From NCBI RefSeq assembly GCF_000469155.1, contig NZ_AWXE01000004.1:1-64000 (forward strand): a stretch of 64,000 nucleotides of DNA. Reading direction: 5' to 3'. Each line of letters starts with the position of its first letter. The stretch's first letter is position 1. The DNA comes from Candidatus Micropelagos thuwalensis. Lineage in GTDB: Bacteria > Pseudomonadota > Alphaproteobacteria > RS24. The position numbers and the translations under genes are program-made. Of the stretch, positions 1-64,000 are shown piece after piece. The notes beneath the pieces were generated by a model. That model did not search any database. It was not told the DNA's origin and worked only from the letters and a program-made list of their open reading frames with translations.

Positions 1-168
1 CTCCTCTGGGGCCTTATCAATATCAGCATAATCAGAAAACTCAGCTCCGCCATGCTCAGACAAAACCTTCGTAATCGCTGCCGTCAACGTCGTCTTACCA
101 TGGTCAACGTGACCAATCGTGCCAATGTTAACGTGGGGCTTCGTGCGCTCAAACTTCTCTTTCGACAT
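1..168 (-). CDS. tuf: Elongation factor Tu (partial, N-terminus only)
   Basis: GTPase that delivers aminoacyl-tRNA to the ribosomal A site. Only the first 56 codons lie inside the window; the gene runs off the left edge. The translation opens [20 protein letters not shown], and the P-loop [11 protein letters not shown] is at about residues 19-29, both diagnostic for EF-Tu. It follows tRNA-Tyr and tRNA-Gly on the same strand, the usual bacterial tRNA-tuf arrangement, so it is probably co-transcribed with them. The ATG is at 166-168. Confidence 0.97.
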
Positions 169-254
169 GTTTCCACATCCTTGTCTTGTAGGGCCTGTCT
201 ATCAAGCCCGGTTAAATTTCACTCCGGTCTCATGACGTTTGTCAGAAGACCAAA

Positions 255-328
255 TGGAGCGGGTGAAGGGAATCGAACCCTCATCATCAGCTTGGAAGGC
301 TGTTGCTCTACCATTGAGCTACACCCGC
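255..328 (-). tRNA. tRNA-Gly(TCC)
   Basis: On the minus strand the acceptor stem GCGGGTG (from 328) pairs with CACCCGC, followed by T and an encoded CCA at 255-257. The D-arm GCTC/GAGC, T-arm with GGTTCGATTCC and anticodon loop CTTCCAA (anticodon TCC) are all present. It sits between tRNA-Tyr and tuf. Confidence 0.97.
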
Positions 329-370
329 AGTACAAACCAGCCTCCCCGAACCAGATACCACGCAGGGTTA

Positions 371-455
371 TGGTGGAGGGAGTTGGATTCGAACCAACGT
401 AGGCATAGCCAACGGGTTTACAGCCCGTCCCCTTTAGCCACTCGGGCATCCCTCC
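371..455 (-). tRNA. tRNA-Tyr(GTA)
   Basis: On the minus strand the acceptor GGAGGGA pairs with TCCCTCC, followed by A and an encoded CCA. Anticodon loop CTGTAAA gives GTA. The length of 85 nt reflects the long class II variable arm expected of bacterial tRNA-Tyr. It is the first element of the tRNA-Tyr, tRNA-Gly, tuf transcription unit. Confidence 0.97.
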
Positions 456-809
456 AGACCTTGAAAATTCCAGGCCCATAGAAACCCTATGCGTATCAGG
501 CCCCTAGCGGGGATTCCCGTCCAAACTAAATCCAACAGGTATTTCACAGAAAAGCGAAGCCTGCTACATTCAGCGAACAAAAAACACACAAAAGCCGCCC
601 AGACCACTGAATAACCAGTTGGCTAAAACCACCGGCTAATCACAAGTCAAAACAGTCTTTGCGACATTTAACGGCTCCTTATAAGCATAGAAAGACCTTT
701 GTGCAAGCCTCAAATAGAGAAAAACGTGGGGAAACAGATATTTATCTCTTTTCTCATCACCACCCACCAGCCCATATACAAGGATAATCAAATTATCTAT
801 AAATACCGG
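456..809. other. Intergenic region between divergent tRNA-Tyr and rlmB
   Basis: This 354-bp spacer separates the leftward tRNA/tuf unit from rightward rlmB and must hold both promoters. One weak sigma70-like promoter for the tRNA side is listed separately. I see no convincing small gene. An in-frame TTG at 699 could extend rlmB but is not supported. Confidence 0.6.
622..650 (-). promoter_or_regulatory. Possible promoter for the tRNA-Tyr/tRNA-Gly/tuf unit
   Basis: The minus strand reads TTGACT (650-645), a 17-nt spacer, then TTTAGC (627-622). The -35 is a good match and the -10 is weak. It would give a leader of about 160 nt before tRNA-Tyr. This is sequence resemblance only. Confidence 0.3.
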
Positions 810-1610
810 ATGAAGAAATCGTCCACCCCCTCGAAATTCAGTTCTAAAAACCCCAAAAATCGGAGATCCAACAAATCCGGGCGAAAAGATACATCACATG
901 ATGATGACAGCATCATTTACGGTTTACACGCCGTCATTGCGGCTCTGCAAAACCCTGCCCGCAAGTGTCAAAAGCTGACGGTTACGAAAAATGCCCTCAA
1001 TGAAATCCAACAGCAGGCAGAAATTCCCCCAAATCTGGAGGTTCAAAAGGCATCACCGGATCAAATCAACAAAAAACTAAAACCCGGCACTGTGCATCAA
1101 GGGGCTTTACTGAACACCGCCCCACTCCCAGAAGTTAGCCTCGAAACAGTTACAGCCAATGGCAAACCTATAATCGTGCTGGATCAGGTAACAGACCCCA
1201 GAAATATTGGTGCAATTATCCGTGCCGCCACTGTTTTTGGTGCTGGGGGACTGGTTATGACACGACATAATAGCCCTGCATCGGGGGGAGCTTTAGCGAA
1301 AACAGCCTCAGGAGCACTTGAAAAAATGCCACTCGTGCGCGTGGCAAACCTTGCCAGATGCCTTGAAAGCCTTTCGGAAGCCGGATACCTGACATGCGGA
1401 CTTGATGAGGACGGCGCACAATGGCTAGGCGATATCCCCCGTGACCGGCCGATTGCTTGCGTTATGGGCGCGGAAGGTAAAGGTTTAAGACGCCTTACAA
1501 AGGAAAATTGCGCGCAACTGGTGCGTCTCACCGCCTCTGATGCCTCAAGTTTTGCGACGCTTAATGTTGCGACAGCCACCGCAGTCGCGCTTTATGAAAT
1601 TGTCAGATAG
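810..1610 (+). CDS. rlmB: 23S rRNA 2'-O-ribose methyltransferase, TrmH/SPOUT family
   Basis: SAM-dependent methyltransferase; the E. coli family member methylates G2251 of 23S rRNA. After a basic Ser/Lys/Asn-rich tail of about 35 residues, the substrate-binding domain starts at DSIIYGLHAV. The knotted C-terminal domain has all three family motifs: DPRNIGAIIRAA, MGAEGKGLRRL and FATLNVATATAVALYE. I chose ATG 810 (266 aa). A TTG at 699 would add 37 residues ahead of the tail that look non-coding. Its location beside tRNA-Tyr/tuf is common in alphaproteobacteria. It converges on blh with an 8-bp gap and no clear terminator. Confidence 0.93.
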   Translation: MKKSSTPSKFSSKNPKNRRSNKSGRKDTSHDDDSIIYGLHAVIAALQNPARKCQKLTVTKNALNEIQQQAEIPPNLEVQKASPDQINKKLKPGTVHQGALLNTAPLPEVSLETVTANGKPIIVLDQVTDPRNIGAIIRAATVFGAGGLVMTRHNSPASGGALAKTASGALEKMPLVRVANLARCLESLSEAGYLTCGLDEDGAQWLGDIPRDRPIACVMGAEGKGLRRLTKENCAQLVRLTASDASSFATLNVATATAVALYEIVR

Positions 1611-1618
1611 AAATTTTT

Positions 1619-2437
1619 TTAATGTTTTCTTAAACCGTCAACCAGCACCATATGCGGCACGGTGAGCGCGGCCAGACCAATAAAAAGCCCCGTAGTTAAC
1701 CCCTCCGAGAAATGATCATGCGCCTGAAGCGCAAACAAAAAAATCAACGCGATGGGCAGAACTGAAAACAGCACAATTTGACCAAGATGACCCGATTTAA
1801 TGAAACCACCTTCAATCTGAGTATTCAGCACCCTAAAATGCCGAACGGAATGCACACAGCAAAAATAAATCGCAAAAGACCATAATGGCGGTAAAATGAA
1901 ATACAGCACGACAAGAAACAATAAAAGTGTCACCTCACTGCCCCCAGTTTTAGGCAGATAGGAAAGCATAATTCCAAAAGCTGCCAACCATATCGGCAGT
2001 AAAAAGATAATGAAGAGTATCAGATAAGAAGCAGCCTGACCCGATATGAGAACAAATACATCATTAACCGGAATTGGATGGAATAACGGAATGAGCAGAA
2101 CTGGGCCGCCGCCCATGGCAATTATGCGCGCCCAATAATGAAACCGGCTTTGAGATTGGGCCCCTTTTGCTATCGAGTCTGTCGCCGACACATCACCCAG
2201 ACCAAAATGGATGCAGGATTGGATAAGAAACAGTAAAAGACCCAGCACCGGGAAGAAATACCACAAAACCAAAACCATTCCCGCAATAACGAGATAAGAC
2301 GTAACAAAAATTACCCAGCCTTTTGTCGTGGGCTGGAAACTTTTAAAGGCGAGTAAACCGTCTCCCGCCCCATGGGGCAAACCGACGAGCATGATAAATA
2401 AAACCGGAAGCAAATCGATAAGTGTCATATGGGACAT
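1619..2437 (-). CDS. blh: Beta-carotene 15,15'-dioxygenase (Brp/Blh family)
   Basis: Integral membrane iron enzyme that cleaves beta-carotene symmetrically into two retinal molecules, the chromophore of microbial rhodopsins. The 272-aa product is almost wholly hydrophobic helices and carries the family signature GLPHGAGDGLLAF near residue 19, with further His residues in HFGLGD and CVHSVRHFRVL as likely iron ligands. Its ATG shares one base with the crtY stop (TAATG), so it is the translationally coupled last gene of the crt operon. No rhodopsin gene is visible in the window, so the user of the retinal must be encoded elsewhere or be something other than a rhodopsin. Confidence 0.92.
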   Translation of the reverse strand: MSHMTLIDLLPVLFIMLVGLPHGAGDGLLAFKSFQPTTKGWVIFVTSYLVIAGMVLVLWYFFPVLGLLLFLIQSCIHFGLGDVSATDSIAKGAQSQSRFHYWARIIAMGGGPVLLIPLFHPIPVNDVFVLISGQAASYLILFIIFLLPIWLAAFGIMLSYLPKTGGSEVTLLLFLVVLYFILPPLWSFAIYFCCVHSVRHFRVLNTQIEGGFIKSGHLGQIVLFSVLPIALIFLFALQAHDHFSEGLTTGLFIGLAALTVPHMVLVDGLRKH

Positions 2438-3579
2438 TAAAATCTGACAATACTTTTCAAAAACGGCCTGGACGGCATGGCGTTAATTGTCATTAGCTTC
2501 GGCACAAAACCTGATCGCCCATTCATAAATCTTGCAAAATAATCCGCCTGAACTTTCGACGCCATGCGGGTAAAGAAATGTGACGCCAATTCGGGTTTTT
2601 TGTTCAGCACATCCAACATAACATCATCCATCCACCGTTCAAAAAAATCAGCACCCGCTTCCGGCAAGCCCCAAATAAGCGTTTCACGTTTCGCATAATC
2701 ATAAGCCTGTCGGCTAATCTGAGCAAAAGCATAGGAACTCGAGGCCCGCATCGCATTGGCAGGCAAGCCAAATGGAATGCATCCATCATTGTGCTTTGGT
2801 TTCACCTGCGACATCGGCAAAACGCCTTCTTCTTCTTTCAATATCGTGACTTGCTCACCTTTCAGATGCAAAGACCGATTAATATATTCTGCAATCTGCT
2901 CCCTATACCACTCCGGCTCATTTGGCCTTTGCGAAAATACCGTCGACTCAATAAAGGCTTTCTTTTCAGTAAAAGGCAAAACATACATGAAGTGTATGCC
3001 GTCTTCCTGAGACACACGAAAGTCCATCAACATAACCTGACCCGGGTTAAAGGTGTTTTTTGAGACCTTAATGTGCTGGCCTAGAAAATGCTGCTTCATG
3101 CAATCGTGAGGCGTAATATAATTCACAGTATCGAATACATGATGTGCCGTCACCGTCTGCTCATCGCGCATGAGCATGCGCGTATAATTTTCATGAATAG
3201 AGGTTTTCATTACCGTGCCATTTATAAATCTAACATTTGCTTTGGAACATTTATCTGCCAATGCTTTCATGTAAGTTGCGGATGAAACGGCATAATAATG
3301 GTAGTCTTGTCCGCGCATAACATGTGCATTACCCGGCTCGGCAATCTGCCAGTGCCACCACTGCGATAAGGCATGTTCGCGCGCCAGTTCAAGATGCGGG
3401 CTTCCATTATCCCAGAAACCCCAAATATGATCCGGCTTTGGCATACCGTCATCTACAACCAGAATTTTGAGATTATGGAATTGTGAAAGATGATAGGCGA
3501 GGCTTAAACCTGCAAGCCCACCCCCGATAATTCCTACATCGGCACGACGCCTTTGTTTAGCAATGCGACGACCGGACAT
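2437..3579 (-). CDS. crtY: Lycopene beta-cyclase (CrtY type)
   Basis: Flavin-dependent, non-redox cyclase that turns both ends of lycopene into beta-rings, giving beta-carotene for Blh. An N-terminal dinucleotide-binding motif GIIGGGLAGLSLAYHL lies near residue 18, and the CrtY-type signatures IWGFWD, MLMDFRVSQ and IESTVFS follow. ATG 3579 is preferred over a TTG at 3591; either way the gene starts inside the end of crtB (23-35 nt overlap). It ends on the shared base with blh. The length of 380 aa is normal for the family. Confidence 0.92.
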   Translation of the reverse strand: MSGRRIAKQRRRADVGIIGGGLAGLSLAYHLSQFHNLKILVVDDGMPKPDHIWGFWDNGSPHLELAREHALSQWWHWQIAEPGNAHVMRGQDYHYYAVSSATYMKALADKCSKANVRFINGTVMKTSIHENYTRMLMRDEQTVTAHHVFDTVNYITPHDCMKQHFLGQHIKVSKNTFNPGQVMLMDFRVSQEDGIHFMYVLPFTEKKAFIESTVFSQRPNEPEWYREQIAEYINRSLHLKGEQVTILKEEEGVLPMSQVKPKHNDGCIPFGLPANAMRASSSYAFAQISRQAYDYAKRETLIWGLPEAGADFFERWMDDVMLDVLNKKPELASHFFTRMASKVQADYFARFMNGRSGFVPKLMTINAMPSRPFLKSIVRF

Positions 3580-4522
3580 GCGGCAAACCAATTAGATGTT
3601 TATGGAGTTCAGATGAATGCTTAACTTTTTTTGTATATCTAAACCTTACGTCAATTAAGGCAGAGAAACTTGCAACGATTTTTGCTCCTGGCCCAGCAAC
3701 CTCACGGGTAGGCCAGCTATGAAAATTTTTATGCCGCATGCTATGACCAATACTCTGATAGGCTCGACCCGCTACCGCAATAGCTGTTCGCGCCCGGGGG
3801 GGAAGATAAGGCAACCCATGAAAGCCTGAGTCATAATATTTATCGGCAAGTCGCAATAAACGATAAAGAGATAATTGCACCAAATGACTTATTTCGGTTT
3901 CAGCATCATCTGCGGCGGCCTTGCAGATTTCTGCGGCAGATAATTCAGCGCACCAGTCAGCTGGGATATAACGCCGTCCCATACGAGCATCTTCGGCAAC
4001 ATCGCGGGCAATATTGGTGAGTTGCATTGCGATGCCCAAATCAATGGCATGGGCATAAGCATCTTCATCATAACACCCCAGAACTGAACACATAAGCACG
4101 CCAACAGTTCCGGCAACACGGTATGCATAATTTAACAAATCAGCTTCGCTTTGTAATTCGGCAGGCTCTTTGTCACCAATCAGACCTTCCAGCAACGCGT
4201 TGAGGGCTGACAATGACAAATGATTTGTATTGGCAAAATCCAGAAATCTTGCAAACTCATCCATGTGACCCGGAGGCATGACAGCTCCTGATAATTTTTT
4301 CTGCATGGTCTCAATGCGCGTATAACCATGCGCCAACCCGTCATCTGCCAGATCATCTAGGTAACGACAAAACGAATAAAGTTGCGCCGCTTTGTCACCA
4401 TTTTCCTTACCCAAAAAACGCCGTGCCCAGTTAAATGTTTTACCATGTTTGGCGAGCGTTGCCGCTGAGTCTTCATAAGGAGAAAAAATCTCACTTTCAG
4501 AAAAAGTCGCTGGTCCGTTCAT
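3557..4522 (-). CDS. crtB: Phytoene synthase
   Basis: Condenses two geranylgeranyl diphosphates head to head into 15-cis-phytoene via prephytoene diphosphate. Both Mg-binding Asp-rich motifs are present: CRYLDDLADDG at about residue 52 and NIARDVAEDARMGRRYIP at about residue 168. The length of 321 aa is typical of squalene/phytoene synthases. Its ATG overlaps the crtI stop by four bases (ATGA), indicating translational coupling. Confidence 0.95.
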   Translation of the reverse strand: MNGPATFSESEIFSPYEDSAATLAKHGKTFNWARRFLGKENGDKAAQLYSFCRYLDDLADDGLAHGYTRIETMQKKLSGAVMPPGHMDEFARFLDFANTNHLSLSALNALLEGLIGDKEPAELQSEADLLNYAYRVAGTVGVLMCSVLGCYDEDAYAHAIDLGIAMQLTNIARDVAEDARMGRRYIPADWCAELSAAEICKAAADDAETEISHLVQLSLYRLLRLADKYYDSGFHGLPYLPPRARTAIAVAGRAYQSIGHSMRHKNFHSWPTREVAGPGAKIVASFSALIDVRFRYTKKVKHSSELHKHLIGLPHVRSSHC

Positions 4523-6075
4523 TCACCCGCCTCCGCCAAAACATCAGAAGCAAGTTCGTCTGAGTATGATTGCGACTGCAGATTTGACTGAGCCGGTATC
4601 ATTTTCTCCAAAGCTTTCGCAGAACTTAAAACACCGGGCAGTCCCGCTCCCGGATGCGTTCCCGCGCCAACAAAATAAAGATTGCCGATATCCGGATCCC
4701 GATTGTGATATCGGAACCATGCTGATTGCCTGAACACCGGCGCGATAGAAAAGCCTGCTCCATGCGTCGCGCGATATTGTTTTTCAAAATCGCCCGGATG
4801 CATCCAGAAATCCGCGGTTACATGTGACTCCAGATCCGGCATGATTGTCTCTGAAAGGGCTTTGACAATACGGTCACGCAATTCAGAACCATAAACATCC
4901 CAGTCAATATTGCCCTGCAAATTCGGCACCGGGCAAAGAATATAAAAGCTATCACACCCCTCCGGCGCAAAAGAAGGATCGGTTGCAGTCGGGCGATGGA
5001 GATAAAGAGAAAAATCATCTGTCGCAATTTGCTTGTTGAAAATATCATTCAGCAAACCTTTAAAACGTTCACCAAGCCAAATGGTGTGATGTGCCACATC
5101 TGGATATTGCCGTGTGGTACCAAAATAAAGGACATACAGACCCATCGAATATTTGGTTAATGCTTCTGGAATAATTTTCTTAGGACGCAAAAATGACTTG
5201 CCTCCTACAGGCATCATTTCACGATAGACCGTAGGTGGATCGGCGTTGCAAACAACAAGGTCTGCTAGCATTTCACGGCCATCCGTACATTTAATACCAG
5301 TAACTTTTTTGCCACTGACAACAATTTCCTCAACATCTGCACCGGTATGAATGGCAACACCGTGTCGCCGCATCAATTTTTCGAGTTCAGTGACGAGCTT
5401 ACCGGTTCCTCCCATGCAAAAATGCACACCCCATTTGCGCTCAAGATAATGTATTAACGCATAAATACTCGTTGTGTCGTATGGATTGCCGCCAACCAGT
5501 AACGGATGGATGGATAAAGCCTGCCGTAAATATGGATGCGTAATATATTTTTTCACAAACTGGGAAACCGTTAGATCGCTCCGCAACTTCAAAAGCGCGG
5601 GGACTTGTTTCAACATGTCTGTAAATTTTAAAAACGGTTGATCTGCAAGCTTTTCAAACCCGACCTCAAAAATTTCACGGGAAGCATCAAGTAATCTGCG
5701 ATAACCTTCAATATCTGCTTCACGGTATTTAGCCATGCCTGCTTCAAATTCGGCCATGTCATCCCCATAATCAAAATCCGATCCATCAGGGAAATGAAAT
5801 CTGTACCATGGTGACACAGGTACAAATTCCAGATGGTCAGAGAGCTTTTCATCAAAAAGTGAAAACAGGTCTTCAAACATAAAGGGCGCAGTGATAACAG
5901 TTGGGCCAGCATCATGACGGAAACCATCTTTTTCAAAGACTTGAGCCCGCCCGCCAAGACTGTCCAACCGTTCCACCAAATCCACGTGATACCCAAGCGC
6001 ACGCAATCTTAACGCAGCACCAATTCCACCAAATCCAGAACCGATAACCAGGGCCTTGGGAAGATATTCGTTCAT
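4519..6075 (-). CDS. crtI: Phytoene desaturase (lycopene-forming)
   Basis: FAD-dependent CrtI-type desaturase that takes phytoene to lycopene. The N-terminus shows the FAD-binding Rossmann motif VIGSGFGGIGAALRLRALGY, followed by a glutamate (VERLDSLGGRA). The C-terminal bacterial-type phytoene dehydrogenase signature NLYFVGAGTHPGAGLPGVL is intact. At 518 aa it is slightly longer than usual because of a short polar tail after KALEKM. It lies 12 bp after crtE and overlaps crtB by four bases. Confidence 0.95.
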   Translation of the reverse strand: MNEYLPKALVIGSGFGGIGAALRLRALGYHVDLVERLDSLGGRAQVFEKDGFRHDAGPTVITAPFMFEDLFSLFDEKLSDHLEFVPVSPWYRFHFPDGSDFDYGDDMAEFEAGMAKYREADIEGYRRLLDASREIFEVGFEKLADQPFLKFTDMLKQVPALLKLRSDLTVSQFVKKYITHPYLRQALSIHPLLVGGNPYDTTSIYALIHYLERKWGVHFCMGGTGKLVTELEKLMRRHGVAIHTGADVEEIVVSGKKVTGIKCTDGREMLADLVVCNADPPTVYREMMPVGGKSFLRPKKIIPEALTKYSMGLYVLYFGTTRQYPDVAHHTIWLGERFKGLLNDIFNKQIATDDFSLYLHRPTATDPSFAPEGCDSFYILCPVPNLQGNIDWDVYGSELRDRIVKALSETIMPDLESHVTADFWMHPGDFEKQYRATHGAGFSIAPVFRQSAWFRYHNRDPDIGNLYFVGAGTHPGAGLPGVLSSAKALEKMIPAQSNLQSQSYSDELASDVLAEAGE

Positions 6076-6087
6076 GTGACAGTTAAC

Positions 6088-7182
6088 CTAACTGGCTGTG
6101 TTGGAGGTTGACGATGTGCGATTGATTTTCTGGCTTGCAGCATAGAGATAATCCGTAACCGGCGAAAGGACAGGTTTAATATCGTATTCATGATCATTGA
6201 GATCTTTTTCAACCTCTGCCAGCAAGGATGAAATTTTATCTGCCGCCAATTCTCCGCCGTTTATAAAAAGTTCTTGCATCCATTTTTCATCTGTATGCTC
6301 GCAAACCATACCTTGCATAAATTTTTCATCAAATTCCTGGCGCGATCCATTGACCAAACTGTCTCTGAAAAGAATAACAACAGCGTTGGGCGATTGTCTC
6401 AAAACATCTCCACCCTGTCGCGCAGCCCCATCTGTACCCATTAGATTTTTGATGTCATTGGTAATTTGATAAGCAAGGCCAAGATTACCAAAAACATTTT
6501 CCAAACTGTGATAATCCTCATGCAAACTTGCAAGGAGGTATATACCCTCGACAGGAATACTAATTAGTTGCCCGGTTTTCCCCGAGACAATTCGACTATA
6601 ATGCGCCCAATTAGGATAGGCAGAAGATACAAATTCGGCGGCTTGCCCAGTTGAAAGCGCAGACATACCTTTTGCTAGCAAGGCCGCGCTCGCCGCGTGC
6701 GAACCGGTTAGGGAATAAGTCAGACGGTCAGCCTCTGCGGCATGCACAAATGACTGTGCAACCAACCAATCACCGAGACAAATAGCCTGCTGAAGCCCAA
6801 AAGCTTTCCATATGGTCTCTTGGTTTCGTCGGCTGGTATCTTCATCACAAATATCGTCATGCAGAAGTGAGGCATTATGCAAAAATTCGACACTTAAGGC
6901 CCATTGCATTGCAATGTCAGGGTTTAAATCAAGCATATTGCCAGCGGCAAGAGCGATTTGACCACGGATAAGCTTACCGGGTTCAGCAAAATGATGCATG
7001 GCAGCGGCATTTAAGGGATGGTCAGCAGGTGGCATCTGGCTTTTAATATTCGAAAGCAGATCATGAGACATCTCTTTGAGATTATGGGAATTTTTTTGGA
7101 GATGCTTATAAGAAACATGCGAGTCAGAACGAGTCTGAAACGCCTCCATTCCCTCCATAAGCTCAGCTAACAAACCGGACAT
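6088..7182 (-). CDS. crtE: Geranylgeranyl diphosphate synthase-like polyprenyl synthase
   Basis: Trans-prenyltransferase expected to make the C20 precursor for phytoene. The first aspartate-rich motif is intact (LLHDDICDED, near residue 117), as is the GKLIRG substrate-binding motif. The second motif, normally DDxxD, reads YQITNDIKNL, so the first and last Asp are Asn. The protein has about 50 extra N-terminal residues compared with short CrtE enzymes. AGGAG lies just upstream of the ATG. It is the first gene of the crtE-I-B-Y-blh operon; product length is inferred from context. Confidence 0.88.
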   Translation of the reverse strand: MSGLLAELMEGMEAFQTRSDSHVSYKHLQKNSHNLKEMSHDLLSNIKSQMPPADHPLNAAAMHHFAEPGKLIRGQIALAAGNMLDLNPDIAMQWALSVEFLHNASLLHDDICDEDTSRRNQETIWKAFGLQQAICLGDWLVAQSFVHAAEADRLTYSLTGSHAASAALLAKGMSALSTGQAAEFVSSAYPNWAHYSRIVSGKTGQLISIPVEGIYLLASLHEDYHSLENVFGNLGLAYQITNDIKNLMGTDGAARQGGDVLRQSPNAVVILFRDSLVNGSRQEFDEKFMQGMVCEHTDEKWMQELFINGGELAADKISSLLAEVEKDLNDHEYDIKPVLSPVTDYLYAASQKINRTSSTSNTAS

Positions 7183-7640
7183 ACTCTACTCCTCAACAAT
7201 TCCGACTGTAAATTCGGCTACCCTCCCAGGTATAAGCCGAACTGAGCCTATACAGTCGCTTAACAGGATTCAGTTAACAAAATCCTGAACAAATATGATG
7301 TCGGTGAATCAAAAAAGCTTCTCATACTTTTAAAAAAGCCGCAAAACCACCGCATCACAAGCAATGCAACAAGTTAAATACTGTTACATTAACACTATGC
7401 GAACACGAATTGAGCCGGTCAAGCACTATTCGTAACAAATTTGTAACAAGTCATTCCATAGCCATCATCAAAAAGCTTATGGGAAAAGACCCTATAGAAA
7501 AAGGCAGGAGAATTATCTCCATTCTTTCTTACTATTTATTCTCTTAAAACACGCACATAATTGAAAAATGAGAGATGGTTCCTGATTGCCAAGCTGTTTC
7601 AAATCCATCACAAAAATAGAGCGCAAATAATGGAGATACT
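7183..7640. other. Divergent promoter region between crtE and the P450
   Basis: A 458-bp AT-rich spacer that must hold promoters for the leftward carotenoid/retinal operon and the rightward P450. It contains three copies of a GTAACA/TGTTAC hexamer (listed separately). I see no credible small gene; the short reading frames here lack ribosome binding sites. Confidence 0.6.
7382..7448. promoter_or_regulatory. Cluster of GTAACA/TGTTAC elements (possible operator)
   Basis: TGTTAC at 7382-7387 and GTAACA at 7432-7437 and 7443-7448. The last two are direct repeats 11 bp apart, one helical turn, with shared flanks (GTAACAA). The spacing and position between divergent genes suggest a regulator site. 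No regulator gene adjoins it. Confidence 0.25.
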
Positions 7641-8846
7641 ATGCCAACCAATATAGCTGATGTTCCAAAAAACCTACTAAGTGATTTTGATTTGGTTGCA
7701 GATCCTGAGATGATGCGTAACCCACAACAAAGAATGACAGATGCACTCGTCAACGATGAACGGAATATTTTCTACACACCTCATAATGGCGGACACTGGA
7801 TTGTCACCAATTATGAAATGGGGCACGAAATTCTGAGCAATCCGGATCTTTTCGGTTCATTCCCAATTGGTGTACCGGCTAATTACGAACAACGACCTCG
7901 CTTAATACCTTTGGAAAGCGACCCTCAGAGCCATCCTCGTTACCGTCGACTGCTGCTCCCAGTATTCGCACCCAATATCATCAGTAAGATGGAAGATAAA
8001 ATTCGCAAGCGTACAATAAATGTCCTTGATGAGGCTCTACAATCTCCTGAGATTGATTTTTTGTGGGATATTGCTAAGCCCATTCCAACAGGTGTGTTTC
8101 TGGAAATGCTCGGCCTACCCCAGCATATGCAACCGCAATTTTTTGAATGGGAGAACGGTTTTTACAGAGCTGAAACCGTCGAGGCACGTGTCGATTATGG
8201 CCAAAAAATCGCGCAATATTTAAGCCAAGCGGCAGAAGACCATGTTACCAATCCGCGCGACGACGTCATGAGCATGTTACTTGAGGTAGAGGTCGAAGGC
8301 GAAAGACTATCTCGCGACGAGGTGGATGCAATTTGTTATTTGTTGTTTCTCGCCGGGGTAGACACAGTTGCCGCCATGCTAACCTTCATCGCCAATTACC
8401 TCGCGCAAAACCAAGACCTCTATCAAAAGATAAAGGCAGATAAAGAATTCCTGGAAAAAGCAACTGATGAACTCCTCCGCATGCACGCCTTCATCAATCT
8501 CAATCGTATATGTGAGGCCGATACAGAATTTCACGGTGTGCAGTTCAAACAGGGCGATAATATCGTTGTTCCATCATTCGTTACTGACCGTGATGCTACG
8601 ACTTTTCCGGATCCACATAATTTTAATCCCGAGCGCTCAAAAGTTGAACGTACTATGCACCACGCTTTTGGCGATGGCCCACATAAATGTATCGGTATGC
8701 ATCTTGCCAAATTGGAGATTAAAATTGTGCTGGAAGAATTTGCCAAACGGGTTAACGCATTTTCAATCTCCGATGAAAGCAAAATTAAAGCCCATGGCGG
8801 CACAACAATGGGCATGGATAATTTACCCATCACATGGACAGCCTGA
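7641..8846 (+). CDS. Cytochrome P450
   Basis: Soluble bacterial heme-thiolate monooxygenase of 401 aa. The I-helix oxygen-activation motif AGVDT, the K-helix ExxR (DELLRM), and the heme-binding loop FGDGPHKCIG with the ligand Cys are all present, so it should be active. No ferredoxin or reductase is adjacent. A ribosome binding site GGAG precedes the ATG by about 7 nt. It is transcribed divergently from the carotenoid/retinal operon. A role in oxidising carotenoids or retinoids is a context guess; the substrate cannot be read from the sequence. Confidence 0.93.
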   Translation: MPTNIADVPKNLLSDFDLVADPEMMRNPQQRMTDALVNDERNIFYTPHNGGHWIVTNYEMGHEILSNPDLFGSFPIGVPANYEQRPRLIPLESDPQSHPRYRRLLLPVFAPNIISKMEDKIRKRTINVLDEALQSPEIDFLWDIAKPIPTGVFLEMLGLPQHMQPQFFEWENGFYRAETVEARVDYGQKIAQYLSQAAEDHVTNPRDDVMSMLLEVEVEGERLSRDEVDAICYLLFLAGVDTVAAMLTFIANYLAQNQDLYQKIKADKEFLEKATDELLRMHAFINLNRICEADTEFHGVQFKQGDNIVVPSFVTDRDATTFPDPHNFNPERSKVERTMHHAFGDGPHKCIGMHLAKLEIKIVLEEFAKRVNAFSISDESKIKAHGGTTMGMDNLPITWTA

Positions 8847-8864
8847 GAGTCGTTTACAGACTAA

Positions 8865-10919
8865 CTAAAAGGCTTTTTTTAAACCAATGTTAAAATGCCT
8901 CGCTTCGCCGGGGAAGTAACGTGCATTCCCAAAAGCATAATCGGCGCGCTTCGCGTATTTTTCATCAAACAAATTAATCACGCTTAAACTGAGAAATGCG
9001 CCATCAGCAATCCCACGCACCAATGTCACATCAACCACTTCATGCCCGGAATAGGTATTGCTGTTCCGTTCATCGGTGAAATATTTCCCAATATGTTGCC
9101 AGCTCAATTTTAATGATGAGACATCATCCGGTGTCCAAATTGCTGTGACATGCCCCAAACGACGAGGCGCGGTATCAATATCACGCCCCTTTACGATGCC
9201 ATTAGGCGCGTGACTAAAATCATAGCTGTGAACCGCATAAGTCAGTTGTGAGCTTAGAATCAGATTTTGCGTAGGGCTGAATTGTAAATCAAGTTCGATA
9301 CCCTCATGGTCGGTTTTTCCATTACTCACATTTTCACTATTGGAGTCGCGAAAATGAAAATGCTTCTTCTGCATTTTATAGACCGCAATCTCATAACTAA
9401 GTGAAGCCGTCGATTTACCGATCAAGCCACGCATCCCGATTTCAAAGCTATCTATCTGTTCGGCTTTGAGTGTTTCGGGTGTTTGTCCATTTCTGAGGCG
9501 ATATAAATCTGTTGTTTGGGGTGCACGATGACCGCGCGTAAGATTAGCAAAAAATGTCTGCTGCTCAATTTTACTAACCCATCCAAGCTTTGGCGACCAA
9601 GTTAAAAAATCATCCTCCCTATCAGCCGGACGGAAAAAACGACCAAAAGATCCATCGCTCGTCTTATTATCATAGGTATAGGATGTATGCTCCCCGCGCA
9701 GACCAGCCGTCAATAAAGAAGCCTTTCCCATCGGCATTTCGCCCTGAATAAATCCGGCAAAAGTCTCAGCCTTAACGCTATAATCATAATGGATACCCGG
9801 CAGGAAGCCGAATTGCGCCGGGCGCGTTTGAATTTGCATTAGCTCCCCTTCAGTAGCTTCAACATCTAAACCATAAACCAATTCAGACAAAAATTCGGAG
9901 TCATCGAATTTTTGCGTAATCGCAGATTGAACACCAAAACTATAATGTCGATTGGACTCTTCCGGATCAGCACTTGCAAGGAAGTGCATTAAAAAACGCA
10001 TATCGTGATAACGCATATAAGGTGTGATGCGTAAAGTTTTATTGCCGGAAAGTGATGTTTCCGTATAGAGAGCCGCCCTTAAACTTTCCGCATTTCTGAA
10101 GGCATTATCATCCGTGTTCATTTTGGCAACTTGCCTGTCGCGATAACTTGACGCGTAACCAGCTGTTTCCTGTTCCAGATGATTGGCAGATATAATTAAT
10201 CTGTAATTTGTGTCTGCGCCGCCCTTCCAACCGGATTGAAATTTAATTTTTTGCTGGTCAAAACCCGAAGCAGCTCGATAGCCCTCTGTCTCTCCTGACA
10301 GTGTCACGCCAAGCCTATAGGCTTTTCCCGCGCCTTTATTTTGAGAGGTCATATTGGATGTAAGGCGATACCTGCCATAACTCCCAAACCGCGCCTGCAT
10401 ATCTGAGTCGGCATCATAAGGCGATGTGGTAATAAAGTTTACCAGACCATGAACTGCGTTTGATCCATACATGGCAGGGCCGGGGCCCCTAATCACCTCA
10501 ATGCGCTCACTATGTTCATTTTGCGCATCAAGCAGAGCGTTCACATTTGAAAAACCAGCCGCACGAAAAGCGATACCGTCTTCCATGAATAAAAACGACC
10601 CAGCGCCCGCACCGCCAACAAGCACCGGCGAGCGAATTGCGGTCAGATGCTCTACCCCACTGCCTCGATGCATCATCACCCCGGGGACACCGGCAAGTGC
10701 TTCAACAGGATGAATAAATGTTTCGTCTTCTGAAATAACTTTTATATTCCCGGGCATATTTTGCTTGAGAGACTCTGCGCGCTTGCCGGTTACAATTAAT
10801 GAATTGAGCATAAGGGCTTTCTGTGAGTCATCAGCCAAAGCCCAGCTTGGTATAAAGAAAAAACTTGCACCCGCAAAACAAGCCGCAAGAAAACATCTTA
10901 TGAAAAAGACACGTTGCAT
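8865..10919 (-). CDS. TonB-dependent outer-membrane receptor
   Basis: Gated beta-barrel that imports a scarce ligand using TonB/ExbBD energy. A signal peptide ends around SWALA at about residue 28. A plug domain follows, with IRSPVLVGGAG and IEVIRGPGPAMYGSNAVHG, both typical plug signatures. The remaining roughly 500 residues alternate aromatic strands and end in a C-terminal Phe (LKKAF), as outer-membrane barrels do. 684 aa is normal. The ligand is unknown; vitamin B12, siderophore or another hydrophobic substrate is possible. It converges on the P450 with an 18-bp gap. Confidence 0.93.
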   Translation of the reverse strand: MQRVFFIRCFLAACFAGASFFFIPSWALADDSQKALMLNSLIVTGKRAESLKQNMPGNIKVISEDETFIHPVEALAGVPGVMMHRGSGVEHLTAIRSPVLVGGAGAGSFLFMEDGIAFRAAGFSNVNALLDAQNEHSERIEVIRGPGPAMYGSNAVHGLVNFITTSPYDADSDMQARFGSYGRYRLTSNMTSQNKGAGKAYRLGVTLSGETEGYRAASGFDQQKIKFQSGWKGGADTNYRLIISANHLEQETAGYASSYRDRQVAKMNTDDNAFRNAESLRAALYTETSLSGNKTLRITPYMRYHDMRFLMHFLASADPEESNRHYSFGVQSAITQKFDDSEFLSELVYGLDVEATEGELMQIQTRPAQFGFLPGIHYDYSVKAETFAGFIQGEMPMGKASLLTAGLRGEHTSYTYDNKTSDGSFGRFFRPADREDDFLTWSPKLGWVSKIEQQTFFANLTRGHRAPQTTDLYRLRNGQTPETLKAEQIDSFEIGMRGLIGKSTASLSYEIAVYKMQKKHFHFRDSNSENVSNGKTDHEGIELDLQFSPTQNLILSSQLTYAVHSYDFSHAPNGIVKGRDIDTAPRRLGHVTAIWTPDDVSSLKLSWQHIGKYFTDERNSNTYSGHEVVDVTLVRGIADGAFLSLSVINLFDEKYAKRADYAFGNARYFPGEARHFNIGLKKAF

Positions 10920-10941
10920 CTAATTAAACAATCATGAATTG

Positions 10942-10951
10942 GATAATTATC
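10942..10951. promoter_or_regulatory. Palindrome upstream of the TonB receptor
   Basis: A perfect 10-bp palindrome, GATAATTATC, lies 23-32 bp before the receptor start, within a wider imperfect palindrome (ATTGG-ATAATTAT-CAAT). The core resembles half of a Fur-type box, which would fit an iron-linked receptor. This is a resemblance only. Confidence 0.25.
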
Positions 10952-11004
10952 AATCCGTAAAGTTGTCGCATATTAGCTATAATAGAGAGACGGACTTTAA
11001 AAGT

Positions 11005-12273
11005 TTAAGCTTCGGCTTTGACAGGGAAAGCATCAAAATAAAATTTGAATTTTTCTCGGAGTTCTGCAGGTTCAATTCCAAAATCACGTTTTAAATGATA
11101 TTCAATCTGCCCATATTTGCCACGGGGATGATTATCTATAAAATTTTGCAATTCGGAGCGCGCCTCATCCGTTAAATCCAATCCGGCCTTCTCATAAATA
11201 ACCTCAATCGTCTTAAAAGCATCAGCCATAAATTCGTGGAACAAAATATCAATGCTCTGCGCCGCAGGAATTTGCTCGCGATCACGCACACATGCCTCAA
11301 GTAATCTATAGATTCGGTCTGCCCAATAGGCGCCAATTTCGGGCACATCAATACTGTCACGAATTGCGCGGCGTCCATAAGCGACCATAGTTGCCGCAGA
11401 TTGGATAACCGAAACCGGGTCACGATGCGTAATTGGAATAATCGCATCGGGAAATACTTCTTTCAGCACCCGTAATTGCTCAAGATGTTGGGGGCATTTC
11501 AGCACCCAGCGCGTTTGTGCCCCACTTACATCACCATCCTGCCAGGTGAGAATTTTCAAAACAGTTTTCATATATTCATAATGCGGGGTTTGATCGGTTG
11601 AAAAATAATAATCACGCCAACGGGGTGAGGTGCTTAGCCACTCAAAATTATAGGAGGCAAAATCTGGCCCCATTAATTCAAGTTCTTCATGAATATGCTC
11701 AGGGTTCATCGGATGCATCGCTGCCATAAGCGGGCTAATTTGTTGCATAGCTTGCCACTGGGCATCACATCTTTCATATCGCGGGTCTTGACCAGTTTCG
11801 CCCGCCTCCTCTTCGGGTGTTGGGACTGGCTCATAAGACTCCCATAAAGGTAATGATCTCAGGCGGCTATCCGCCGCCAATAGATTCAGTAAATGCGTTG
11901 TACCGGAACGTGGCAACCCAGCCACAATGATTGGTGCTTCAATTTTAACGTCATGTATTTCAGGGTGACGGGTTAACAAGTCCTGTATCAGCAGACGGTT
12001 TTTGGCAAAGGTCACCAGCTTTCCTCGCAACCCTAGAAGCCCCAGATTATTAATCGTCTTATCCTGGCTCCATTCCTCACACAGCAAGGTGAGCCGCGAC
12101 ATAAACTCCATATCACCAAAATCATCAAGAGAAAGTGTGTCTTTGGCTTCGGTTATAATATCATCGGGGTTGAGCACTACAGACATTTCCGCCACCATCT
12201 CCATGGCGGCTTGTGCCGCTTCGGTCAGAACGGGTGCAGATAAATCGTCAATGGTTATGCTATTCTTGTCCAT
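11005..12273 (-). CDS. Sulfotransferase family protein (Sulfotransfer_3 type)
   Basis: Predicted PAPS-dependent sulfotransferase of 422 aa. The 5'-phosphosulfate-binding loop is clear at about residue 106 (GLPRSGTTHLLNLL), and a 3'-phosphate-binding region is seen in ITHRDPVSVIQS. The segment between them, including WESYEPVP and HPMNPEHIHEELELM, is typical of this group, which acts on small molecules. The ATG at 12273 is chosen because GGAGGGG lies just upstream of it; the ATG at 12285 contains that ribosome site. The acceptor is unknown. It follows the same direction as the TonB receptor. Confidence 0.85.
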   Translation of the reverse strand: MDKNSITIDDLSAPVLTEAAQAAMEMVAEMSVVLNPDDIITEAKDTLSLDDFGDMEFMSRLTLLCEEWSQDKTINNLGLLGLRGKLVTFAKNRLLIQDLLTRHPEIHDVKIEAPIIVAGLPRSGTTHLLNLLAADSRLRSLPLWESYEPVPTPEEEAGETGQDPRYERCDAQWQAMQQISPLMAAMHPMNPEHIHEELELMGPDFASYNFEWLSTSPRWRDYYFSTDQTPHYEYMKTVLKILTWQDGDVSGAQTRWVLKCPQHLEQLRVLKEVFPDAIIPITHRDPVSVIQSAATMVAYGRRAIRDSIDVPEIGAYWADRIYRLLEACVRDREQIPAAQSIDILFHEFMADAFKTIEVIYEKAGLDLTDEARSELQNFIDNHPRGKYGQIEYHLKRDFGIEPAELREKFKFYFDAFPVKAEA

Positions 12274-12392
12274 AAACCCCTCCATATTTAAAAAATTCTA
12301 CACCAAGACATAGTTGAAGGGAACGCCAACATTCAAACGCCCCAACACCTTAAAACCTTTACGCGTCAGTGAGAATATGAGTAAATTTTACT

Positions 12393-13187
12393 ATGTTGCT
12401 CGCAGATGTAATTTCCGACCTTGTTGACTTTCTGAATCACAAAATCTCAGACGCCCCCTATATACTTACCATCTCTGGCGGTCAGGGCGCCGGTAAATCC
12501 ACCATGTGCAAAGCCCTTGAGGACGCACTGACACCTAAAGATAAAAAAACTCTCACCCTATCGCTGGATGATTTTTATCACAGCGCCGCAACACGACTAA
12601 AGCTCGCAGACACTATCCATCCATTATGCGCCACACGCGGCGTGCCAGGTACGCATGACCTGCCCCTTATGCGTCACACACTGGCTCAGCTTCAAGCGGC
12701 AGACGAAACGTCTCGTACCCAAATACCAAGATTCAGCAAGAGCCATGACGACAGATTTCCTGAAAAGGATTGGCCCATTTTTGAAGGTCGCCCCGATGTG
12801 ATCATAATAGAAGGCTGGTGCGTTGGTGCCGAGGCAAGCTTTGTTGCCAATGCCCCCCCGACCGATTGGGAGCGTCAGCACGATCCCGACGGTATATGGA
12901 AGCGCTGGGCAATGGAACAGGCCGAGACTTATAAAGATATCTGGAATTCCAGAGATGCGCTCATATTATTGAGGCAAAAAGATTTTGAGCAGGTAATTGA
13001 TAGCCGCTGGACACAAGAACAACAAAATGCGCGTGACAGTGGTGTTTGGCAATTTGAAAACCGTGAGGCCGTCGCCGATTTTTGCGCCCATTATGAAAGC
13101 TGGACCAAAGGCATTTGGGAATATTTACCAAAATATGCCGATTTTCATATTTATCGGGACTCTAACTATGTTTTCAGCTATTTATAG
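12393..13187 (+). CDS. D-glycerate kinase (P-loop, plant GLYK-like)
   Basis: ATP-dependent kinase resembling the PRK/uridine-kinase-like glycerate 3-kinases. The Walker A motif SGGQGAGKSTMCKAL is near residue 30, a Walker B-like LTLSLDDFYHS follows, and RGVPGTHDLPLM is a hallmark of this glycerate kinase group. The length is 264 aa. It lies 24 bp upstream of a GH13 phosphorylase whose predicted product is glycerate, which supports a role in returning glycerate to 3-phosphoglycerate (or 2-phosphoglycerate). Identification is by motif and neighbourhood. Confidence 0.8.
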   Translation: MLLADVISDLVDFLNHKISDAPYILTISGGQGAGKSTMCKALEDALTPKDKKTLTLSLDDFYHSAATRLKLADTIHPLCATRGVPGTHDLPLMRHTLAQLQAADETSRTQIPRFSKSHDDRFPEKDWPIFEGRPDVIIIEGWCVGAEASFVANAPPTDWERQHDPDGIWKRWAMEQAETYKDIWNSRDALILLRQKDFEQVIDSRWTQEQQNARDSGVWQFENREAVADFCAHYESWTKGIWEYLPKYADFHIYRDSNYVFSYL

Positions 13188-13211
13188 AGTGTATTCCAAG
13201 GCTAAGTTACA

Positions 13212-14927
13212 GTGTTAAAAGATATACTCTCCCGGCATATTGAGTTCATTTATCCGCATTCAAATTCATCGACTCTGGTAGAGAAAATATGTGAAAGCTT
13301 TGACATATCCCCGACAACCGAAAATAAGGCCGAGCGAGACTACTGGGATGAAAATGATAGTTTTCTCATAACCTATGGGGACACAATTTTATCCGAAGAC
13401 AAACATCCCCTACAAAATATCCATAAATTTCTGGGCGATTATCTTGAGAAAGCCATTACAGGGGTTCACATTCTTCCCTATTTTCCTTTCACCTCAGATG
13501 ATGGTTTTGCTGTCAGTGATTACCGTGCCGTCCGCGCTGATTTGGGCGATTGGGAAGATATTAAAGACATTGGTGAGAATTATCGCCTGATGTCCGATGT
13601 TGTTATCAACCATGCCTCCACGAGCCATGAGTGGTTTAAGCAATTTTTATCGGATGAAAAACCGGGTCGTCACTATATCAAGACCTCTGACCCGTCTGAA
13701 GACCACGCGCTGGTCACGCGCCCACGCCCCTCTCCCCTGCTCATCCCGTTTCAAACGACTGCAGGCGAGAAACATGTCTGGTGTACTTTCGGCGCCGATC
13801 AGGCTGATTTAGATTTTTCAAATCCTGACCTGCTATGCGAATTCATTTCCCTCATGCGCTTTTATATTAACAAAGGTATTCGCGTATTCCGGCTCGATGC
13901 CGTCGGTTTTTTATGGAAAGAAAATGGTACGAATTGCCTGCACCTTCCTCAGACACATGAAATCATCAAACTCATACGGACACTTGTGGACCATCTGGAA
14001 GACACAATTTTACTGATTACCGAAACCAATGTACCAAATCATGAAAACCTTCAATATTTTGGTAATGGCAATGAAGCCCATGTGATTTATAATTTCAGCC
14101 TACCGCCTTTGCTCGTGCATGCACTCCTCACCGGACGGTCAACATATTTGCGGCGTTGGATGATGGCCATGCCACCAAGTCAGGATGGCTGCACGCTGTT
14201 TAATTTTTCTGCATCCCATGACGGCATAGGTCTACGCCCTGTCGAGGGCCTGCTTCCTGAAGATGAAATCGCCAAAATGATTGATACGATTATGGGTTTT
14301 GGTGGGCGTGTAACCATGCGCAGTTATGAAGGGCGCGAAGTACCTTATGAAATGAACACCACTCTTTTCAGCGCGCTTAAAGGTACGATTCATGGCGAAG
14401 ATAACTTTCATGTCGCGCGTTTCATTGCCTCACAAACCATAATGATGTCGCTTGAAGGCATACCTGCTTTTTATATCCAAAGTCTCCTGGCTTCAGAAAA
14501 TGATGAAGCCCGCGCCGGACAAGCAGGTCATAACCGTGCCTTAAACAGAACACAATGGTCTGGCGAAGATATTGACGCCGCTATGTCAGATGAGAACTCA
14601 CCATTATTCCAGATTTTTTATGAACTGAAAAACCGGTTAGAAATCAGGAAAAAACAAAAGGCGTTCCATCCCGACGCAACACAGTTTACCCTTCACCTCA
14701 AGCCTGGGATGTTTGGCTTCTGGCGGCAAAGTCTGGATCGCAAGCAATCACTTTTTGTCGTAACCAACATCACCCATGAAGAAAAATTACTCAGCCTGCG
14801 TGATATGAACCTCTATCAACAAGCACAATGGAAAGATTTACTGAGCAACACAATCGTTGATCCGTCCGACGAAGTACTTACTCTGTCACCTTATCAGAGC
14901 ATATGGATTACCAATGTTTCAGGATAA
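13212..14927 (+). CDS. GH13_18 phosphorylase, probable glucosylglycerate phosphorylase
   Basis: Retaining glycoside phosphorylase of the sucrose-phosphorylase family, 571 aa, starting at GTG. The (beta/alpha)8 catalytic residues are visible: nucleophile Asp in RVFRLDAVGF, acid/base Glu in LLITETNVP, and transition-state Asp in FSASHDGIGLRP. The family contains sucrose, glucosylglycerol and glucosylglycerate phosphorylases. Location between a glycerate kinase and a glucosylglycerate synthase/phosphatase pair favours glucosylglycerate plus phosphate giving glucose-1-phosphate plus glycerate. A sucrose phosphorylase role cannot be excluded from sequence alone. Confidence 0.8.
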   Translation: MLKDILSRHIEFIYPHSNSSTLVEKICESFDISPTTENKAERDYWDENDSFLITYGDTILSEDKHPLQNIHKFLGDYLEKAITGVHILPYFPFTSDDGFAVSDYRAVRADLGDWEDIKDIGENYRLMSDVVINHASTSHEWFKQFLSDEKPGRHYIKTSDPSEDHALVTRPRPSPLLIPFQTTAGEKHVWCTFGADQADLDFSNPDLLCEFISLMRFYINKGIRVFRLDAVGFLWKENGTNCLHLPQTHEIIKLIRTLVDHLEDTILLITETNVPNHENLQYFGNGNEAHVIYNFSLPPLLVHALLTGRSTYLRRWMMAMPPSQDGCTLFNFSASHDGIGLRPVEGLLPEDEIAKMIDTIMGFGGRVTMRSYEGREVPYEMNTTLFSALKGTIHGEDNFHVARFIASQTIMMSLEGIPAFYIQSLLASENDEARAGQAGHNRALNRTQWSGEDIDAAMSDENSPLFQIFYELKNRLEIRKKQKAFHPDATQFTLHLKPGMFGFWRQSLDRKQSLFVVTNITHEEKLLSLRDMNLYQQAQWKDLLSNTIVDPSDEVLTLSPYQSIWITNVSG

Positions 14928-14939
14928 CTCAGCAATATC

Positions 14940-16154
14940 TTACTCAGCATTATCAAGCTTCACGGCCTCCGCGTAGCGCGATAAAAAATCTGACTTGGCC
15001 GCATTAACTCGGTTCCAGCTCGGTAAAAATGGTGTTTCCATTGGGTTTTGTAAATAGGTTTCACCGGCGACCATAATATTTCGGGCAAACAACTCAACAG
15101 CCGCTTCCTCCGTATGCCGGTCTAAGGTCAAATCATTCATCATGGCATCGTTATAATAGCAATCTATGCGATCTAAAGCCTCACGGTAATAGGTGGCTTT
15201 AATCGTTCTGAATTTCTCTGCCGAAAAAATTTCACCATCTGTTGCCAGCTTTCGAAACACAGCTTTACTGATATCAACGCTCATACGCGACAAGCCTTTG
15301 GTCACATCCCCGGCGGACATTTCTTGATGCTTGTGATCATATTGATCGGCAATATCCACCTGTGCAATGACGCGATTTGAATAATTTCGGCGCACCTCAG
15401 ACAGAACACCAATTTCAAGCCCCCAGTCAGACGGGATACGAATATCATTTACGACATGACTGCGCATGGCGAACTCACCAGCAAGCGGGTAACGGAAGCT
15501 ATCCAGAAACCGTAAATAGTCATTTTCACCGCAAACTTTGCGTAGCGCTTCTAAAAGAGGGGTGATGAGCAAACGTGTCACCCGCCCGCCCAACTTTTGC
15601 TCGTTAATGCGTGGGTAGAAACCTTTGGCAAAAACATAAGGGAAAACAGGGTGTACAACCGGATAAAGCAAGCGCGCCAACATTTCGCGATTATAGGTAA
15701 GAATATCGCAATCATGTAAGCCTATGACATCAACATTGCGTAAAGCCAGCATATAGCCGAAACAATACCAAACATTGCGCCCCTTGCCGGGCTCAGTCGG
15801 CGCCAGCCCAAGTTCCGACAACTCTTTATCCAGCGCTGTGAGGCGTGGGCCGTCATGCCATAAAACTGCATGTTCTTGTGGGAGACGAGAAAAATATTCT
15901 TTTGCATAAGCAAATTGTTTTTCATCAGCGCGATCAAGCCCAATAACAATTTGGTCGAGATAAGGAACTTTCGTTAGCTCCTGCACAATATTCTCCAGCG
16001 CAGGACCTTCAAGTTCGGAATAAAGACTCGGCAAGACGAGCCCGATAGAACGTTTCTGAGCAAAGGCAGAAAGCTCTCGCTCCAGATCTTCAACAGATCG
16101 TCGTGTTAGATTATGGAGGGTTGTAATACTACCGTTCTGAAAAAAATCTGCCAT
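14940..16154 (-). CDS. gpgS: Glucosyl-3-phosphoglycerate synthase (GT81)
   Basis: Transfers glucose from a nucleotide sugar to 3-phosphoglycerate, the first step to glucosylglycerate, a compatible solute. The N-terminal GT-A fold begins GLVLPSLYSELEGPALENIV, typical of GT81, with GKGRNVW and the metal-binding DXD as HDCDILTY near residue 150; SDWGLEIGVLSEV completes the donor site. Length 404 aa. The ATG at 16154 is used; a TTG at 16157 is the alternative. It reads just downstream of the matching phosphatase and converges on the phosphorylase gene. Confidence 0.87.
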   Translation of the reverse strand: MADFFQNGSITTLHNLTRRSVEDLERELSAFAQKRSIGLVLPSLYSELEGPALENIVQELTKVPYLDQIVIGLDRADEKQFAYAKEYFSRLPQEHAVLWHDGPRLTALDKELSELGLAPTEPGKGRNVWYCFGYMLALRNVDVIGLHDCDILTYNREMLARLLYPVVHPVFPYVFAKGFYPRINEQKLGGRVTRLLITPLLEALRKVCGENDYLRFLDSFRYPLAGEFAMRSHVVNDIRIPSDWGLEIGVLSEVRRNYSNRVIAQVDIADQYDHKHQEMSAGDVTKGLSRMSVDISKAVFRKLATDGEIFSAEKFRTIKATYYREALDRIDCYYNDAMMNDLTLDRHTEEAAVELFARNIMVAGETYLQNPMETPFLPSWNRVNAAKSDFLSRYAEAVKLDNAE

Positions 16155-16184
16155 CAATTGGGTCCACTAGCTTATTCAAATAAT

Positions 16185-16943
16185 TTAGGCCTTCTTCCCC
16201 GCAAGAAAAGTAAATATAGCCTCAGCCCATCCTGCTGGTCCGGAATGTTTAGTTAAATAAAGCGCATGTGTTTCTGGTAATTGAGCCCTGACCTGCAGAT
16301 TTGGATTATGAATAAGGGCACCCTTATTGGCGGCAAGCAACATGCTTAAATCATTCGGTCCATCGCCCAACGCCCATATCTCTGCATCCGGCTTGCCCAT
16401 CTCAGCCGTGACGCACTTTATGGCATCGGCTTTATCCCGGTGCGGAATGATATGATAAAACCGCCCACCACGGATGATTTGAAACCCTTTATTTACCAAT
16501 AAATTTTTATCAGGCGCATCCCTACCTGACCACATAAAAGGCTCACTGGCCTCACGCTGAGCAGCGCGAACTGATGCAGCTTCATCCAGCCCGGTCAATT
16601 GCGAAATTTCCGCAACACTCATATCTCCAAAACCTTTAATAGCATTGCGATGTTTTTCCGGCAGAGCATCCAACGCCTGCCTAATGTCGTTAATGTGACC
16701 CGCCATATTTAACGTTCCGTCTCGAAAAGCGATGACGGCCCCGTTCTCGGCAATGATTGGGCCTGTTAGTTTGAGCTTTGAAACGAGTGGGATGATTTCT
16801 GCCCGGGTTTTACTACTCACGACACTGACAGGAATATCAGCCTGTGCCAGCGCATCTAACGCAGGAAGTGCGGCGTCGAATGCGTAAGTTTCATGATCCA
16901 TTAGGGATCCATCCAAATCTGTAAAAACCAGTATGTCGGCCAT
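16185..16943 (-). CDS. gpgP: Glucosyl-3-phosphoglycerate phosphatase (HAD-IIB, MpgP-like)
   Basis: HAD phosphatase expected to remove the phosphate from glucosyl-3-phosphoglycerate. The catalytic DxD is in VFTDLDGSLMDHETY at residues 8-13, motif II is VVSSKTRAE, and the Mg-binding motif is GDGPNDLSML near residue 196. The TDLDGSLMDH block is characteristic of mannosyl/glucosyl-3-phosphoglycerate phosphatases. 252 aa. It lies 30 bp upstream of gpgS in the same direction. The synthase context decides glucosyl over mannosyl. Confidence 0.87.
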   Translation of the reverse strand: MADILVFTDLDGSLMDHETYAFDAALPALDALAQADIPVSVVSSKTRAEIIPLVSKLKLTGPIIAENGAVIAFRDGTLNMAGHINDIRQALDALPEKHRNAIKGFGDMSVAEISQLTGLDEAASVRAAQREASEPFMWSGRDAPDKNLLVNKGFQIIRGGRFYHIIPHRDKADAIKCVTAEMGKPDAEIWALGDGPNDLSMLLAANKGALIHNPNLQVRAQLPETHALYLTKHSGPAGWAEAIFTFLAGKKA

Positions 16944-17159
16944 TAAATAGTCCTAACATTTTTGACACATCATAGCTGAAGGTATTTAAAGTAAAAAGGT
17001 ACAGCTAAACTGACTTTTATCAGGAAGATTTAGCCATGGCTAACAAAGGCTTTAAGAGTTTATGAAGTTGTGAAATATGAGCCTGAGTTATAAAATTGAA
17101 ACGCTAAAACAGAGCCCTATCAAATGTCTCTTTTACGGTTTACTCAAAATTAAAATTTT

Positions 17160-17954
17160 ATGACTAAAATATGTTTTGACCATTGTGTAATTTTTGTTCC
17201 AGATCTTAATCTAGCCATTCAACAATTCTCAGAGCTAGGCTTTATAGTAAGTAGGGGGGGTGAACATAAATATACATGCAACGCATTGATTATTTTTAGA
17301 GATCAAACATATATTGAAATTATTGCCCTGAAAAAATTTTGGTTTCGACCAATAATCAGGTTTGCGGCTAAGATTGGATTGTTAAATTACTATGCAAACA
17401 AAAAAACAGACACCTCATGGAGATTAATTCGCTGGATTACAAAAAGCTATGGCGCATTGGATTGGTGTCTTCGCACAAAAAATATTCAGTATGCTCTCAA
17501 TAGCTTAGCTAGAAACAAAATTCCTACTTTAAAAAAATTAGCATACCAAAGAAAAAGACCCGACGGTCAAATTGTTCAATGGGAATTGGGATGCTCCAAA
17601 GATTATGATTTACCATTTTTGATAGAAGATAAGACCCCAATAAATTTAAGAATAGCTCAAGATAATAATACTAAACACACTAATGGTGCATTGGGTTTTA
17701 AAAAAATTATTCTATCGTCGAAAAATACCGAAAAAATAGCTTATGGCTTAAGCGCTCTATTAAATGAAAATCAAAATCATAGCAGAAAATTACCTAAAAC
17801 TTTTTCAATTGGAAACATAATGATTAGCTTAAAACAAGAGGCTAATCCAAAAAGTTGTTTTAGTTTAGAGTTGAGCTACTCTGGAAACAAACGTAAGTGC
17901 ATGAACACCAAAAAAACATTTGGAGCCGTAATTTGGTTAACTCCAAATATATAG
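17160..17954 (+). CDS. VOC/glyoxalase-like domain protein
   Basis: 264-aa protein whose N-terminus reads FDHCVIFVPDLNLAIQQFSE, then FIVSRGGEHKYTCNALIIF and TYIEIIAL, matching the first half of glyoxalase-like (VOC superfamily) domains. The function is unknown. Its codon use is strongly AT-rich, unlike the gpg genes to the left and like the island to the right, yet it lies just outside the tRNA-Thr repeat. It may be a horizontally acquired gene or the remains of an older insertion. The start is ATG 17160 with no strong ribosome site. Confidence 0.65.
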   Translation: MTKICFDHCVIFVPDLNLAIQQFSELGFIVSRGGEHKYTCNALIIFRDQTYIEIIALKKFWFRPIIRFAAKIGLLNYYANKKTDTSWRLIRWITKSYGALDWCLRTKNIQYALNSLARNKIPTLKKLAYQRKRPDGQIVQWELGCSKDYDLPFLIEDKTPINLRIAQDNNTKHTNGALGFKKIILSSKNTEKIAYGLSALLNENQNHSRKLPKTFSIGNIMISLKQEANPKSCFSLELSYSGNKRKCMNTKKTFGAVIWLTPNI

Positions 17955-17996
17955 AGAATTAACGCTTTCACAAGATTAATTATCGATAGGGTTATG

Positions 17997-18052
17997 GAAA
18001 AATGGTGCCGGCACACGGACTTGAACCGCGGACCCTCTGATTACAAATCAGA
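17997..18052. repeat. Left direct repeat (att-like), 56 bp
   Basis: Identical to 25922-25977. It spans the anticodon arm, T-arm, acceptor 3' strand, CCA and six bases downstream of the tRNA-Thr copy at 18003-18078. Identity stops in the variable position just before the D-arm, as expected for an attachment-site crossover within a tRNA 3' half. Confidence 0.8.
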
Positions 18053-18078
18053 CTCTCTACCAACTGTGTTATACCGGC
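18003..18078 (-). tRNA. tRNA-Thr(TGT), degenerate copy
   Basis: Same anticodon arm, T-arm and acceptor as the tRNA-Thr at 25928-26003, with encoded CCA. The D-stem reads ACAC/GAGA instead of GCTC/GAGC, so the 10-25 and 12-23 pairs are broken, and position 26 is G instead of A. The acceptor stem still pairs fully (GCCGGTA/TGCCGGC). It is probably a decaying duplicate and may not be functional; the sister copy looks fully intact. Confidence 0.7.
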
Positions 18079-18414
18079 AAACTATTGCTCCAACTATCTT
18101 TTTTGCATTTTGCTGGCTAGCAATTATTCTACTCGCGCCTGTTTCCGATAAATTTTTTGTTTTAAGGTCTATTTATTTTTCGAAAATACTCTTGGGGAGT
18201 GATTTCCGGCTAATGATAAGTGCTAAGCTCCCAGACATTTTTATGAAAGTTTTCAGACACTGATCAATAAACACTCAGTAGCATAATACTTCGCATACAT
18301 GGTTTTATTATCGCAACACAATGATACTATAATCTGTGCACAAAAAAAGCTTACGAAAGTGCAAAATCTAAAATGTTAATTTTGTTGTCGTTAAAAGACT
18401 TATTGGTAATCAAC
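18079..18414. other. Non-coding spacer at left end of island
   Basis: 336 bp, AT-rich, between the degenerate tRNA-Thr and the 3' end of the GT-C-like gene. I see no supported gene, tRNA fragment or strong hairpin with a T-run. Any integrase that once sat here is gone. Confidence 0.6.
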
Positions 18415-19904
18415 TTATTTTCTAAAGACCATATATTCAGGGTTAGCGAAAATTTTTATATGAGATGATAACAGATTAGAAGTATCAGCTTTGTTACTGG
18501 CAACCACTAGATTATAGGGATACTGTCTTGTATTTAGGCCTTTCCCATTGAAAACACTTTCTTTGAATTTAAGCCTTCTATACCATTCTACTAAACCCTC
18601 TTTAGAAGAAGGTATGTACTTGAATGTAACCAGCGTTGGTCTATTCAATTTTCTTTCTACATCAAAAAGAATTTTTTCTATCTTTGGGTCAACCAAAATT
18701 ATATCCTCGGGGCCACTATTTTCAGACAGAAATTTATACATTTCCGCCTTTGCTGGATTTGTTTCTCGCCACTCGTGAACCTCCCGAAGGCTACTGATAG
18801 ATCCATTAATCAAAAAAAACGGTAAAAGAACAATAATTAAAATTTCACCAAAATTTCCGGCGCTGTTAGCGTCCATTTCTTTTAAGAGAATACAAGCATA
18901 AAAAAGTATCAAAAGTAGCAATAAGCTAGTAAAGCGGTAGGGATATAGTTTAGCGAAAGCACCGTCCCTATCAAAAAACGACACCAATAAAAAACCAAAA
19001 TTAATATTATTGATGATAACGCAAGAATTCTTAAGCGTTGATATATATGACCACTTGGTTCTCTTTTGATAGCCCAAAAACTTATCAAGATACCCAAAAA
19101 AATTGTTATCCCGGGCAGCCATTGCAGAATAAATCTTGGTAAACTATAGAAAGGAAGAACCATTTTATATTGTCGGATATAACTATAAATATATGACGGA
19201 GACGGAGTATCATCACCCTGGATAAAACCAGAACCATAAAACCCAGAGATAGCTACTAACAATATTGGACAACACAACAAAAAGTAACCGGACATAACCA
19301 GGGTAGGAATTCGAAACTTCCCGTCATATATAAGAATTGCTAGAGCTAATAATGCTATCCACTGAGCCCCAACAAGTAAATGGAAGTAGGTTGCAATCGC
19401 CAGAAACATAACCATTAATTTAAGATTGTTCTTCAAATAATGATTTACGCCTAATATGACAAAATAATATGCAAATATTTTTGCTTCGAAATCTTCAAAC
19501 AGCCACTCTCGGCCAATAAAACTTTGCCCCAGTAAGACAAATATAATAATAGATAACAGTCCATATAAATTTGATAGCTCCAAGGTTTTACATAATTTGT
19601 AAATCGCATGACTGAAAAGCAGGCTGGCTAAAAAGGATCCAATAATCTGGGTATTTTCGAATCCAATCTTTATTACCATAGACCCGATAAGCGAGTCAGA
19701 AATCATCCTGTAGTCGCCAGAAAATATAAAGGAGGAGTATTCTCCGTTCCAACTAGTATCTAAGAACTTTTTTGCTAGGCCATAGTACATTTCTTCGTTG
19801 CCACTTAGGACCCCAAATGGAGACAGAGTTAACAAAATTAGGGCAAACAAATAATATTGAAAAAATTTACTAAAACTGGCTAAAACGTGGCTTAAATTGA
19901 TCAC
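18415..19904 (-). pseudogene. GT-C-like polytopic membrane protein, one -1 frameshift
   Basis: Two overlapping frames read as one protein of about 496 aa if a single base is added in the T6 run at 18973-18978. The first frame (from GTG 19904) has about eight to nine hydrophobic helices, and its first loop carries acidic residues (SGNEEMYYGLAKKF), as in GT-C glycosyltransferases using polyprenyl-phosphate sugars. The second frame continues with DRDGAFAKLYPYR, another membrane helix and a soluble C-terminal domain ending in MVFRK. The break may be a sequencing error, true decay, or slippage. The sugar transferase role is inferred from topology and neighbours. Confidence 0.65.
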
Positions 19905-20120
19905 GGCAATACCCTTTTTTAAATTAAAAATCCAAAATACTTAGTTTATTAAAAGCATTTTAGATTGCTGAAGAAGTCTACCACAGGTAGTAAATTTATC
20001 TAATGAAATTAAGGCAAAACATTTTCATAACAGTCCTTAATAAACTATAAAATTCGACTTTAGGCTGAATACCGAAATCGTCGTATTGAAGAAATTATAA
20101 GTAAGTTAAACGTATTAATT

Positions 20121-20570
20121 TTAGGTAGATAGTAAAACTTGAAATAATAAAAACTGCCCTTCAGTTAAAAACAGTGCAATGATTACCCCGAGTAGCCAAC
20201 CGGCTAAAACCTCTTTTGGCTTGTGGCCAATAGAGGTTCGCAAATTTTTTGCTTGTTTGTTTACTTTTCCCAATTCAGAAGCAATAAGTAAGGCATGAGC
20301 CTCAATTTTTTGTCTTAGATCCATTGAGTCAATTGCAACTATGATTGACACCGTGAAGGCAACTGCGGTGACTGGTGATGAAAATCCCTCCCCAATCCCA
20401 ATTGTAAAAAAAGTAGACGAGCAAATACAATTATGAGTACTTGGCATACCTCCCATGCCAATATTTTTGAATGCCAATTTTCGGTATGTTAATGAATTTA
20501 AGAAAAACTTTAAACCACCCGCAACAAAATATCCAACTATTGGAGCTAAAATATAATATGGCGTTTGCAA
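20121..20570 (-). CDS. Divergent PAP2 family phosphatase-like membrane protein (DUF212)
   Basis: 149-aa membrane protein with the divergent PAP2 pattern: GGMPSTHNCICSS near residue 40, an acidic DSMDLRQKIEAHA segment, and SIGHKPKEVLAGWLLG near the C-terminus. These His/Ser/Arg positions correspond to the acid phosphatase active site. The start is a TTG two bases from the stop of the upstream epimerase, so it is coupled to it. In mycobacteria a PAP2 protein dephosphorylates polyprenyl-phosphoryl-ribose-5-phosphate; here that role is inferred from the UbiA-type neighbour. Confidence 0.78.
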   Translation of the reverse strand: MQTPYYILAPIVGYFVAGGLKFFLNSLTYRKLAFKNIGMGGMPSTHNCICSSTFFTIGIGEGFSSPVTAVAFTVSIIVAIDSMDLRQKIEAHALLIASELGKVNKQAKNLRTSIGHKPKEVLAGWLLGVIIALFLTEGQFLLFQVLLST

Positions 20571-20571
20571 A

Positions 20572-21624
20572 TCAAAATTCCTGATTGTTTTTAAGGCACC
20601 AATCTATGCTCCGGCGCATACCCTCATCTATGCTACAAATAGGTTGAAAACCTAATTCACTTTTGGCTTTGCTTATATCACATGAGATAGTTTGGTTCAT
20701 TTCAGATAATACATGGATCTTCTGATTATAAAGACCAGCCGATTGAGTTAGCATATCAGCTATCCTAGCAAAATCAGAGATGAATGATGGTACATGAAGA
20801 TTATTTTCTTTAACTTCAATTTTAAATTCATTTCTCATAACATTTTTGACTGTTTCTACAATTTCTAACATGGTGTATGGGCGTTCATCAGCTATCCAAT
20901 AAATTTCTCCAGCTGCTTTTTTTGAGTAAGCAGCTAATAATATTCCTAAGACTAAATTATCAATAAACCCCATAGAACGCTTATTTAGGCCGTCCCCCAT
21001 AAGAGGAAATTTCCCGTCCCTTATCATTCTAAAAAAATCTGTCTGCCGTGGCGGTTGCCCAGGGCCATAAAACCAAGGCGGTCGAATAATAGATATTTCA
21101 GGGTAACCTTTAGAATTTATCGCTCCTTGAAGAAATGTCTCCATAACTTGTTTTGATTTTCCATATTTCATATATGGATTAAACGGTGATCGCTCAGTAA
21201 AAAGATGCTCCGGAGACGGATTGCAACCAATCGGAGAATTAGAAGAAATAACTAAAAATCTTGACGCTTTAAATGTCGCTGCCGCATTTAGAAGATTTTT
21301 AGTTCCATATACATTTATACGACTAAAATCTGATGTAAAAAGTTTAGGGTGAATAATTCCTGCAGTATGAATAAGGAGACAGCCCTCCTCATCTTTTAAC
21401 AGTGCACGGCAGTCATCTAGATTAGTTATGTCACCAACAATAATATCAGCACCAAGATCAACTAAATCATCAAAGTTGTCACCGCTCTTCACTAAGCATT
21501 TTATTTGTTTTCCACCACTACCAATTGCACCTAGTTCTTTAATGCCACGGGTTAATGCTAACGCTAATCTACTTCCCAACCATCCAGTTGCACCCGTCAA
21601 AATAATTTTTGAGTAATCGATCAT
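20572..21624 (-). CDS. NAD-dependent epimerase/dehydratase family protein (extended SDR)
   Basis: 350-aa extended short-chain dehydrogenase. The Rossmann motif GATGWLGSRLALAL is at residues 11-16, catalytic Ser lies in LVISSNSPIG, and the YxxxK pair is YGKSKQVME. PWFYGPGQPP and DNLVLGILLA fit NAD-dependent epimerase or 3-beta-HSD-like enzymes. The substrate is not known. Its place between a phosphoribosyl-transferring UbiA protein and a PAP2-like phosphatase suggests reduction or epimerisation of a lipid-linked pentose. Confidence 0.82.
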   Translation of the reverse strand: MIDYSKIILTGATGWLGSRLALALTRGIKELGAIGSGGKQIKCLVKSGDNFDDLVDLGADIIVGDITNLDDCRALLKDEEGCLLIHTAGIIHPKLFTSDFSRINVYGTKNLLNAAATFKASRFLVISSNSPIGCNPSPEHLFTERSPFNPYMKYGKSKQVMETFLQGAINSKGYPEISIIRPPWFYGPGQPPRQTDFFRMIRDGKFPLMGDGLNKRSMGFIDNLVLGILLAAYSKKAAGEIYWIADERPYTMLEIVETVKNVMRNEFKIEVKENNLHVPSFISDFARIADMLTQSAGLYNQKIHVLSEMNQTISCDISKAKSELGFQPICSIDEGMRRSIDWCLKNNQEF

Positions 21625-21636
21625 TAAATTGTTTCT

Positions 21637-22509
21637 TTAAAAGTAAATAATAATTATGAAATTTATTATCCAACAAATTACGGTTAATCTTATTCCTCTA
21701 TTTTTCAAAACTAAGGATGTTGGATCGTCGCCCAACCCATCAACCGCGAGTAATTTTAAATAAATTAATATACCTAATAACACAAATACTGAGGTTGAAA
21801 GAACCTCTTCGCCAAACTGAGTTATTGCATATGAGGAAGTACAGAATATTATATATGAAGTGAAAACAGCTGCGGCCGCAAAAGTATTAATCTGATCAAG
21901 AAATGTCAAATTGTAACCTTTTAAAGAATGCCTTTTTAAGTTTTGATCGTTACTCTGAACTAAATCTCCTCGTCTTTTACCTACAGCCAACATCAGTGAT
22001 AGTAAACCTGTACACATTATTATCCAGGGAGAAAGGCTTATAGCTAATGTAGATGCACCAAACATTAAGCGAATAACAAACCCGCTGGCCACCATCAAAA
22101 GTTCAAGAATAGGTATATGCTTTAAGCCAAAAGAATATCCTAGATTTATGATAGCATATAAAAATAGCAACAAGTTAGCTGTTGTAGAATAATTGAATGA
22201 TATACTTAAAGCAATAATACAACTAAGAAGCAAAAGCATAATTGTAACTGCTTCAAATTTACTTATCGCTCCAGAAGCCAAAGGACGTATCTTCTTTTTT
22301 TTGTGAAGTTTGTCAGCCTCAATATCTGTCAAATCGTTTAGGATATAAACAGAACTCGATAACAACGCGAATGAGAGGAAACTAATAAAACAAATTATAG
22401 TATCAGGTGATATAAAATTTCCTGAAAAAAATAAAGGCGCAACTACAAAGCCATTTTTAATCCACTGCTTAGGCCTCAATAACAACCAATAATTAATAAA
22501 ACGTCTCAT
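21637..22509 (-). CDS. Polyprenyl-phosphate phosphoribosyltransferase-like UbiA family protein
   Basis: Integral membrane prenyltransferase-fold protein of about 290 aa with roughly nine helices. Its motifs match the decaprenyl-phosphate:PRPP phosphoribosyltransferase branch (mycobacterial Rv3806c type): LLRPKQWIKNGFVVAPLFFS at the start, the Asp-rich YILNDLTDIEADKLH followed by KKIRPLASG, and LMLAVGKRRGDL in the second half. That enzyme starts synthesis of polyprenyl-phosphoryl-arabinose or ribose. The ATG at 22509 is chosen over a TTG three bases upstream. It follows the GMC gene by 10 bp. Confidence 0.82.
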   Translation of the reverse strand: MRRFINYWLLLRPKQWIKNGFVVAPLFFSGNFISPDTIICFISFLSFALLSSSVYILNDLTDIEADKLHKKKKIRPLASGAISKFEAVTIMLLLLSCIIALSISFNYSTTANLLLFLYAIINLGYSFGLKHIPILELLMVASGFVIRLMFGASTLAISLSPWIIMCTGLLSLMLAVGKRRGDLVQSNDQNLKRHSLKGYNLTFLDQINTFAAAAVFTSYIIFCTSSYAITQFGEEVLSTSVFVLLGILIYLKLLAVDGLGDDPTSLVLKNRGIRLTVICWIINFIIIIYF

Positions 22510-22519
22510 CAACCCTCAA

Positions 22520-24007
22520 TTATTTTCCATTTTTTTCTATAAAATTTTTTGCTACACGTAAAGCTAGAGCCATGACACTTGCTTGCGGGTTAACCGAGGG
22601 CGCTTCAGGTATTAAGCTGGCATCTGCAACATACAAATTTTCACTACCCCATATTTTTCCGTAAGAGTTCGCGGCACTTATTTTTGGATTTTCACCCATA
22701 CCAATGCTACTAAAAATATGAATTGTCATAAGATTACACATTTTACGGGGCAGACCTCCAGATAGAGCCGAATACATTGCGTCAATGGAGTCCCAAGCAT
22801 CCATGCCTGCAATCGATGGTTGTATCTTTTTTGCGCCACTTTCAAATAAACAAACTGCTAAGCTTTGCAGCCCAACTTCTAGGTTCTCCCAATCTTCTTC
22901 GGAAAGTTGAAAGCTAACATATGGATGTTTAGAATATGGAATGGATTTAATCTTGCCTACACCTGTTCCTCTTGCCATAGCATAATACATCCCCATATTC
23001 GAAAAAGATGGCATCATATGCGATCTAAATTCCCAGTCCTCAGCTAAAAACATTCCGAAAGTTGGTAGCGAAGCTATGGAACCACCGATTCTAAAATTAG
23101 GTAAAAATTCTGTTATTGCATAAAGAGGCAGTCGGCTTCTCTGAGCATTAATTTTCTCATCAAATTCTGCTAAAATACGTATTGTTGGGTGTAATTTAAA
23201 ACCGCTTCCAACGGGGGCTTTGTATCCACTTTTAAGCAATAAGTTTGGTGTTTGAGTTGCACCTCCACATACAAAAAAATACTTAGCCGTAATTTTAATA
23301 GTTTGATAAATACCTTCTTTATTTTTCACTCTAGCCCGAGCACTTTTAACAGAAGTTTTAGATTTAATCAGCCTTTCTACTCGACAATGAGAAATTAACC
23401 TTCCACCATTATCTGTATATTGCCGAAGAACTGATGTCGACATTGACTGTTTTGCGCCAGTTGGGCACCCAATTGAACAATGATTGGTGCCAACGCATTT
23501 TTTCTGGCCGCGCTCCAAGGGCATGACCCCCCAATTTTTTAATTCACCAGCTTTTCGCAGTATTTCTGAGTGAAGGCCAAGACTCCCATCAGTAAATGAT
23601 GCGTTTACAAGCCTAGCAGCTTGATCATAAAAAGGGAGAAGCTTTCCAGCTGAAAAATTTTCTATGGAGTATTTTGAGGCCCATTTTTCCAATAATTCTT
23701 CGGGGGTCCTTTGAAATATAGCACTATTAATTTCAGTGCTACCCCCTACACAACTTCCCTCAGCATATGCAACAGGCGATGATCCATTTGCTAACGTCAG
23801 CCCTCCAGCTCGCCACATTTTATTGAAACTTTTTGACAATGTTTCTGGAGCATTTTCAAATGGAATAGATGCGCCTTCTTCAAGCATAAGCACATCATAA
23901 CCTGCATTTACTAATTCATTACCAACTGATGCTCCACCAGCGCCAGAGCCAATAACTAATACATCACAATCAAGGTTTTCAATTTTATGAAGATTGTGAT
24001 CAGACAT
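22520..24007 (-). CDS. GMC oxidoreductase, long-chain alcohol oxidase-like
   Basis: 495-aa FAD enzyme. The FAD motif VLVIGSGAGGASVGNELVNAG begins at about residue 15 (only the core is quoted here: GSGAGGASV), GGSTEINSAIF covers the flavin, and HIFSSIGMG plus PSVNPQASVMALA hold the C-terminal active-site His/Asn region. A Cys-rich stretch CVGTNHCSIGCPTGAKQS is typical of fatty-alcohol-oxidase-like GMC enzymes. ATG 24007 overlaps the stop of the upstream small gene (ATGTCTGA). It may oxidise a lipid-linked sugar or alcohol; this is inference from the island context. Confidence 0.82.
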   Translation of the reverse strand: MSDHNLHKIENLDCDVLVIGSGAGGASVGNELVNAGYDVLMLEEGASIPFENAPETLSKSFNKMWRAGGLTLANGSSPVAYAEGSCVGGSTEINSAIFQRTPEELLEKWASKYSIENFSAGKLLPFYDQAARLVNASFTDGSLGLHSEILRKAGELKNWGVMPLERGQKKCVGTNHCSIGCPTGAKQSMSTSVLRQYTDNGGRLISHCRVERLIKSKTSVKSARARVKNKEGIYQTIKITAKYFFVCGGATQTPNLLLKSGYKAPVGSGFKLHPTIRILAEFDEKINAQRSRLPLYAITEFLPNFRIGGSIASLPTFGMFLAEDWEFRSHMMPSFSNMGMYYAMARGTGVGKIKSIPYSKHPYVSFQLSEEDWENLEVGLQSLAVCLFESGAKKIQPSIAGMDAWDSIDAMYSALSGGLPRKMCNLMTIHIFSSIGMGENPKISAANSYGKIWGSENLYVADASLIPEAPSVNPQASVMALALRVAKNFIEKNGK

Positions 24008-24371
24008 TCCTTTTTTTCCTATAAATTTCAATTCTTTCTTTACCAGTTTTTTCGCCCAACAATGACAAAACTTCTTCATTCTCCATAAATTTTATAATGA
24101 CTAGAGAACGAAATAACCTTTCAACCATTTTTCCACCAGGTATTTTGCGCCAAAAAACAATAAATGAAGGGCCAGCAATTCGTATAGTGACTGCCATTAA
24201 AAATACCAGAACTAGAATAGGCACGAGAATGAAATATGGCTGTAGGCTTATTTGTTTTTGAATGAAAATAGATGCGTCGTCCACGATTTTTGTTTTTTCT
24301 ACTTCAGAAACTACTGGGAAATCTGGAAGCAATGCATCTGATATTAACTTGTAAGATTTTTGCAAGCTCAT
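24000..24371 (-). CDS. Small one-helix membrane protein coupled to the GMC oxidoreductase
   Basis: 123 aa. The N-terminal part (LISDALLPDFPVVSEVEK) resembles the short helical region that precedes the flavin domain in fused long-chain alcohol oxidases. A single hydrophobic helix (about residues 45-68) is followed by a basic tail ending RIEIYRKKRNV. The gene ends inside the start of the GMC gene with an 8-nt overlap, so the two proteins are likely made together, perhaps as a membrane-anchoring subunit. This is my reading, not a named family. Confidence 0.6.
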   Translation of the reverse strand: MSLQKSYKLISDALLPDFPVVSEVEKTKIVDDASIFIQKQISLQPYFILVPILVLVFLMAVTIRIAGPSFIVFWRKIPGGKMVERLFRSLVIIKFMENEEVLSLLGEKTGKERIEIYRKKRNV

Positions 24372-24396
24372 AATAAATTCTATCCAATTTCTTTTT

Positions 24397-24753
24397 TTAA
24401 GTTGTTAAGGAATAAGAAAGCATGCAAATACCAATAATAATTACGAATATACCTAATACTTGGATAAAGCTAAGACTTTCACCAAGAATAAGGAATGATG
24501 ATAAAGATAATATTGCGAAACCACTAGCAGCCAAAATTGGGTAACCAACGTTGACTGGTAGATAATCAAGTGCTTTAGCAAATAAAATCACATTAAGGGC
24601 ATAGAAGGTTAGTGCTAATAAGAAATAAGGTGATATGTATTGCTCATATAAACTGCTATCGTTAGATATACCCTTTCGACTTATTTTTAATAATATATTA
24701 CCTATTGTAGAATTAATGCCTGCCAATAAAACAAAAAACATTGCCCACTTCAT
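24397..24753 (-). CDS. SMR/EmrE-like four-helix membrane transporter
   Basis: 118 aa with four hydrophobic helices and the family pattern AKALDYLPVNVGYPILAASG followed by LGESLSFIQVLGIFVIIIG. SMR-type proteins include multidrug exporters and the ArnE/ArnF pair linked to undecaprenyl-phosphate-aminoarabinose translocation. Inside a polyprenyl-sugar operon a lipid-linked sugar flippase is the more likely role, but drug export cannot be excluded. It lies between the frameshifted epimerase and the GMC small subunit. Confidence 0.8.
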   Translation of the reverse strand: MKWAMFFVLLAGINSTIGNILLKISRKGISNDSSLYEQYISPYFLLALTFYALNVILFAKALDYLPVNVGYPILAASGFAILSLSSFLILGESLSFIQVLGIFVIIIGICMLSYSLTT

Positions 24754-24768
24754 AGGCTTAACCTTCCA

Positions 24769-25799
24769 TCAAACAAGAAAGTAGGGAACAATTTGTAATA
24801 TACGTTGTTTCATAGCTGATTGGTGTTTTGAACCAACTATTTTTCCATTTAAAATGTCGGATCGATTATCACAATACCAATCATATGAAGCTGCTAACAT
24901 TTCATCATTCGAATACTTAGCTTCAAAACCTAACGATTTATAAGCTTCATCGGTGTTAAAAAACATACTATTACCATACATTAAAGAGTGATACGCGCCA
25001 AGCGGCGAAATACCTAGAGCGCTTGTGACGTTCATACCTATTTCTGTCAATTTTGCTGGCACTGACTTTACTTGTGATTGGCTACCAGCATGACGAACTA
25101 AATTTTCAAGAGCATCTCTCATTGTGCCAAATCGATTTGTACCAATATTAAAAATACCATCAATTTTGGCATCGCCAGCAAGTATACATGCAGTAGCTAG
25201 GTCGTCTGAATGTACAAACTGATATATATTCTTACCAGACCCAATAACAGGAATATTCCGCCCTTGATAAATCCATTCAAATAAAATTTGAAAAATTCCA
25301 AGTCTGCCTGTTCCAAGCACAGTTCTAGGACGTATAATAGAGCAACTTAACCCTTTTTGAGAATATTCATGACACAAACTTTCTCCAGCCAATTTAGCTT
25401 TTCCATAATCTTCCTGGGGTTTAGGCTTAGATGATGAACTAACAGGGTTAGTATCAGGAATCCCAAAAACTGCACTAGAAGATGTATAAACAAATCGCTT
25501 TACCTTTTTTTTAAAACCTCATCTAGAAGGATTTTCATCCCTTCATAATTTACTGACCAAAAAAGCTTACGATCTTTTGCTATAGGAACTTGAGCAACAT
25601 TATGATGAATAACCTCTACATTCTCTAGCGCCTTAATAATTGAAATTCTATCCCTGATATCACCCTGAACGATAGTCAGATTGGGATGTTCATATTGCGG
25701 GGGATTTAAATCAAAACAAGTAACTTTATGTCCCGCCTTTAAAAGTCTAAGAACCAACGTCTCACCAAAAAAACCGGCTCCACCGGTGACCAAATACAT
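24769..25799 (-). pseudogene. NAD-dependent epimerase with -1 frameshift at an A8 run
   Basis: First frame 25799-25500 holds the Rossmann motif YLVTGGAGFFGETL and ends EVLKKR-stop. The next frame continues KRFVYTSSSAVFGIPDTNP, with catalytic Ser and YGKAK, to the stop at 24769. Adding one A to the run of eight at 25505-25512 restores a normal 343-aa extended SDR reading EVLKKKVKRFVYTSS. The coding strand reads A-AAA-AAA-AGG in the zero frame, a classic -1 slippery heptamer, so frameshifting or slippage is possible; a sequence error or pseudogene is the simpler explanation. First gene of the island operon. Confidence 0.75.
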
Positions 25800-25921
25800 T
25801 TCATAACCTCTAGCTTTTGATTTGAATTAAGTAATTAGTATCTATGTTTGATGCAACTTGTTGTTCTTAATAAGAAGCTATTTGCAACATATTTTAAATC
25901 AATTAAATGCCGCAAATTTTA

Positions 25922-25977
25922 GAAAAATGGTGCCGGCACACGGACTTGAACCGCGGACCCTCTGATTACAAATCAGA
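25922..25977. repeat. Right direct repeat (att-like), 56 bp
   Basis: Identical to 17997-18052; it is the 3' portion of the intact tRNA-Thr plus six downstream bases. The tRNA 3' end faces the island, so this is the end where integration would have rebuilt the tRNA. Confidence 0.8.
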
Positions 25978-26003
25978 TGCTCTACCAACTGAGCTATACC
26001 GGC
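25928..26003 (-). tRNA. tRNA-Thr(TGT)
   Basis: Complete cloverleaf on the minus strand: acceptor GCCGGTA/TGCCGGC, D-arm GCTC/GAGC, anticodon loop TTTGTAA (TGT), T-arm CCGCGGTTCAAGTCCG, discriminator A and encoded CCA. This copy looks functional and is the probable integration target. Confidence 0.97.
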
Positions 26004-26137
26004 TTAAAACAAGAATTTGTATAACGACTATGTAAATGCTTTTCCAGCATTTTTTTGAAAATTCATAGTAATTGACTAACTTCTCATAAAAACTCATTAT
26101 GCTTGAAATTCATCATGAATAACGTCATTTTTCTCAT

Positions 26138-27133
26138 ATGAACGGAATGTCAACATTCTCTGAGATAGATAAAGTCCCACAACCACCTGCGGACAGACCT
26201 GTGGTGATTGTTGCACTTTATAAATTTACATCCCTCCCCCAATTTGAGGAGCTACGCCCGCCGCTTCAAACAGCCGCGCGTAAGGCAGGTGTGCGCGGCA
26301 CACTTTTGCTGGCGCATGAAGGCATTAACGGCACGCTTGCCGGTAGCCGCGAGGCAATTGGTAGTTTTCTTGAACGACTTGAACGAGTATCCGCCATAGG
26401 TGCCCTAGAAGTAAAGTTCTCTTTCGCGGAAGAACAACCTTTTTATCGGATGAAAGTCCGCCTCAAAAAAGAAATTGTCACACTCGGTCAGCCCGCTGTT
26501 GACCCGACGAATACGGTGGGTACTTACGTTGACCCAGCAGACTGGAATCGCCTGATTGACGACCCAGATACGCTCGTGATTGACATACGCAATGATTATG
26601 AGGTGTCCATCGGCACATTTGAAAATGCCGTTAATCCAGAAACATCAAGCTTCCGTGACTTTGCCGATTTTGTGGAAGATAAGCTCAAACCTCTGATTAA
26701 AGATAAGAAGCCCAAAAATATCGCTATGTTTTGTACGGGGGGGATACGCTGCGAAAAATCTACAAGCTATCTGCTACAAGAAGGGTTTGAAAATGTATTC
26801 CATCTAAAAGGCGGGATACTCAAATATCTCGAAACAATCCCACAAGATAATAGTAAATGGCAGGGTGAATGTTTTGTCTTTGATGGTCGGGTTTCTGTCG
26901 GGCACGATTTACAGCCAGGAAGCTATGATATGTGCCATGCCTGTCGCATGCCTTTATCATCAGAAGAAAAACAACACCCCGCTTATCGCCCTGGAATATC
27001 GTGCCCTAAATGTATCGACAATCTGAGCGAGGCCCAGATTAAAAGGTTTTCAGACCGCCAAAAACAGGTGAAGCTCGCCAAGCAAAGAGGGGAAGCACAC
27101 ATAGGCAGTTTTCAAGATATGAATGAGAGTTAA
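26138..27133 (+). CDS. trhO: tRNA uridine(34) hydroxylase, rhodanese-like
   Basis: Oxygen-dependent hydroxylation of wobble U34 to 5-hydroxyuridine in a set of tRNAs. The N-terminal acylphosphatase-like domain includes LLLAHEGINGTLAG; the central rhodanese domain has VIDIRNDYEVSIGTFENA and the active Cys loop FCTGGIRCEKS; the C-terminal Cys-rich part includes CHACRMPLS and CPKC. 331 aa, near the family norm. ATG 26138 is used; an ATG three codons on is possible. It lies beside tRNA-Thr(TGT), a potential substrate. Confidence 0.92.
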   Translation: MNGMSTFSEIDKVPQPPADRPVVIVALYKFTSLPQFEELRPPLQTAARKAGVRGTLLLAHEGINGTLAGSREAIGSFLERLERVSAIGALEVKFSFAEEQPFYRMKVRLKKEIVTLGQPAVDPTNTVGTYVDPADWNRLIDDPDTLVIDIRNDYEVSIGTFENAVNPETSSFRDFADFVEDKLKPLIKDKKPKNIAMFCTGGIRCEKSTSYLLQEGFENVFHLKGGILKYLETIPQDNSKWQGECFVFDGRVSVGHDLQPGSYDMCHACRMPLSSEEKQHPAYRPGISCPKCIDNLSEAQIKRFSDRQKQVKLAKQRGEAHIGSFQDMNES

Positions 27134-27138
27134 AACAC

Positions 27139-27807
27139 GTGGTCGCGTTACCGTCAGTTCCAGTTATTTACAGCTTCAGAAGATGCCCTTATGCCATGAG
27201 GGCACGGCTTGCCTTACTCGCCAGCGAACAAATTTGCGAACATCGCGAGATTCTTTTGCGGGATAAGCCTGCAAGCATGTTGACCTTATCCCCAAAAGGG
27301 ACGGTGCCGGTTATGTGGTTACCAGATGGCAGGGTGTTAGATGAAAGCCTTGATATCATGTATTGGGCGCTACACAATAATGACCCGCTTGGCTGGCTTG
27401 AATACACATCCAATGAAATTTTTCTGGCCACCAAACTCATTGAAGAAAATGACGGGCCGTTTAAACATCATCTTGATCGTTATAAATATGCAGACAGATA
27501 TGAAAAAGAAAATCTTGAAACCCACCGAGATGGTTGTCTCGAAACACTCGAAAAGTTAAATGCTCAGCTCAATGGCAATAACTGGCTGTTCGGCGCGGAA
27601 GCACGTATGGTTGACTACGCAATTTTACCGTTTATTCGACAATGTCGGATCGCCAATAGCGATTGGTTTGACTCGCAAAACCAGTTGGAGGATTTGCACC
27701 TCTGGCTACAAAACTTTCTGACCTCAGATATATTCAATACCGTCATGCATAAATATGAAGTTTGGAAAGATGAGGATGACCCTGTGGTTTTTCCACCAGC
27801 GCACTGA
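27139..27807 (+). CDS. Glutathione S-transferase family protein
   Basis: 222 aa with a thioredoxin-fold N-terminal domain (IYSFRRCPYAMRARLALL, single Cys in CPYA) followed by GTVPVMWLPDGRVLDESLDI, the cis-Pro and gamma-glutamyl-binding Ser region, and an all-helical C-terminal domain. Substrate unknown. It starts at GTG 27139, five bases after the trhO stop, so the two are likely co-transcribed. Confidence 0.85.
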   Translation: MVALPSVPVIYSFRRCPYAMRARLALLASEQICEHREILLRDKPASMLTLSPKGTVPVMWLPDGRVLDESLDIMYWALHNNDPLGWLEYTSNEIFLATKLIEENDGPFKHHLDRYKYADRYEKENLETHRDGCLETLEKLNAQLNGNNWLFGAEARMVDYAILPFIRQCRIANSDWFDSQNQLEDLHLWLQNFLTSDIFNTVMHKYEVWKDEDDPVVFPPAH

Positions 27808-27822
27808 GCAGGTAATGGCTAA

Positions 27823-28518
27823 CTAGTGACGTAAAGCAGTCAGGTCAGGGCTTTCAAATTTAAGTTTTTGAATAACTATGCGTTCTTCCGCCAGTATGGG
27901 TGCGATATCTGCATGTTCCTCAATACGTTTCTTCAACGCGTAAAGTTTTGGTGAGTCGGCTTCAGTTAGGCGATACCCCGCATGTTCGACATTGAAGAAA
28001 TGAGTCATAACACCAATATCGGCAATCGTCATCCTATCCCCAATTAACCAGTCACGATCACCAAGAATAGACTCAATATAGGTAATAACTTCTTCCATAT
28101 GCTTAAAAGCTATTTTTATTTTTTCGGCATCATAGGTCTCGCCCCGCGCCCAAGAAAAGAAAACATTTCCGAAAACGCCAAAGGTGCAATTCAGGGCAAT
28201 AAATGTATCGCCATATTCCTCAAGCCAAAGTGCTTGCCCGTAGTCTATCGGATCTGTGGGATAAAAAGACAGGCTAGGCTGAAGCTTGTCGAGAAATCCT
28301 GCAATTGCTGAACTGTCAGCGAGGGCAATTTCTCTGTTGCCATCGTCAATCATCAGAGCTGGGATTTTTTTGAGAGGGTGAATTTTTTCATAGCCTTCAG
28401 GCACACTCAACGGAGAAACTTGAACATCAATGTCATAATCGATTTTTTTAAGCGCCAACATAACTCTGACCTTGCGGACAAATGGCGACAACATCGCCCC
28501 ATATAGTTTAAGTTTCAC
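27823..28518 (-). CDS. Glutathione S-transferase
   Basis: 231 aa. LYGAMLSPFVRKVRVMLALK is the GST N-terminal domain with Ser in the catalytic SPF segment; KKIPALMIDDGNREIALADSSAI gives the cis-Pro and the glutathione-binding ADSSAI. The C-terminal helical domain includes WLIGDRMTIADIGV with the conserved N-capping box. Only about 15 bp separates it from the convergent GST gene. Substrate unknown. Confidence 0.87.
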   Translation of the reverse strand: MKLKLYGAMLSPFVRKVRVMLALKKIDYDIDVQVSPLSVPEGYEKIHPLKKIPALMIDDGNREIALADSSAIAGFLDKLQPSLSFYPTDPIDYGQALWLEEYGDTFIALNCTFGVFGNVFFSWARGETYDAEKIKIAFKHMEEVITYIESILGDRDWLIGDRMTIADIGVMTHFFNVEHAGYRLTEADSPKLYALKKRIEEHADIAPILAEERIVIQKLKFESPDLTALRH

Positions 28519-28595
28519 GACACACCCCTTCCGTTGAATATTCCTGAAACTTACACAAACTTCACGGGATTAACAAACTCTGATATTGTGCTGTC

Positions 28596-29240
28596 ATGGT
28601 CTGGGATTTACCTATACGCATTTTTCATTGGCTACTCGTTCTCAGTATTTGTGGCTCGTTCATCACCATTCAGAATGATTGGATGCTAGCGCATGAAAAA
28701 TGCGGGCTGACAATTTTGGGGCTACTGGCCTTCCGTCTTATTTGGGGTGTCATTGGCTACCCAACTGCCCGCTTCGCGCAATTTGTCAAAGGGCCGCGCG
28801 CAATATTTGCCTACCTACACCAACTTATCGGACGTGAAAAAGTTTATTCATTTGGACACAATCCGATTGGCGCTTTATCGGTCATCGCTTTGTTGTCAGT
28901 TATTTTGTTACAAGCGCTATCCGGCACACTTTCCACTGACGATATAATTTATGACGGCCCGCTTTATAATGTTTTTCCGATGTTCACAAAATTTGCAGGA
29001 AGTTTGCATCAATTTTTGCCACCCTTAATTCTATCTCTTATTGCTCTACATCTCATCGCAATAGTTTGCCATCGCATTTTTTTCAAAGAGAAACTCGTAT
29101 CGCAAATGATTACAGGCAAAGCACAGGAAGGTAACCTGCTTTTAGAGAATAAGAATCAATGTAAACCGGCAACCCTCTCAGGGCTTGCTGTCATGGTAGC
29201 GTGTGTTCTGGCGAGTTGGAGCCTGACACTTTTACACTAG
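28596..29240 (+). CDS. Cytochrome b561-family membrane protein
   Basis: 214-aa di-heme b-type cytochrome with four to five helices. It opens WDLPIRIFHWLLVLSICGSF, and candidate heme ligands are His in IFHW, AHEKCG, SLHQF and ALHLIAIVCHR. Such proteins pass electrons from quinol to periplasmic acceptors. A cytochrome c' gene lies convergently 24 bp downstream and may be its partner. GTG/ATG choice: ATG 28596 begins MVWDLP. Confidence 0.87.
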   Translation: MVWDLPIRIFHWLLVLSICGSFITIQNDWMLAHEKCGLTILGLLAFRLIWGVIGYPTARFAQFVKGPRAIFAYLHQLIGREKVYSFGHNPIGALSVIALLSVILLQALSGTLSTDDIIYDGPLYNVFPMFTKFAGSLHQFLPPLILSLIALHLIAIVCHRIFFKEKLVSQMITGKAQEGNLLLENKNQCKPATLSGLAVMVACVLASWSLTLLH

Positions 29241-29264
29241 TCAGCTTTGATACCAATTTACTTT

Positions 29265-29729
29265 TTATTTTTCGCGGTATTTTTTATGGCAGGCTTTGCA
29301 ACTCGCACCAACACTACCGAGCGCGGTTTTAACCAAACTGATATCATTTTGTTCTGCCGCTTTTTGCAGGTCTAAAGACGCTGTCTCAAATGCTTTGGCA
29401 GCAGATTTAAATCCTTCAAAATCTGTCCATATTTCCGGCTTGGCTTCGTCATTATCGCTGTCACTACCGAATGGAAATGCCTCAGGCATATCTTTGGCCC
29501 ATTTAACCAGAACCGTCGCCTCAGCTTTGATGGCCTGATAATCTTCCGCAGGAAGATGTTCACGATACAGGGCTTTCATAGATGCACCACTGGCTTTAAA
29601 TCTTTGTTTTCTTTCTTCTTGAGCCGCCTTGATGGCCTCGTCATTCTGCGCCATTAGAGGTTCCAAACCTGCAAGCGATACCCCGACTAAAACAGGAATA
29701 CCCAACAGAATAAAAAATCTTTTAAACAC
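29265..29729 (-). CDS. Cytochrome c' (class II c-type cytochrome)
   Basis: 154-aa periplasmic four-helix heme protein. A signal peptide ends near GLEPLMA at about residue 27. The only heme-attachment site, CKACH, lies six residues from the C-terminus as in class II cytochromes c. The family is linked to nitric oxide binding and to electron exchange with b561-type membrane cytochromes. Confidence 0.9.
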   Translation of the reverse strand: MFKRFFILLGIPVLVGVSLAGLEPLMAQNDEAIKAAQEERKQRFKASGASMKALYREHLPAEDYQAIKAEATVLVKWAKDMPEAFPFGSDSDNDEAKPEIWTDFEGFKSAAKAFETASLDLQKAAEQNDISLVKTALGSVGASCKACHKKYREK

Positions 29730-29773
29730 TATTCCCTCCCAATATTGTAGGCAGCGCTACTATCTCACTTAAT

Positions 29774-31273
29774 TCAAGACTCGTCATGCAAAATCTTAGA
29801 AATTGCCCCTGACCAGCGTGATAAAATCGTCTCCCGCCGCGCCGAAGGCATAAGCGGTTTAAAACTTCTATCGAGTTGCCACTTCTCGGTAATATCGTCA
29901 AGCGTATCAAACATACCCTGCTGCAATCCGGCAAGATAGGCCACGCCCAGAGCCGTCGTTTCAACCGTGACAGGACGGTCAATTGGAATATCGGTAATGT
30001 CCGACAGGTTTTGGACGAACCAATTATTATTCACCATGCCGCCATCGACCCGTAAATGTGACGGGGATGATAAACCTTGTGCAGACATATCGGAGCGCAT
30101 GGCAATTAAAAGGTCTTCTGTTTGCAACGAAACAGCTTGCAGAGCAGCATGAGCAATCTCGGCCTTTCCCGCATTTCTGGTCAATCCCATAATCGCTGCA
30201 CGTGCCTCAGGACGCCAATGCGGTGCGCCTAAGCCGGTAAAGGCGGGCACTAACACAACTTCATTATCTGGATCAGCAGCGAGAGCCAGTGCTTCGGTTT
30301 CAGATGTGTCACGAACCATATTCAGCCCGTCCCGCAACCATTGCATAATCGCACCTGCCATAAAAATGCTGCCTTCCAGCGCATAAACTGTTTCGCCATT
30401 TAAACGATAGGCAATCGTAGAAATCAGGCGATTGGTTGATTGCACCTGCTGCGCACCCGTATTCACCAGCGCGAAACATCCCGTCCCATAGGTTGATTTC
30501 ATCATGCCCACCTGAAAACAGGCCTGACCGAAAGCTGCGGCATGTTGGTCTCCGGCAACACCGGCAATTGGAATTTCAGTTCCAAATAAACTGATCTCTG
30601 TCATGCCGAAATCATCCGCGCATTCTTTAACCTCTGGCAAAATGGCCGCCGGAATATCGAACAGGCGCAATAAGGTCTCATCCCATGCGTTGGTAGAAAT
30701 ATTAAAGAGACTTGTACGCGATGCGTTTGTCGCATCCGTGGCATGCACCTTACCGCCGGTCAAATTCCAGATAAGCCAGCTATCCACGGTTCCGAATGCC
30801 AGGTCACCCGCTTCTGCGGCTGCGCGAGCGCCCGCCACATTATCCAATATCCACTTAATTTTCCCGGCTGAGAAATAAGCATCAAGCAACAACCCGGTGC
30901 GGGCATGTACCATCTCTTCATGCCCTTGACTTTTCAGGGCGTCATAAAAATCTGCTGTACGGCGATCCTGCCAGACAATGGCAGGGTAAATAATTTGCCC
31001 CGTATGCCGGTTCCAAAGAATGGTCGTTTCACGTTGATTGGTAATTCCGATACCCACAATCTCAACATTCGGCACCCGTTGAAGCGCTTGACGACACATG
31101 GACAACGTATCCTGCCAGATATCGACAGGGTCATGCTCGACCCAACCGGACTCGGGGTAATGCTGTGTCAGTTCTTTTTGTGCGATTGACAATGCCTGAC
31201 CGGATTGTGAAAGAACAACCGCCCTGCTGGAGGTCGTGCCTTGATCAATGCTGAGAATAACTTTATCGCTCAT
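29774..31273 (-). CDS. glpK: Glycerol kinase
   Basis: ATP-dependent conversion of glycerol to glycerol-3-phosphate. 499 aa of the FGGY family: SIDQGTTSSRAVVL (phosphate loop), GITNQRETTILWNR, AIVWQDRRT, GVAGDQHAAAFGQACF and GTGCFALVNTG are all present, as is DGGMVNNNWFVQNLSD. No glpF or glpD is adjacent, so it stands alone here. The gene to its right, nadK, is divergent. Confidence 0.96.
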   Translation of the reverse strand: MSDKVILSIDQGTTSSRAVVLSQSGQALSIAQKELTQHYPESGWVEHDPVDIWQDTLSMCRQALQRVPNVEIVGIGITNQRETTILWNRHTGQIIYPAIVWQDRRTADFYDALKSQGHEEMVHARTGLLLDAYFSAGKIKWILDNVAGARAAAEAGDLAFGTVDSWLIWNLTGGKVHATDATNASRTSLFNISTNAWDETLLRLFDIPAAILPEVKECADDFGMTEISLFGTEIPIAGVAGDQHAAAFGQACFQVGMMKSTYGTGCFALVNTGAQQVQSTNRLISTIAYRLNGETVYALEGSIFMAGAIMQWLRDGLNMVRDTSETEALALAADPDNEVVLVPAFTGLGAPHWRPEARAAIMGLTRNAGKAEIAHAALQAVSLQTEDLLIAMRSDMSAQGLSSPSHLRVDGGMVNNNWFVQNLSDITDIPIDRPVTVETTALGVAYLAGLQQGMFDTLDDITEKWQLDRSFKPLMPSARRETILSRWSGAISKILHDES

Positions 31274-31347
31274 CCTGCTTTCATATCAAAATTATTGACG
31301 AGTCACACCTTTTACGTTTTGTTTTATATTAAAGAGGAACCCCGCAT

Positions 31348-32106
31348 ATGAAAATAGCGTTGACCGCAACAGACCAACCCAAGGCGCAAGAAGCCCACGC
31401 CGAACTTTCCAAACGTTATGATATTGTCGATGCAATAGACGCCGACATAATCATCGCGCTCGGTGGTGATGGTCTTATGTTGCAATGCCTCAAAAAAAGC
31501 ATGGATACCCATCAGAAAATTTTTGGCATGCATTGTGGCTCTGTCGGTTTTTTGATGAATAATTATAGCCCAGATAATTTGGAAGATAGACTGACAGCAG
31601 CCGTTGAAAATAAACTTAGCCCGCTAAGAATGACCGCAACCGATATTGGGGGTACAAAACAAGAGGCACGGGCCATTAATGAAGTTTCTTTATTACGCAA
31701 ATCCGCGCAAGCCGCACATTTGAAAATCATGGTTGATGACCGAGAAAGATTATCAGAACTGGCATGTGACGGTGTGATGGTTGCGACGCCTGCAGGGAGC
31801 ACAGCTTATAATCTCTCCGTACATGGCCCTATTCTTCCAATAAATGCACCTCTTTTGGCCTTGACCCCGATTTCTGCCTTTCGCCCTCGGCGTTGGCGCG
31901 GCGCCCTTCTGCCCGATAATGCCAAGGTAACCATCAAATGCCTAGATTATGAGAAACGCCCGGTCAGTGCCATGGCAGATAATTTTGAGATTTTAAATGT
32001 GACAGAGGTTGATATTGAGCAGGATAAATCAACTGAACTGAAAATTTTATTCGATGCTGATCACAATCTTGATGAACGTATTCTTAACGAGCAATTTGTT
32101 AATTAA
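31348..32106 (+). CDS. nadK: NAD kinase
   Basis: Phosphorylates NAD to NADP. 252 aa, the short form typical of alphaproteobacteria. The GGDG motif (IIALGGDGLML) is near residue 35, the NE/D motif is AINEVSLL, and the conserved GSTAYNLSVHGPIL lies near residue 150. RBS AAGAGGAA precedes ATG 31348. The stop overlaps the end of the convergent MFS gene by four bases. Confidence 0.95.
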   Translation: MKIALTATDQPKAQEAHAELSKRYDIVDAIDADIIIALGGDGLMLQCLKKSMDTHQKIFGMHCGSVGFLMNNYSPDNLEDRLTAAVENKLSPLRMTATDIGGTKQEARAINEVSLLRKSAQAAHLKIMVDDRERLSELACDGVMVATPAGSTAYNLSVHGPILPINAPLLALTPISAFRPRRWRGALLPDNAKVTIKCLDYEKRPVSAMADNFEILNVTEVDIEQDKSTELKILFDADHNLDERILNEQFVN

Positions 32107-33386
32107 ACAGTTTCTGTTTGACGCCCCAAGCCTCTTTTAACAAATAAAGTCATCAAAAGTAGCGATAGAGTGAACATAGTAATGGCGAGGCTCAACCCAA
32201 CAAGGTTATCAAAAGTCCAGCCACTATCTAGCAAAATACCCGAGACCCATGGCGCGAGAGACGTTGCATAAATAAAAAAAGCGCCGGTAAGGGATTTAAT
32301 TGAGCCGAGGAATTTTGTGCCGTAGAGCTCTGGCCACAAGCTTGCACCACATGTCCCCATCGATCCAACATTCATTCCAACAAGCGACATGTAACAAAAT
32401 AGCGCCAAAGTCTCCGGTAGCGCATGCGAATTTAAAAGAAAAATATAAGCCCCAATTATTGGAATAGCAGTAAAAGGCAGAACATTAACCGCTGAGAAAC
32501 GGTCAATCATAAAGCCCGTAAACAAGGATATGACAACCTTGATAACTGCATAAAGCATGAAAGCCGAGGCAAGTGTAGAAATATCCCAGCCTCTTTCAGC
32601 CACCAAAACTGTATGCTGGAAATAAATCCCTGTGAGCAATAGTGGCGACGTAAGCACAAATAAGGTGAAAGGGTAAAATGCCCAATCCTTTAGCACTTCC
32701 ATCCGCGACATGCCTGTTTCAATTTCTTGATTAGTTTCGTTCTCACTGGAGGTTGAGGGAACGGGCTGTGCCTTACCCAACCAAAGCACGAGAGGCCATC
32801 CGATAAACAACAGAAACAGACCAAAGACCAGCCAGCTTTGTTGCCAGCCTAAATTCAGAATGAGAAAAACCACAATTATCGGATAAAGGCCTTCACTCAA
32901 TGGAAGCCCTGTCTGTGCCAATGCCAAAGCCCGCCCGCGATTTTTATTATAGGCGCGGGCGATAGCTGTGCCAGCAGTGTGCGTACAAAGCCCCTGCCCA
33001 AAATGTCGAAGCATAAAAAGGGCAAGAAAAAGTGTCACAATATTTGAGGAAAACGCCATAAGAAAGCAGCTCGTAATCAAACCAAATAACGTTATGGACG
33101 TAAAATATGACAAGCGCATCCGGTCTACAAACAAACCCGACCACATCAACAGAAGACCGCTAGACAGTGTCGCGATGGAATAAATCAAACCCAAATCGGA
33201 CTTACTGAGATCAAAACTTTTTAGGACTTGGTTATTATAAAGGGCGATAACATAGGTTTGCCCAAAGCCTGAAAAAGCCATGGTTATAATGCCAAAGCCG
33301 GTAAAACGCGCATTTTTTTTAATGAATTCAAAATATGTCATAGCTACCGATATTCGCGCCTTACTTCTTAGCTCAATATGCTTCAC
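32103..33386 (-). CDS. Major facilitator superfamily transporter
   Basis: 427 aa with about 12 membrane helices and a polar central loop (PSTSSENETNQE). The MFS loop 2-3 pattern is seen in SGLFVDRMRLSYF. Substrate unknown. Its GTG start overlaps the MATE stop (GTGA), so the three genes nitroreductase, MATE and MFS are translationally coupled. Confidence 0.87.
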   Translation of the reverse strand: MKHIELRSKARISVAMTYFEFIKKNARFTGFGIITMAFSGFGQTYVIALYNNQVLKSFDLSKSDLGLIYSIATLSSGLLLMWSGLFVDRMRLSYFTSITLFGLITSCFLMAFSSNIVTLFLALFMLRHFGQGLCTHTAGTAIARAYNKNRGRALALAQTGLPLSEGLYPIIVVFLILNLGWQQSWLVFGLFLLFIGWPLVLWLGKAQPVPSTSSENETNQEIETGMSRMEVLKDWAFYPFTLFVLTSPLLLTGIYFQHTVLVAERGWDISTLASAFMLYAVIKVVISLFTGFMIDRFSAVNVLPFTAIPIIGAYIFLLNSHALPETLALFCYMSLVGMNVGSMGTCGASLWPELYGTKFLGSIKSLTGAFFIYATSLAPWVSGILLDSGWTFDNLVGLSLAITMFTLSLLLMTLFVKRGLGRQTETV

Positions 33387-34756
33387 ATATTAATAGTCAC
33401 ATCACCTGCTTCATCTAAAGGCAATTTTCTGTTCAACATAATGTTTCTATTCAGACAAAGTATAAGGGCGGCCAAGGAGCCGATAAACAATCCATCATAG
33501 AGACCAAAAACACCACGCTCTAAATAGATACTAGATATATAGGATATGGGAATCATCAAACAGCCAAAAGACATAAAATGAATAACAGGTGCCGACCAGT
33601 TATCCCCTCTTGCGCGGAAAGATTGTGCAATAAGCGATTGTCCCGCATCCAACAAAATCGCATAGGCTGCGAAAGACAAGACTTTGGCCGCAAGTGCAGT
33701 AAGTTCACGATCAGATGAATAAAAACCGACAATATAATCCGAATAAAAAATCATACACAGTGTCAGCGGTAACATAAGCGCAAATTGAGTGCCTAACCCA
33801 ATCCAGCCAAGCCTATAAACCTGCCGCCAATTTTTTGCACCATTCGCATTGCCGACCCTGACAGCCGTTGCTGTACCAACCCCAAGACCAAGCATGAAGC
33901 AGAGGCTAAAAAAATTCATCGTGATGGTGTGCGTAGCTAAAGAGAGTGTACCAATCATACCTGCAAAAACAGACAGAAATGAGAAGGCCGTATTTTCAAT
34001 ACCCATGCTCACCCCCGCAGCATAACCTATACGTCTTTGCTCTCGCGACGCATCGGAATTTCGAAGAGGACGCCTACGCACTGCATATTTCTTCTGGTCA
34101 TGCATAAACCAGACATAAGCAAAAATCATCACCACCATAATTAAGCGTACAATATTGGTTGCCCATGCCGAACCCTCGGCTCCCATTGCAGGGAACCCCA
34201 TACGACCATTAATCAAAATATCATTTAGATAAATATTCGCGACATTCACGATGAGAATAATAATCATGCCGGGTCGAACACGATTAATGCCTTCCAGAAA
34301 ATATCCGGTGGTGACTTGCACCGCAATCAATGGCATGCCGAGGCCCATAATCATCGAAACCCTGCCTCCTGCCTCAGCAATTTCAGAGGGTTGACCCAGC
34401 AAGGTCAAAAGCGTTTCCCCGCAAGCACAAATAGCCAAAGCTAAAAGTCCAAGCACAGCTGCAATAGGTAGAGAACGCCACCAGCTAGCACCGCACTCCT
34501 CATAACGACCTGCGCCAAAATGATTGGATACTTTAACCATCGTCCCCATCAACAAGCCGACAATAAACAATATACAAATACTGCTTGGCACAAGACCAAT
34601 TCCCAGAAATGCCAGCTCGTCAGAGGCATGGCGTCCAACCATAATCGTATCGACGACCACAAGACTGAAAATGGCTACCCGGCTGATGACAACTGGCCAA
34701 GCCAGTTCGACCAGAGAGGCAATTTCCTGCCATAAGCTCCGTGGGGGACGGCTCAT
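33383..34756 (-). CDS. MATE family efflux transporter
   Basis: 457 aa, 12 helices in two MatE repeats: WPVVISRVAIFSLVVVDTIM opens the first and MGIENTAFSFLSVFAGMIGT the second. Such antiporters use Na+ or H+ to export cationic or organic compounds. ATG 34756 overlaps the nitroreductase stop (ATGA) and its own stop overlaps the MFS start. Confidence 0.9.
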   Translation of the reverse strand: MSRPPRSLWQEIASLVELAWPVVISRVAIFSLVVVDTIMVGRHASDELAFLGIGLVPSSICILFIVGLLMGTMVKVSNHFGAGRYEECGASWWRSLPIAAVLGLLALAICACGETLLTLLGQPSEIAEAGGRVSMIMGLGMPLIAVQVTTGYFLEGINRVRPGMIIILIVNVANIYLNDILINGRMGFPAMGAEGSAWATNIVRLIMVVMIFAYVWFMHDQKKYAVRRRPLRNSDASREQRRIGYAAGVSMGIENTAFSFLSVFAGMIGTLSLATHTITMNFFSLCFMLGLGVGTATAVRVGNANGAKNWRQVYRLGWIGLGTQFALMLPLTLCMIFYSDYIVGFYSSDRELTALAAKVLSFAAYAILLDAGQSLIAQSFRARGDNWSAPVIHFMSFGCLMIPISYISSIYLERGVFGLYDGLFIGSLAALILCLNRNIMLNRKLPLDEAGDVTINM

Positions 34757-35340
34757 TGAGAGGGCCAGTAAGTTAAAACGTCGTTAATTTCGGGTCTGGC
34801 ACGCTCCTTTGGCGGTTCCATCGCTGTGCCAATATAAATAAAGCCTGCAATTTTTTCTTTTTCATTAAGTCCCAGCAAGGAGGCGACTTTCGTATCATAA
34901 GCAATCCATTCGGTGAGCCACTGTGCAGCAAAACCCATGCTTTGTGCTGCCGTGAGGAGGTTTTGACATGCCGCACCCGCAGACAAAAACTGCTCCCAGT
35001 CTGGAATTTTCGGATGTGCTTTTGGCGAAGCAACGACTCCAATCACAAGCGGCGCGCGTTGCAAGCGGTTTACTTCCAATTGCAAATCTTCATCGGTTGC
35101 CTCTGGCACATTTTGCTTATGTATATTGGCAAAACCTTTTCCAGCTATTTCACGGGCCTCATTTTCAAATACAATAAACCGCCAAGGCGCCAATTTGCCA
35201 TGGTCGGGAACACGTGCTGCAATTTCTATAAGGTCTTTAATTTGTGACTCTGTCGGCCCGGGCGTCGTCATATTGCGCGCCATAACAGAACGACGCGATT
35301 TTAGAAACTCATGAAGTTGTGATGTTTGATAGTTGGTCAT
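34753..35340 (-). CDS. Nitroreductase family protein
   Basis: 195-aa FMN oxidoreductase. FMN-binding residues are in LKSRRSVMARNM and AARVPDHGKLAPWRFIV, and the C-terminal GFIYIGTAMEPPKERARP is typical of the YdjA-like nitroreductase group. ATG 35340 is selected because the homologous region begins there; an upstream in-frame start at 35481 would add 47 residues without domain similarity. First gene of a coupled operon with MATE and MFS exporters, which suggests processing and export of a redox-active or toxic compound. Confidence 0.88.
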   Translation of the reverse strand: MTNYQTSQLHEFLKSRRSVMARNMTTPGPTESQIKDLIEIAARVPDHGKLAPWRFIVFENEAREIAGKGFANIHKQNVPEATDEDLQLEVNRLQRAPLVIGVVASPKAHPKIPDWEQFLSAGAACQNLLTAAQSMGFAAQWLTEWIAYDTKVASLLGLNEKEKIAGFIYIGTAMEPPKERARPEINDVLTYWPSQ

Positions 35341-35685
35341 GAAACTCTCGACGGAAACATATTCACCAAGATATAGGTCAATACCAGCTTTGCCCAAATT
35401 TAGGAACTGATTTGAAAAATAGTTAGATATATAGCGATTAGTCTGATTTAAAAATCGAGGTGAATTTTTTGAGTTTAGCACTGATAGAGTGACGTCTTAG
35501 CTCTTTTTTGACAACATCGTCACTCAAAACCTAATTCATGTGGATGACACGTCGTACCCCGTAAAGATTTTGCCCATGCCAACTATCTTTTGTACAATGG
35601 AGAATATTCGCAAAGGGATTAAAACCTCAAATGGCAATGGTTTCTAACTTTAGCTGAAATTCGACCTCATGCTTTAAGATAATAT
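35341..35685. other. Intergenic region upstream of the nitroreductase operon
   Basis: 345 bp between the nitroreductase start and the thrS stop. Apart from one inverted repeat (listed separately) I see no gene or RNA. It must hold the nitroreductase promoter. Confidence 0.55.
35487..35525. promoter_or_regulatory. Inverted repeat GAGTGACG...CGTCACTC
   Basis: Perfect 8-bp arms at 35487-35494 and 35518-35525 with a 23-nt loop that contains a T6 run. It could be an operator of the nitroreductase operon or a weak hairpin downstream of thrS. Function unknown. Confidence 0.3.
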
Positions 35686-37647
35686 CTAAACTCTCAAATC
35701 GGGAGGTGTTGCTTCAGCTGCGAGCATTTGCACGGCCTCATCAAGCGACAAAATCTGAGACTCTTTTGAACCCAATCTGCGCATGGAAACGGTCCGCCCT
35801 TCCGCTTCACGCCCCCCTACAGCAAGAATAACCGGAATTTTCGACACCGAATGTTCCCGAACTTTGTAATTAATTTTCTCGTTACGCAAATCAATGCCCG
35901 CGCGCAAGCCTGCTTCTTTAAGAGCTTCCATCACTGTCACGCCATAGCTATCCGCCTCAGTCGTAATCGGACAGACCATAATCTGATCTGGGGCCAACCA
36001 AAGCGGCAACTTACCCGCATAGCTCTCCAGCATAATGCCAATAAACCGTTCAAGCGTTCCGAGAACCGCACGGTGAAGCATGACCGGTCTGTGCTTATTG
36101 CCATCCTCACCGACATAGGATGCGTCAAGACGTTCGGGCAAAACAAAATCAAGCTGTAACGTACCGCACTGCCACGTTCGACCAATGGCATCGCGCAGAT
36201 GATATTCAATCTTTGGTCCATAAAAGGCGCCTTCACCCGGCAATTCTTCCCAATCTAGGCTCGCGGCTTTTAAAGCAGAACGTAAACCATCTTCTGCCCG
36301 ATCCCAGACATCATCTCCACCGGCGCGTAATTCAGGACGTAAGGCAAGTTTAACACTCACATCCTCGAAACCAAGATCTGTATAGACCTGCTTTACAAGA
36401 TTACAAAAATCAACAGCCTCCGAAATAATTTGATCTTCGCGGCAGAAAATATGCGCGTCATCTTGTGTCATCTGCCGAACGCGCATCAAACCATGTAAAG
36501 CGCCATGCGGCTCGTTTCTGTGACAACAACCAAACTCAGCCATACGTAACGGAAGATCGCGGTAGCTTTTAATGCCCTGTTTGAAAATCTGAACATGTGC
36601 AGGGCAATTCATAGGCTTTAAAGCCATGAGTTCCCCCTCCCCAGAAAGAACAGCTTCTTCATCCTCAAGTGACGGCACTTCGTCGGGCACAACAAACATA
36701 TTCTCACGAAATTTTTCCCAGTGTCCGGATTGCTCCCAAAATTTCTTATCGAGAATTTGCGGGGTTTTAACTTCCTGATAGTCATTTTCAGTCAGCCGAC
36801 GACGGATATATTGTTCAAGCGACTGCCAGATTGTGTATCCCTTGGCGTGCCAGAAAACCGAGCCCTGTGCCTCTTCCTGCAAGTGAAACAAATCCATATC
36901 CCTACCAAGTTTACGGTGGTCGCGTTTCTCAGCTTCTTCCACCATATGGAGATAGCTTTTCAGATCCTTTTCATTCCCCCAGCAAGTTCCGTAAATGCGC
37001 TGTAGCATTACATTATTGCTGTCGCCACGCCAATAAGCGCCAGCCAGTTTGGTGAGTTTAAATGCCTTACCCAGCTTCCCAGTTGATGGCAGATGTGGCC
37101 CACGGCATAAGTCCTTCCAATCCCCTTGTCGATAGACACTCACATCCTCTCCGGCAGGAATGGACGCAATGATATCGGCTTTATAAATTTCACCAATATT
37201 TCGGAAATGAGCAATGGCCTCGTCACGGTTCCACACCTCACGGATAATTTCTTCGTCGCGGTCAACAATGTCCCGCATGCGTGCTTCAATTTTTTCCAGA
37301 TCGTCCAAACTGAACGGGGTTTCTCTGGCAAAATCATAATAGAAGCCGTTTTCAATGACCGGACCAATCGTCACCTGTGTATCAGGAAAAAGCTCTTGAA
37401 CAGCCTCCGCCAAAACATGCGCGCAATCGTGGCGCATCAAATCAACGCCCTCCTCATCAGAAGCTGTCAAAACTGCAATCTCGCAATCACTGTCAATTAC
37501 TGTCGCCAAGTCAACAGCCTCACCATTGATTTTGAGTGCCAAGGCTTTTTTTGCCAGCGATTTTGAAATCGACTCGGCAAAGGCAATGCCAGTCAAAGGT
37601 TCATCAAATTGCCGTGTAGCCCCGTCCGGAAGAGTGAGTGTAATCAT
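35686..37647 (-). CDS. thrS: Threonyl-tRNA synthetase
   Basis: Charges tRNA-Thr. 653 aa, full length: N-terminal TGS domain ([17 protein letters not shown]), editing domain with [11 protein letters not shown], class II catalytic core with the zinc Cys in [19 protein letters not shown] (motif 2 region) and [10 protein letters not shown], and a C-terminal anticodon-binding domain from DQIMVCPIT. Its ATG overlaps the yidD stop by four bases (ATGA). Confidence 0.97.
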
Positions 37648-37958
37648 TTTTTATTCATTTCTGCCTGTGTAGCTTTTAATCTCCAAGGTGCATACCAAGG
37701 TGCAGGTAAAATCTCAACAGGTACGGGGTCAAATCCGCTTTCCCCTCCGAACCGTTCTATCGGATGACAACGCGACAATCTATTAAGTGTCAGCCAGAAA
37801 CCTACCCATGTTCCATGCTGGCGTATCGCCTTTTCCGCATAACTTGAGCATGTCGGTTCAAACCGACAACTTGGCGGTGTAAAGGGGGAAACCAGAAATC
37901 GATAGCCCCAAATCGGTACCAATAACAAACCACGAAAAAAATAAGATACGATTTTCAT
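37644..37958 (-). CDS. yidD: Membrane protein insertion efficiency factor YidD
   Basis: 104-aa membrane-associated protein that assists YidC-dependent insertion. The family signature is intact: [20 protein letters not shown], then [11 protein letters not shown] and [18 protein letters not shown]. It is translationally coupled to thrS downstream. Confidence 0.95.
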
Positions 37959-38033
37959 TGCACTATCATATTAAAGGTTCGTTATATTACCAGTGTGAAC
38001 ACACCCTAAAAAAACAAGATAGAGGACAATCGG

Positions 38034-38234
38034 ATGAATTATATAAAATGGGCAGAAAGTAAAATAATAAATTTTAAATGGTATGATATTGGCCTCATCA
38101 AACTTAGTGTCTTTTTCTTTGCTTTATTGATTGCAAAGCTCTGCCCTGAAGTTCTTGGGTTCCATTGGGGATTATACTTGGTCGCTGGATTGGTGTTGGC
38201 TCTACCTGTTTATTGGAAGATGCTGACAGCTTAG
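38034..38234 (+). CDS. Small two-helix membrane protein, unknown function
   Basis: 66 aa. An amphipathic start (MNYIKWAESKIINFKWYDIG) leads into two hydrophobic helices, about residues 22-37 and 45-60, separated by CPEVLGFHWG. A GAGG sequence about 9 nt before the ATG supports translation. No family is recognised with certainty. It stands alone between leftward genes. Confidence 0.65.
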   Translation: MNYIKWAESKIINFKWYDIGLIKLSVFFFALLIAKLCPEVLGFHWGLYLVAGLVLALPVYWKMLTA

Positions 38235-38249
38235 AGTTATAACTCTCGA

Positions 38250-38687
38250 TTAAACACCAAGCTGGGCGAGACAATCTTCTACGGCATCAAATGTTAAGAG
38301 AGTAGAGGCATGACGGTTTTTATAGTCTCGAACTGACTCGAGTAAGCTAAGCTCTGACCAATTACCGCCTCTATCAGAATTTTGTGGAGGGTCGCCATTT
38401 TCTTTGAGCATACGCCGCATGTCACGCGCCACGGTACGCAGTTCATCTGGCGTAGCGCCGATAATTTCCCGCGCCATAATCGCCGAGGAGGCCTGCCCAA
38501 GCGCACAGGCTTCAACCTCATGTGCAAAATCGGTCACAATGCCGTCATGCATATTCATATCCACACAGACTTTAGACCCGCAAAGTTTCGACACGGCTGA
38601 AGCACGCGCATCAGGTGCATCTAATTGACCAATGCGGTCAATCTTAGCAACAAGGGCTAGTATTTTCTGGCTGTATAAAGCGTCCAT
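38250..38687 (-). CDS. NifU/IscU-like iron-sulfur cluster assembly scaffold
   Basis: 145-aa protein with the U-type scaffold pattern: SKLCGSKVCVDMNMHDGIV followed by EVEACALGQASSAIMA, giving the Cys residues that hold a transient Fe-S cluster. ATG 38687 is preferred; the longer frame from 38756 runs through the cysS tail. This short alphaproteobacterial form commonly neighbours yidD, folE and hisI. A metal-binding role is inferred. Confidence 0.82.
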   Translation of the reverse strand: MDALYSQKILALVAKIDRIGQLDAPDARASAVSKLCGSKVCVDMNMHDGIVTDFAHEVEACALGQASSAIMAREIIGATPDELRTVARDMRRMLKENGDPPQNSDRGGNWSELSLLESVRDYKNRHASTLLTFDAVEDCLAQLGV

Positions 38688-38712
38688 AATGAAAAAATTA
38701 GAACAGTTTAAC

Positions 38713-40062
38713 CTATCTGGCGAGTCGCCATATTGTCCCGCTGGGGCCATCTTCAATCACGACACCCATCGCAGTCAGCTTGTCTCGTGCCGCATCAGCC
38801 TTCTTATAATCACCGGCGCTACGCGATTCGGCACGTTCTGCAATAAGTGCTTCCACCTCATCACGGTCTATGCTGGCAGCGGCCTGAGCAAACCAGTCAT
38901 CCGGAGATTGCTGCAGCAAGCCCAGCAAGCTTGCCGCCGAGAGAAAAGCCCCTTTTGCCTCGGCTGTTTCAATTGATTTAGAGAATGCAAAAAGTTCAGC
39001 CAAAGCCTTTGGGGTATTCATATCATCGCACAAGGCTGCCAAAAACGCTTCAGGCGGGGCAACATCCTTTGCCTCAATATCCGCTACATCTCGCAAGACA
39101 CCATAGAGACGATCTAGGTTTTTGACAGATTGCTGCAGAAGAGACGGCGTGAAATCTAGGGTCTGACGATAATGTCCCTGCAACAGCGCCAACCGCAATG
39201 CCTCACCGGGGGCATCAGCTAGCAAATCCTCCACCAAAGCTATATTTCCGAGAGATTTGGACATTTTCTCTCCGGACATATTCAACATACCATTATGCAA
39301 CCAGTAACGCGCCAAAGGTGCACTATGCGTACACCGACTTTGCGCGGCTTCATTTTCATGGTGCGGGAATTGTAAATCTTGACCACCACCATGAATATCA
39401 ATGGTCGTACCAAGATGTTTTTGTATCATTGCGGAACATTCAATATGCCATCCTGGGCGTCCCCGCCCCCAAGGGCTGTCCCATCCCGGCAAATCCTTAG
39501 ATGAAGGTTTCCACAGCACAAAATCAGCTGCATCACGTTTATAAGGCGCCACTTCAACTCTGGCCCCGTCAATCATATCCTGACGGTTGCGGCCTGACAG
39601 CGAGCCATATTCGGGGTCTTTTGCAACCTCAAATAGAACATGTCCTTCCGCTTCATAGGCATGACCCGACACAACGAGGCGCTCAATCATCTCAATCATT
39701 TCTTCGATATGTCCGGTGGCATGCGGCTCGATATCAGGGGCGGCAACCCCCAAAAGCGACATATCTTCGTGGTATTTCGCCTTAAAAAGGTCGGAAATTA
39801 CCGAAATATCCACACCTGCATCAGCCGCCTTGGCATTAATTTTATCGTCTACATCCGTGATATTGCGTGCATAAATAAGTCTTGGATATAGATATCTTAA
39901 AAGACGCGCTAAGACGTCAAAAACAACGGCTGGCCGCGCATTACCAATATGTGCAGGCCCATAAACAGTAGGGCCGCAGACATACATGGTTACCCTGTCA
40001 GGATCAACGGGATGAAAATCCAGCTTCTCTCTGGCGGCAAGACTATATAGTTTTAACTGCAT
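38713..40062 (-). CDS. cysS: Cysteinyl-tRNA synthetase
   Basis: Class I synthetase, 449 aa from ATG 40062. The HIGH-type motif is YGPAHIGNARP near residue 30, the KMSKS motif is EKMSKSLGN near residue 266, and zinc ligands appear as CGPTVYG, WHIECSAM and FPHHENE. The N-terminus MQLKLYSLAAREKL agrees with the family; upstream in-frame codons to 40143 are not supported. Confidence 0.96.
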   Translation of the reverse strand: MQLKLYSLAAREKLDFHPVDPDRVTMYVCGPTVYGPAHIGNARPAVVFDVLARLLRYLYPRLIYARNITDVDDKINAKAADAGVDISVISDLFKAKYHEDMSLLGVAAPDIEPHATGHIEEMIEMIERLVVSGHAYEAEGHVLFEVAKDPEYGSLSGRNRQDMIDGARVEVAPYKRDAADFVLWKPSSKDLPGWDSPWGRGRPGWHIECSAMIQKHLGTTIDIHGGGQDLQFPHHENEAAQSRCTHSAPLARYWLHNGMLNMSGEKMSKSLGNIALVEDLLADAPGEALRLALLQGHYRQTLDFTPSLLQQSVKNLDRLYGVLRDVADIEAKDVAPPEAFLAALCDDMNTPKALAELFAFSKSIETAEAKGAFLSAASLLGLLQQSPDDWFAQAAASIDRDEVEALIAERAESRSAGDYKKADAARDKLTAMGVVIEDGPSGTIWRLAR

Positions 40063-40381
40063 TTTGCCGCACAATAAGCCCCTTTCAAGACTAAAACAAG
40101 TAAAGCCCTTCATCCAAAGACTAAAATTATTCGTAAAGCACATTAGTCATAGCTTGTGCTTGACCCTAAAAAAGCAGAAGCTATATTTTTGATAGCTTGT
40201 TATGGGTTTTACGCAAAACCCTATGCATGATTTAGCGGCGAACACTTTTACGCTTCATGGCATAAGTCGTGACATGTGGGTGCCAGAACAGAACACGGGC
40301 ATTTAATACGGGCAAGAAAATCCCATGAAAATGTGCCTGACGTAGGCCGGGGCGTTATTCCCAGGCAAGAGGCAGAATACA
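40063..40381. other. Divergent spacer between cysS and folE
   Basis: 319 bp holding promoters for both genes. A short inverted repeat (ATGGGTTTT at 40202-40210 with AAAACCCTAT at 40215-40224, 4-nt loop) is present without a T-run. I see no riboswitch or small gene that I can support. Confidence 0.5.
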
Positions 40382-41014
40382 ATGGATGTACGAGTAAACG
40401 ACTCAAAAAATGTTAATGATGTCGAAAATGAGCGAGATGTGAAAGTGGCTAAACCATCAAGAGAAACAGCCGAGGAAGCTGTCCGAACTCTGATTGCATG
40501 GGCTGGAGACAACCCGGATCGTGAGGGATTAATTGATACACCAAAGCGTGTTGTTAATGCCTATCAGGAGTTTTTTGCAGGATATGAGGAAGACCCCGAG
40601 GAAGTTCTGGGTCGCACTTTTGAAGATGTTGAAGGTTATGACGACATGGTCATGCTCCGTGACATCGATTTGGAAAGTCACTGCGAGCACCACATGGTCG
40701 CTATCCTTGGCAAAGTGCACATTGCCTACATGCCTGTCGAGCGCGTGGTTGGCATATCAAAGCTGGCACGGGTTATAGAAATTTACGCCAAGCGCTTACA
40801 AACGCAAGAGACTATGACCGCCCAGATTGTCGATTGCATTCAGCGCGTTCTAGAACCAGCAGGCGTTGCCTTGTTAGTTGATGCAAAACACCAATGCATG
40901 ACCACACGCGGCATTAAAAAACCTGATGTAGCTACCATTACGACAAGGTTTACTGGGGTCTTTGCGAATGATCCGCGCATGGAAGCCCGTTTCCTTGCCA
41001 TGATTAACAACTAG
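40382..41014 (+). CDS. folE: GTP cyclohydrolase I
   Basis: Makes 7,8-dihydroneopterin triphosphate, entry to tetrahydrofolate. Zinc and catalytic motifs are intact: LESHCEHHMVAI, QTQETMTAQI and HQCMTTRGI. 210 aa with a variable polar N-terminus of about 25 residues. AAGAGG upstream of ATG 40382. It is followed by hisI in the same direction, a pairing common in alphaproteobacteria. Confidence 0.96.
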   Translation: MDVRVNDSKNVNDVENERDVKVAKPSRETAEEAVRTLIAWAGDNPDREGLIDTPKRVVNAYQEFFAGYEEDPEEVLGRTFEDVEGYDDMVMLRDIDLESHCEHHMVAILGKVHIAYMPVERVVGISKLARVIEIYAKRLQTQETMTAQIVDCIQRVLEPAGVALLVDAKHQCMTTRGIKKPDVATITTRFTGVFANDPRMEARFLAMINN

Positions 41015-41071
41015 CAGTATAAAGACGCTCAAAATCACTTCGGTTCTAACCGATCTTGAAGGGTGTTGAAA

Positions 41072-41545
41072 ATGTCAGGTCCATTTTCGGAAAGAATTTC
41101 AGTTGAACAGGTCGAGGAAAGTAGCGAACTCGCGCCTAAATTTGATGTGAATGGGCTTATCCCCGTCGTCACAACCGACCATGAAACCGGCGAATTGCTC
41201 ATGCATGGCTACATGAATGAAGCGGCTTTCCTGAAATCAATCGAAACCGCAGAAGCGCATTATTACAGTCGTTCGCGCGAAACCATCTGGCATAAGGGCG
41301 CGACGAGCGGTCTGATTCAAAATATCGTTGAAATGCGGATTGATGATGACCAGGACGCGGTATGGTTGCGCGTAAAAGTTGCTGGTAATGGCGCAAGTTG
41401 CCATGTCGGCTACCGGTCCTGTTTTTATCGTTCCGTACCTACGGGTGCTGTCGATGAGAAGCTAACGCTTCAGTTCGAAGAGCACGACAAGGTCTTTGAC
41501 CCTGTTGAGGTTTACGGCGACGCGCCGAACCCAACAAAGCTTTAA
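41072..41545 (+). CDS. hisI: Phosphoribosyl-AMP cyclohydrolase
   Basis: Third step of histidine synthesis. 157 aa: VVTTDHETGELLMHGYMNEA, HYYSRSRETIWHKGATSG, and the metal-binding CHVGYRSCFYR. ATG 41072 has AAGGG nine bases upstream; GTG 41063 is less likely. It lies 57 bp after folE. Confidence 0.95.
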   Translation: MSGPFSERISVEQVEESSELAPKFDVNGLIPVVTTDHETGELLMHGYMNEAAFLKSIETAEAHYYSRSRETIWHKGATSGLIQNIVEMRIDDDQDAVWLRVKVAGNGASCHVGYRSCFYRSVPTGAVDEKLTLQFEEHDKVFDPVEVYGDAPNPTKL

Positions 41546-41556
41546 AGCATTAAACT

Positions 41557-41988
41557 TTACCCGGCGACAATATAACTTTTTAGTGCCTCGGCTTCAGCCT
41601 CGGTGTCCATGATGCGTCGTTTAACGACATCACCAATTGATACCAAACCGCAAATCTTACCTTCATCAATAACCGGCAAATGACGAATGCGTTTTTCGGT
41701 CATAATTTCCATCGCCTCAACAACAGTTGTTTCATTTGTAATGGTGACCGGGTTAGATGACATGAAATCGCTTATTGGTCTTTCAAGGGCTGGGGCTCCA
41801 TGATTGGACAGAGCACGCACAACATCTCTTTCGGAAATAACACCTGCCATAGGTTCTTCAGGGCTTGTTGTGACCAATATTCCCACTGAGCGATTTTCGA
41901 GCACCGCAATGGCGTCGGAAAGCTTGTTGGAACTATCAATAGTAAGTACGTCCGTCCCTTTATCGCCAAGGATCATTTTAACATTCAT
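41557..41988 (-). CDS. CBS-domain protein
   Basis: 143 aa with two CBS motifs: SDAIAVLENRSVGILVTTSP to MAGVISERDVVRAL, and TTVVEAMEIMTEKRIRHLPV to GLVSIGDVVKR. Such pairs bind adenosine nucleotides or SAM and usually regulate partners. AGGAGG at 42003-41998 abuts an ATG at 41997 and is nine bases before ATG 41988, so the latter is the start. It converges on hisI. Confidence 0.9.
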   Translation of the reverse strand: MNVKMILGDKGTDVLTIDSSNKLSDAIAVLENRSVGILVTTSPEEPMAGVISERDVVRALSNHGAPALERPISDFMSSNPVTITNETTVVEAMEIMTEKRIRHLPVIDEGKICGLVSIGDVVKRRIMDTEAEAEALKSYIVAG

Positions 41989-42072
41989 ATTATTCATCCT
42001 CCTGAAGATATTTTGTATCAATAAAAATTTTGATGCAAGGGCAAGGCTTTTGAGGATTAAAAATACTTGTTT

Positions 42073-42813
42073 CTATCTCTTATTTTTATGAGTGCGTGCG
42101 CCAGACCATTCACCAAAATCAACATTACCGGGGCCACCGGAAGGTGATAATGGCGGGTTTTCGAACCATCCGACAAGCAGGAGTCCGGCAAAAAATCCAC
42201 CAAGATGCGCCTGCCAAGCCACAGATACAGATGCCCCACCCGGCGAGACAGATATCAACCCAAACAAAACGTTTAACACCACCCATAATAAAACAAACAC
42301 AAGGGTTGTGCCATTGGTGAAAACTTTTCTTAATGGCAATAGGCGCGTTCGACGATTAGAACTGGCCAAAATATCTCCAGAAAAGGCGAAACGCGCTGCC
42401 GCGCCCAGCATAGCCGCAACACCGCCAGACGCACCGATAATAGGTACCGACGTTTCTTGACTGAAAAAAAATTGTACCTGAATGGCAATGACACAGCATA
42501 TCAAAAAAAACAGCAGGTATATTTTTGCGTTACCCATACGTTTGGCGACTGCCGAACCAAAGGCGAGAAGCCAGACCATATTCATGAGCAAATGCTCCCA
42601 GCTAGCATGCAAAAAGGCATAGCTAACAAGTGTCCAGAGCTTGTGCCCTTGCGAAAAATCAGCAGGAACAAATGCCATTTTTAGAAATAGGCTGACGCCA
42701 AGTTCTGGAGGAAGAATTTTATTGAAAGTGATATGTATGATTACCATCAGACCTATCAAAAACAGAATGGCGGACGGCGCTTTTAAAATGGGTTCATTTT
42801 TTGAGATTTTCAT
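42073..42813 (-). CDS. Rhomboid family intramembrane serine protease
   Basis: 246 aa with six to seven helices. HASWEHLLMNMVWLLAFG is the helix-2 HxxxxHxxxN motif, the nucleophile Ser is in GASGGVAAMLGA, and the catalytic His is in AHLGGFFAGLL. It cleaves membrane protein substrates within the bilayer; none can be named. The 5' end overlaps the next upstream gene's 3' end by 20 bp. Confidence 0.92.
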   Translation of the reverse strand: MKISKNEPILKAPSAILFLIGLMVIIHITFNKILPPELGVSLFLKMAFVPADFSQGHKLWTLVSYAFLHASWEHLLMNMVWLLAFGSAVAKRMGNAKIYLLFFLICCVIAIQVQFFFSQETSVPIIGASGGVAAMLGAAARFAFSGDILASSNRRTRLLPLRKVFTNGTTLVFVLLWVVLNVLFGLISVSPGGASVSVAWQAHLGGFFAGLLLVGWFENPPLSPSGGPGNVDFGEWSGARTHKNKR

Positions 42814-43408
42814 TTTTTAACTTTTCTTCAATCAACAAAAGGCGGTCATTCCCAAAATACATATCTGTTTCATTGATAAACATTGTTGGTGAACCAAAAC
42901 CACCTCTTTGGCACAACTCATCTGTATTTTCCTGCAAGCGAGATTTTATGACATCATCCTTCAGGGAGGTTAAGAAATCATTTACCGGCAAATCACAAGC
43001 CTCAGCAATGCCCGACAATATATCTGGATGGCTCACATCCAGACCATCTCGCCAATAAGCCTCGAAACCAAGCCGCGCATATTCCGGCAGTTTGTCGTGG
43101 TCGAGCGCAAAAAAAGCCCCGCGCATGATATTGACCGCATTGACCGGAAAAATGTCAGGCCAATTAATCTCCACACCACAAAAATCTGCCCAATCTTTTA
43201 TATCTTTAACGCTGTAATTTAATTTTGCCTTATTGGGATTTGCACGTGTTTGGTAAAGCTCCTGATTGACGCTATTGAACACCCCACCAACCAAAATTGG
43301 ACGCCAAACAAGTTCCGCTTGCATTTTTTCAGCTAAAGCCTCAATGCGGCTAAAAGCCAGATATGTCCATGGGCTTGAGATATCAAAAAAGAATTCAAGA
43401 CGCGCCAT
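42794..43408 (-). CDS. DsbA-family 2-hydroxychromene-2-carboxylate isomerase-like protein
   Basis: 204 aa. The N-terminus RLEFFFDISSPWTYLAFSRI is the kappa-GST/HCCA isomerase pattern with Ser at the glutathione-activating position (SSPW rather than a CxxC). WRPILVGGVFN and GGFGSPTMFIN (cis-Pro loop) complete the thioredoxin fold. ATG 43408 lies two bases from the GMC stop. A role in glutathione-dependent isomerisation of an aromatic or other electrophile is inferred. Confidence 0.85.
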   Translation of the reverse strand: MARLEFFFDISSPWTYLAFSRIEALAEKMQAELVWRPILVGGVFNSVNQELYQTRANPNKAKLNYSVKDIKDWADFCGVEINWPDIFPVNAVNIMRGAFFALDHDKLPEYARLGFEAYWRDGLDVSHPDILSGIAEACDLPVNDFLTSLKDDVIKSRLQENTDELCQRGGFGSPTMFINETDMYFGNDRLLLIEEKLKNENLKK

Positions 43409-43409
43409 G

Positions 43410-45056
43410 CTAGTCAACAAAATCCAAAACCTGCCGCGGCAAAAAGTCTTTGCAACGAATATGATCGGAAATTTTTTCTGCCATCATAATCGTTGGCGCA
43501 TTTGTGTTTCCACCAATCAAGGTTGGCATGAGTGACGCATCAACGATTCGTAAACCTGTCACGCCATGTACTTGCCCGTTTTCATTGGTAACAGCCATGG
43601 CATCTGAGCCCATCTTACAGGTTCCGACCGGATGATAAAGCGTCTCACTCGTTTCCCTAATCCAAGCATCCAGCGCAGCGTCATCCTCAATATCCAGTTC
43701 TGGATTTGGTTTCAACCTCTCGCCGCGATATGGATCAAAAGCTGCCTGATTGAAAATTTTATGCATGCAACGGATACCGTTTCTCAAATCACGGCGGTCA
43801 TTTTCAGTTGAAAAATAATTAGGCCGAATAGCCGGCGGCGATTGCGGGTCAGTATCTTTTAGCCCAATAGAGCCACGGCTTTCAGGGCGACAAAGATAAA
43901 CCAAACCACTAAAGGCGTGCTGGGTGGACGTTCTGTCACCTCGCGCGTGACTGTCCTCAAGCCCCATAGAGACATAATGTATCTGAATATCAGGAATATC
44001 TTTTTCTGGAGCAGATTTAATAAAAGCGCCCGCAGCACAGGGAGGGTGAGCCGCATCACCCTTTCCAGCGATTAAGTATTTAATACCCGCAAGAGCTTCA
44101 GGAATTGCCCCCACGGATTTGTGCATAGTTATGGGCTGCGGGCAGGCAAACTGGTAAGTCACAGCAAGATGATCCTGCAAATTTTGCCCTACGCCTGGCA
44201 AGTCATGGATGACCGGGATGTCAAAATCTTTCAGATATTGCGCATCTCCGACACCGGATCTCAATAATATTTGTGGAGAATTAAGTGCACCTGCAGAAAG
44301 AATAATTTCCTTGTCGGCAGTCAGTCTTTGTTTTTTTCTTTTGTTCATAATGTCGACGCCTACTGCACGATTACCCTCAAAAACAACTTTATCAACCGTT
44401 ACATAACTGAGGACAGTCAGGTTTTTACGCTTCAGGGAAGGATGCAAATAGGCGCGTGCAGCGCTCCAACGACGCGCCCCTTTTATTGTATGCTCATAGC
44501 GCGAGAAACCTTCCTGCTGCTTTCCATTAAAATCCTGCGTTTCAGGAAAACCGGCCTCAACTCCCGCTTGTACAAAAACATCAAGCAAGATATCATTTTT
44601 GCGGTCAGATTTTTGAACACTTAGTGGGCCTGAGTCGCCATGATAAGCGGCATCCCCATTACCCTTATAGGTCTCTGCGCGTTTGAAATAAGGAATGACG
44701 TCCTCATAAGCCCAACCCTTATTGCCGAGTTGCGACCATAAATTATAATCCTTAGCGTGACCTCTCGTATAAATCATCGCATTGATTGATGAAGACCCTC
44801 CCCAACCTCTGCCGCGTGGCCAATAGAGTTGCCGGCCATCCATATTGGGATCGGCCTCCGTCTCAAAACCATAATTATGTTTGCCAGCTTCAGGAACGAT
44901 TTGAGAATATCCTGCTGGCATATGGATGAAGAGGCTTCTATCTCGCCCCCCGGACTCCAACAAAAGCACACGGCAATCGGGATCCTCACTCAGCCTCGCG
45001 GCAAGCACACAGCCAGCGCTTCCGGCGCCTACAATAATATAATCATATTTTTCCAC
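43410..45056 (-). CDS. GMC family dehydrogenase (choline dehydrogenase-like)
   Basis: 548-aa flavoenzyme. YIIVGAGSAGCVLAARLSED is the FAD motif; WPRGRGWGGSSSINAMIYTR and ILSAGALNSPQILLRSGVG are GMC signatures; active-site His and Asn are in YHPVGTCKMG and IGGNTNAPTIM. I place the start at GTG 45056, because GGAGG is correctly spaced, rather than ATG 45086, which has none. The substrate may be choline or another primary alcohol; no betB or transporter is adjacent. Confidence 0.88.
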   Translation of the reverse strand: MEKYDYIIVGAGSAGCVLAARLSEDPDCRVLLLESGGRDRSLFIHMPAGYSQIVPEAGKHNYGFETEADPNMDGRQLYWPRGRGWGGSSSINAMIYTRGHAKDYNLWSQLGNKGWAYEDVIPYFKRAETYKGNGDAAYHGDSGPLSVQKSDRKNDILLDVFVQAGVEAGFPETQDFNGKQQEGFSRYEHTIKGARRWSAARAYLHPSLKRKNLTVLSYVTVDKVVFEGNRAVGVDIMNKRKKQRLTADKEIILSAGALNSPQILLRSGVGDAQYLKDFDIPVIHDLPGVGQNLQDHLAVTYQFACPQPITMHKSVGAIPEALAGIKYLIAGKGDAAHPPCAAGAFIKSAPEKDIPDIQIHYVSMGLEDSHARGDRTSTQHAFSGLVYLCRPESRGSIGLKDTDPQSPPAIRPNYFSTENDRRDLRNGIRCMHKIFNQAAFDPYRGERLKPNPELDIEDDAALDAWIRETSETLYHPVGTCKMGSDAMAVTNENGQVHGVTGLRIVDASLMPTLIGGNTNAPTIMMAEKISDHIRCKDFLPRQVLDFVD

Positions 45057-45150
45057 CTTACCCCTCCACGCCTTCAAATTAATCAAGCACTAAAGCAGAT
45101 TAAATCACAATCCAAAATAATGTGAGAAGTGCAAACATCAGGCAAGAAGT

Positions 45151-45684
45151 TTATGTGTCCAGCTCACATAAATCGGATTTGAAACGCTTCCAATTATCAA
45201 CATAGGACAGCGCCGATAGCCGGATAAAATTAACAGCATCATCATTCAATGTCTTAACAACTTTACCAGGTGCGCCCAGAACCATCGAATTGTCGGGTAT
45301 CTCGACATTTTCTGTAATCAGTGCATGACTGCCAATCAGACAATTATTACCGATTTTAGCGCCATTCATCACGGTAGCCCCCATGCCGATGAGCGTGTTA
45401 TCGCCAATCTCACAACCGTGTAAAACAACCTGATGACCTATCACGCTATGACTGCCGATTGTTAGCGGATAACCCATATCGGTATGAAGAACACACTTAT
45501 CCTGAACGTTAGAGTTTTCGCCAATGATAATGGCTTCATTATCACCGCGAATAACTACCCCAAACCAAACGCTGGCATTTTCCTTAAAAATCACCTTGCC
45601 GATAATCTGAGCATCCGGAGCAGACCACCAGTTGCCACTTTCAGGAAATTCAGGGGAAGACGCCCCCAAGGCATAAAGAGTCAT
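45151..45684 (-). CDS. Gamma-carbonic anhydrase family protein
   Basis: 177-aa left-handed beta-helix. The three zinc-binding His are in CVLHTDMG, VIGHQVVLHG, and hexapeptide turns such as IGDNTLIGMGATVMNGAKIG run through the middle. It could hydrate CO2 or be a PaaY-like hydrolase. Its ATG shares a base with the DUF3126 stop (TGATG), so it is coupled to it. Confidence 0.88.
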   Translation of the reverse strand: MTLYALGASSPEFPESGNWWSAPDAQIIGKVIFKENASVWFGVVIRGDNEAIIIGENSNVQDKCVLHTDMGYPLTIGSHSVIGHQVVLHGCEIGDNTLIGMGATVMNGAKIGNNCLIGSHALITENVEIPDNSMVLGAPGKVVKTLNDDAVNFIRLSALSYVDNWKRFKSDLCELDT

Positions 45685-45920
45685 CAATCAAATCTTTCAT
45701 CGCCGGAAAAATCATCTGACAAATCAAAATCAAGAATTGCCATTGAGAAATTATAGCTAACCTCGCCATCTTCTTCATCTTTGGTTAATGTAGCGATAAA
45801 TTCCTCATCCATCAGCACCTCAACCATATCCTGACGTGGACTTCTTTTTAGCTCCAACGCGTCGGTTTTAAATAGCTTCCTCAAATAGGCTTCAACTTTG
45901 ACGATCTCGTCATTATTCAT
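45684..45920 (-). CDS. DUF3126 family protein
   Basis: 78-aa acidic protein: VEAYLRKLFKTDALELKRSP and YNFSMAILDFDLSDD match the alphaproteobacterial DUF3126 family of unknown function. ATG 45920 has GGGAGAG upstream. It sits between cysE and the carbonic-anhydrase-like gene and is probably in one transcript with them. Confidence 0.85.
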   Translation of the reverse strand: MNNDEIVKVEAYLRKLFKTDALELKRSPRQDMVEVLMDEEFIATLTKDEEDGEVSYNFSMAILDFDLSDDFSGDERFD

Positions 45921-45938
45921 ATTAATCTCTCCCAATAC

Positions 45939-46724
45939 TCAAATATCTTTTCCAATATTATGGTCCATCTCGCGTGACGGTTCCGGCGTGGAAACTTTAC
46001 CGATGACTTTTGCCGGTACACCTACAACGGTTGAGTAGGCAGGCACGTCAGTTAAAACGACGCTCCCCCCACCAATCTTGGCGCAATCACCAACCCGGAT
46101 ATTGCCCAGTACTTTCGCCCCGACGCTGATTAATACACCATTGCCAATTTTGGGATGCCTGTCGCCACCTTCTTTACCGCTACCGCCCAGCGTCACGCCA
46201 TGCAACATGGACACGTCATTACCAATAACTGCCGTCTCACCGATCACAACACCGGTTGCATGATCAATCATGATGCCTGTGCCGATTTTCGCCGAGGGGT
46301 GAATATCCGCGCCAAAAAGCTCAGATGCTCGACTTTGCAAGTAAAGTGCTGTTCCGTGTTGATTATTTGTTATGAGGTGATGCGCTGCGCGATAAGTTTG
46401 CAAAGACAAAAACCCTTTGAAAAATAAAAGTGGCGCGAAATAAGAAGTACAAGCCGGGTCACGGTCATAGACCGCCATGATATCCTCTTCAATGGCAGCA
46501 ATAATTGCCTCATCAGCATTATAAGCGTTTGATAGAATGGTATGGATTTTATCATGTGGAATGTGCTCATTGCCAAATTTAGTGGCCAGATTATAAGCCA
46601 CTGAGTCCGAAAGGGACTGACGATCGAGAACAACTTTCTTAAGAAAGGACTCCATGACCGGTTCTGAGGCAATCACGTTTTCCACCTGCTGTCGAATGAC
46701 TTCCCATATACCCTCGCCCGCCAT
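45939..46724 (-). CDS. cysE: Serine O-acetyltransferase
   Basis: First step of cysteine synthesis: serine plus acetyl-CoA to O-acetylserine. 261 aa with the N-terminal helical domain (residues 1-140) and a hexapeptide-repeat domain containing the catalytic core IMIDHATGVVIGETAVIG and MLHGVTLGGSGKEGGDRHP. The C-terminal tail after VIGKVS is where the synthase OASS docks, but it does not end in the classic Ile. A strong palindrome lies 32-53 bp upstream. Confidence 0.94.
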   Translation of the reverse strand: MAGEGIWEVIRQQVENVIASEPVMESFLKKVVLDRQSLSDSVAYNLATKFGNEHIPHDKIHTILSNAYNADEAIIAAIEEDIMAVYDRDPACTSYFAPLLFFKGFLSLQTYRAAHHLITNNQHGTALYLQSRASELFGADIHPSAKIGTGIMIDHATGVVIGETAVIGNDVSMLHGVTLGGSGKEGGDRHPKIGNGVLISVGAKVLGNIRVGDCAKIGGGSVVLTDVPAYSTVVGVPAKVIGKVSTPEPSREMDHNIGKDI

Positions 46725-46755
46725 GTTTTATTCCCTAGCTATCTTCATTAATGTG

Positions 46756-46777
46756 TATAGTTATATCCATAACTATA
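46756..46777. promoter_or_regulatory. Perfect 9-4-9 palindrome between cysE and amidohydrolase
   Basis: TATAGTTAT (46756-46764), ATCC, ATAACTATA (46769-46777). The arms are exact inverted repeats. The right arm runs into a consensus TATAAT (46774-46779, plus strand), and the reverse strand offers TATAGT, so a bound protein would cover possible -10 elements on both sides. A dimeric regulator site is likely. Confidence 0.55.
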
Positions 46778-46861
46778 ATCGTTTTTCATTGCTTGCAAGC
46801 ACATGAAGATATGATTGCTCCATCTGACCGGAATGCGTAGCATGTAAAAAAGGAGAATCTG

Positions 46862-48124
46862 ATGCAGGTGCATGAGTTAAAACAAAATGTCATCGACACG
46901 ATAGACAGCATGGCATCTGATCTTATTAATGTCAGCCAAGATATTCATGCGCGCCCGGAACTGGCTTTTGAAGAATTTTATGCCGCTGATCGTCTTTGCA
47001 CGATGGTTGAAGATAACGGCCTTGAAGTCACACGCAAAGCCTATGGTCTTGAGACAGCTTTTGTTTCTTCATTCGGAGATCCAAACAAACATGATTGCGA
47101 AGTCGCTATTATCTCGGAATATGATGCCCTTCCAGGTATCGGACATGCCTGCGGACACAACATCATTGCCGCTGCTGGATTAGGCGCAACACTGGCACTC
47201 TCTAGACTTAACAGCAAGTTACCTGGACGGGTGCGTTATCTCGGTACACCGGCAGAAGAAAAAGGTGGTGGTAAGGAATATATGGCACAAAAAGGCGCGT
47301 TTGACGGGCTTGATGCTGCCATGATGGTTCACCCCGCTGGAGTCAATTTACTCACTATGCCAAGCCTTGCGATGACAGAAGTTAACGTTATATATCACGG
47401 CAAAAACGCCCATGCCGCAGGATCGCCGCATGAGGGAATAAACGCGCTGGATGCGCTTGTTTCAGCCTACCAATCGCTCGCGCAGTTACGTCAACATATT
47501 AAATCATCTGAACGCATTCACGGGATTTTCACGGATGCAGGACAAGCTCCCAATATCGTTCCGGATCGAGCCGCAGGCACTTTTTATGTCCGCGCATCGG
47601 ACGGAACGGAATTGGCAGATTTAAAAAAACGCGTCGAAAATTGTTTGCAGGCCGGCGCATTGGCAACCGGGTGCACAGCAGAAATTAACTGGGCTAAAGT
47701 GGATTATCTCGAAATTAAAAATTCATGGGATATGGCTGAAGCATATCGTCAAAACGCTGAAGCTCTCGGCAGGGAATTCTTCCCGATTGATATGATACCA
47801 ACAAATGCCGCCGGGTCGACAGATATGGGCAATGTCAGCCACCGTGTTCCATCCATACACCCTATGATTGCCTGTGCGCCGCCAGAAGTTGTCATTCATA
47901 ATCCTGAATTTGCACATTATGCGGGTTCAGAATCTGGCGACTTAGCAGTGCTTGATGGTGCTAAATCCATGGCAATGACAGCTCTGGATTTCATGACTGA
48001 CGCAGAATTGCGCCAAAAAACAAAAGACAGTTTTGCTGAAACCGGTGATGCCTCCAAAAAGTCTGTTGAGAGTGCGTGGCGCGAAAATGGCCTTGCCCAT
48101 CTAGGCGGGTGCGGGTGCAGTTAA
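46862..48124 (+). CDS. M20 family amidohydrolase
   Basis: 420-aa metal-dependent hydrolase. ARPELAFEEF, ALPGIGHACGHNIIAAAG and GTPAEEKGGGKEYM are M20D-type metal and catalytic motifs; a dimerisation domain follows HAAGSPHEGINALDAL. Substrates in the family are N-acyl amino acids or aminobenzoyl-glutamate. The C-terminus is unusual, ending LGGCGCS. RBS AGGAG lies about 6 nt before ATG 46862. Confidence 0.9.
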   Translation: MQVHELKQNVIDTIDSMASDLINVSQDIHARPELAFEEFYAADRLCTMVEDNGLEVTRKAYGLETAFVSSFGDPNKHDCEVAIISEYDALPGIGHACGHNIIAAAGLGATLALSRLNSKLPGRVRYLGTPAEEKGGGKEYMAQKGAFDGLDAAMMVHPAGVNLLTMPSLAMTEVNVIYHGKNAHAAGSPHEGINALDALVSAYQSLAQLRQHIKSSERIHGIFTDAGQAPNIVPDRAAGTFYVRASDGTELADLKKRVENCLQAGALATGCTAEINWAKVDYLEIKNSWDMAEAYRQNAEALGREFFPIDMIPTNAAGSTDMGNVSHRVPSIHPMIACAPPEVVIHNPEFAHYAGSESGDLAVLDGAKSMAMTALDFMTDAELRQKTKDSFAETGDASKKSVESAWRENGLAHLGGCGCS

Positions 48125-48180
48125 AAGAAGCTAATTTGGAACTTCGCTAGCCCCGAGTGAATGGCACACCATAGTTTGCA

Positions 48181-48202
48181 AGACGTTTAAAAGACGTTTA
48201 AA
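48181..48202 (+). repeat. Two tandem copies of an 11-bp unit
   Basis: AGACGTTTAAA occurs twice head to tail upstream of the zinc-finger gene. It could be a replication-slippage duplication or a regulator half-site pair at one helical turn. Function unknown. Confidence 0.4.
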
Positions 48203-48299
48203 AGGAACCTAAGTGTGGCAATTATACTCAGCATCTAGGTTAATTTGTGCTATAGATTTTCTGAATGTAAAAATAAAAAATGAGGGGTAAACAAGTAAT

Positions 48300-48545
48300 A
48301 TGGCGAGTAAATTAACTCCAAAATTCAAAAATGATAAAGGCGTAAAAGAAATTACAATTGGTGTGCGTGAATTTGAATGTATCGGCGCATCCGCCCCTTA
48401 TGACCACCCTCATATTTTTTTAGATATGGGTCAAGATTCCAATATCATTTGCCCCTATTGCTCTACAGTTTATAAATACGACCCTTCTCTCAAGGCCACT
48501 CAAACTGTTCCTGAAGGGTGCGCTCTGGAAACTGAGAGCGTCTGA
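48300..48545 (+). CDS. Zinc-finger domain protein, NDUFS6/zf-CHCC type
   Basis: 81 aa. Cys in FECIGA, His in DHPHIFLDMG and the pair in CPYCSTVYKYD give the Cys-His-Cys-Cys zinc site found in mitochondrial complex I accessory subunit NDUFS6 and its alphaproteobacterial homologues. A role with respiratory complex I is inferred by family. Confidence 0.87.
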   Translation: MASKLTPKFKNDKGVKEITIGVREFECIGASAPYDHPHIFLDMGQDSNIICPYCSTVYKYDPSLKATQTVPEGCALETESV

Positions 48546-48562
48546 GTATCCGGGGAAATTCC

Positions 48563-49540
48563 GTGAAAAAATATATTTTCAAGACGCTAGCCATCCTCGC
48601 GGCCAGCCTTTTTTTCCTTCTCATCACCGGATTTTTTATCTCGGGTTTCTTCGTTGTTTCTGACCTACCGCGCTCGCAAGTGGCAGATAAATACAGCAAT
48701 CAGAACTCCATGTTTATAACGCTAGAAAATGGGAGTACTGTCCATATACGGGATGAAGGCAATCCCGATGGCGAGGCTCTCATATTACTGCATGGCTTTG
48801 GTATGTCTTTGCATGTCTGGGAAAAATGGGTAGCGGAACTTGGCGATACCTATCGGCTGGTTAGTTTTGACTGGCCAGGGCATGGCCTTTCAACCCCTGT
48901 GCGAGACGACGATTACAGCCGAAATGCAATGACCAGTTACCTGACAAATGTTCTGGACTGGATGAATATCGACAAATTCGTGCTTGTTGGTCATGCCATG
49001 GGTGGCGGCATTGCCATGAATTATATCGTAGATAACCCCAAAAAAGTTCAAGCACTTGTGCTTATCGGGGCATCTGGCCTTAAAATAGACAGATCAGATG
49101 AAGCCCCTCGCGTTATGAAACTGACAAAATATCCCGGCATGTCCACGGCCCTTCGCTACATCACACCCTATGAAACCCTTAAAAACACAGTCATCAGAAC
49201 CTATGGCTCTGAGTCTTTTGTAAATAAAGAGCTAGTTGACAGATATTACGAGTTAATGGTGAACAGCACCAACAGAGAAATTTACATTAAGCAGATTAAA
49301 CAAATGTCGTTAGATGAACCGCTTGATGCGCACATCGGTCGGTTAAATCACCCGACACTATTAATCTGGGGAGAGGAGGACGAAATAGTTGGTCTAAAAT
49401 ATGCCAAAAGGTTGAGATCCATAATCTTATCTGCCCGTTTGGTGAGTTATCAGGGGGTCGGACACCTGCCAATGGATGTGCTTCCAAAGGTCACAGCTAA
49501 AGACTTAACTAATTTTCTTAACAGTGAAGTTTTTCAGTAA
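48563..49540 (+). CDS. Membrane-anchored alpha/beta-hydrolase fold protein lacking the nucleophile
   Basis: 325 aa from GTG 48563. One N-terminal helix (LAILAASLFFLLITGFFISG, about residues 9-28) anchors the protein. The fold is clear: LILLHGFGMSLHVWEKW (oxyanion), IWGEEDEIVGL (acid) and GVGHLPMDVL (catalytic His). The nucleophile elbow reads LVGHAMGGGIAMN, with Ala (GCC) where Ser is expected in GxSxG. It is probably not a classical serine hydrolase. It lies 17 bp after the zinc-finger gene. Confidence 0.85.
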   Translation: MKKYIFKTLAILAASLFFLLITGFFISGFFVVSDLPRSQVADKYSNQNSMFITLENGSTVHIRDEGNPDGEALILLHGFGMSLHVWEKWVAELGDTYRLVSFDWPGHGLSTPVRDDDYSRNAMTSYLTNVLDWMNIDKFVLVGHAMGGGIAMNYIVDNPKKVQALVLIGASGLKIDRSDEAPRVMKLTKYPGMSTALRYITPYETLKNTVIRTYGSESFVNKELVDRYYELMVNSTNREIYIKQIKQMSLDEPLDAHIGRLNHPTLLIWGEEDEIVGLKYAKRLRSIILSARLVSYQGVGHLPMDVLPKVTAKDLTNFLNSEVFQ

Positions 49541-49600
49541 TTTATACTATCTTACTGGCAAAGTTTATTCATCAGCCTTATTTTTTGAGAGAGGACTAAC

Positions 49601-51097
49601 ATGCGCACCGTACCCCATTATATTTCTGGCAAAACCGTTGAAGGGCAATCTGGTCGCTTCGGGGATATCTACAACCCCAGCACTGGAGAAGTTCAGGCTC
49701 AAGTTCAGCTTGCCACCCAGGACGAATTGTCAGAAGCCGTCGCAGTCGCCGTGGCAGCCCAGCAAGGTTGGAGCGCAACGAACCCTCAAAGGCGCGCACG
49801 GGTGATGTTCAAGTTTAAAGAACTGCTGGAAGCCAATATGGACGAGTTGGCTGCCATACTGTCATCCGAACATGGCAAGGTGATTGCCGATTCCAAAGGT
49901 GACATTCAACGTGGCCTTGAAGTTATTGAATTTGCTTGCGGTATCCCACATTTGCTCAAAGGTGAATATACCGAAGGTGCAGGCCCTGGGATTGACGTCT
50001 TTTCCGTACGTCAGCCCCTTGGTGTTGTCGCGGGCATTACCCCGTTCAACTTCCCTGCCATGATCCCCATGTGGATGTTCGGTGTGGCGATTGCATGCGG
50101 TAATGCTTTTATCCTCAAACCGTCAGAGAAAGACCCTACCGTGCCTCTCAGACTGGCCGAACTCATGACAGAAGCCGGACTGCCTAACGGTGTCCTGAAT
50201 GTTGTTCATGGTGATAAAACCGCCGTGGATGCAATCTTGACCCACCCAGATATCAAAGCAGTCAGTTTTGTCGGTTCCTCGGATATTGCTCACTATGTTT
50301 ATTCCAACGGCACAGCCAACGGTAAACGCGTACAGGCTATGGGCGGCGCAAAAAACCACGGCATCATCATGCCGGATGCAGATATGGATCAGGTTATTGC
50401 TGACTTTTCTGGCGCAGCTTATGGCTCTGCCGGTGAGCGTTGCATGGCGTTGCCGGTGGCTGTCCCCGTCGGCAAAGATACGGCTGATGAATTTGTCTCC
50501 CGCATGAAGGAAGAAGTCGGAAAGCTGAAAATCGGCATTTCTACTGACGCAGAAGCACATTACGGCCCGGTGGTCTCATCGGCGCATCGAGAAAAAATTG
50601 AAAACTACATTAAAATGGGTGTGGATGAAGGTGCTGATCTCGTTGTTGATGGGCGCGGACATTCCCTGCAAGGCCATGAAAATGGATTCTTTATTGGCCC
50701 CACATTATTCGACAATGTGACACCGGATATGCAGAGCTATCAGGAAGAGATTTTTGGCCCTGTTCTGCAAGTTGTCCGAGCAGAGAACCTTGAAGAGGCC
50801 GCAAGCCTACCAAGTCGCCATCAATATGGTAATGGCGTGGCAATCTTCACCCGAAACGGGCTGGCCGCACGGGAATTCGCGTCCAAAGTCAATGTCGGCA
50901 TGGTTGGGATTAATGTCCCGATTCCTGTTCCGGTTGCCTATCATACATTTGGCGGGTGGAAACGGTCTGCCTTTGGTGATGTGAACCAACATGGCCCTGA
51001 AGGTGTGCGTTTCTATACGAAAGTCAAAACCATGACACAACGCTGGCCTTCCGGCGATGTTGACGACCAGTCATTCATTATTCCAACCATGCAATAG
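49601..51097 (+). CDS. mmsA: Methylmalonate-semialdehyde dehydrogenase (CoA-acylating)
   Basis: Last step of valine degradation, methylmalonate semialdehyde to propionyl-CoA. 498 aa of the ALDH superfamily: AGITPFNFPAMIPMWMFGVA (NAD site), FVGSSDIAHYVY, and the catalytic Cys in GSAGERCMALPVAVP. EEIFGPVLQVVRA is the conserved C-terminal block. First gene of a five-gene valine operon with spacings under 25 bp. Confidence 0.95.
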   Translation: MRTVPHYISGKTVEGQSGRFGDIYNPSTGEVQAQVQLATQDELSEAVAVAVAAQQGWSATNPQRRARVMFKFKELLEANMDELAAILSSEHGKVIADSKGDIQRGLEVIEFACGIPHLLKGEYTEGAGPGIDVFSVRQPLGVVAGITPFNFPAMIPMWMFGVAIACGNAFILKPSEKDPTVPLRLAELMTEAGLPNGVLNVVHGDKTAVDAILTHPDIKAVSFVGSSDIAHYVYSNGTANGKRVQAMGGAKNHGIIMPDADMDQVIADFSGAAYGSAGERCMALPVAVPVGKDTADEFVSRMKEEVGKLKIGISTDAEAHYGPVVSSAHREKIENYIKMGVDEGADLVVDGRGHSLQGHENGFFIGPTLFDNVTPDMQSYQEEIFGPVLQVVRAENLEEAASLPSRHQYGNGVAIFTRNGLAAREFASKVNVGMVGINVPIPVPVAYHTFGGWKRSAFGDVNQHGPEGVRFYTKVKTMTQRWPSGDVDDQSFIIPTMQ

Positions 51098-51116
51098 CTC
51101 ATAAAAAGAGGCGTTA

Positions 51117-51893
51117 ATGGCAGATTTTAAAACACTAACTTTCGAACAAAAGGGCCGTATTGCCGAGGTGACTCTTAACCGCCCGGACAGCTTAAACGCA
51201 CTTAACAGTGAAGTAATGGCTGAAGTTGCCGAAGTCTTTGAGACCATCGACAAAACCGATAGCATCGCCGTGAGTATACTGACCGGCGCAGGCCGAGCCT
51301 TCGCAGCAGGTGCAGATATCAAAGAAATGCAGCCGAAAAGCTTTAACGATATGTTTGAGCTTAATTTCTTCGCAGGATGGGACAGGTTTGCCGCATGCCG
51401 CAAGCCAGTGATTGCGGCGGTTAACGGCTTTGCGTTGGGCGGCGGCTGTGAATTGGCGCTAATGTGCGATATCGTGCTTGTTTCCGACAAAGCTAAATTT
51501 GGTCAGCCAGAAATTAAACTCGGCGTAACCCCCGGCATGGGCGGCTCACAACGCCTTACCAAAGCTGTCGGTAAAGCCAAAGCTATGGACATGATTCTCA
51601 CCGGCCGCATGGTTGAAGCTGAAGAAGCTGAGCAATGTGGAATGGCAAGTCGCGTCGTGCCACATGACGATCTGATGACTGTCGCGGCTGAAGTTGCCGG
51701 AACAATTGCCTCTTACTCTATTCCGTCACTCATGGCAGCGAAAGAAATGGTTGCGGCCTCGTTGGAACTATCTACTGCAGAAGGTATCCGTTTTGAGCGT
51801 CGCCTGTTTCATGCGTTGTTCTCAACTGACGATCAAAAAGAGGGCATGCAAGCCTTTATCGAAAAACGCGACCCCGAATTCAAAGATAAGTAA
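51117..51893 (+). CDS. Enoyl-CoA hydratase (methacrylyl-CoA step)
   Basis: 258-aa crotonase-fold enzyme. GAGRAFAAGADIKEM and ALGGGCELALMCD form the oxyanion hole; the two catalytic Glu positions lie in GCELAL and QPEIKLGVTPGMGG. In this operon it should hydrate methacrylyl-CoA to 3-hydroxyisobutyryl-CoA, but it may also serve fatty-acid beta-oxidation. Confidence 0.92.
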   Translation: MADFKTLTFEQKGRIAEVTLNRPDSLNALNSEVMAEVAEVFETIDKTDSIAVSILTGAGRAFAAGADIKEMQPKSFNDMFELNFFAGWDRFAACRKPVIAAVNGFALGGGCELALMCDIVLVSDKAKFGQPEIKLGVTPGMGGSQRLTKAVGKAKAMDMILTGRMVEAEEAEQCGMASRVVPHDDLMTVAAEVAGTIASYSIPSLMAAKEMVAASLELSTAEGIRFERRLFHALFSTDDQKEGMQAFIEKRDPEFKDK

Positions 51894-51907
51894 GCCGGAG
51901 CTTAAAA

Positions 51908-53044
51908 ATGGTTTTTGCATTAACTGAAGAACAGGGAATGATCCGCGATATGGCGCAAAATTTCGCGGATGAAAAAATCCAGCCTTTTGCAAATGAGTGG
52001 GATGCGGAAAAGCACTTCCCCGTCGACATGATGCGCGAAGGCGCAGAGCTTGGCTTTGGTGGCATTTATTCACCAGAGGAATGCGGCGGGACCGGACTTT
52101 CGCGGCTTGATGCTGTGTTGATCTTCGAACAGCTCAGCCGCGCCTGCCCATCAACAGCAGCCTTTATCTCTATTCACAATATGGTGACATGGATGCTGAC
52201 GAGTTTCGGCTCCGACCTCCTGAAAGAAAAATACGGTGCGGATATGACCGCCATGAATTTAATCGGCAGCTATTGCTTAACTGAACCAGGTGCCGGATCC
52301 GATGCGGGAAGTTTGTCCACCAAGGCGGTAAAAGATGGCGAGACCTACAAATTGACCGGCACTAAGCAATTCATTTCCGGCGCAGGTGCCTCAGATTTAT
52401 ATCTGGTTATGGCGCGCACAGGTGGCGACGGTGCTGGCGGTGTCTCTGCTTTCCTGCTTGAGAAGGATACACCGGGGCTATCTTTTGGCGCCAATGAGAA
52501 AAAAATGGGCTGGAACAGCCAACCAACACGTCAGGTTATTATGGATGAAGCTGAAGTACCTGCCGAAAACCTTATCGGGCAGGAAGGTGACGGCTTTAAA
52601 TTCGCCATGATGGGGCTTGATGGCGGACGTCTTAACATCGCTGCATGTTCCTTAGGCGGCGCACAAGCTGCATTGGAGCAAAGTTTAGACTATGTGAAAG
52701 AACGCTCTCAATTCGGTCAAGCCATTGCAGATTTTCAAGCCACACAATTTAAACTTGCCGATATGGAAACCGAGCTTCAGGCCGCGCGACTGATGCTCTA
52801 TAACGCTGCCGCACGCCTTGATGCAAAAGATGTAGACGCGACTAAATGGTGCGCCATGGCCAAAAAGCATGTCACGGATGCCGCCTTTGATGTGACCAAT
52901 CAAGCCCTGCAACTGCATGGGGGATATGGGTATCTGTCTGAATATAATATCGAACGCATATTGAGGGATTTGCGGGTTCATCAAATTCTTGAAGGCACGA
53001 ATGAAATCATGCGCGTCATTATTTCAAGAACTCTTCTAAAATAG
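51908..53044 (+). CDS. Acyl-CoA dehydrogenase (isobutyryl-CoA dehydrogenase-like)
   Basis: 378-aa FAD enzyme: CLTEPGAGSDAGSLSTKAV is the acyl-CoA dehydrogenase signature 1, the Arg/Gln block RSQFGQAIADFQATQFKLAD binds FAD, and QLHGGYGYLSEYNIERILRD with EGTNEIMRVII closes the fold. The valine operon setting points to isobutyryl-CoA to methacrylyl-CoA. Confidence 0.93.
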   Translation: MVFALTEEQGMIRDMAQNFADEKIQPFANEWDAEKHFPVDMMREGAELGFGGIYSPEECGGTGLSRLDAVLIFEQLSRACPSTAAFISIHNMVTWMLTSFGSDLLKEKYGADMTAMNLIGSYCLTEPGAGSDAGSLSTKAVKDGETYKLTGTKQFISGAGASDLYLVMARTGGDGAGGVSAFLLEKDTPGLSFGANEKKMGWNSQPTRQVIMDEAEVPAENLIGQEGDGFKFAMMGLDGGRLNIAACSLGGAQAALEQSLDYVKERSQFGQAIADFQATQFKLADMETELQAARLMLYNAAARLDAKDVDATKWCAMAKKHVTDAAFDVTNQALQLHGGYGYLSEYNIERILRDLRVHQILEGTNEIMRVIISRTLLK

Positions 53045-53052
53045 GAGTAAGC

Positions 53053-54141
53053 ATGTCTGAAGAAAATGAAGTGTTTTGCCGCCTTGAAGCGCCTCTGGGT
53101 CGCTTAACACTTAACCGGCCGAGTGCCTTACATGCTCTGAATTTCGTCATGTGTAAGCTTATGATTGACGCATTGCTGGCGTGGCGATCAGATGACGCGG
53201 TCAAAGCTATATGGATTGACCACCAACCTGAAACCCGCGGCTTTTGCGCAGGCGGCGACATTAGAATGCTCTCTGAAAGTGGTCAAAGCGACGGTGTTGA
53301 GGCCTGCGCCTTCTTCCGCCTCGAATATCAGCTTAATCATTTGCTCAAGACCTATCCCAAGCCCGTCATAGCTGTGATGGACGGTGTGACAATGGGTGGG
53401 GGTGTCGGGATTTCAGTTCATGGCGCTTTTCGCATCGCTACCGAGAACACGGTTTTCGCTATGCCAGAAACCGGTATTGCTCTTATGCCCGATGTAGGCG
53501 GTGGTTGGTTTCTGCCACGCCTAGACGGAGAGCTTGGTGCATGGCTCGCAATGACCGGCAACAGATTAAAAGCTGCGGATAGTTTTGCGGCTGGCATTGC
53601 AACGCATTTTGTCACCACCGACCAAATAGATGCCGCACGTGCGTTTATTACCGAGGGTCTTTCGGCAGACAAAAACACCGCCGATTTGCTGGATGAAATA
53701 CATCAGGATCCTGGCGCGCCCGTGCAACTCAATAAAGAGACGCGCACCACGATAGATGCTTGCTTTGCCTCTAACCGCGCCGAAGAAATAGTTGCAAAGT
53801 TGGAAGATGAGAAATCCAAACTCGGAGATGATTCATGGGCAGCTAAACAGCTTGCCACTTTGGCAACAAAGTCGCCACAATCTGTCAAGGTCGCGTTAAT
53901 GCAAATTCGTTTGGGCGGCGCGATGTCTGACTTCGCCGATAATATGGCGATGGAATATGCCGCCGTCTCGCGAATCGTCATGGACGCAGAATTTCATGAG
54001 GGTGTCCGCGCAGTTATTTTGGACAAAGACAATGACCCGAAATGGCGTTATGCCAGCATCGCTGATGTGCCGGATGCCGATATTGATGCCGTATTCGACC
54101 CACTGCCTGCTGACCAGGCATGGGCACCACTTGATATGTAA
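53053..54141 (+). CDS. 3-hydroxyisobutyryl-CoA hydrolase
   Basis: 362-aa crotonase-like hydrolase releasing 3-hydroxyisobutyrate. RGFCAGGDIRML and MDGVTMGGGVGISVHG form the acyl-CoA site, and MPETGIALMPDVGGGWFLPR is specific to the HIBCH group with its catalytic Glu. It lies eight bases after the acyl-CoA dehydrogenase gene. Confidence 0.94.
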   Translation: MSEENEVFCRLEAPLGRLTLNRPSALHALNFVMCKLMIDALLAWRSDDAVKAIWIDHQPETRGFCAGGDIRMLSESGQSDGVEACAFFRLEYQLNHLLKTYPKPVIAVMDGVTMGGGVGISVHGAFRIATENTVFAMPETGIALMPDVGGGWFLPRLDGELGAWLAMTGNRLKAADSFAAGIATHFVTTDQIDAARAFITEGLSADKNTADLLDEIHQDPGAPVQLNKETRTTIDACFASNRAEEIVAKLEDEKSKLGDDSWAAKQLATLATKSPQSVKVALMQIRLGGAMSDFADNMAMEYAAVSRIVMDAEFHEGVRAVILDKDNDPKWRYASIADVPDADIDAVFDPLPADQAWAPLDM

Positions 54142-54158
54142 GTAAATCGGAGGGAAAG

Positions 54159-55031
54159 ATGACAACTGTAGCTTTTATTGGATTAGGAAATATGGGTTCA
54201 GGCATGGCCTCTAATCAGGCCAAAGCCGGACGCCAAGTTTTGGCATTTGACCTCTCCCCAGACGCTGTGGCCCGTGCTGTTGAAAATGGTTGTGAAGCAG
54301 CCACCAGTGCGGCAGACGCTATTTCACGAGCCGATATCGTTCTCACCATGCTCCCAGCTGGAAAGCATGTATGTGGCCTTTACGAAGCTGAAGTCTTACC
54401 CAACGCCAAAAGCGGGGCTCTGTTAATAGATTGTTCTACGATTGATGTTGAAAGCGCTAAAACAGTCGCCAATATGTGCCAGGAAGCGGGCTTTAATTCA
54501 GCTGATGCGCCTGTTTCAGGTGGCACAGCGGCGGCAGATGCTGGCACGCTGGCATTTATGGTTGGGTGCAAGGAAGAAAATTTCACTTCTGTGCAAGAAG
54601 CGCTAGAGCCCATGTCAAAAGCGACATTGCTTGCAGGCAGTTTCGGTGCAGGTCAGGCAGCTAAAATCTGCAATAATATGTTGCTGGCAATCACCATGAT
54701 TGGTACCTGTGAAACTTTTAAAATGGCTGAAAAACTTGGCCTCAATGCGCAAAACTTTTTTGACATTTCATCTCAAGCCTCCGGTCAGAACTGGTCAATG
54801 ACAAGTTATTGCCCAGTCCCCGGCCCCGTACCGGCAGCACCTTCCAACCGGGACTATCAACCTGGCTTTGCAGGTGCCATGATGCTCAAAGACCTAAAAC
54901 TTGCACTTGAGTCAGCTGAAGCCAGCGGAGCCAATATTCCGTTTGGCAGCCACGCCGCCGAAATGTATCAGGCCTTTTGTGACAATGGCGGCGATGTCAA
55001 AGATTTCTCCGGCATTATCGAAACACTTTAA
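54159..55031 (+). CDS. mmsB: 3-hydroxyisobutyrate dehydrogenase
   Basis: 290-aa NAD-dependent beta-hydroxyacid dehydrogenase giving methylmalonate semialdehyde, the MmsA substrate. FIGLGNMGSGMASN is the signature and NAD loop, DAPVSGGTAAADAGTLAFMVG the substrate loop, and Lys in GQAAKICNNMLL is catalytic. Last gene of the valine operon. Confidence 0.95.
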   Translation: MTTVAFIGLGNMGSGMASNQAKAGRQVLAFDLSPDAVARAVENGCEAATSAADAISRADIVLTMLPAGKHVCGLYEAEVLPNAKSGALLIDCSTIDVESAKTVANMCQEAGFNSADAPVSGGTAAADAGTLAFMVGCKEENFTSVQEALEPMSKATLLAGSFGAGQAAKICNNMLLAITMIGTCETFKMAEKLGLNAQNFFDISSQASGQNWSMTSYCPVPGPVPAAPSNRDYQPGFAGAMMLKDLKLALESAEASGANIPFGSHAAEMYQAFCDNGGDVKDFSGIIETL

Positions 55032-55061
55032 TTGCGTTTCAGTTAAAATTAAGAAGAATGG

Positions 55062-55148
55062 TGGTGGCCCCCGCCGGACTTGAACCGGCACGCCTCATTC
55101 GGCCGCAGATTTTAAGTCTGCTGTGTCTACCACTTCCACCAGGGGGCC
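55062..55148 (-). tRNA. tRNA-Leu(TAA)
   Basis: On the minus strand acceptor GGCCCCC pairs with GGGGGCC, discriminator A and encoded CCA. The anticodon loop CTTAAAA gives TAA; a long variable arm (87 nt total) marks a class II tRNA. It faces the valine operon tail to tail. Confidence 0.96.
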
Positions 55149-55314
55149 AAGCTCATTGCTAGGTAAACAGAAAAACCGTATAGCACTTTGCTTGCCCCGA
55201 CTAAAGCCCGAATAATCACTTCTTGAGCAATTTTTGTCGCTTTGTTAATTCTCATTGTGTAATCTGCAACCAACAAACATTAACAAATATGAATAATCAT
55301 TCTGGAAACGATAG

Positions 55315-56145
55315 ATGAATTACATAGACGCATCCCGCGCACCGCTTCTGAATAACGGTCAAATCAAACTTCACGGCCCTGAAGCTTTTGACGGCATGCG
55401 TAAAGTCGGGAAAATGGCGGCAGCATGCATAGATATGCTGGCAGACTTCACCAAACCAGGCGTGACAACTGACAGTCTCGATATGCTTGCCTATGAATTT
55501 ATCCTTGACCATAAGGCCGTACCGGCTCCGTTAAATTATCGTGGCTTCAAAAAATCTATATGTACATCCATTAATCACGTCGTATGCCATGGCATACCGG
55601 GTGACCGTGTTCTTAAAGATGGCGATATTATGAATATAGATGTGACGCTGATTTATGAGGGTTGGCACGGCGACCATAGCCGCATGTTCTCCCTAGGGGA
55701 TGTCCCTATCCGTGCCAAAAAACTGATGGATGCAACTTATGACTCGATGATGGCAGGGTTGGATGCTATTCGCCCCGGCGCTACGCTCGGCGATGTCGGC
55801 GCGGCAATTCAATCTCATGCCGAAAGTCAACGCATGGCAATCGTTAGGGACTTTTGTGGTCACGGTTTAGGGCAAGTTTTTCATGACGCCCCAAATATCT
55901 TACATTACGGCATGTCTGGTGAGGGGATGGAACTTAAACCCGGCATGATTTTCACTGTTGAGCCGATGCTCAATCTAGGCAAGCCGGGGGTAAAAATACT
56001 ATCCGATGGATGGACTGCCGTAACCCGAGACCGATCACTTTCAGCGCAATATGAACATTCAGTAGGCGTCACACCGGACGGGTGTGAAATTTTTACCGAA
56101 TCCCCTATAGGACTTCATCAACCCCATAAAACACCATCTCAATAA
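55315..56145 (+). CDS. map: Methionine aminopeptidase, type I
   Basis: Removes initiator methionine from nascent proteins. 276 aa. Metal ligands appear in [19 protein letters not shown] (two Asp), [14 protein letters not shown] (His), [10 protein letters not shown] (Glu) and the final EHSVGV (Glu). It is followed eight bases later by the radC remnant. Confidence 0.96.
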
Positions 56146-56153
56146 GGTTTATT

Positions 56154-56855
56154 TTGGCAAAAGAAAAACAACAAAAACCAGCCGACAAACACTTCAAAGG
56201 ACACAGAGACAGACTTCGCCAGAGATTTAGAAATGGCGGTGCTGAGGCTTTACAGGATTATGAGATGCAGGAACTGATTATGTTCCGAGCAATACCCAGA
56301 CGTGACATTAAACCTATTGCAAAAGATCTCATCCAGAAATTTGGCGACCTCTCCGGAGTATAGTCCGCAGATAGAGAGTTATTGCGCGAAGTCAAAGGCA
56401 TTTCTGAAAATGTAATTACATAATTAAAAATTGTAGAGAGTGCAGCCAAAAAAATCGGACAAAGTCGAATTATAGGGCGGCAAGCTCTTAAATCATGGGA
56501 TGACCTAGTTCTTTATTGCCGAACTGCCATGGCTGAAAAACAAATTGAGGAATTTCGTGCTCTATTTCTTGACCGACAAAACCAGCTTATCGCTGATGAG
56601 ATTTTAAGCACTGGAACAGTTGATTACACACCTATTTATCCACGAGAAGTAATGAAACGGGCTTTAACCCTATCTGCTTCAGCAATGATAATTGTGCATA
56701 ATCACCCTAGCGGAGACCCCACACCGTCTAAAGCAGATATCCAAATGACCAAACAGCTTGATGAGATCAGTAAGAGCCTAGGAATAGTCCTTCACGACCA
56801 TTTGATTATTGCGCGAGGCAGTGAGTACAGTTTTAAATCTGAGGGGCTTTTGTAG
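56154..56855 (+). pseudogene. radC: radC (JAMM/MPN+ domain) interrupted by two nonsense codons
   Basis: A single frame of 233 sense-equivalent codons reads as RadC but has a TAG at 56361-56363 and a TAA at 56421-56423. The N-terminal HhH part ([33 protein letters not shown]) and the JAMM motif IIVHNHPSGDPTPSKADIQM are both well kept, with no frameshift. Between the stops the frame still reads SADRELLREVKGISENV. TTG-to-TAG and CAA-to-TAA single changes would explain both. Start is TTG 56154. Recent inactivation is the most likely reading; the downstream piece (from 56529) alone could still make the MPN+ domain. Confidence 0.85.
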
Positions 56856-56922
56856 ATAAGTTTCCATTTTGGCTGGAGATTCCTTTGGCAATCTGGTACA
56901 TCGCTGGTCTGGAGAAAAAATT

Positions 56923-58209
56923 ATGATTCCGCGTTACGCACGACCAGAAATGGTCAATATCTGGGAGCCAGAAACCCGCTTTTCAATCTGGTTGGACATT
57001 GAAACTCACGCCATGGACGCCATGGCAGATTTAGGAATTGTCCCAGCCGAAGCCGCCAAGGCTGTCCGGGAAAAGGGTGCATTTGACGTTAACCGCATTG
57101 ACGAGATCGAGCGCGAAGTTAAACACGATGTCATTGCTTTTCTCACCAGCCTCGCTGAGCATGTCGGAGAGGAAGCGCGCTTTGTCCATCAAGGCATGAC
57201 ATCTTCAGATGTGCTGGATACATGCTTTAACGTTCAACTGACGCGTGCTTCAGACATTCTGCTCGCCGATCTGGATGCCCTTCTTGCAGCGCTTAAAACC
57301 AGAGCAATGGAACATAAAATGACGCCTTGTATTGGGCGTAGTCACGGTATCCATGCTGAACCGACAACTTTTGGCCTCAAATTAGCACAGGCTTATGCCG
57401 AATTTGAAAGATGCAAAACCCGCCTCCTTGCCGCACGAGAAGAAATTGCGGTTTGTGCGATATCCGGCGCGGTTGGGACATTTGCCAATATTGACCCTGC
57501 AGTTGAGGCCCATGTCGCCAAAGCTATGGGACTATCTGTTGAACCAATCTCAACACAGGTTATTCCTCGGGACAGACACGCCATGTTTTTCGCCACGCTC
57601 GGGGTTATCGCATCCACTATGGAACGCCTTGCCGTTGAAATTCGCCATCTGCAGAGAACTGAAGTGTTGGAAGCAGAAGAATACTTTTCCCCCGGGCAAA
57701 AAGGGTCTTCCGCTATGCCGCATAAGCGTAACCCTGTCCTGACCGAAAATCTGACAGGCCTAGCGCGTCTGGTGCGCGGCATGGCACTTCCTGCAATGGA
57801 AAATGTTGCCCTTTGGCATGAAAGAGATATTTCACATTCCTCCGTGGAGCGCATGATTGGACCGGATGCCACCATTACATTGGATTTTGCATTAGCGCGG
57901 CTAACAGGTGTGGTTGAAAAACTGGTTGTCTATCCTGACCGTATGCAGAAAAATCTTGATTTGTTGGGTGGTCTCGTCCATTCCCAGCGCGTTTTACTGG
58001 CGCTAACGCAAGCTGGGACAAGCCGTGAGGATGCTTATCGCATTGTACAACAAAACGCCATGCCAGTCTGGCGGGGCGAGGGTCAATTTCTAGAATTTTT
58101 GAAGGCAGATAAAGAGGTCACGCTAAGCGATGAAGAATTGGAAGCTCTTTTCAACCTAGATTATCACTTCAAGCATGTAGACGATATTTTTGCACGGGTT
58201 TTTGACTAA
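56923..58209 (+). CDS. purB: Adenylosuccinate lyase
   Basis: Two steps of purine synthesis: SAICAR to AICAR and adenylosuccinate to AMP. 428 aa. FVHQGMTSSDVLDT, RSHGIHAEPTTFG and the fumarate-lyase signature GSSAMPHKRNP are intact. ATG 56923 has GGAG eight bases upstream; a longer frame from TTG 56869 is rejected. It is followed by purC-S-Q-L. Confidence 0.96.
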   Translation: MIPRYARPEMVNIWEPETRFSIWLDIETHAMDAMADLGIVPAEAAKAVREKGAFDVNRIDEIEREVKHDVIAFLTSLAEHVGEEARFVHQGMTSSDVLDTCFNVQLTRASDILLADLDALLAALKTRAMEHKMTPCIGRSHGIHAEPTTFGLKLAQAYAEFERCKTRLLAAREEIAVCAISGAVGTFANIDPAVEAHVAKAMGLSVEPISTQVIPRDRHAMFFATLGVIASTMERLAVEIRHLQRTEVLEAEEYFSPGQKGSSAMPHKRNPVLTENLTGLARLVRGMALPAMENVALWHERDISHSSVERMIGPDATITLDFALARLTGVVEKLVVYPDRMQKNLDLLGGLVHSQRVLLALTQAGTSREDAYRIVQQNAMPVWRGEGQFLEFLKADKEVTLSDEELEALFNLDYHFKHVDDIFARVFD

Positions 58210-58292
58210 TTCAGCTCCCGGTGATGGCTGTTTGGATTGTTAGAATCACTTAGCGGGTTTATTTTTTTGTCATATGGTGAATTGGAAATTTA

Positions 58293-59060
58293 ATGTCCCA
58301 AAGAAAAAAACTTTATGAAGGCAAAGCCAAGATACTCTATCAAGGCCCGGAGCCGGGGACGATTATTCAGCATTTCAAGGATGATGCCACTGCTTTCAAT
58401 GCCCAAAAACATGAGGTGATTGAAGGTAAAGGCGTCCTTAACAATCGTATTTCAGAACATATTTTCATCCAGCTCGATAATCTGGGTATCCCGACCCATT
58501 TTATTAAAGCCCTCAACATGCGCGAACAGCTCGTGCAAGAAGTCGATGTCATTCCGATTGAGGTTGTGGTGCGTAATTTTGCGGCTGGTTCATTGGTAAA
58601 GCGACTCGGCCTTGAGGAAGGTACGCACCTCCCCCGGACATTGGTTGAATATTATTACAAGGATGATGAACTTGGTGATCCCATGATTTCTGAGGATCAC
58701 ATCACCACTTTCGGTTGGGCTACACCGCAGGAAATTGAAGAAATTTCAGGTCTTGCCCTACGCATTAATGATTTTATGTGCGGTATGTTCAGCGCTGTCG
58801 GGATCCGCCTAGTAGATTTTAAACTCGAATTCGGGCGGGTGTGGGAAGAAGAAGCCATGCGTATTGTATTGGCGGATGAAATTAGCCCGGATAATTGCCG
58901 CCTATGGGATGTCAAAACAGGCGACAAGCTTGATAAAGACCGTTTCCGTCAGGATTTAGGTGGTCTTTTAAATGCCTATCAGGAAGTCGCAGCGCGACTC
59001 GGCTTGATTACACGCGAAAGTCAAGGCGGGACATCAGGGCCTGTGCTTATCAAAAATTAG
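58293..59060 (+). CDS. purC: SAICAR synthetase
   Basis: Joins aspartate to CAIR. 255 aa; [12 protein letters not shown] at the N-terminus, [19 protein letters not shown] in the middle, and [10 protein letters not shown] with [12 protein letters not shown] are all diagnostic. It begins the compact purC-purS-purQ-purL run. Confidence 0.96.
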
Positions 59061-59075
59061 TTTCGAAAGTTAATC

Positions 59076-59324
59076 ATGAAGGCGACAGTTAAAATCACTT
59101 TGAAACATGGCGTATTGGATCCGCAAGGCAAAGCCATAGAAAAATCTCTTGGACAACTTGGTTTCTCGGGCGTTAACGAGGTTAGACAAGGCAAGCTTAT
59201 TGAACTGGATATAGACGCCGATACGCCTGAAGCTGCCGAAAAACAGATCACCGAAATGTGTGAGAAGCTCCTCGCCAATACGGTCATTGAAAATTACGAC
59301 ATTCAATTAAATCTGGCGGATTAG
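59076..59324 (+). CDS. purS: FGAM synthase subunit PurS
   Basis: 82-aa small subunit of the three-part FGAM synthase, needed to bridge PurQ and PurL. KHGVLDPQGKAIEKSLGQLGF and GKLIELDIDAD match the family. It lies 15 bp after purC and 2 bp before purQ. Confidence 0.94.
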   Translation: MKATVKITLKHGVLDPQGKAIEKSLGQLGFSGVNEVRQGKLIELDIDADTPEAAEKQITEMCEKLLANTVIENYDIQLNLAD

Positions 59325-59326
59325 TT

Positions 59327-59995
59327 ATGCAAGCGTCAGTCATCGTATTTCCCGGCTCAAATTGCGACCGCGATGTTGCCATCTGCCTTGAAGCAGCAAC
59401 AGGTAAAAAACCGAATATGGTCTGGCACGGTGATAGCGATTTGCCTGACAGCGATGTGATTGTCCTCCCCGGCGGATTTTCTTACGGCGATTATCTTCGT
59501 TGCGGCTCCATGGCAGCGAACAGCCCGATTATGAAGGAAGTCGTTTTAAAAGCTCAAAAAGGCGCTGCAGTACTAGGTATTTGCAACGGGTTTCAGGTGT
59601 TAACCGAATGTGGCTTATTGCCAGGTGTTTTAATGCGAAATGCCGCCCTAAATTTTGTTTGCCGTAACACGCGATTAATTGTTGATAATAACACAACGCC
59701 TTTCACTGGACTCTATCAACAAGGCGAAGAAGTAATCATTCCCGTGGCACATAATGAGGGCAATTACTTTGCCGATGATGAGACGCTTAACGAACTCTCC
59801 GGTGAGGGGCGGATTGTTCTCTCATACGCACCAGATGACAATCCAAATGGTGCGTGCAGAAACATCGCTGGTATATGCGATTCATCAGGTCTTGTACTGG
59901 GCATGATGCCCCACCCCGAGCGCCGCGCCGAAGCAGCACTGGGCGGTGAAGACGGTAAACGAATGTTCACAGGTCTGGTAGAGGCACTCTCATGA
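59327..59995 (+). CDS. purQ: FGAM synthase glutaminase subunit PurQ
   Basis: 222-aa class I glutamine amidotransferase giving ammonia to Pur[14 protein letters not shown] at the N-terminus, nucleophile Cys in [10 protein letters not shown], and the catalytic His/Glu in [10 protein letters not shown]. Its stop overlaps the purL start by four bases (ATGA). Confidence 0.96.
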
Positions 59996-62211
59996 ACGAC
60001 GATATGACCCCGCTTGAAACCGCGCATATTAACGACACGGAAATCACGCCTGAAATTGTTGCAGAGCATGGGCTAAAACCCAATGAATATGAAAAAATCG
60101 TTGCCCATATGGGTCGTACGCCCAATATGACAGAACTTGGCGTTTTCTCGGTGATGTGGTCGGAGCATTGCTCATATAAATCTTCACGCAAATGGTTGAA
60201 AAAACTCCCTGTTTCAGGGCCACAGGTTATTCAAGGGCCGGGTGAAAATGCCGGTGTTATTGATATTGGTGATGGCGACGCGGCGGTCTTTAAAATGGAA
60301 AGCCATAATCACCCCTCATTCATCGAACCCTATCAGGGTGCAGCAACGGGTGTTGGCGGCATTATGCGCGATGTTTTCACTATGGGCGCGCGTCCAGTCG
60401 CTAATATGAATGCCCTGCGCTTTGGCGACCCAAGCCATCCCAAGACCCGACATTTGGTCGCTGGCGTTGTTCACGGTATTGGCGGTTACGGCAACTGCAT
60501 CGGCGTCCCGACAGTTGGCGGTGAGGTCAATTTTGACAGCTGTTATAATGGTAATATTCTCGTTAATGCCATGTGCGTTGGCCTCGCCCGCACGGATAAA
60601 ATTTTCTATGCCGCCGCCACAGGTATTGGCGCGCCGGTAGTATATGTCGGCTCCAAAACCGGACGCGACGGCATTCACGGCGCGACCATGGCCTCTGCAG
60701 AATTTGATGATGCGTCAGAAGAAAAACGCCCGACTGTTCAGGTAGGCGATCCGTTTACTGAAAAGTTGTTACTGGAAGCTTGTCAGGAACTTATGGCATC
60801 CGACGCCATTATCGCCATTCAGGATATGGGTGCCGCGGGGCTGACCTCCTCCTCTGTTGAAATGGCTGATAAAGGCGGTGTCGGTATTGTTCTCGACCTT
60901 GATAAAGTGCCGTGCCGTGAAACACATATGACGGGCTATGAAATGCTTCTGTCCGAGAGTCAGGAACGCATGTTAATGGTTCTTAAGCCAGGCAGAGAGC
61001 CAGAAGCTGAGGCTATCTTCTTGCGTTGGGGGTTGGATTTTGCAGTTGTGGGTTCACTCACAGACACCGGTCGCATGGTGGTGCATCATGAAGGCAGGAT
61101 GATTGCAGATATGCCGCTTGAACCTCTCGCAGATGGTGCACCTGAATATGACCGCCCCTTTACGCCGACCCCTCTTGCGCCTCAGATAGACGCATCGCAT
61201 GCGGATGATACAAATATTACAGATGCCTTAAAAACCTTGATGGGATGTAGCGAAATTGCTTCGCGCCGATGGATTTATGAGCAATATGACAGCATGGTTA
61301 TGGGCGACACATTGGCTGGCCCGGGCGGTGATGCCGCGCTGGTGCGTGTGCATGGAACACAAAAAGCCCTAGCTATCTCCACCGATGTAACACCGCGCTA
61401 TTGCCTCGCACAGCCTGTTGAGGGCGGCAAGCAGGCTGTTGCCGAAGCTTATCGTAATATCAGCGCAACAGGCGCAACACCGCTAGCTATCACGAACTGC
61501 TTGAACTTTGGCAATCCTGAGCGTCCTGAAATAATGGGTCAATTTGTAGAATGTCTTGAAGGTATGGGTGCCGCATGTGAAGCGTTGGACTTTCCCGTCG
61601 TTTCAGGCAACGTCTCGCTCTATAACGAAACCAATGGTCAGGGCATAAACCCGACCCCCGCGATTGGCGGCGTAGGTTTAATTGAAGATTTAGAAAAAGC
61701 CGTCGGCAACGCCTTCTCACAAGCTGACAGGTATATTTTTGTACTCGGAAAAACCGAAGGGCACCTTGGCTGTTCTCTTTATCAGCGTTTTGTTTTGCAA
61801 GATGAAGCCGTCTATGCACCGCCATCAGTTAACCTCGAGCTTGAGCGCAAACACGGTCAATTTGTCCGCGATTTAATTGATGCCGGCATTGTTGATGCAG
61901 TCCATGATGTTTCAGATGGTGGCCTTTTGGTGGCGCTCGCGGAAATGTGCCTGCCGCATAATTTGGGGTGTCATATTGAAGATGACAATACGGCAGGCTT
62001 TTGGTTTGGCGAAGATCAAGGGCGATATGTAATAGTTGGCGCGGATGCGGATAAAATACTCGCGGAAGCAAACGCAAGCGGTCTGGCTCTTAATTATCTT
62101 GGAAAAACTGGCGGCTCAGAATTGACAATCGCTGAACGCATACACATATCTGTTAAAGAGTTGCGTGCCATCCATGAAAACTGGTTGCCAGACTATATGA
62201 AAACTGTGTAG
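59992..62211 (+). CDS. purL: FGAM synthase large subunit PurL (small-form)
   Basis: 739-aa ATP-dependent synthetase of the PurSQL-type. [39 protein letters not shown] and [17 protein letters not shown] mark the first AIRS-like half; [16 protein letters not shown] the second. Works with PurS and PurQ upstream. Confidence 0.97.
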
Positions 62212-62250
62212 TCCTGATAAACTAGAACTTAACATTTGCAGGAGACTATG

Positions 62251-62505
62251 ATGCCGATGACGGCCTCTGACATTGTTGACATGATTAAAGAAGCTATCCC
62301 TGATGCTCAGGTGGATATTACTGATTTGCGTGGCGATGGTGATCATTATTCTGCAGTGGTGACATCACAAAGTTTTAAGGGCAAGACCCGCGTCCAACAG
62401 CATCGTATGGTTTATGATGCCCTACAAGGTGATATGGGAAGTGGCCTGCATGCATTGGCGCTTCAAACGGCTTTACCCTCTGCACCATCAGAAGATAATT
62501 CATAA
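62251..62505 (+). CDS. bolA: BolA family protein
   Basis: 84-aa protein that pairs with a monothiol glutaredoxin in Fe-S cluster handling. [20 protein letters not shown] and the loop with HRMVYDAL, preceding LHALALQT, match the family. Several ATGs are possible (62248, 62251, 62257); 62251 has the best spacing to GGAG. It is followed 20 bp later by grxD. Confidence 0.92.
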
Positions 62506-62525
62506 CTCAGGAAGACGAGACAATC

Positions 62526-62858
62526 ATGTCAGATATTAACGATATCATAACTTCGGAAATAGCAGATAACGATGTTGTCCTTTTCATGAAGGGTACACCT
62601 ATATTTCCACAATGCGGGTTTTCCAGCCAAGTTGTGCAGATATTATCTTATCTCGGTGTTTCGTTTAAAGGTGTGAATGTACTGGATAATGATGAATTGC
62701 GTGAGGGTATTAAAACCTTCTCTAACTGGCCAACCATCCCTCAACTTTATGTCAAAGGGGAGTTTCTGGGCGGCTGTGATATTATCCGTGAAATGTTTGA
62801 AGAAGACGAGTTACGCGAATTCTTCACAGAAAACGGCATAGAGATGATTAATACCTGA
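62526..62858 (+). CDS. grxD: Monothiol glutaredoxin (Grx4/Grx5 type)
   Basis: 110 aa with [20 protein letters not shown], the CGFS active site that holds a glutathione-bound [2Fe-2S] cluster with Bol[21 protein letters not shown] supplies the cis-Pro and GGxD motif. Last gene before a terminator. Confidence 0.96.
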
Positions 62859-62883
62859 TTTTCCAGCCAGATTTAGTGATTTC

Positions 62884-62907
62884 AAAAGGCACTTAGGTGC
62901 CTTTTTT
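62884..62907 (+). terminator. Rho-independent terminator after grxD
   Basis: AAAAGGCAC, loop TTAG, then GTGCC followed by six T. The stem of at least five GC-rich pairs extended by A/T pairs and the T-run fit an intrinsic terminator for the purB-grxD region. Confidence 0.85.
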
Positions 62908-62908
62908 C

Positions 62909-62937
62909 TTGCCCCGTCCCCCCGGTTTGTCTATAAG
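62909..62937 (+). promoter_or_regulatory. Likely promoter of rplY
   Basis: TTGCCC (62909-62914), a 17-nt spacer and TATAAG (62932-62937) form a good sigma70-like promoter just after the terminator. It would give a leader of about 100 nt. Confidence 0.6.
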
Positions 62938-62960
62938 TCCGGCACACCCCGTAAAAACGG

Positions 62961-63026
62961 CCTCGCGTGGTGAGGTTTGTGGTTCGCACCCCTGGAGGGA
63001 ACCCGGGACAGGGTATTCGGCCCTGT
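62961..63026 (+). promoter_or_regulatory. Three-hairpin leader upstream of rplY
   Basis: Hairpin 1: CCTC/GAGG at 62961-62975. Hairpin 2: GGTT plus CCC pairing with GGG plus AACC, 62981-63003. Hairpin 3: ACAGGG (63008-63013) with CCCTGT (63021-63026), a perfect 6-bp stem. The ribosome site GGAG follows at 63033. The layout suggests structure-based control of L25 synthesis, perhaps by the protein itself. Confidence 0.45.
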
Positions 63027-63043
63027 ATTTAAAGGAGTTTAAA

Positions 63044-63697
63044 ATGGCAGAAGTTTTTGAAATTAACGCTGAAAAGCGTGAACGTGACGGCAAGGGGCCC
63101 GCACGTGGATTGCGTAACATCGGGAAAATTCCCGCCGTCATTTATGGCGATAAAAAAGACCCTGAAAGCATAACCCTTGAGCAACGTGATATCACGAAGC
63201 TTTATAATTCCGGTCGTCTTATGTCCACATTGATACAAATTGACGTGGATGGAGAAAAGACACGCGCCATTGCGCGTGATGTACAGTTGCATCCGGTTAA
63301 AGACTTCATCCTCCATGCCGATTTTTTACGGCTTGGTAAAGGCGCGAAAATTGCTGTGGAGATTCCCGTGAACTTCCTCAATGAAGATACTTGTCCGGGT
63401 CTTAAGCAAGGTGGCGTTTTGAATGTGGTGCGTTATCAGGTTGAACTGAACTGTCCAGCTTCTGAAATTCCAGAATCTATAGAGCTTGATCTTGCCGAAG
63501 CCAATATCGGTGACTCGCTTCATATTTCCGATGTGAAACTACCTGAAGGTGTTGTACCAACGATTGCCGACCGTGACTTTACCATCGCGACAATCGCTGC
63601 ACCTGCCGGACTGGATGATACCGACGATGAGGTCGAAGAAGGTATTGAAGGTGAAGAAGGTGATGAAGGTGATAGCAACGAGGAAGGCGAAGAGTAG
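63044..63697 (+). CDS. rplY: 50S ribosomal protein L25 / general stress protein Ctc
   Basis: 217-aa L25 of the long CTC form that binds 5S rRNA. The N-terminal L25 domain includes KRERDGKGPARGLRNIGKIP, HPVKDFILHADFLRL ends it, and a TL5-like C-terminal domain follows. It ends in an acidic tail rich in Asp/Glu (from about residue 190). ATG 63044 has GGAG eight bases upstream; the longer frame from 62897 is not used because it crosses the promoter and leader. Confidence 0.95.
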   Translation: MAEVFEINAEKRERDGKGPARGLRNIGKIPAVIYGDKKDPESITLEQRDITKLYNSGRLMSTLIQIDVDGEKTRAIARDVQLHPVKDFILHADFLRLGKGAKIAVEIPVNFLNEDTCPGLKQGGVLNVVRYQVELNCPASEIPESIELDLAEANIGDSLHISDVKLPEGVVPTIADRDFTIATIAAPAGLDDTDDEVEEGIEGEEGDEGDSNEEGEE

Positions 63698-63717
63698 TCT
63701 CTTTGCTTTGAGCGCAA

Positions 63718-64000
63718 ATGCTTTTGCTCGTTGGCCTAGGTAATCCGGGTTCTAAATATTCAGGTAACCGACATAACATCGGTTTTATGGCTATTGACCG
63801 GATTGCCGAGACACATAACTTTCCCGCTTTTCGTAGCAAATACCAGGGACAGTTATCCGAAGGCCTTCTCGGTGAGACAAAAACACTTTTGCTAAAACCT
63901 GAAACCTATATGAATGAGAGTGGTAAATCCGTGGCTGAGGCTGTCAGGATGATCAAGTTACCGTTGTCAAATATCGTGGTGTTTTACGATGAACTCGACC
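63718..64000 (+). CDS. pth: Peptidyl-tRNA hydrolase (partial)
   Basis: Recycles peptidyl-tRNA released from ribosomes. The first 94 codons are in the window: LLLVGLGNPGSKYSGNRHNI with the catalytic His-Asn region, KPETYMNESGKSV, and VVFYDELD at the right edge. Start ATG 63718, 20 bp after rplY, an order common in bacteria. Confidence 0.96.
   Translation, partial: MLLLVGLGNPGSKYSGNRHNIGFMAIDRIAETHNFPAFRSKYQGQLSEGLLGETKTLLLKPETYMNESGKSVAEAVRMIKLPLSNIVVFYDELD

Follow-up and report, generated by a model that had tools for sequence, protein, structure and literature searches.

Known arrangements of retinal genes, rhodopsins and CYP101-clan P450s

A close counterpart of the locus is found in the genome G238, presumably Ca. 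Puniceispirillum marinum IMCC1322, which encodes a proteorhodopsin and has all five retinal-pathway genes in an identical order. In G238 the rhodopsin gene is located directly before crtE, whereas in the genome studied here it lies about 100 kb off and a cytochrome P450 gene is divergent from crtE. The xanthorhodopsin-type antenna pumps represent a second point of comparison, being proton-pumping rhodopsins in a carotenoid-making cell, as would be the case here. They differ in having Gly where the rhodopsin of this genome has Phe, and Gly at the position of xanthorhodopsin (XR) Gly156 is given as the primary criterion for binding of a carotenoid antenna in the accessible part of PMC12308411. 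The P450 itself has its counterparts in the CYP101 clan (P450cam, CYP101D1/D2, P450cin), with which it shares the fold, the P450 motifs and a match over most or all of its length, the identity to the clan chains listed being 26–28%.

The retinal operon and its rhodopsin

The features recognized in the window, i.e., the whole analysed stretch of 64,000 nucleotides (C4:1-64000), are given in Table 1. The original prediction of an operon in the order crtE-I-B-Y-blh, ending in the retinal-forming enzyme, was borne out by the open reading frames and their family matches (1619-7182, minus strand). With Blh above a curated cut-off and Pfam matches above cut-off for CrtE, CrtI, CrtB and CrtY, the retinal gene set is complete. 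The five overlapping genes probably form one operon for retinal production, in which prenyl diphosphates would be converted to GGPP by CrtE, to phytoene by CrtB, to lycopene by CrtI and to beta-carotene by CrtY, and the latter would be cleaved to retinal by Blh.

Table 1. Positions, strands and supporting matches of features in the window.
Feature	Position	Strand	Evidence
blh, beta-carotene 15,15'-dioxygenase (retinal-forming)	1619..2437	-	PF15461 130.5 bits; TIGR03753 167.7 bits (cut-off 95.25)
crtY, lycopene beta-cyclase	2437..3591	-	PF05834 174.1 bits; below NCBIfam cut-offs
crtB, phytoene synthase	3557..4522	-	PF00494 171 bits; below NCBIfam cut-offs
crtI, phytoene desaturase	4519..6075	-	TIGR02734 545 bits (cut-off 238)
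crtE, geranylgeranyl diphosphate synthase-like	6088..7182	-	PF00348 131 bits; below NCBIfam cut-offs
Candidate 5' leader of crt, conserved and foldable into two hairpins	7180..7325	-	fold z and alignment
Candidate crt promoter, TTGACC-17-CATAGT	7394..7422	-	consensus scan; near-invariance in 5/5 genus genomes aligned
Cytochrome P450, CYP101 clan, found only in this genus	7641..8846	+	PF00067 113 bits; nearest solved CYP101D2/P450cam
TonB-dependent receptor, convergent to the P450	8865..10919	-	PF00593, PF07715
Sulfotransfer_3 family sulfotransferase (SulT)	11005..12285	-	PF13469 130.7 bits

No rhodopsin is present within the 64 kb, as had been noted correctly, the sole gene being outside the stretch then in view. 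The alternative offered at that time, that the rhodopsin is elsewhere, was right: a search of the whole genome (99.4% complete) revealed exactly one rhodopsin, a proteorhodopsin-type pump (G000:C4:102239-102880, minus strand), on the same contig as blh and 38 kb beyond the window edge. It has a single PF01036 match of 155 bits (cut-off 24.6) and aligns near its full length with both blue and green proteorhodopsins at 253–260 bits. The pump pattern, consisting of D97, T101, E108 and the retinal Lys in proteorhodopsin numbering, is retained according to a hand-read alignment with green proteorhodopsin chains. Adjacency of the rhodopsin to crt/blh, which is usual and not required, is absent. Retinal from the operon would charge this single proteorhodopsin, a light-driven proton pump. 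With the rhodopsin located elsewhere in the same genome, a retinal operon without a visible rhodopsin is no longer puzzling, and crtE-I-B-Y-blh represents an ordinary source of retinal that is not linked to its rhodopsin.

Rhodopsins and retinal genes in related genomes

According to a scan of named genomes, Alpha proteobacterium IMCC14465 and PS1-clade MED-G50 belong to the genus. A rhodopsin was found in 5/6 of the genus genomes. In G003 (90% complete), blh and the P450 are present and no rhodopsin was found, which an assembly gap may explain. Outside the genus, the class sample contains 20 genomes with blh, and the surroundings of the gene were compared in 18 of them (all except G346 and G398). 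At these other alphaproteobacterial clusters a rhodopsin was nearby in 14 of the 18 cases, with none in the fetched stretch in the remaining four, one of which (L123) sits on a contig of 6.4 kb; a blh cluster lacking a close-by rhodopsin is thus no rarity.

Among close relatives, blue- and green-type proteorhodopsins were swapped at one locus. Furthermore, in 11 near-complete sister genomes that contain a rhodopsin, neither crtI nor blh nor an RPE65-type gene was detected; the crtI search was made at E <= 1e-40, so a very divergent crtI could escape detection.

Phe occupies the position equivalent to XR Gly156 in all 11 family rhodopsins aligned (column read by hand, register set via XR 3ddl). 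An antenna role of the carotenoid is, therefore, disfavoured.

Identity of the P450

The P450 was predicted to be divergent from crtE with all catalytic motifs in place, and both points hold, with 458 bp between the two genes. The translation contains AGVDT (238-242), ExxR (E277-R280) and FGDGPHKCIG with Cys350, corresponding to the AGxDT, ExxR and FxxGxxxCxG signatures of P450s; T242, E277, R280, G346 and C350 are invariant across the 17 P450s aligned. The top matches in a PDB sequence search were CYP101D2, P450cam and CYP125-type chains; its closest relatives of solved structure are P450s for camphor, cineole and sterols. The predicted model (mean pLDDT 84.5) superimposed on P450cam with a Z of 47.4 and an rmsd of 2.2 over 388 residues at 28% identity. 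Under the CYP nomenclature rule, proteins of one family share at least 40% identity; compared with solved members only, the protein falls below this value for CYP101. CYP175A1 and CYP120A1, which are carotenoid/retinoid hydroxylases, were neither among the best 60 of 500 PDB matches nor in the structural-comparison rows listed, a result that excludes nothing. Nothing related to this P450 was found in viral contigs. The gene is under strong purifying selection, with a dN/dS of about 0.02-0.06 in ten pairs.

Overall, this P450 is probably an independent monooxygenase of the CYP101 clan that has become fixed in the genus and most likely acts on a small cyclic terpenoid-like compound.

Does the P450 belong to the retinal pathway?

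Orthologues of the P450 were found only in its own genus, in 5/6 genomes and every time beside crt. Within the family, the orthologue and crt-blh co-occur in 5/5 cases, and the orthologue was never seen in family genomes without crt-blh. Outside the genus, crt-blh was found in a single family member, G011, which has no P450 orthologue and instead carries an AMP-ligase-like ORF (as read from its translation) divergent from crtE. One explanation is that the P450 acts in the retinal/carotenoid pathway, oxidising the beta-ionone ring in either beta-carotene or retinal. It would thereby yield a hydroxylated pigment or dispose of surplus retinal, and the shared 458 bp would place it under common control with crt. 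The divergent arrangement is kept in every genus genome carrying at least one of the two clusters (five genomes), both transcription units start from one intergenic region conserved in the genus, and the P450 is strongly constrained. Within the genus, its identity to the window protein is 93-95%, similar to that of CrtI and above those of Blh, CrtE and the TonB receptor, as a functional link to crt would likewise predict; this counts against our preferred explanation. However, in the two relatives compared, G003 and G001, gene order is conserved for 47 of the 54 window ORFs, and with the whole region syntenic the P450-crt adjacency means little.

The original prediction that the P450 may modify retinal or a carotenoid found no support outside the genus, where homologues reach at most 37% identity among the best 80 of 136 matches. 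These 80 matches correspond to 78 distinct loci, 74 of them outside the genus, and crt/blh genes occurred at 0/74 within the available flank (up to 10 kb a side, with many loci having less than 10 kb on one side). Homologues lying away from crt/blh had been named beforehand as the outcome that would speak against a retinal role. Conversely, a search with this P450 as the query (E 1e-8) gave no P450 at the 18 other blh loci. At the five loci sampled among these 74, the neighbours include acyl-CoA, hydroxyacyl-CoA, alcohol and short-chain dehydrogenases, SnoaL, Rieske and luciferase-like proteins. A gibberellin (GA-operon) diterpenoid role, suspected for the rhizobial homologues, was dropped because around one of them, L200, genes for SnoaL, SDR and luciferase-like proteins lie next to nif-like genes.

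Chemically, beta-ionone has the same ring as beta-carotene and retinal. CYP101-family enzymes hydroxylate beta-ionone, with CYP101B1, C1 and D5 producing 4-hydroxy-beta-ionone, although CYP101 enzymes are noted for small substrates (PMC9655578, accessible part). No alternative ring hydroxylase was seen: an RPE65-type cleavage oxygenase is absent from every family genome, and the genome's three FA_hydroxylase-family proteins gave no match to any carotenoid-hydroxylase model in NCBIfam. Two of these proteins resemble an ornithine-lipid hydroxylase far below cut-off and one has no NCBIfam match, so that none was recognized as a CrtZ-like alternative. The Phe of the rhodopsin also disfavours a hydroxylated carotenoid as an antenna. 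A limited literature search, from which absence from print is not implied, found no paper on blh with a P450 and proteorhodopsin. Taken together, there is little evidence that the P450 acts on retinal, and ring oxidation coupled to crt control is unlikely. The more elaborate version, a single divergently controlled PS1-clade module in which ring hydroxylation by the P450 would adjust the retinal available to an exchangeable proteorhodopsin encoded far away, is very unlikely.

The shared intergenic region

The candidate crt promoter derives from a consensus scan which, as a whole, gave no more sites than shuffles. The crt leader had a fold z of -3.9 over a 224-nt stretch and -1.8 over a 101-nt part, with 97.8% of cells paired. 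It remains a candidate RNA element rather than a proven one because only one compensatory pair is present, a count reached by 99/500 shuffles. It had no Rfam match, and its model matched only before crtE in 5/28 family genomes, the same five used to build it.

TonB receptor and sulfotransferase neighbours

Alternatively, the P450 might work with the adjacent TonB receptor and sulfotransferase, a terpenoid or sterol, imported or endogenous, being hydroxylated and then sulfated. The block of three is present in 5/5 genus genomes compared, which is uninformative given same-genus synteny. SulT-family genes (>100 bits) also flank distant P450 homologues at 4/74 loci (among the best 80 of 136 matches). 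SulT matches numbered 52 across 28 of the 74 genomes, including those of all four loci, and chance alone would place about 0.26 of them in 28 stretches of 21 kb each (hand arithmetic). However, the recurrence is weak, as a single gammaproteobacterial cluster seems to be shared by three of the four loci. Among the 7 closest SulT relatives in the search (several on short stretches), a P450 was present in one stretch only, about 7 kb away and with a glycerate-kinase-like gene adjoining the SulT, and TonB-like matches in two stretches were weak (20-23 bits). A joint pathway of this kind is quite unlikely.

Implications

We consider it fairly probable that the locus combines a retinal operon serving a distant proteorhodopsin pump with a separate CYP101-clan enzyme, whose substrate is likely a small cyclic terpenoid-like compound, the adjacency to crt reflecting ordinary gene order. 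The apparent puzzle is thus closed, with nothing missing from the retinal/rhodopsin system. The question shifts to the sister genera, in which rhodopsins occur and neither crtI, blh nor an RPE65-type gene was detected. The comparison also shows that the proteorhodopsin has been replaced at one constant site, with the retinal operon keeping its position.

The retinal operon and its rhodopsin

The genes crtE, crtI, crtB, crtY and blh and, divergent from them, the cytochrome P450 gene were confirmed in position and gave clear family matches. Going by the ORF limits, neighbouring genes of the operon overlap at three junctions, crtI/crtB by 4 bases, crtB/crtY by 35 and crtY/blh by a single base, a pattern like that of translationally coupled genes. 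The crtE-P450 gap is 458 bp in the window and 422-503 bp in four relatives. The absence of a rhodopsin from the 64-kb window was borne out, and so was the suggestion that it might be elsewhere: a family search of the whole genome (1,957,724 bases, 5 contigs, 99.4% complete) returned a single rhodopsin match, 38 kb past the end of the window (C4:1-64000) and separated from blh by about 100 kb. The encoded protein can be aligned with blue and green proteorhodopsins, retains the pump-pattern residues Asp, Thr and Glu together with the retinal Lys, and has Gln at the tuning position, as in blue-absorbing proteorhodopsin; the pump motif and the meaning of the tuning residue are described for proteorhodopsin in an excerpt of PMC1821060. 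The crt-blh operon thus has an obvious consumer in the same genome, and we read it as a retinal operon of the ordinary kind whose rhodopsin gene is unlinked.

Coordinates of the features (L, fetched loci; G001, G002 and G005, other genomes of the genus)
Feature	Location	Strand	Remark
crtE-crtI-crtB-crtY-blh	window 1619-7182	minus	
P450	window 7641-8846	plus	divergent from crtE
TonB receptor	window 8865-10919	minus	
Sulfotransfer_3 family sulfotransferase	window 11005-12285	minus	
Rhodopsin of the window genome	C4:102239-102880	minus	
Gln (blue-type) proteorhodopsin	L098:8230-8979		window genome (G000)
Gln (blue-type) proteorhodopsin	L111:9627-10379		G005
Leu (green-type) proteorhodopsin	L099:6068-6820		G001
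Leu (green-type) proteorhodopsin	L110:9330-10082		G002
Candidate crt promoter, TTGACC-17-CATAGT	window 7422-7394	minus	near-invariant in 5 genomes
Foldable crt 5' leader	window 7180-7388	minus	conserved, genus only

Rhodopsin was detected in five of the six genomes of the genus. G003 (90% complete) carries blh and the P450, and no rhodopsin was found in it; G004 (56% complete) has a rhodopsin, with neither blh nor a P450 orthologue found. Across the class sample of 385 genomes, 22 have blh, and its surroundings were fetched for 18 of the 20 outside the genus. The expectation that blh usually accompanies a rhodopsin held in 14 of these 18 stretches, and four show no rhodopsin (L115, L117, L122 and L123, the last on a 6.4 kb contig). 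In all five genus genomes that carry blh (the window genome, G001, G002, G003 and G005), no more than about 2 kb separates the gene from a contig end, and in the window tRNA-Gly and tRNA-Tyr lie at this contig edge (1-700), which suggests a common assembly break beside blh.

One locus with collinear flanks holds one or the other of the two proteorhodopsin types, which are about 61% identical; the Leu-type locus also carries a TonB receptor and a carbonic anhydrase. Since DNA identity between G002 and G005 is 94.9% up to the edge, 66% inside the rhodopsin and 92% beyond, we infer that the exchange of blue and green types was recent and sharply bounded.

Rhodopsin occurs in 23 of the 28 family genomes, and in 18 of these no blh, crtI (E 1e-40) or RPE65-type oxygenase was detected (G008, G010, G012 and G013 are examples). 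Seventeen of the 18 lie outside the genus, 11 of them at least 90% complete (rounded figures). Retinal formation by a bacterium lacking the known retinal genes is reported in an extract of PMC7734400.

The crt control region

The scan as a whole gave no excess of promoter-like sites (17 vs 21.1 in shuffles). A 224 nt stretch of the leader including the first crtE codons folds with z -3.9 relative to shuffles, and a 101-nt part of the leader alone with z -1.8. In the hairpins 97.8% of cells are paired, with one compensatory pair, not clearly above shuffles; covariation support is weak. Rfam gave no match to the leader. When the five crtE leaders were combined into a model, it matched only those five across the 28 family genomes.

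The divergent P450

The best PDB sequence matches of the P450 were CYP101D2 (192 bits), P450cam (about 180) and CYP125-type chains. In its AlphaFold2 model (mean pLDDT 84.5) the score drops under 50 in two stretches, 82-88 and 90-97, interpreted here as the B/C loop close to where the substrate enters; the model compares with P450cam at Z 47.4 and rmsd 2.2 over 388 aligned residues with 28% identity, other structures following close behind. Sequence matches and fold therefore place it in the CYP101 clan, yet under the 40% identity customarily needed for membership of a CYP family, here CYP101. Selection on it resembles that on CrtI (dN 0.009-0.037 vs dS 0.16-1.55 in 10 pairwise comparisons). 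Orthologues with 93-95% identity occur in G001, G002, G003 and G005, hence in five of six genus genomes including the window's own. Among 61 relatives and the class sample, no genome outside the genus exceeded 34% identity over most of the protein (short segments reached 42%), and in named genomes beyond the genus identity was at most 37% among the best 80 of 136 matches. The top named-genome matches, which fall within the genus, came from Alpha proteobacterium IMCC14465 (a PS1-clade strain), PS1-clade bacterium MED-G50 and two other MAGs. The window genome holds four further P450 matches; one of them (L236, within C5:1-19000) sits in a cluster that also encodes FA_hydroxylase-family proteins and, judging from the ORFs, a GMC-type oxidoreductase, an SDR and an aldehyde dehydrogenase.

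The TonB receptor and the sulfotransferase share the P450's block in all five genomes. At 4 of the 74 loci of distant P450 homologues, taken from the best 80 of 136 matches, sulfotransferase-family genes scoring above 100 bits are close by (L155, L153, L158 and L181). A count in 28 of the 74 genomes, the four included, gave 52 sulfotransferase matches, from which chance alone predicts about 0.26 in the stretches (by hand arithmetic). Three of the four loci represent one similar cluster, and L155 contains all three sulfotransferase matches of its genome; around the seven closest sulfotransferase relatives from that search, a P450 was found in one stretch, about 7 kb off. The recurrence is a lead, not a result.

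That the P450 serves the retinal/carotenoid pathway, as the original prediction proposed, appears improbable. In its favour, the P450 and crt-blh co-occur in 5/5 genomes, the P450 and crtE have a common intergenic region, and CYP101B1, C1 and D5 are active on beta-ionone according to a portion of PMC9655578. Against this, when 54 largely non-overlapping window ORFs of at least 150 aa were compared with the matching stretches of G003 and G001, 47 kept the same order in both; gene order in the genus is thus conserved generally, and the crt neighbourhood of the P450 is part of that. For the other seven ORFs no counterpart was found in those stretches; they form a single block (window 17160-25503), and the six that were scanned include a UbiA prenyltransferase, a GMC oxidoreductase, a glyoxalase-like protein and two epimerases. 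Homologues away from crt/blh had been named as the outcome speaking against modification of retinal or a carotenoid, and this was seen: none of the 74 P450 loci outside the genus (best 80 of 136 matches; flanks up to 10 kb a side, often shorter at contig ends) had crt or blh within the flanks covered, and none of the 18 other blh loci had a P450 (window P450 as query, E 1e-8). Elsewhere in the family a crt-blh cluster was found in G011 alone, where it is split over two contigs; the ORF divergent from crtE there has a translation that reads as AMP-ligase-like, and the genome has no P450 orthologue.

A hydroxylated carotenoid could act as a rhodopsin antenna, for which Gly at the Gly156 position of xanthorhodopsin is the primary binding criterion in an excerpt of PMC12308411. 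In an alignment of 19 rhodopsins, with the register set via xanthorhodopsin and the column read by eye, all 11 family rhodopsins have Phe there, which disfavours an antenna role on the residue pattern. The P450 is most likely independent of the retinal operon.
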